Assembly: GCA_015661045.1 (NCBI GenBank)
Contig: JACVQG010000021.1
Span: 1 to 14,232 of the forward strand
Length of the DNA stretch: 14,232 nucleotides
Source: Dehalococcoidia bacterium
Lineage (GTDB): Bacteria > Chloroflexota > Dehalococcoidia > JACVQG01
Direction: 5' to 3'
This document shows positions 1-14,232 of this stretch, piece after piece. Below the pieces are notes generated by a model. That model did not search any database. It saw only the letters and a program-made list of their open reading frames with translations, and was not told the origin of the DNA. Position numbers and translations under genes: made by a program. Numbering within the stretch: the stretch's first letter is position 1; every line of letters starts with the position of its first letter.

Positions 1-659
1 ACGGACTCGTGGATGGAAACGTCCACCCATTGTCCCACACCCAGCCTCTCTCGTGCCTGAAGGGCGATAAGGGTGCCGATAGCGGCGTGCATACCGGCGT
101 GAAGATACGACTGGGGGACACCGATGCGCAGCGGTGGGCGGTCCGGGTCTCCTGTGATGTGCATCAGTCCCCCCATGGCCATGCTCACTAGATCCGAGGC
201 CTGAAACGACTTGTACGGCCCGCTCTGTCCGAAAGGGGTGACTGAGATTAGCACCAGAGCAGGGTTGGTGACACTCAAAGAGTCGTATCCTATGCCAAGA
301 CCCGCTAACCATCCGGGCGCGAAGGACTCTATGACTGCATCGGCTGTCCCGGCCAGCGTAAGGAAGGACTCCCTGTCCTTCGGCTTCGACAGGTCCAGCG
401 TTACCGACCGTTTGCCTGTGTTGAACGCCAGCCAGTAAACACTGTCCTGTCGAGTGTAGCGAAGGCTCCGCTCGTGGAGAGCAGATGCGCCTTTTCCCCC
501 ATAGACCTGCCTGTAACGGGCGGGCTTGCCTCCGGGTGGTTCGACAAGGATGACCTCAGCCCCCAGGTCGGACAGGACTTTCCCCGCCATGAAGCCCTTC
601 TCGTCGGTAAGGTCCAGAATGCGATACCCTTCAAGCGGGCTGTTAGTGGTATCGGTCAT
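1..659 (-). CDS. CaiB/BaiF family CoA-transferase, partial (N-terminal 219 residues)
   Basis: This reading frame is open to the left edge, so the C-terminal part is outside the window. The translation begins MTDTTNSPLEGYRILDLTDE and shows the class III CoA-transferase pattern: an N-terminal Rossmann-like segment (GYRILDLTD, about 11-19; LSDLGAEVILVEPPGG, 29-44), then NTGKRSVTLDL (80-90), the DAVIESFAPG region (107-116), and ISVTPFGQSGPY (138-149). Family members move CoA between carboxylic acids in the cytoplasm; the substrate cannot be read here. The start at 659 is supported by GGAG 9 nt upstream (669-672 on the plus strand) and a promoter-like pair further upstream. The aspartate that carries the acyl intermediate in characterised members is expected in the PxxDxxxG-like stretch, but this protein has PQSYLHAG (182-189), so Tyr185 sits there. 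It may be the first half of a fused two-domain protein or have altered chemistry. The family call is firm. Confidence 0.88.
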   Translation of the reverse strand, partial: MTDTTNSPLEGYRILDLTDEKGFMAGKVLSDLGAEVILVEPPGGKPARYRQVYGGKGASALHERSLRYTRQDSVYWLAFNTGKRSVTLDLSKPKDRESFLTLAGTADAVIESFAPGWLAGLGIGYDSLSVTNPALVLISVTPFGQSGPYKSFQASDLVSMAMGGLMHITGDPDRPPLRIGVPQSYLHAGMHAAIGTLIALQARERLGVGQWVDVSIHES

Positions 660-736
660 GATTACTTACTCCAGTTCTTTCGAAGATAGAATCCTCCTTT
701 TGCTCCCGTCCGATGAATACCAATTCGTTTCCAATT

Positions 737-765
737 ATTTTACCATTGCCCCCTTTAAGACTCAA
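737..765 (-). promoter_or_regulatory. Candidate sigma70 promoter for the CoA-transferase gene
   Basis: On the minus strand TTGAGT (plus coordinates 760-765) and TAAAAT (737-742) are separated by 17 bp, about 80 bp upstream of the start at 659. Four of six and five of six positions match the consensus. Found by eye only. Confidence 0.4.
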
Positions 766-974
766 TGACAATACTCATTAAATATCATGTTTGCAATACT
801 GCCGGCATTTTCCGTAATGAAGCTCCACCTTTCCTGATTATCCAGTCAAAACCCCCTGTTTATGTAAACTGTAGCTAATTACCTACCACCCCATATTTTT
901 CAATCTTAGATATATAAATGTTTGTAAGCTGAAGTAATTAATTGGACAATATATAGGCAAACTGTTATCTTTGG

Positions 975-983
975 TGATATAAT
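975..983 (+). promoter_or_regulatory. Extended -10 element upstream of the truncated tRNA-Ser copy
   Basis: TG-A-TATAAT (TATAAT at 978-983) lies 12 bp before the tRNA remnant at 996. It corresponds to the -10 of the intact tRNA-Ser gene at 4655-4660. The retained element means the half gene could still be transcribed. No good -35 was seen. Confidence 0.45.
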
Positions 984-995
984 CTTTTGCGGACA

Positions 996-1034
996 GGAGA
1001 GGTGTCCGAGTGGTTTATGTTGCCGCTCTCGAAA
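996..1034 (+). pseudogene. tRNA-Ser(CGA) 5' half, truncated in the anticodon loop
   Basis: The 39 nt match 4673-4711 of the complete tRNA-Ser(CGA) with one difference (T1020 versus G4697, in the D arm). The acceptor 5' strand GGAGAGG, the D arm, the 5' anticodon strand and the loop CTCGAAA are present. After 1034 the sequence is unrelated, so the 3' anticodon strand, variable arm, T arm and acceptor 3' strand are missing. It cannot make a tRNA; it marks one boundary of the island. Confidence 0.85.
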
Positions 1035-1257
1035 TTTGCTATCAGGTGTCATAAACAGTGGTTTTAGATACGAAACAGAACGTTTGTGGCAGTTGCTAAA
1101 ACCCTGGTTTGAAGCTAGAGTGCTTTTTGGTGATGTCCCGTTATTTCTAGTCCATTAGCAAATTATTAGCAAATTCGTAGATATGGTTTAAATCTGAGGC
1201 AAAAATATAAACTTTTGCCATCTATAGGGCTGAAGTCCCTTCTTTGCATAAAAGCAG
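1035..1257. other. Gene-free stretch at the left end of the island
   Basis: No plausible gene lies here on either strand. The only structure is an 11-bp tandem repeat at 1154-1175. Sequence 660-805, on the other side of the left repeat, holds only the CoA-transferase promoter and ribosome-binding site. Confidence 0.5.
1154..1175 (+). repeat. Two tandem copies of an 11-bp repeat (ATTAGCAAATT)
   Basis: ATTAGCAAATT occurs at 1154-1164 and again immediately at 1165-1175, 120 bp inside the left island boundary. It might be a recombinase arm site or protein-binding iteron, but two copies are little evidence. Confidence 0.5.
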
Positions 1258-1887
1258 ATGCTAGTTTTCGTTGACGAATCGGGAGACCCTGGACTCAAGA
1301 TAGACGCTGGCTCAAGCCGATACTTCGTGATAGCCCTGGTGGTCTTCGAGGATAACGAGGAAGCCGGGGCGACAGACAAACGTATTGAGCTTTTACGGCG
1401 CGAGTTGCGATTGGACCCCCGCTTTGAGTTTCGCTTTAACCACTGTAACAAGGACTTCCGGGAGCGTTTCCTTGTCGCCATAGCGCCGTACGAGTTCTTC
1501 TATTACGGGATCGTTGTTGACAAGCACCCAAACAAGTTGAGGGGGCCGGGCTTTAAATACAAGAATTCTTTCTACAAGTATGCAAGCAGTCTTGTCTTCC
1601 AGAACGCGAAGGCATATCTAAGCAATGCCATAGCGGTCATAGATGGCAGCGGCAGCAGGGACTTCAGGAGAGAATTGGCAAGCTATTTGAAGAAGCGCAC
1701 CAACGACCCGCAGCAGCGCTATATCCGGGAGGTTAAGCTTCAAAACTCTTTGGGAAATAACCTGCTACAAATGGCTGATATGGTGGCCGGTGCCATTCAT
1801 AGAAGCTTTGGGGAAAAGCCAGATGCCAACACATACAGAGGGATAATTAAGCACCGTGAAGTCTATGTCCAACTCTGGCCCAAATAA
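1258..1887 (+). CDS. DUF3800 family protein (predicted RNase H-like fold)
   Basis: This 209-residue protein has the family signature: VFVDESGDPG at residues 3-12 (acidic pair Asp6/Glu7), a second acidic position in AIAVIDGSGS (Asp129), and the C-terminal helix LLQMADMVAGAIHR with Asp174. These fit the predicted metal-binding acidic set of DUF3800, often described as RNase H-like. The biochemical role of the family is not established; members are common on prophages, islands and near defence genes. Length is typical and the frame looks intact. The start is the first in-frame ATG before the DESG motif; there is no clear Shine-Dalgarno sequence. It stands alone on the plus strand inside the tRNA-flanked island and is followed by a palindrome at 1902-1919. 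The family call is firm, the function unknown. Confidence 0.87.
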   Translation: MLVFVDESGDPGLKIDAGSSRYFVIALVVFEDNEEAGATDKRIELLRRELRLDPRFEFRFNHCNKDFRERFLVAIAPYEFFYYGIVVDKHPNKLRGPGFKYKNSFYKYASSLVFQNAKAYLSNAIAVIDGSGSRDFRRELASYLKKRTNDPQQRYIREVKLQNSLGNNLLQMADMVAGAIHRSFGEKPDANTYRGIIKHREVYVQLWPK

Positions 1888-2147
1888 AAACCCCAACCCT
1901 AGTCCCGATGAATCGGGACACGCGCACCATACGGTGACAATTCGGGTTGAGGTCAATTCCACTTTTATTATAGGCCACTGGTTGATTTTGTCAACATTCT
2001 GATGTCTTTATTCCAAGTTGGGGTAGGGGGGCAGCGGCCACACATGATTTAGTATAAAATGCGTCCAGTTGTAGCCTACTAGACTGGGGGTATTTTCCCT
2101 CACAATTAATCAACAGGCAGATCGGGAGAGGACGGACAGGTTATGCT
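1888..2147. other. Intergenic region with one palindrome, no gene seen
   Basis: Between the DUF3800 gene and the minus-strand HTH gene there is the palindrome at 1902-1919 and otherwise no convincing coding or RNA feature. Confidence 0.5.
1902..1919. terminator. Palindrome downstream of the DUF3800 gene
   Basis: GTCCCGAT and ATCGGGAC form a perfect 8-bp inverted repeat with GA between, starting 14 bp after the DUF3800 stop. It has no T tract, so it may be a repeated intergenic palindrome rather than a true terminator. Related palindromes lie at 8500-8513 and 12980-12999. Confidence 0.45.
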
Positions 2148-2336
2148 CTAATGCTCTTTTATCCATTGGATAAGGTCTTCTTTCAAAAACACGCGTTTTT
2201 TGCCTATCTTATGTGAAGGTAACCCCTCATTCATAAGCTTATATATAGTCTGATGACTAATTGCTAGAAACTCCTGCGCCTCTGCAAAGGTAAGAAATAT
2301 CCGCTCTATAGCCCCCTCTGGTTTCTTTCTTCCCAT
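2148..2336 (-). CDS. Excisionase-family small HTH DNA-binding protein
   Basis: This is a 62-residue protein. Residues about 15-60 (LTFAEAQEFLAISHQTIYKL ... KKRVFLKEDLIQWIKEH) match the MerR/excisionase-like helix-turn-helix family (HTH_17): the first part is the HTH, and the KIGKKRVFLKEDLIQWI part is the wing and following helix. Such proteins act as recombination directionality factors or small regulators, usually on mobile elements. The ATG at 2336 is preferred because AGGAG lies 8 nt upstream; a GTG at 2345 would start inside that ribosome-binding site. It is divergent from the exported nuclease cassette, with about 160 bp between them, so it could regulate that promoter. No integrase partner is visible in the island. 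Confidence 0.85.
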   Translation of the reverse strand: MGRKKPEGAIERIFLTFAEAQEFLAISHQTIYKLMNEGLPSHKIGKKRVFLKEDLIQWIKEH

Positions 2337-2417
2337 TTTGACCACTCCTAGCCTGACTATTAGGTAATGGTAGAGTGTTGGGATTGATTAGGCACAAATA
2401 GACGATAATAGATGATT

Positions 2418-2458
2418 ATTGACATTAAGCCGTTTGGCGTTATAATGTTGCTGTCAAT
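2418..2458 (+). promoter_or_regulatory. Sigma70 promoter with possible operator for the exported nuclease cassette
   Basis: TTGACA (2419-2424) and TATAAT (2441-2446) match both consensus hexamers exactly with a 16-bp spacer; transcription should start near 2453, about 47 nt before the lipoprotein ATG at 2500. A perfect 7-bp inverted repeat, ATTGACA (2418-2424) and TGTCAAT (2452-2458), brackets the promoter and could be an operator, perhaps for the divergent HTH protein. The promoter is seen directly; the regulator is inference. Confidence 0.75.
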
Positions 2459-2499
2459 CCAAAAAAGAAATGGGGAAACAGGAAGGGGGGCGCAAGGCC

Positions 2500-2925
2500 A
2501 TGTTTACGAAGGTCATAGCTGTTCTTTTGCTTGTCCTGATAGTCTTATCCGGGTGCACGCCCAAAATCACCCAGCCACCTCCCGAAACCAGTCCGACTCA
2601 GTCGCCAAAGTCAGGAACGCAAACACCCGTCATACCTAGTCCCGAAGCGAAAAATAATATTGGCAAGCGGGTAACAGTAGAATTAGTAGTAGCCGACACC
2701 CGCTACGCCAGTGGGTCAAGGGGACAGCCAACTTTCCTTAACGACAAGCCCTACCCCAACCATAACTTCACTGTAGTTATATGGGGCAGGGATAGGTCAA
2801 AGTTTGGCACCCCGGAACGGTCCTTCAAGGGAAAACTCATACGGGCCAGTGGGCTAGTGGAGTCGTTTCAGGGGAAGCCACAAATAGTTGCTAATGATCC
2901 TTCGCAGATACAGGTTATGGATTAG
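2500..2925 (+). CDS. Lipoprotein with OB-fold-like domain
   Basis: The 141-residue product has a lipoprotein signal peptide, MFTKVIAVLLLVLIVLSGC, with lipobox LSGC and Cys19 as the lipidated residue. A Pro/Ser/Thr-rich linker follows (20-50), then a domain at about 51-141 with the pattern GKRVTVELVV, PTFLNDKPYPNHNFTVVIWG, FKGKLIRASGLVESFQGKPQ, IVANDPSQIQV. This resembles small OB-fold nucleic-acid-binding-type domains; the assignment is by pattern only. The ATG at 2500 is preferred over an ATG at 2470 because it begins the signal peptide directly and follows a G-rich ribosome-binding site at about 9 nt. It is the first gene behind the promoter at 2419-2446, and its end overlaps the thermonuclease gene by 32 nt. 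It should sit on the outer face of the cell membrane. Confidence 0.75.
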   Translation: MFTKVIAVLLLVLIVLSGCTPKITQPPPETSPTQSPKSGTQTPVIPSPEAKNNIGKRVTVELVVADTRYASGSRGQPTFLNDKPYPNHNFTVVIWGRDRSKFGTPERSFKGKLIRASGLVESFQGKPQIVANDPSQIQVMD

Positions 2926-3385
2926 CGTCCTTTTTGGTGTAGGTGTGATAGTTGCCTACTGGTGGTTGGGGCCATTGGCTCCGGCCTCGCTGGTTTATGC
3001 TAATCGTGTGATAGACGGCGACACAATTGAAGTCAATGGCATTTACAGAGTGCGATACATCGGTATTGATACCCCTGAAACCGTCCATCCCACTAAGCCA
3101 GTACAGTTCTGGGGGCCTGAAGCATCTCAAAGGAACAAAGAACTCTCGGAGCGAAAGTTGATTTTCCTTGTGAGAGACGGACGGGACAAGGACGACTACG
3201 ACAGATTGTTGCGCTACATTTACCTGGCAAACGGCGTGAACATTAACGCCCAATTGGTTGTAGAGGGCTACGCTTACTATGCAAACTATGGCGATGGTTT
3301 CCGCTTCCAATCCGATTTCCTTCAATTAGAGCTGGAAGCAAGGGATGCGAGACGAGGACTTTGGCAGAATACCCCGAAACGCTAA
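2894..3385 (+). CDS. Membrane-anchored thermonuclease (SNase-like)
   Basis: The 163-residue protein has one N-terminal hydrophobic segment (about 8-26), probably an uncleaved anchor or signal, then a staphylococcal-nuclease domain. Compared with S. aureus nuclease the key positions are present: the IDGDT calcium-site motif (Asp43), Arg54, Asp59-Thr60, Glu62 in GIDTPET, and Arg104 in DDYDR. HPTKPVQFWGPEAS (65-78) matches the family's conserved loop. These give a calcium-dependent phosphodiesterase that cuts DNA or RNA, here most likely outside the cytoplasm. The ATG at 2894 is chosen; a TTG two codons earlier is possible. The gene starts inside the end of the upstream lipoprotein gene, so translational coupling is likely. 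It is 21 nt from the next gene. Function and family are confident; the biological target is unknown. Confidence 0.92.
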   Translation: MILRRYRLWISVLFGVGVIVAYWWLGPLAPASLVYANRVIDGDTIEVNGIYRVRYIGIDTPETVHPTKPVQFWGPEASQRNKELSERKLIFLVRDGRDKDDYDRLLRYIYLANGVNINAQLVVEGYAYYANYGDGFRFQSDFLQLELEARDARRGLWQNTPKR

Positions 3386-3406
3386 ATCTTAAGCAAAGGG
3401 GGTGTT

Positions 3407-3895
3407 ATGGTGCGTTATTATATGGCTGTAGTCTTCTTGGCTTTCCTAGTCCTTTTCTCTGCTTGTCAGGGGCCACCAGGTCTGGCAGGGCCGTTAGGCC
3501 CACAAGGCGAAAGGGGGTTACAGGGGCCAGTAGGACCGCAGGGGCCTCCCAGCCCACCTAGCCCCAGAATGGAAGCTCTGGAGAGGGAGATAAAAGAGTT
3601 AAAGGCTGAAGTCGTAAGGCTCCAGTCCATGAAGAGCGTGCCGGAAACCTTCCCGACTGCAACACCGAAGGGGCCGATAGTCCCCACACCTCGCCCAACA
3701 TCTACCTCCCCGGTGTTTACGCCCGTGCCCCCTCGAACCCCAGCTCCGCAAACTCCGGTTCCGCCTTCCACCTTGATTCCACAAAGGCATCCGTCCGGTG
3801 CTACAGCTCTTTGCCGAGATGGGACATACAGTTACAGTGCCAACCGAAGCGGCACATGTTCTCGACATGGAGGCGTTGCGCAGTGGCTGCGATAA
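3407..3895 (+). CDS. Collagen-like lipoprotein with C-terminal DUF3761 domain
   Basis: The 162-residue protein is modular. A lipoprotein signal (2-19, lipobox FSAC, Cys20) is followed by nine Gly-X-Y triplets (22-48, such as [16 protein letters not shown]), a short heptad-like helix (54-75, [18 protein letters not shown]), a Pro/Thr-rich spacer (80-127), and a C-terminal domain (about 131-162) with CRDGTYSYS and [13 protein letters not shown], matching DUF3761. The collagen triplets and coiled coil suggest a trimeric stalk that holds the C-terminal domain away from the membrane. The gene is third in the cassette with the OB-fold lipoprotein and the nuclease. The ATG at 3407 has a G-rich ribosome-binding site just upstream. 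The DUF3761 role is not known; its Cys pair and HGG motif suggest metal binding or a disulfide, which is inference. Confidence 0.85.
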
Positions 3896-4246
3896 GCGAT
3901 GCTAGTCTCCAGGATAAAAAACTGGCGGCGTTAGAGCGTTGGGACGGGGATTGTGATACCCCCACGCCCAAACATGGGGTTTTTGGCACCCTTCTTGGGG
4001 GGTAACGGGGGGGTAAGGGTTGAGTCCCCTTTAAATCTACCCTATCATTATTCAGGCTGCTAAGGGGGTAAGGGTTAGATGTTGTTTTCGGTGTTAGTTC
4101 ACCTTATCTTGCCCAAGGGCGTAGGGGGATTAGGGTAATGAGCATTCATGCCCCCACCAGGTCTTCCCCCTTATCTGGCTCATGCTCTTTTTCGTCAGCA
4201 AGTGGCCTATGCCGGTGCTGGACACATCATAAGCCCAGGGGCTTCT
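3896..4246. other. Gene-free G-rich stretch with telomere-like G runs
   Basis: No credible gene is seen between the collagen-like lipoprotein and the minus-strand Cys-rich gene. The plus strand carries repeated G runs: GGGGGGTAACGGGGGGGTAAGGG (3997-4019), GGGGGTAAGGGTTAG (4064-4078) and GGGGGATTAGGGTAATG (4124-4140). The first can be drawn as a canonical G-quadruplex (four runs of three or more G, short loops). Confidence 0.6.
3960..3984 (+). terminator. Candidate intrinsic terminator of the exported nuclease cassette
   Basis: CCCCA (3960-3964) can pair with TGGGG (3975-3979) over a 10-nt loop and is followed by five T (3980-3984). It lies 65 bp after the stop of the collagen-like gene. The stem is short, so this is tentative. 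Confidence 0.35.
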
Positions 4247-4492
4247 TCACTTATTTTTAAACTCATGCTTTTGGGCCTGTCCCCGGCAGATATAGCAGAT
4301 ACCATGCACATGATACTGTTTCATATGGCCGCAATCCCCGCAATATTGCTGTCTAGCTTCGATTGCTTCTTTCAGGGTTTTAACGTCTTGCGGGCCTGAT
4401 TGTTGCACCATCTTAGTGTGCTGCCTACAAAAACGGTGATAATTGGACAGTATAACCCGGGCTGGTTTCCTGCATTGTTTGCCATTTTCCAT
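4247..4492 (-). CDS. Small Cys/His-rich putative zinc-binding protein
   Basis: I do not recognise the 81-residue product as a named family. It has a CxxC pair at Cys51/Cys54 and another at Cys66/Cys69 (YCGDCG ... GICYICRG), as expected for a zinc ribbon, plus Cys7, Cys22 and His25 (KQCRKPA ... HRFCRQH) that could form a second site. The start is well supported: AGGTGGAG lies 7 nt before the ATG at 4492. The start codon and ribosome-binding site fall inside the right 229-bp repeat. In the left repeat the ribosome-binding site is kept but the ATG is ACG and the frame diverges after about three codons, so only this copy can be expressed. It is divergent from tRNA-Ser(CGA). A nucleic-acid-binding role is possible, not shown. 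Confidence 0.65.
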   Translation of the reverse strand: MENGKQCRKPARVILSNYHRFCRQHTKMVQQSGPQDVKTLKEAIEARQQYCGDCGHMKQYHVHGICYICRGQAQKHEFKNK

Positions 4493-4711
4493 AATGAAGC
4501 TCCACCTTTCCTGATAATCCAGTCAATACCAACTGTTTATGTAAACTATAGCCAATTAACTACCACCCCATATTTTTCAATCTTAGATATATAAATGTTT
4601 GTAAGCTGAAGTAATTGATTGGACAATATATAGCCAAATTGCTATCCTTGATGTTATAATCGTTTGCGGACTGGAGAGGTGTCCGAGTGGTTTATGGTGC
4701 CGCTCTCGAAA
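4483..4711 (+). repeat. Right copy of 229-bp imperfect direct repeat
   Basis: It aligns with 806-1034 without gaps at about 92% identity by eye. This copy runs from the third codon of the Cys-rich gene, through the AT-rich spacer and extended -10, to the end of the tRNA-Ser(CGA) anticodon loop, where the full tRNA continues. Confidence 0.85.
4652..4660 (+). promoter_or_regulatory. Extended -10 promoter element of tRNA-Ser(CGA)
   Basis: TG-T-TATAAT with TATAAT at 4655-4660 lies 12 bp before the tRNA 5' end. A good -35 is not evident at the right spacing, which is compatible with an extended -10 promoter. Confidence 0.5.
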
Positions 4712-4760
4712 AGCGGTCTCCGGTTATACTGGAGCGTGGGTTCGAATCCCACCCTCTCCG
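4673..4760 (+). tRNA. tRNA-Ser (anticodon CGA)
   Basis: The 88-nt gene folds as a class II tRNA: acceptor GGAGAGG (4673-4679) with CCTCTCC (4753-4759), discriminator G4760, anticodon stem CCGCT/AGCGG around the loop CTCGAAA, anticodon CGA at 4707-4709, a long variable arm closed by CTCC/GGAG, and T arm GTGGG/CCCAC around TTCGAAT. It reads UCG codons. The CCA end is not encoded. It is the right boundary of the putative island; the last base of the anticodon loop (4711) is where the repeated segment ends. Its 3' 25 nt are identical to those of the neighbouring tRNA-Ser(GGA). Confidence 0.97.
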
Positions 4761-4839
4761 CTGACAAAATGGTTTCATTTTGAAGCTGAGAAAACTAATC
4801 TTAGATATTTATCGGTTAATTACACACCCATAGATTTGC

Positions 4840-4929
<90 letters not shown>

Positions 4930-4962
4930 TTTACTAATTTTTCCTTTTCTATTGACACCCCT

Positions 4963-6078
4963 ATGAACGATACAAAATACTGGGTAGGCTTTAATTTAAT
5001 CCCCGGCATCGGCAGGGTGCGGTTCTCTCTCCTGGAGAAGCACTTTGGCGAGATGGCTTCTGCATGGCATGCTCCGGCACCGGAGCTAAAGGCCGCCGGC
5101 CTGGAGTCAAAAATTACTCAGGCTATAATCGATCACCGCCCCCGGATTTCCCCTGATGAAGAGATGGAGAAACTGGAACGACTCCATATAAAAGCCCTGA
5201 CCTGGAAGGACAAAACCTATCCACCTCGGCTTAAGGAAATCTATGATCTACCGCCTGTCCTCTATGTCCGCGGCTCTCTCCTGCCCGACGATGAATGGGC
5301 GGTAGCCGTAGTGGGCACACGCCGTTCAACTATTTATGGCCGCCAGGTAACTGAAGATTTCGTAACCGACCTGGCCCGGCATAAGATTACTATCGTTAGC
5401 GGTCTGGCCCGTGGGATAGACACCGTGGCTCACCGGGCAGCATTGGAGGCCGGGGGCCGCACCATAGCTATTCTGGCCTGCGGGCTGGACCTTGTCTATC
5501 CGCCGGAGAATGCCCAGCTTTCCAGGGATATAATGGAGCACGGCGCGCTCGTGAGTGAGCAACCTCTGGGTGTGCCGCCACGCGCCGATTATTTCCCCCG
5601 AAGGAACCGCATTATGAGCGGTATGAGCCTGGGCACGTTGGTGGTAGAAGCGGGAGAGACCAGCGGCGCTCTAATTACTGCCCGTTTAGCCAATGAACAG
5701 AACCGTGAGGTTTTCGCCGTGCCGGGCAGCATCCTGTCACCCAATAGCCAGGGCACCAACTATCTTATCCAGGAGGGGGCCAAGCTGGTGCGCAATTACC
5801 AGGACATCCTGGAGGAATTGAACCTATCGATGGCTGCCCAGCAGTTGGAGATGAAGGAGCTACTACCGCCGACGGATACTGAGTCCCAACTGCTTCGAAA
5901 ACTCTCGACGGAACCCGTGCATGTGGATGAAGTATGCCGCACCAGCGGCCTTCCTGTATCCCTGGTAAGTAGTACCCTCGCCATGATGGAGCTTAAAGGG
6001 ATGGTAAGACAGGTGGGAGGCATGAACTATATCCTGGCCAAAGAGGCCAGAGAAGAATACCGAGTAAAGGTGAAATAG
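4963..6078 (+). CDS. dprA: DNA processing protein DprA (DNA-protecting protein)
   Basis: This 371-residue protein is a full-length DprA. Residues about 8-30 (VGFNLIPGIGRVRFSLLEKH) form a helix-hairpin-helix-like N-terminal part. The Rossmann-like core carries AVVGTRRSTIYG (115-126), IVSGLARGIDTVAHRAAL (144-161), ACGLDLVYP (172-180), YFPRRNRIMSGMS (210-222) and VVEAGETSGALITA (227-240). A C-terminal winged-helix domain (about 305-360) follows. DprA binds incoming single-stranded DNA and loads RecA during natural transformation; it is widespread also in bacteria not known to be competent. The start at 4963 lies 36 nt after the tRNA-Ser(GGA) end and has no clear Shine-Dalgarno sequence. It ends 8 nt before topA, so the two are probably one operon. 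Confidence 0.95.
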   Translation: MNDTKYWVGFNLIPGIGRVRFSLLEKHFGEMASAWHAPAPELKAAGLESKITQAIIDHRPRISPDEEMEKLERLHIKALTWKDKTYPPRLKEIYDLPPVLYVRGSLLPDDEWAVAVVGTRRSTIYGRQVTEDFVTDLARHKITIVSGLARGIDTVAHRAALEAGGRTIAILACGLDLVYPPENAQLSRDIMEHGALVSEQPLGVPPRADYFPRRNRIMSGMSLGTLVVEAGETSGALITARLANEQNREVFAVPGSILSPNSQGTNYLIQEGAKLVRNYQDILEELNLSMAAQQLEMKELLPPTDTESQLLRKLSTEPVHVDEVCRTSGLPVSLVSSTLAMMELKGMVRQVGGMNYILAKEAREEYRVKVK

Positions 6079-6086
6079 GTTTAAAT

Positions 6087-8483
6087 ATGTCCAAAAAACT
6101 GGTTATCGTTGAGTCCCCGGCCAAGGCTAGAACCCTGAGCCGGTTCCTGGGCTCTGACTATACTATAAAAGCCTCCCTGGGCCATATCAGGGACCTCCCA
6201 CGCAGCCAGCTTGGTGTGGATGTGGAGAAGGGCTTCGAGCCGAAGTATGTCGTGCCCCGCACCAAATCGGCGGTGGCCAAGGAGCTTAAAGAAGCGGCCC
6301 GCAAAGCCACCTCTTTATACCTGGCAACAGACCCTGACCGCGAAGGAGAAGCCATCTCCTGGCATTTGATGGAGGTTATAAAACCAGACGGGCTTTCCAT
6401 CCATCGCGTGGTTTTCCATGAGATAACTCCCGAAGCAGTAAAAGAGGCTTTCAAGCATCCCCGTACTATAGACATGAACCTGGTGGACGCCCAGCAGGCC
6501 CGCCGTATCCTGGACCGACTGGTTGGCTATAAAATAAGCCCCTTACTGTGGAAAAAAATTCAGCGGGGGCTTTCGGCCGGTCGAGTGCAATCGGTGACCC
6601 TGAAAATGGTGGTTGACAGGGAGCGGGAAATCGAGAGCTTTGTCCCTGTGGAATACTGGAGCATAGACGCCGAGATAGCCAAGCCTGGCGCTCCCAAAGA
6701 TAAATTCAAGGCTGGACTGGTAGGCATGGCCGACCATAAAAAGAAACTGGAAATCCACAACCAGGCTGAGTCGGATAAGCTGGTGGCAGCCCTTCAAGGT
6801 TCGGCTTACGCCGTAGCCAAGGTAACCAATAAAGAGCAATCCCGTTCGCCATCTCCACCATTTATCACCAGCACCATGCAACAGGAAGCGGGGCGGAAGC
6901 TGGGTTTCGCTGCCGAAAGAACGATGTCCATTGCCCAGCAGCTATACGAAGGTTTGGCTATAGGTAAAGAGGGTGCGGTAGGTCTAATCACTTACATGCG
7001 CACCGACTCCACAACAGTAGCGACTTCCGCCCTGGAAGAGACTCGGGAGTATATCAAAGAAAAATACGGCGCTGATTATCTTCCCCCTCACCACCGCCAG
7101 TTCGTTCGCAAGGTAAAAGGGGCGCAGGAGGCCCATGAAGCTATCCGTCCTACCCGTATCCACCGGCTACCTGAAGACATCAAAGCATCCCTTAATCGTG
7201 ACCAGTTCCGCCTCTACGACCTTATCTGGAAGCGGATGGTAGCCAGTCAGATGGCGGCGGCCCGCTTTTATAACACATCCGTGGACATTCATGCCAAAAG
7301 CAATAAACCAGTCGCAACTTACCTCCTCCGGGCCACTGCTTCCACGCTAAAATTCCCCGGCTTCCTGACACTTTACTCCGAGAGCCGGGACGAAGAAGAC
7401 CCCGCCAAATCATCTCTTCCTGAGTTAAATGCTGCCGATAAACTCCAATTATTAGGCCTTTTACCAGAGCAGCACTTTACTCAGCCTCCTGCACGTTACT
7501 CTGAAGCTACCTTGATAAAAGCCCTGGAGGAGAACGGTATCGGCCGCCCCAGCACCTATGCGCCCATCCTGTCTATCCTCAAGGAACGCCAATATGTGTT
7601 GAAAGAGGACGGCCGCTTCAAACCGGAGAAAATAGGTTTTACTGTCTCCGACCTGCTGGCCCAGCATTTCCCCGATATTGTAGATGTGGGTTTTACTGCT
7701 TCTATGGAGGTCAAATTAGATGAGATTGCCCGAGGTGAACAGGAGTGGCGGCCAGTATTGGAGGAATTCTATAAACCTTTTGATGATAGACTATCCAAAG
7801 CCACTGAAACCATAGAGAAAGTGCCGGACGAAGAAGTCGGTGAAGCCTGTCCTCAATGCGGTAAGCCCCTGGTAATAAAGTCAGGGCGGCATGGAAAGTT
7901 TATAGCGTGTCCCGGCTATCCGGAATGCAAATACACCAGGCCATTGCCCGGGAGCGAAGAAGAGGAAACCGATAAGATTGAGGAAGCCTGCCCGGAGTGC
8001 AGCAAACCGCTGGCAATCAGAGCGGGACGGCATGGAAAGTTTGTCGCCTGCACCGGCTATCCGGAATGCAAGTATACCCGGCCTCTAGCTGGGAAAAATG
8101 AAACGGAACCTGAAAAAATAGAGGAACCCTGCCCGGAGTGCGGTAAGCCATTAGTATACAAAGCGGGGCGATTTGGCAAATTTATCGCCTGTAGCGGTTA
8201 TCCTGGCTGCAAGTATTCCCGCCCTATATTAAAGAAGGTTGGTGTAGCCTGTCCCGAGTGTGGCGGTGACCTCGTGCAGAGGCGCGCCAAAGGCAAACGC
8301 TCGTTCTATGGCTGCGCCAACTATCCGAAATGCAAATTTATCACCAATCAACGGCCGTTAACTCAGCCTTGCTCTGCCTGCGGCGGTATTTTAGTATATC
8401 AAAGCAAAACCCAGGCCAAGTGCCTCAAGTGCGGCCATACCGAAGCCCTGGCGGAAAAAGCAGAAGCAGTAGCAGTAGGATAG
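6087..8483 (+). CDS. topA: DNA topoisomerase I (type IA), five C-terminal zinc ribbons
   Basis: The 798-residue enzyme relaxes negative supercoils by cutting one strand through a 5'-phosphotyrosine. The TOPRIM domain has VIVESPAKA (Glu9) and TDPDREGEA (Asp82, Asp84, Glu86). The active-site tyrosine is Tyr303 in GLITYMRTDST. Other landmarks are LSAGRVQSV (162-170), AHEAIRPTR and NGIGRPSTYAPI. The C-terminus carries five four-Cys zinc ribbons beginning near Cys588, Cys635, Cys682, Cys722 and Cys762. The first three are near-identical repeats of CPxCxKPL ... GRxGKFIACxGYPxCKYTRP; the last two are more divergent. The start ATG follows AGG at 7 nt and lies 8 nt after the dprA stop. Length is in the usual range. 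All catalytic residues are present. Confidence 0.97.
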   Translation: MSKKLVIVESPAKARTLSRFLGSDYTIKASLGHIRDLPRSQLGVDVEKGFEPKYVVPRTKSAVAKELKEAARKATSLYLATDPDREGEAISWHLMEVIKPDGLSIHRVVFHEITPEAVKEAFKHPRTIDMNLVDAQQARRILDRLVGYKISPLLWKKIQRGLSAGRVQSVTLKMVVDREREIESFVPVEYWSIDAEIAKPGAPKDKFKAGLVGMADHKKKLEIHNQAESDKLVAALQGSAYAVAKVTNKEQSRSPSPPFITSTMQQEAGRKLGFAAERTMSIAQQLYEGLAIGKEGAVGLITYMRTDSTTVATSALEETREYIKEKYGADYLPPHHRQFVRKVKGAQEAHEAIRPTRIHRLPEDIKASLNRDQFRLYDLIWKRMVASQMAAARFYNTSVDIHAKSNKPVATYLLRATASTLKFPGFLTLYSESRDEEDPAKSSLPELNAADKLQLLGLLPEQHFTQPPARYSEATLIKALEENGIGRPSTYAPILSILKERQYVLKEDGRFKPEKIGFTVSDLLAQHFPDIVDVGFTASMEVKLDEIARGEQEWRPVLEEFYKPFDDRLSKATETIEKVPDEEVGEACPQCGKPLVIKSGRHGKFIACPGYPECKYTRPLPGSEEEETDKIEEACPECSKPLAIRAGRHGKFVACTGYPECKYTRPLAGKNETEPEKIEEPCPECGKPLVYKAGRFGKFIACSGYPGCKYSRPILKKVGVACPECGGDLVQRRAKGKRSFYGCANYPKCKFITNQRPLTQPCSACGGILVYQSKTQAKCLKCGHTEALAEKAEAVAVG

Positions 8484-8499
8484 GGACGGAATCTCCCGC

Positions 8500-8513
8500 C
8501 CCGATGCATCGGG
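8500..8513. repeat. Palindrome with GATGCATC core after topA
   Basis: CCCGATGCATCGGG is a perfect 14-bp palindrome starting 17 bp after the topA stop. The core GATGCATC is shared with the palindrome at 12980-12999 and nearly with the one at 1902-1919, which suggests a family of short intergenic repeats. Confidence 0.55.
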
Positions 8514-8560
8514 ACCATGAAGGATGAAAATAGGTTGGATTATTCTTTTGCGGCCGGGGT

Positions 8561-8606
8561 AAATCCCTCTACGCTCCCTTTCGTAAAGGGAGCGTAGAGG
8601 GATTTT
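8561..8606 (+). terminator. Perfect 21-bp hairpin downstream of topA
   Basis: Positions 8561-8581 and 8585-8605 are exact reverse complements around a 3-nt loop (CGT). The stem ends in AAA/TTT and is followed by a short T run (to 8606). It lies between topA and the VKOR gene, so it may end the dprA-topA transcript. The perfect arms also resemble palindromic intergenic repeats that occur in many copies in some genomes. Confidence 0.65.
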
Positions 8607-8683
8607 AGTCATCCTCCATACTAACTCTTATCTTTATTTTCGGGGGAATAGTCCGTAATAACCGCTTCAGGTAAAAAACAAAC

Positions 8684-9547
8684 ATGTCTAAAAAGAAAAG
8701 AAAACTCCGTCAACAGCAACCGGTCCCGGTTCAAATCCATAACCCGAAGAGGGGGCTGGTCCTTAACCGGGCAGTGATAGGCATGGCTATTGCCGGACTG
8801 GCTGTTTCAGGCTATTTAGCCTACCTTCAGTTTAGCAGCGCGAATGCCGCTTTCTGCGCCGAGGGATCGGGGTGTGACATTGTCAGGGACAGCATCCATT
8901 CCCGCCTATTTGGCGTCCCGATAGCCCTCCTGGGTGTTCTGGGATATGCAGCTATTCTGGCAATCAGCCTGTGGCCGATAAAAGCAGCCTCCAAACGTTT
9001 GCCGTTACTCCTGATGGGCCTGGCAGGTTTCACCTTTTCTGCCTACCTTACCTACCTGGAGCTGGCGGTTATCAAAGCGGTATGCCCCTACTGCATAGTA
9101 TCCGCTTTGTTAATAACAGGAATACTGGTTGTTTCGCTCCTTCAAAAACCCCTGGCGCCCGGCCTTTCAAATAAGCGCGTTGCCCTTTTCGCCGGAATTG
9201 TCGTGGTTTTAGTGTTTATTGTCCCCTTTCTGGCCCAGCGGCCCACAGATCAAAACGCAGCCCAGACAGATTTCCAGACCAGGCTGGCCAAGCACCTGAC
9301 CGCCCAGGGCGCTGTTTTGTACGGGGCTTACTGGTGTCCGCATTGTAACAACCAGAAAGAACTCTTTGGCAAAGCTTCTTCACTTGTGAATTATGTCGAG
9401 TGCGACGCTAGAGGGCAAAACCCCAACGTGCAACTATGTAAGGATAAAGGGATTAAGCTTTACCCCACATGGGAGATCAAGGGTACACGATATGAGGGTG
9501 TTATTACCTTAGATGAGCTTGCAAAGCTCTCAGGGTTCGCACAGTAG
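8684..9547 (+). CDS. Vitamin K epoxide reductase (VKOR)-thioredoxin fusion
   Basis: The 287-residue membrane protein joins a VKOR domain to a C-terminal thioredoxin-like domain. A basic N-terminus (2-29) precedes the first membrane helix (30-50). The VKOR part has Cys58 and Cys64 in the loop AFCAEGSGC, the conserved Ser73 before FGVPIALLG, further helices at about 78-97 and 106-125, and the active-site CPYC (Cys134/Cys137). A last helix (about 165-184) leads to a thioredoxin-like domain with WCPHC (Cys218/Cys221) and extra Cys240 and Cys252. Such proteins reoxidise a thioredoxin-like partner using quinone and so make disulfides in exported proteins. The layout puts the Trx domain outside. Codon 1 at 8684 lacks a strong ribosome-binding site. 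It is preceded by a hairpin and followed by the mutase gene after 45 bp. Confidence 0.92.
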   Translation: MSKKKRKLRQQQPVPVQIHNPKRGLVLNRAVIGMAIAGLAVSGYLAYLQFSSANAAFCAEGSGCDIVRDSIHSRLFGVPIALLGVLGYAAILAISLWPIKAASKRLPLLLMGLAGFTFSAYLTYLELAVIKAVCPYCIVSALLITGILVVSLLQKPLAPGLSNKRVALFAGIVVVLVFIVPFLAQRPTDQNAAQTDFQTRLAKHLTAQGAVLYGAYWCPHCNNQKELFGKASSLVNYVECDARGQNPNVQLCKDKGIKLYPTWEIKGTRYEGVITLDELAKLSGFAQ

Positions 9548-9592
9548 CTTGGCGAAATGGGAACCTGTTTTTACAGCCAAAGGTAGCGCAGC

Positions 9593-10630
9593 ATGAACAA
9601 GCCTAACAAGGACCTCACCACCCCCTCAGGCATTCCTATCAAGCCTGTCTATACCGGAGCGGATACCGTCGGGATAGACAGCGACAGGGATCTCGGCCTG
9701 CCCGGGAAACCTCCATATACCAGGGGCATCTATCCCAATATGTACCGGGGTAAGCTATGGACTATCCGCCAGTTCTCCGGTTTTGGTACGCCTGAGGAGA
9801 CCAATCAGCGTTACAAGATGGAATATGGCCTGGGGCAAACCGGTTTCTCTATCGCCTTTGACGCCCCCACCGAAAGCGGACTTGACCCCGACGATCCCCG
9901 TGTAGAGGGCGATGTGGGGATGGGGGGAGTGCCGGTCTCCTCACTCCAGGATATGGAGATAATGTTCGAGGGGCTGCCTATCGATAGAGTAAGCACTGCC
10001 GTTGTAGCCTCACCGTGGACAGCCTGCGCCCTATCAGCTATGTACTTTGCCATGGCCGTGAAACGGGGCATCCCGCTGCAGCAACTTGACGGCACCACCC
10101 AGAATGACCTTTTACTTTTTACCGGATGCTGTAAGCTCACTGATATTATCTCACCCGGCAAGATGCTCCGGCTATGCGTGGATGTCGTGGAATGGTGTGC
10201 CCGGAACACACCGCGCTGGCACCCGGTCAGCTTCGCCTCCTATAACTACAGGGAGAACGCTATCACCGCCCCCCAGGAACTTGGCCTGCTCTTTGCTAAC
10301 GCTGTTGCTTACATCGACGAGGAGCTTGGGCGACACCGCCTGGGTATAGATGATTTTGCCCCTACCATTTCATTTCATCTGGCATCCCACAACGACATCC
10401 TGGAGGAAGTGGCCAAATTTAGAGCGGCCCGCCGTATGTGGTACAAACTGATAACTGAACGCTACCAGGCTAAGAACCCCCGTTCAGCCCTGTTCCGCTT
10501 TCATGTTCAGACCTCCGGCTCTACCCATACCTACCAGCAACCGTTTAATAACATCGTCCGCATAGCTTATCAGACACTGGCGGCGGCCCTGGGTGGCGCC
10601 CAATCCATCCACGCCTGTTCTTATGCATAG
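9593..10630 (+). pseudogene. Acyl-CoA (methylmalonyl-CoA) mutase large subunit, 5' part, frameshifted
   Basis: Residues 1-344 are the catalytic TIM-barrel part of the B12-dependent mutase family: MYRGKLWTIRQFSGFGTPEETNQRYK (50-75), GQTGFSIAFDAPTESG (81-96), GGVPVSSLQDMEI (111-123), RFHVQTSGSTHTYQQPFNNI (302-321). The enzyme rearranges methylmalonyl-CoA and succinyl-CoA or a similar acyl-CoA pair and works with the separate B12 subunit at 11470-11868. The ATG at 9593 has AAAGG 9 nt upstream. An exact 65-bp duplication (10560-10624, 10625-10689) shifts the frame, and TAG at 10628-10630 ends translation; removing one copy joins this part to 10690-11265 as a 535-residue protein, normal for a split large subunit. 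Active-site positions: Tyr51 and Arg193 align with Tyr89 and Arg207 of characterised mutases, but Asn218 replaces His244, and the TYxFP-type segment is replaced by CCKLTDIISP, so the substrate may differ. Confidence 0.85.
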
Positions 10631-10689
10631 CTTATCAGACACTGGCGGCGGCCCTGGGTGGCGCCCAATCCATCCACGCCTGTTCTTAT
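10560..10689 (+). repeat. Exact 65-bp tandem duplication inside the mutase gene
   Basis: Positions 10560-10624 and 10625-10689 are identical (unit GCATAGCTTATC ... CTGTTCTTAT). The unit is 65 bp, not a multiple of three, so the second copy causes the frameshift and the stop at 10628-10630. Identity of the copies points to a very recent event or to an assembly error. Confidence 0.95.
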
Positions 10690-11265
10690 GACGAAGCCAT
10701 CTGTCTACCTACCGACCAGAGCATCCTGCTATCTATCAGGACCCAACAGATAGCCCAACTGGAAAGCGGGGTGGTCAACGTAGCCGACCCTCTCGGTGGC
10801 AGCTACTATGTGGAGTCCCTCACTAACGAAGTGGAAAAGCGTTCCTGGGAATATATGAACACAGTGGAGAAACAGGGGGGACTGGTGACCGCTCTGGAAT
10901 CGGGGTGGGTACACCGGGAGTTCCAGAAGGCGATGATGGAGCACGAAACGAAATTGGCCAACGGTAAGACACCAGTCGTCGGAGTGAATGTTTATACTAT
11001 GGAGGAGGAACCCTTTAAAGTACCCCTCTTCCGACCCAATCCCAATGCTGTTGACTTACAACAGGCCAAGCTGGAACGGCTAAAGGGCCAGCGAGATAAC
11101 TCAGAGGTCGCCTCCGCATTGGAAGAAGTTCGCGAATTAACAGTACGGGGCGAGAATGTGATGCCGGGGGTCATGCGGGCGGTAAAAGCCTATGCTACAC
11201 TGGGAGAGATCCAGGGGGTATGGCGGAAACTCTACCCCCTGTGGCGCATGCCAATTGGGATATGA
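10690..11265 (+). pseudogene. Acyl-CoA (methylmalonyl-CoA) mutase large subunit, 3' part
   Basis: This is the rest of the large subunit, read from the second copy of the 65-bp repeat onward: DEAICLPTDQSILLSIRTQQ, VADPLGGSYYVESLTNEVEK, and ending LYPLWRMPIGI. These match the family's conserved C-terminal half of the barrel and linker. The first in-frame start codon is a GTG at 10771 with no good ribosome-binding site, so separate translation is unlikely to give an active protein. The final 30 bp are repeated at 11401-11430. With the upstream part and the B12-binding subunit it would form the complete mutase. Confidence 0.82.
11235..11264 (+). repeat. 3' end of mutase large subunit gene, first copy of a 30-bp repeat
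   Basis: CCCCCTGTGGCGCATGCC and following bases are repeated at 11401-11430 (27 of 30 identical, offset 166 bp). Read in the mutase frame both copies encode PLWRMPIGI and a stop; the three differences are synonymous (CTG/CTA, CCA/CCG) or stop to stop (TGA/TAA). Confidence 0.8.
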
Positions 11266-11367
11266 GAGGTGGGAGACAACAGTAGGGGCAAGGGGCCTGA
11301 AGCAAGAAAGAACCCGTATGGCATCCTGCTGAGTTGCTGAGGTCAGCGTAGGGACAGGTCCCGGATG

Positions 11368-11387
11368 CCCCAGGCTTCAGCCTGGGG
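11368..11387. repeat. Palindromic repeat CCCCAGGCT-TC-AGCCTGGGG
   Basis: A 9-bp perfect inverted repeat around TC, flanked by ATG on the left and GTAC on the right. The same flanks and layout occur at 12062-12088 and, inverted, at 12021-12046. It sits in the segment between the two copies of the mutase 3' end. Confidence 0.7.
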
Positions 11388-11400
11388 TACAAAATAAGGC

Positions 11401-11430
11401 CCCCCTATGGCGCATGCCGATTGGGATATA
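11401..11430 (+). repeat. Second copy of the mutase large-subunit 3' end
   Basis: It encodes PLWRMPIGI and a TAA stop in one frame but has no large-subunit gene in front of it. The alternative frame opens with ATG at 11407, the upstream start candidate for the B12 subunit, which therefore lies in duplicated DNA. Confidence 0.8.
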
Positions 11431-11469
11431 AAAACAAGAATCAAGAGGCAGGAGGCCAGAAGCAAGATA

Positions 11470-11868
11470 GTGCCTAAACGTATCAAGGTCCTTATGACCA
11501 AACCCGGCATTGACGGCCACTGGCGGGGGGCAATTGTAGTTAGCACGGCCCTGCGGGATGCCGGCATGGAGATTATTTTCGCCGGCAACCAGACGCCTTC
11601 GGAAATTGCTGAGTCTGCCTTGCAGGAGGACGTGGATGTGGTGGGGATTTCTATCCTGTCGGCAGGCCACATGCGACTGGTACCGGAGACAGTCCGTCTG
11701 CTTAAAGAGAAAGGTGTAAATGCTCTGGTTTTGGTCGGAGGTACCATCCCTCAAGAGGATATACCTCAGCTAAAAGCGATAGGGGTACACGAGGTGTTCG
11801 TGCCCGGCACAAGGTTAGATGATATCGTGCATTTTATACAGCAGAAGGTCGGAAAAGGCGCCTGTTAA
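11470..11868 (+). CDS. Acyl-CoA mutase small subunit, cobalamin-binding domain
   Basis: The 132-residue protein is a stand-alone B12-binding domain of the methylmalonyl-CoA-mutase type. The signature DxHxxG is present as IDGHWRGA (Asp15, His17 as lower axial cobalt ligand, Gly20), followed by GISILSAGHM (59-68) and VLVGGTIPQEDI (87-98) that line the nucleotide tail. It would pair with the large subunit encoded just upstream. The GTG at 11470 is preferred: it follows AGGAGG (14 nt upstream) and begins PKRIKVLMTKPG, the usual start of the domain. An in-frame ATG at 11407 would add 21 residues, but it has no ribosome-binding site and lies in the duplicated 3' end of the large-subunit gene. With its partner frameshifted, activity depends on whether the duplication is real. 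Confidence 0.9.
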   Translation: MPKRIKVLMTKPGIDGHWRGAIVVSTALRDAGMEIIFAGNQTPSEIAESALQEDVDVVGISILSAGHMRLVPETVRLLKEKGVNALVLVGGTIPQEDIPQLKAIGVHEVFVPGTRLDDIVHFIQQKVGKGAC

Positions 11869-11965
11869 TGTCACCCTGAACGAAGTGAAGGGTCTGGGGT
11901 GGAGGAGGAATCACATACGAAATGCCTCCCCACCCTGAGATTCTTCGCTACACTCCAGAATGACA
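11869..11965. repeat. Imperfect long inverted repeat (TGTCA ... TGACA)
   Basis: The arms TGTCACCCTGAACGAAGTGA and the matching right arm ending TTCGCTACACTCCAGAATGACA, plus inner GGTGGAGGAGG / CCTCCCCACC parts, form an imperfect hairpin of about 97 bp right after the B12 subunit stop. It resembles a widespread class of intergenic repeats with terminal TGTCA/TGACA; it may also stop transcription. Confidence 0.6.
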
Positions 11966-12020
11966 TTTGAGGCAAGCCTAAGTGATGGTAAAAGGGGTAT
12001 AATATTAACATTATCCAATT

Positions 12021-12088
12021 GTACCCAGGGCTTAAGCCCTGGGCATATGGTTTTTATGTCTATGCCCCAGACTGAAGTCTGGGGTACT
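12021..12088. repeat. Inverted pair of GTAC-flanked palindromes
   Basis: The first unit (12021-12046) has a perfect 20-bp palindrome CCCAGGGCTTAAGCCCTGGG; the second (12062-12088) has CCCCAGACT-GA-AGTCTGGGG. They face each other as GTAC...CAT and ATG...GTAC, giving a larger cruciform. The remaining sequence 11966-12169 has no gene; a TATAAT-like hexamer lies at 11998-12003 without a clear -35. Confidence 0.7.
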
Positions 12089-12169
12089 GTATAAACACCT
12101 AAGGTTTGTAGCATGATGTCCTTTAATCAAATACGAATGAAGCACAAAACGGATTAAGGATATTTTTAT

Positions 12170-12979
12170 ATGTTTCTAGCGCTTCAGGTCTATTTAGAAA
12201 AAGTGTTGCCTGGCTACCACCGGTATCTGGACGCCGAGCGCCATCTTTCCCGCTATACAATCAGGAACTATTTTAATGACCTGCACAGCTATTTTAATTT
12301 CCTGTCAGAACAGGAAATCACCTCGCTGGAAGAGGTGGACCATGCCCTGTTGGACCCGATGAAGTCGGCTATAAGCCCCAAGCTTCAACAGCGGCTCCCT
12401 TCGTTTTTAAGCCATGAGGAGGCCCGCAATCTGGTGGAAGCCCCCGACCTGTCCACCCCTCAGGGCTTGCGGGACAGGGCTTTTCTGGAGCTTTTATACG
12501 CCTCCGGGCTGCGGGTGAGTGAGCTTGTCGGCCTGGATTTCTCAGATATTAACTTAACAACCAGAGAACTCCGTGTTCTGGGGAAAGGTTCTAAAGAGCG
12601 GATAGTGCTTATGGGAGAGCCTGCCGTGCAAGCTGTAGAGACCTACATCGAAAAGGGCCGTCCTCAGCTTTCAGACCATGCAAGGGGCCAGGCCCTGTTT
12701 ATTAACCGATATGGGCGGCGGTTCTCGCAACGGCTGGTGCAACTCCTGGTATCGAAATACGGCCGGTTAGTAGGTTTAACCAAAAAGGTGCATCCCCACC
12801 TGCTGCGCCACACCTTTGCCACCCATATGCTGGATGGAGGTGCAGATTTGCGGGTCGTCCAGGAGCTTATGGGGCACACCAATCTAGCCACTACCCAGGT
12901 CTATACACATGTCAGCCAGAGCCAGGCGCGGAAGGTCTATCTGACCGCCCACCCCCTGGCCAAGCAGCCAAAGGAGTAG
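12170..12979 (+). CDS. XerC/XerD-like tyrosine recombinase with shortened N-terminal domain
   Basis: The 269-residue protein has a complete catalytic domain: Arg115 in ASGLRVSELVGL, the Lys hairpin VLGKGSKER (Lys139/Lys142), HPHLLRHTFATH (His210, Arg213), GHTNLATTQVYTHVS (His236, nucleophile Tyr245). The Xer-type C-terminus KVYLTAHP is also present. Such enzymes resolve chromosome dimers at dif sites or act for mobile elements. Compared with XerC/D (about 295-300 residues) the SAM-like DNA-binding domain lacks about 40 residues: after SLEEVDHALL (52-61) the sequence jumps to DPMKSAISPKLQQRLPSFL (62-80), which normally follows the second half of that domain. The loss is in frame. The ATG at 12170 has AAGGA 9 nt upstream. 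Whether it still recombines DNA is unclear; a fully functional Xer may exist elsewhere. Confidence 0.88.
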   Translation: MFLALQVYLEKVLPGYHRYLDAERHLSRYTIRNYFNDLHSYFNFLSEQEITSLEEVDHALLDPMKSAISPKLQQRLPSFLSHEEARNLVEAPDLSTPQGLRDRAFLELLYASGLRVSELVGLDFSDINLTTRELRVLGKGSKERIVLMGEPAVQAVETYIEKGRPQLSDHARGQALFINRYGRRFSQRLVQLLVSKYGRLVGLTKKVHPHLLRHTFATHMLDGGADLRVVQELMGHTNLATTQVYTHVSQSQARKVYLTAHPLAKQPKE

Positions 12980-12999
12980 GGGCACGATGCATCGTGCCC
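12980..12999. repeat. Perfect 20-bp palindrome right after the Xer stop
   Basis: GGGCACGATGCATCGTGCCC begins directly after the recombinase stop codon and lies 22 bp before the next start codon. There is no T tract. Its GATGCATC core is shared with 8500-8513. Confidence 0.7.
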
Positions 13000-13021
13000 G
13001 TACGAAAAAGCAGGAGAATAT

Positions 13022-14232
13022 ATGCAAGTAGAAGAAATCCTATCCCAGCTCATCCAGATAAAATCGGTTAACCCGCCCGGCGGCGAGACCGAGGTAGCCA
13101 AATACCTCAAGGGTCTCTTTGATAAAGCGGGAATCCGCAATGAAATCATTGAATCAGCCCCTGGCCGTGGCAGTTTTATAGCATATCTAGGCGAGGGCAG
13201 CCGGCGGCTTCTCTTCCTGTCCCATACCGATGTAGTCCCCGTAACACCAAACTGGGATGTAGACCCTTTCTCCGGCATTATCAAAGATGGTCAGGTATGG
13301 GGACGCGGCGCCCTGGACTGCAAGGGGCTGGTAGCCGCCGAAGCCTATGCTATGCTCCAGCTTGCCCAAAACCGGTCCCGACTTAACGGACAGCTAGTCT
13401 TCGCCGCCACCGCCGATGAAGAGGTTGGGGGCGTCTACGGCGTGAAATACCTGCTGGAACACCACCCTGAGAAACTGCAAGCCGATTTTGCAGTTAACGA
13501 GGGCGCAGAAGCGCCGATTAAAGTAGATGGGAAATCGGCCTATTTCATTCAAGCTGGAGAGAAGGGAGCAGCCTGGACAACACTGAAAACCAGGGGCATC
13601 TCTGCTCATGGCTCGCTCCCGGCCCTGGGAGTGAACGCAGTGGTCAAAATGGCGGCTGTGGTGGACCGGCTCGCCAAATACAAACCAAAGATAATACTTA
13701 TCCCGGAGGTAAAGACGCTTATAGAATCTCTGGCCCGGCTATATGGAGACAACCGCCGGGTAACTGTGACAAGTGTGGATAAAATCCTGGAAGACCTGCC
13801 GGACAGGACCTTTCTGGCATACTTGCAGGCTATAACCAGAATGACTATATCCACCAACTATATTCAGGGCGGAGTGAAGACCAATATCATACCTGATAGC
13901 TGCACCGCTGAGGTAGATATAAGAGTTCTGCCCGGTCAGGAAAAAGATTTCGTCCTGAACGAATTAGTAAAATTCACCGACAGTGACACCGAGATAGTAC
14001 TACCGGACTTTCTTGGCGCCTCTTTCTCTCCATCCAGCACAGAGGGATACAAACTCATAACCAAAACTATACAAGATGTCGTCGGAGAGACTATCTGTCT
14101 GCCGAGTATGTCCTCCGGCGCTACCGATTCCCGGTTTTTGAGAAAGGCAGGAATTCCCTCTTATGGAATAGCAGTAATGGACCTGGGCTATGACCCGACA
14201 CTGCAAATGACTGTCCACGGACGGAACGAGCG
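13022..14232 (+). CDS. M20 family metallopeptidase (ArgE/DapE/ACY1-like), partial
   Basis: The frame is open to the right edge; 403 residues are seen, so only the extreme C-terminus should be missing. M20 zinc-enzyme motifs are in order: LFLSHTDVVP (metal His68, Asp70), WGRGALDCKG (bridging Asp99), ATADEEVGG (general base Glu133, metal Glu134), VNEGAEAP (metal-side Glu160), RGISAHGSLP (dimerisation-domain His196), and MTVHGRNE (metal His399). The lid domain runs from about 180 to 300. Family members hydrolyse amide bonds of N-acyl amino acids, succinyl-diaminopimelate or small peptides in the cytoplasm. The sequence does not fix the substrate, so neither argE nor dapE is assigned. AGGAG lies 5 nt before the ATG at 13022. 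It is 42 bp after the recombinase stop, with a palindrome between. Confidence 0.92.
   Translation, partial: MQVEEILSQLIQIKSVNPPGGETEVAKYLKGLFDKAGIRNEIIESAPGRGSFIAYLGEGSRRLLFLSHTDVVPVTPNWDVDPFSGIIKDGQVWGRGALDCKGLVAAEAYAMLQLAQNRSRLNGQLVFAATADEEVGGVYGVKYLLEHHPEKLQADFAVNEGAEAPIKVDGKSAYFIQAGEKGAAWTTLKTRGISAHGSLPALGVNAVVKMAAVVDRLAKYKPKIILIPEVKTLIESLARLYGDNRRVTVTSVDKILEDLPDRTFLAYLQAITRMTISTNYIQGGVKTNIIPDSCTAEVDIRVLPGQEKDFVLNELVKFTDSDTEIVLPDFLGASFSPSSTEGYKLITKTIQDVVGETICLPSMSSGATDSRFLRKAGIPSYGIAVMDLGYDPTLQMTVHGRNE

Follow-up and report, generated by a model that had tools for sequence, protein, structure and literature searches.

A candidate decayed member of an element family that replaces the 5' half of tRNA genes in Dehalococcoidia

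Results

The tRNA-Ser(CGA) locus and its long direct repeat

The stretch analysed here (hereafter the window) comprises 14,232 nucleotides from an uncultured Dehalococcoidia bacterium (assembly GCA_015661045.1, contig JACVQG010000021.1, positions 1-14,232, forward strand). It contains an ungapped direct repeat of 229 bases, whose copies at 806-1034 and 4483-4711 are 92% identical with a spacing of 3677, far above chance (E 3.4e-92). ARAGORN predicts a tRNA-Ser(CGA) at 4673-4761 with its anticodon at position 35, which places the seven-base loop at 4705-4711; the repeat match thus stops on the last base of the anticodon loop, in agreement with the extent, identity and end point given by the initial annotation. 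Past 806, an anchored gapped alignment scored 5.0, a value that 13 of 25 shuffles reached or exceeded, so that the similarity does not extend above shuffles on this side. The features of the locus are listed in Table 1.

Table 1. Features in and around the island at tRNA-Ser(CGA)
Feature	Position	Strand	Evidence
CoA-transferase family III gene, N-terminal part, runs off the contig; chromosomal flank	3..659	-	Pfam PF02515
Left copy of the tRNA-Ser(CGA) upstream region; putative native promoter, alternatively right end of an older element	806..995	+	Repeat match; leader matches same-genus G001
Truncated tRNA-Ser(CGA) 5' half, ends at last anticodon-loop base; putative attL	996..1034	+	97% to tRNA-Ser(CGA) 5' half, offset 0
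Putative crossover segment, anticodon loop CTCGAAA, common to 4705-4711	1028..1034	+	Loop prediction; 18/21 left arms join the tRNA 5' half there
Conserved left arm of the element family	1035..1200	+	Class-genome search; 19 copies aligned (A2)
Paired direct repeats TTAGCAAATTATTAGCAAA, presumed arm-type integrase sites	1155..1173	+	Sole 16/16 match in the window
DUF3800 protein, cargo	1258..1887	+	PF12686, E 8e-14
DUF3800-IX RNA motif	1885..1954	-	RF02968, 71.9 bits
HTH_17 protein, candidate excisionase/directionality factor	2148..2345	-	PF12728, E 3.5e-12
151-aa ORF, cargo, no Pfam match; N-terminus lipoprotein-signal-like (by eye)	2470..2925	+	
Staphylococcal-nuclease-like (SNase) protein, cargo	2888..3385	+	PF00565, E 2e-22
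DUF3761 protein with collagen-like stretch, cargo	3407..3895	+	PF12587, E 1.5e-15
81-aa ORF, first codons across the island/repeat junction	4247..4492	-	One database homolog
Right copy of the tRNA upstream region; host-type leader, TATAAT	4483..4672	+	Repeat comparison, motif search
tRNA-Ser(CGA), complete; 3' half 4712-4761	4673..4761	+	ARAGORN, Rfam
tRNA-Ser(GGA), followed by dprA and topA; conserved chromosomal side	4840..4929	+	tRNA prediction, comparison with relatives

The left flank appears chromosomal: positions 1-700 align at 78% to contig C122 of the same-genus genome G001, and its GC content is about 60%, versus 43-59% in 400-base windows from 1001 to 4600. The chromosomal gene common to the window and G001 starts 147 bases from the left repeat copy. 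Within that copy, a TATAAT box at 978-983 begins 18 bases ahead of the truncated tRNA.

The interior genes do not include an integrase

Between the repeats, Pfam assigned DUF3800, HTH_17, SNase and DUF3761 domains to four of the six main ORFs and left two without a match; the collagen match of the DUF3761 protein is under the Pfam cut-off. The HTH_17 gene is shared with a related element (L066) at 83% DNA and 81% protein identity. The 81-aa ORF has a homolog that is 93% identical over its full length and begins with the same N-terminus, of which the repeat encodes only about the first three codons. None of the six ORFs is an integrase by Pfam, and an integrase search of the own genome found none in 1035-4672, which bears out the initial description of accessory genes without an integrase. 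On this contig, the same search matched only at 12335-12916, within a XerC-like gene (12170-12979); it also lies near topA in relatives, and we therefore rejected it as the integrase or cargo of the element. Elsewhere in the own genome, an integrase on contig C105 has a right arm with identical TTAGCAAATTATTAGCAAA repeats, but sits at tRNA-Arg(CCT) in the opposite polarity.

A conserved left arm follows tRNA 5' halves

A query spanning 1028-1165 matched 16 of 393 class genomes, the own genome counted. Altogether, 21 copies of the left arm were collected from 19 class genomes, and 18 of them are preceded by a tRNA 5' half that stops at the junction (Ser-CGA, Ser-TGA, Arg, Thr, Phe, Trp and Lys). 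These halves show 90-100% identity at offset 0, with one at +1, versus at most 63% for 400 random positions. The left junction, i.e. a tRNA 5' half fused to the left arm, was also found in 16 other genomes. Alignment A2 covers 19 of the 21 arms, leaving out L065, which runs off its contig, and L101a. The TTAGCAAATTATTAGCAAA motif class recurs in the left arms of relatives and in their right arms behind the integrase genes.

Two other interpretations of the arm were discarded. It is not recognizable as a structured RNA or a tRNA intron, having no Rfam match at the gathering threshold and no consensus structure in the 19 copies; and L099 and L101 do not represent a non-tRNA target, since at these loci a tRNA-Glu 3' end, in reverse complement, precedes the arm. 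In viral contigs, a left-arm 19-mer gave three matches, none of them behind a tRNA half as judged by eye.

Complete relatives carry an integrase directly upstream of the restored tRNA

In complete relatives, a tyrosine integrase is the last gene of the element, located directly upstream of the restored tRNA and on the same strand. This arrangement, which corresponds to 5'-half replacement, applies to 26 of 108 integrases and involves tRNAs with ten different anticodons. The usual polarity also occurs within the same clade, and the integrase tree contains four polarity changes (L142 and L207, the same loci as L131 and L132, were omitted from the trees). Among the best 80 of 276 loci in viral contigs, three have the 5' polarity and six the usual one, while 71 could not be judged. 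The initial annotation had raised the idea of an unusual integration type in which the element replaces the 5' part of the tRNA gene; the 18 left arms and the integrase-bearing relatives support it. In the class, 5'-half replacement is real and recurrent.

Of the 31 sequences examined, the window included, 13 carry a tRNA 5' half ahead of the restored tRNA. The half ends within one base of the loop in 12 of these 13 and three bases short in L231; in L226, one of three halves ends six bases short. For the window, the BLAST match continues for 13 further bases at low identity. Upstream similarity that adjoins both tRNA copies is otherwise restricted, within the remaining 12 sequences, to L225 (170 bases), L226 (182-224 bases) and the second unit of L068 (128 bases), where both upstream copies are element right ends. 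Nine other junctions compared are without such right-end repeats, L103 showing only a displaced similarity of 65 bases. L225 has just one half within the sequence examined and thus provides a precedent for a right-end scar with no second half in view. Short modules without an intact integrase occur elsewhere in the family, in arrays, and those in L068 and L226, as well as the scar in L225, keep integrase relics at their ends (E 3e-7 to 4e-34).

A -10-like box 10-26 bases before the restored tRNA is missing in 23 of 27 right ends. Four Ser-clade integrase elements have a -10 box 15-16 bases ahead of the restored tRNA. Two further Ser(CGA) right ends, outside the count of 27, were noted: L240 with TAGAAT and L362 without a clear box.

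The right repeat copy resembles a host tRNA leader

The tRNA leader of the right copy is of the host genus type, with TATAATCTTTTGCGG present in G001, and differs from the TGAAGCTA-like leader type of Ser-clade elements. A motif search of the window found the arm-site pair in neither repeat copy, the right arm included, and no integrase C-terminal relic in the copies was taken as above chance (best E 0.002 over 108 queries). In 393 class genomes, the right copy was found at length only in the own genome; G001 gave a 39-base match, and 31 of the 391 others gave matches of 19-42 bases at E 0.002-0.01. Post hoc comparison showed a 13-mer that the two copies have in common with the right arm of the phage contig L270, and a resemblance of both to the inverted left arm (p about 0.003-0.008). 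Given the absence of an arm-site pair and of a relic, and the host-genus leader, the 229-base length is more likely due to duplication of the host promoter with the half gene than to the attachment site as such.

No empty site from the same species could be identified. In G001, 12 kb around tRNA-Ser(CGA) contain no half copy, but the upstream genes differ; this genome was therefore set aside as an empty site and informs on the leader only, and the native flank of the left copy is not proven.

Of the three features of family membership, the window shows one, the junction of the left arm with a tRNA 5' half that stops at the anticodon loop; it has neither the tyrosine integrase directly upstream of the restored tRNA nor the arm-site pair in the right arm. 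Because the integrase and its C-terminal relic are absent, we classed the window copy as a decayed derivative rather than a complete member. Under the criteria for a cis-mobilizable element (CIME), it has no integrase and retains attL, and its right end is without arm sites. The initial annotation had also considered a decayed element mobilised in trans: decay fits the missing integrase, as in other short modules, but the right repeat is unlike an ordinary right end, having neither arm-site pair nor relic. Mobilisation in trans is possible.

Discussion

A proposed history and its alternatives

We propose, at about even odds (a probability of roughly 0.5), that the window holds a decayed member of the 5'-half-replacing family that lost its integrase end and regained the native tRNA promoter through one illegitimate join. 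In intact members, the architecture suggests recombination between attP and the anticodon loop, catalysed by the tyrosine integrase. The host 5' half that is displaced remains at the far end, joined to the conserved left arm, and a new 5' half lies directly behind the integrase gene, so that the element supplies the DNA upstream of the restored tRNA, as the sequences of relatives show. The window retains the left junction (996-1034 fused to 1035 onward) and the excisionase-like gene but not the integrase or right arm, and ahead of its complete tRNA lies a second copy of the apparent host promoter. A single illegitimate join at 4482/4483 could have linked the element to a target copy that carried no insertion and came from a related strain or a tandem tRNA duplicate; this event would have removed the integrase end and given the tRNA its native promoter back. 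This reading draws on the 18 of 21 left arms that follow a tRNA 5' half, set against the random positions; on the 13 of 31 sequences with a half upstream of the restored tRNA and the 26 of 108 co-oriented integrases; on the single motif class of arm repeats that left and right arms share and the window's right copy lacks; on the absence of the relic kept in L225, L226 and L068 together with the leader match to G001; and on the chromosomal left flank and the HTH_17 gene common to L066. Against it stand the 190 upstream bases, which fit the length of the right-end repeats in those three loci, the resemblances to L270 and to the inverted left arm, the unproven native flank and the lack of an empty site.

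The same observations lend some weight to a tandem insertion, which we consider less probable yet the most serious competitor. Here, both 190-base upstream copies would be right ends of two related elements, 806-1034 belonging to an earlier one, with its interior deleted or beyond the contig end, and 1035-4711 forming the second. Right-end repeats of 128-224 bases do lie next to both tRNA copies in L225, L226 and the second unit of L068, family arrays do include modules without an intact integrase, and the window copies show the post hoc similarities to the L270 right arm and to the inverted left arm. However, the repeats of those loci hold an integrase C-terminal relic and the window's do not, neither copy has the arm-site pair, the leader is of the G001 host type rather than the Ser-clade type, a gene common to the G001 chromosome begins close to the left copy, and the segment was not found at length beyond the own genome.

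It is rather unlikely that an attP took up 190 bases of host promoter with the 5' half, leaving an element that still integrates with an integrase supplied in trans and brings a ready-made promoter. The -10 boxes of the four Ser-clade elements, the identical TTAGCAAATTATTAGCAAA repeats at the C105 integrase and the conserved N-terminus of the 81-aa ORF homolog across 4482/4483 are consistent with such promoter capture; the right side without an arm-site pair argues against it, as do the tRNA-Arg(CCT) target and opposite polarity of the C105 integrase. We regard it as very improbable that misassembly of the metagenome-assembled genome produced the duplicated tRNA segment. The assembly is fragmented into 373 contigs and 67% complete, but the junction of tRNA 5' half and left arm recurs in 16 other genomes, and the homolog of the right-junction ORF keeps its N-terminus, although the repeat encodes only about its first three codons.

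Relation to known systems

The Islander database lists tyrosine-integrase islands in which a displaced 5' fragment lies upstream of an intact tRNA, with a 5' tDNA fragment in 159 of 3919 islands and anticodon-centred sites in 2083; it rejects candidates without an integrase (PMC4383910). The window differs from these islands in having no integrase and a repeat that runs 190 bases beyond the tRNA. For pTN3-like archaeal integrases, the tRNA 5' half likewise serves as attB, expression of the restored tRNA is attributed to the integrase promoter, and the arrangement is described as seldom met in bacteria (PMC8371274), whereas the family reported here is bacterial, uses ten anticodons and flips polarity within one integrase clade. 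Islands with a 5' fragment of the tRNA have been described before, but are uncommon (159 of 3919 in Islander). The ssrA islands of Dehalococcoides, with their proposed cis-mobilizable tandem units, resemble our family in their related bacterial hosts, tandem arrays and integrase-less units between direct repeats, but differ in target (ssrA), recombinase (the serine recombinase DsiB) and repeat length (20 bp) (PMC3146451). In the tRNA-dependent lysogeny reported for phages, integration also breaks an essential tRNA for which element DNA makes up, although those phages carry a whole tRNA gene rather than a 5' half (PMC10865867). New within the literature searched are the Dehalococcoidia lineage, the repeated switching of polarity and target, and restored tRNAs that mostly have no nearby promoter.

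Implications for possible tRNA control by mobile elements

Integration into tRNA genes is usually held to be harmless, as the gene retains its original promoter. One integrase lineage violates this rule repeatedly, at ten different anticodons. We tentatively suggest, as a minority expectation, that a Dehalococcoidia tyrosine-integrase clade repeatedly reversed its attachment site on the palindromic anticodon arm, and that the 5'-half-replacing forms thereby control transcription of essential host tRNAs. Since 23 of 27 right ends are without a -10-like box, the host may rely on transcription out of the element's integrase end. If this is true, loss of that end, as in the window, would be tolerated only when a host promoter is regained. 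With both polarities in one clade, the family offers a natural comparison for the evolution of attachment-site polarity, and it is also suited to asking whether mobile DNA becomes needed through tRNA control. The window may represent an end state of this process, a crippled element with the native tRNA promoter restored.

Most left arms of related elements follow tRNA 5′ halves

The DNA that follows the truncated tRNA copy (query 1028-1165) forms the terminus of an element family and has matches in 16 of 393 genomes of the class, the own genome included. In a sample of 21 left arms from 19 genomes, 18 are preceded by a tRNA 5′ half that ends at the junction (90-100% identity; one is off by 1 base), compared with a maximum of 63% at 400 random positions. 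The halves derive from Ser(CGA), Ser(TGA), Arg(CCT), Arg(TCG), Thr(CGT), Phe(GAA), Trp(CCA), and Lys(CTT) tRNAs. The three exceptional arms, two of which share one contig, follow a reversed tRNA-Glu 3′ end. Several short tRNA-Ser matches among 60 relatives compared end at the same anticodon-loop base as the window copy. Most left arms carry paired direct repeats, presumed arm-type integrase sites, whose letters differ by element (TTAGCAAA, AACGCCAA, GTCGCCAA); no conserved RNA structure was predicted in them.

Some integrases lie directly upstream of the restored tRNA

Complete relatives include a 7.9-kb element at tRNA-Phe (L108) and an 11.2-kb element at tRNA-Trp (L103), in both of which a terminal tyrosine integrase ORF overlaps the intact tRNA on the same strand. 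The integrase is present in 87 of 393 class genomes (E 1e-60 or better). Polarity was assessed at 108 loci, namely the 30 best loci plus the 80 best among the 533 of the named collection, minus two duplicates. In 26, the tRNA immediately follows the integrase on the same strand; 47 show the usual arrangement (one with the tRNA upstream of the integrase), and 35 received no assignment. A tree of 54 integrases requires four polarity changes (bootstrap 4-5); its well-supported branches alone force four, and shuffles average 15. Twenty-one of the 26 integrases come from class genomes, like the window; the remaining five are named records, four labelled Dehalococcoidia or Dehalococcoidales and one Chloroflexi. 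L159, labelled Phycisphaeraceae, falls inside the main integrase clade and is not among the polarity-assigned rows.

One relative, L270, whose integrase sits at tRNA-Ser(CGA), is apparently a phage; its ORF sequences, judged by eye, include portal, terminase, and capsid. A 2.0-kb element (L229, 16116-18159) comprises hardly more than an integrase between a tRNA-Arg half and the restored tRNA. In L074, a 277-aa ORF (5947-6780), by eye resembling a different tyrosine recombinase, is closely followed by a Ser-type right arm and tRNA-Ser(CGA).

A 5′ fragment is recorded for 159 of 3919 Islander islands (PMC4383910), the 5′-half case in a review on archaea is that of pTN3-like integrases (PMC8371274), and the Dehalococcoides islands described carry 3′ fragments at tRNAs (PMC2764846) or a serine recombinase at ssrA (PMC3146451). 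Among the top-ranked titles of literature searches, in a collection that covers few subscription journals, we recognised no description of this element group.

Repeats and contents of the window

The 229-base repeats described in the initial annotation were recovered at 92% identity, and the truncated tRNA indeed ends with the final base of the 7-base anticodon loop. Between the repeats lie DUF3800, HTH_17, SNase, and DUF3761 genes and two ORFs without a family. The reported absence of an integrase there held in a family search of the ORFs and an integrase search of the own genome, an assembly of 373 contigs (67% complete) in which the window is an entire contig. The HTH_17 protein, 81% identical to that of the related locus L066, could be a directionality factor.

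Features of the window
Feature	Position	Remark
Left repeat	806-1034	
Truncated tRNA-Ser(CGA) copy	996-1034	
DUF3800-IX RNA motif (RF02968)	1885-1954 (-)	opposite strand, 3′ end of DUF3800 gene
Right repeat	4483-4711	
Complete tRNA-Ser(CGA)	4673-4761	
65-base perfect tandem duplication	10560-10689	within methylmalonyl-CoA-mutase-like gene (named by eye)

The length of the duplicated unit is not divisible by three; the ORF stops at 10630. Alignment suggests that the segment is single in the same-genus genome G001; the duplication is either a true lesion or an assembly error.

The only close relative of the integrase in the own genome (L135/L360, contig C105) lies beside tRNA-Arg(CCT) in the opposite polarity. 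Its right arm carries TTAGCAAATTATTAGCAAA, arm repeats identical to those of the window left arm; this integrase might bind that left arm.

Element ends and the origin of the right-hand repeat

A tRNA 5′ half precedes the restored tRNA in 13 of 31 sequences, the window included; the other 18 have none within the stretch examined. When the 700 bases before both tRNA copies were compared, similarity was absent at nine junctions (L104, L108, L162, L224, L227, L228, L229, L231, and the first half of L068) and spanned a displaced 65 bases in L103. It reaches the tRNA, or falls a few bases short, in L225 (170 bases, 75%; one tRNA half alone within the stretch examined), all three halves of L226 (182-224 bases, 82-90%), the second half of L068 (128 bases, 84%), and the window (189 bases, 92%). 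In L225, L226, and L068, the similar segment belongs to the right end of an element and retains a remnant of the integrase C-terminus (best E 3e-7 to 4e-34).

With the tRNA set on +, L226 (2178-18365) and L068 (7455-15841) contain small modules in tandem between tRNA 5′ halves, resembling cassette arrays grown at a single tRNA. Both include modules of 1.2-7.2 kb that by eye lack an intact integrase, and module ends carry integrase C-terminus relics. A whole integrase occurs solely in the L226 unit adjoining the intact tRNA and was seen in no unit of the L068 array.

We favour, at a probability of about 0.50, the reading that the window repeat is a duplicated host flank carrying the host promoter, because neither copy holds an arm-site pair or a convincing trace of an integrase (short pieces with a best E of 0.002-0.003 across 108 queries), the leader is of the same-genus type, and the left flank is chromosomal. 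The pair in the window left arm is perfect and unique within the window. The leader, TATAATCTTTTGCGG, is the same in G001, unlike the TGAAGC-like letters of four right arms from the clade of integrase elements at tRNA-Ser (Ser clade). A chromosomal CoA-transferase gene lies 147 bases from the start of the left copy, and window 1-700 is host-like in GC and matches G001 at 78%. That both copies are instead right ends of related elements in tandem is a weaker, tentative alternative. The length of the similarity fits the right-end repeats of L225, L226, and L068 and therefore counts for tandem right ends and against a duplicated flank; however, those segments keep the integrase relic. Two further similarities speak against a duplicated flank: a 13-mer common to both copies and the right arm of the phage contig L270, and a resemblance of both copies to the left arm in inverted orientation (p about 0.003-0.008, for features chosen after the fact). 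Capture of a promoter as the origin of the repeat appears improbable.

Promoter of the restored tRNA

According to the archaeal review, bacterial tRNAs, once restored, retain their promoter with very few exceptions (PMC8371274). In the relatives studied here, the element contributes the sequence that immediately precedes the restored tRNA. A -10-like box (TAnnnT, at least 5/6, starting 10-26 bases before the tRNA) occurs in 13 of 22 displaced copies, at 4.5% of 2000 random positions, and in four of 27 right ends, all four in the Ser clade. At the other 23 right ends, the tRNA would be transcribed from the integrase gene.
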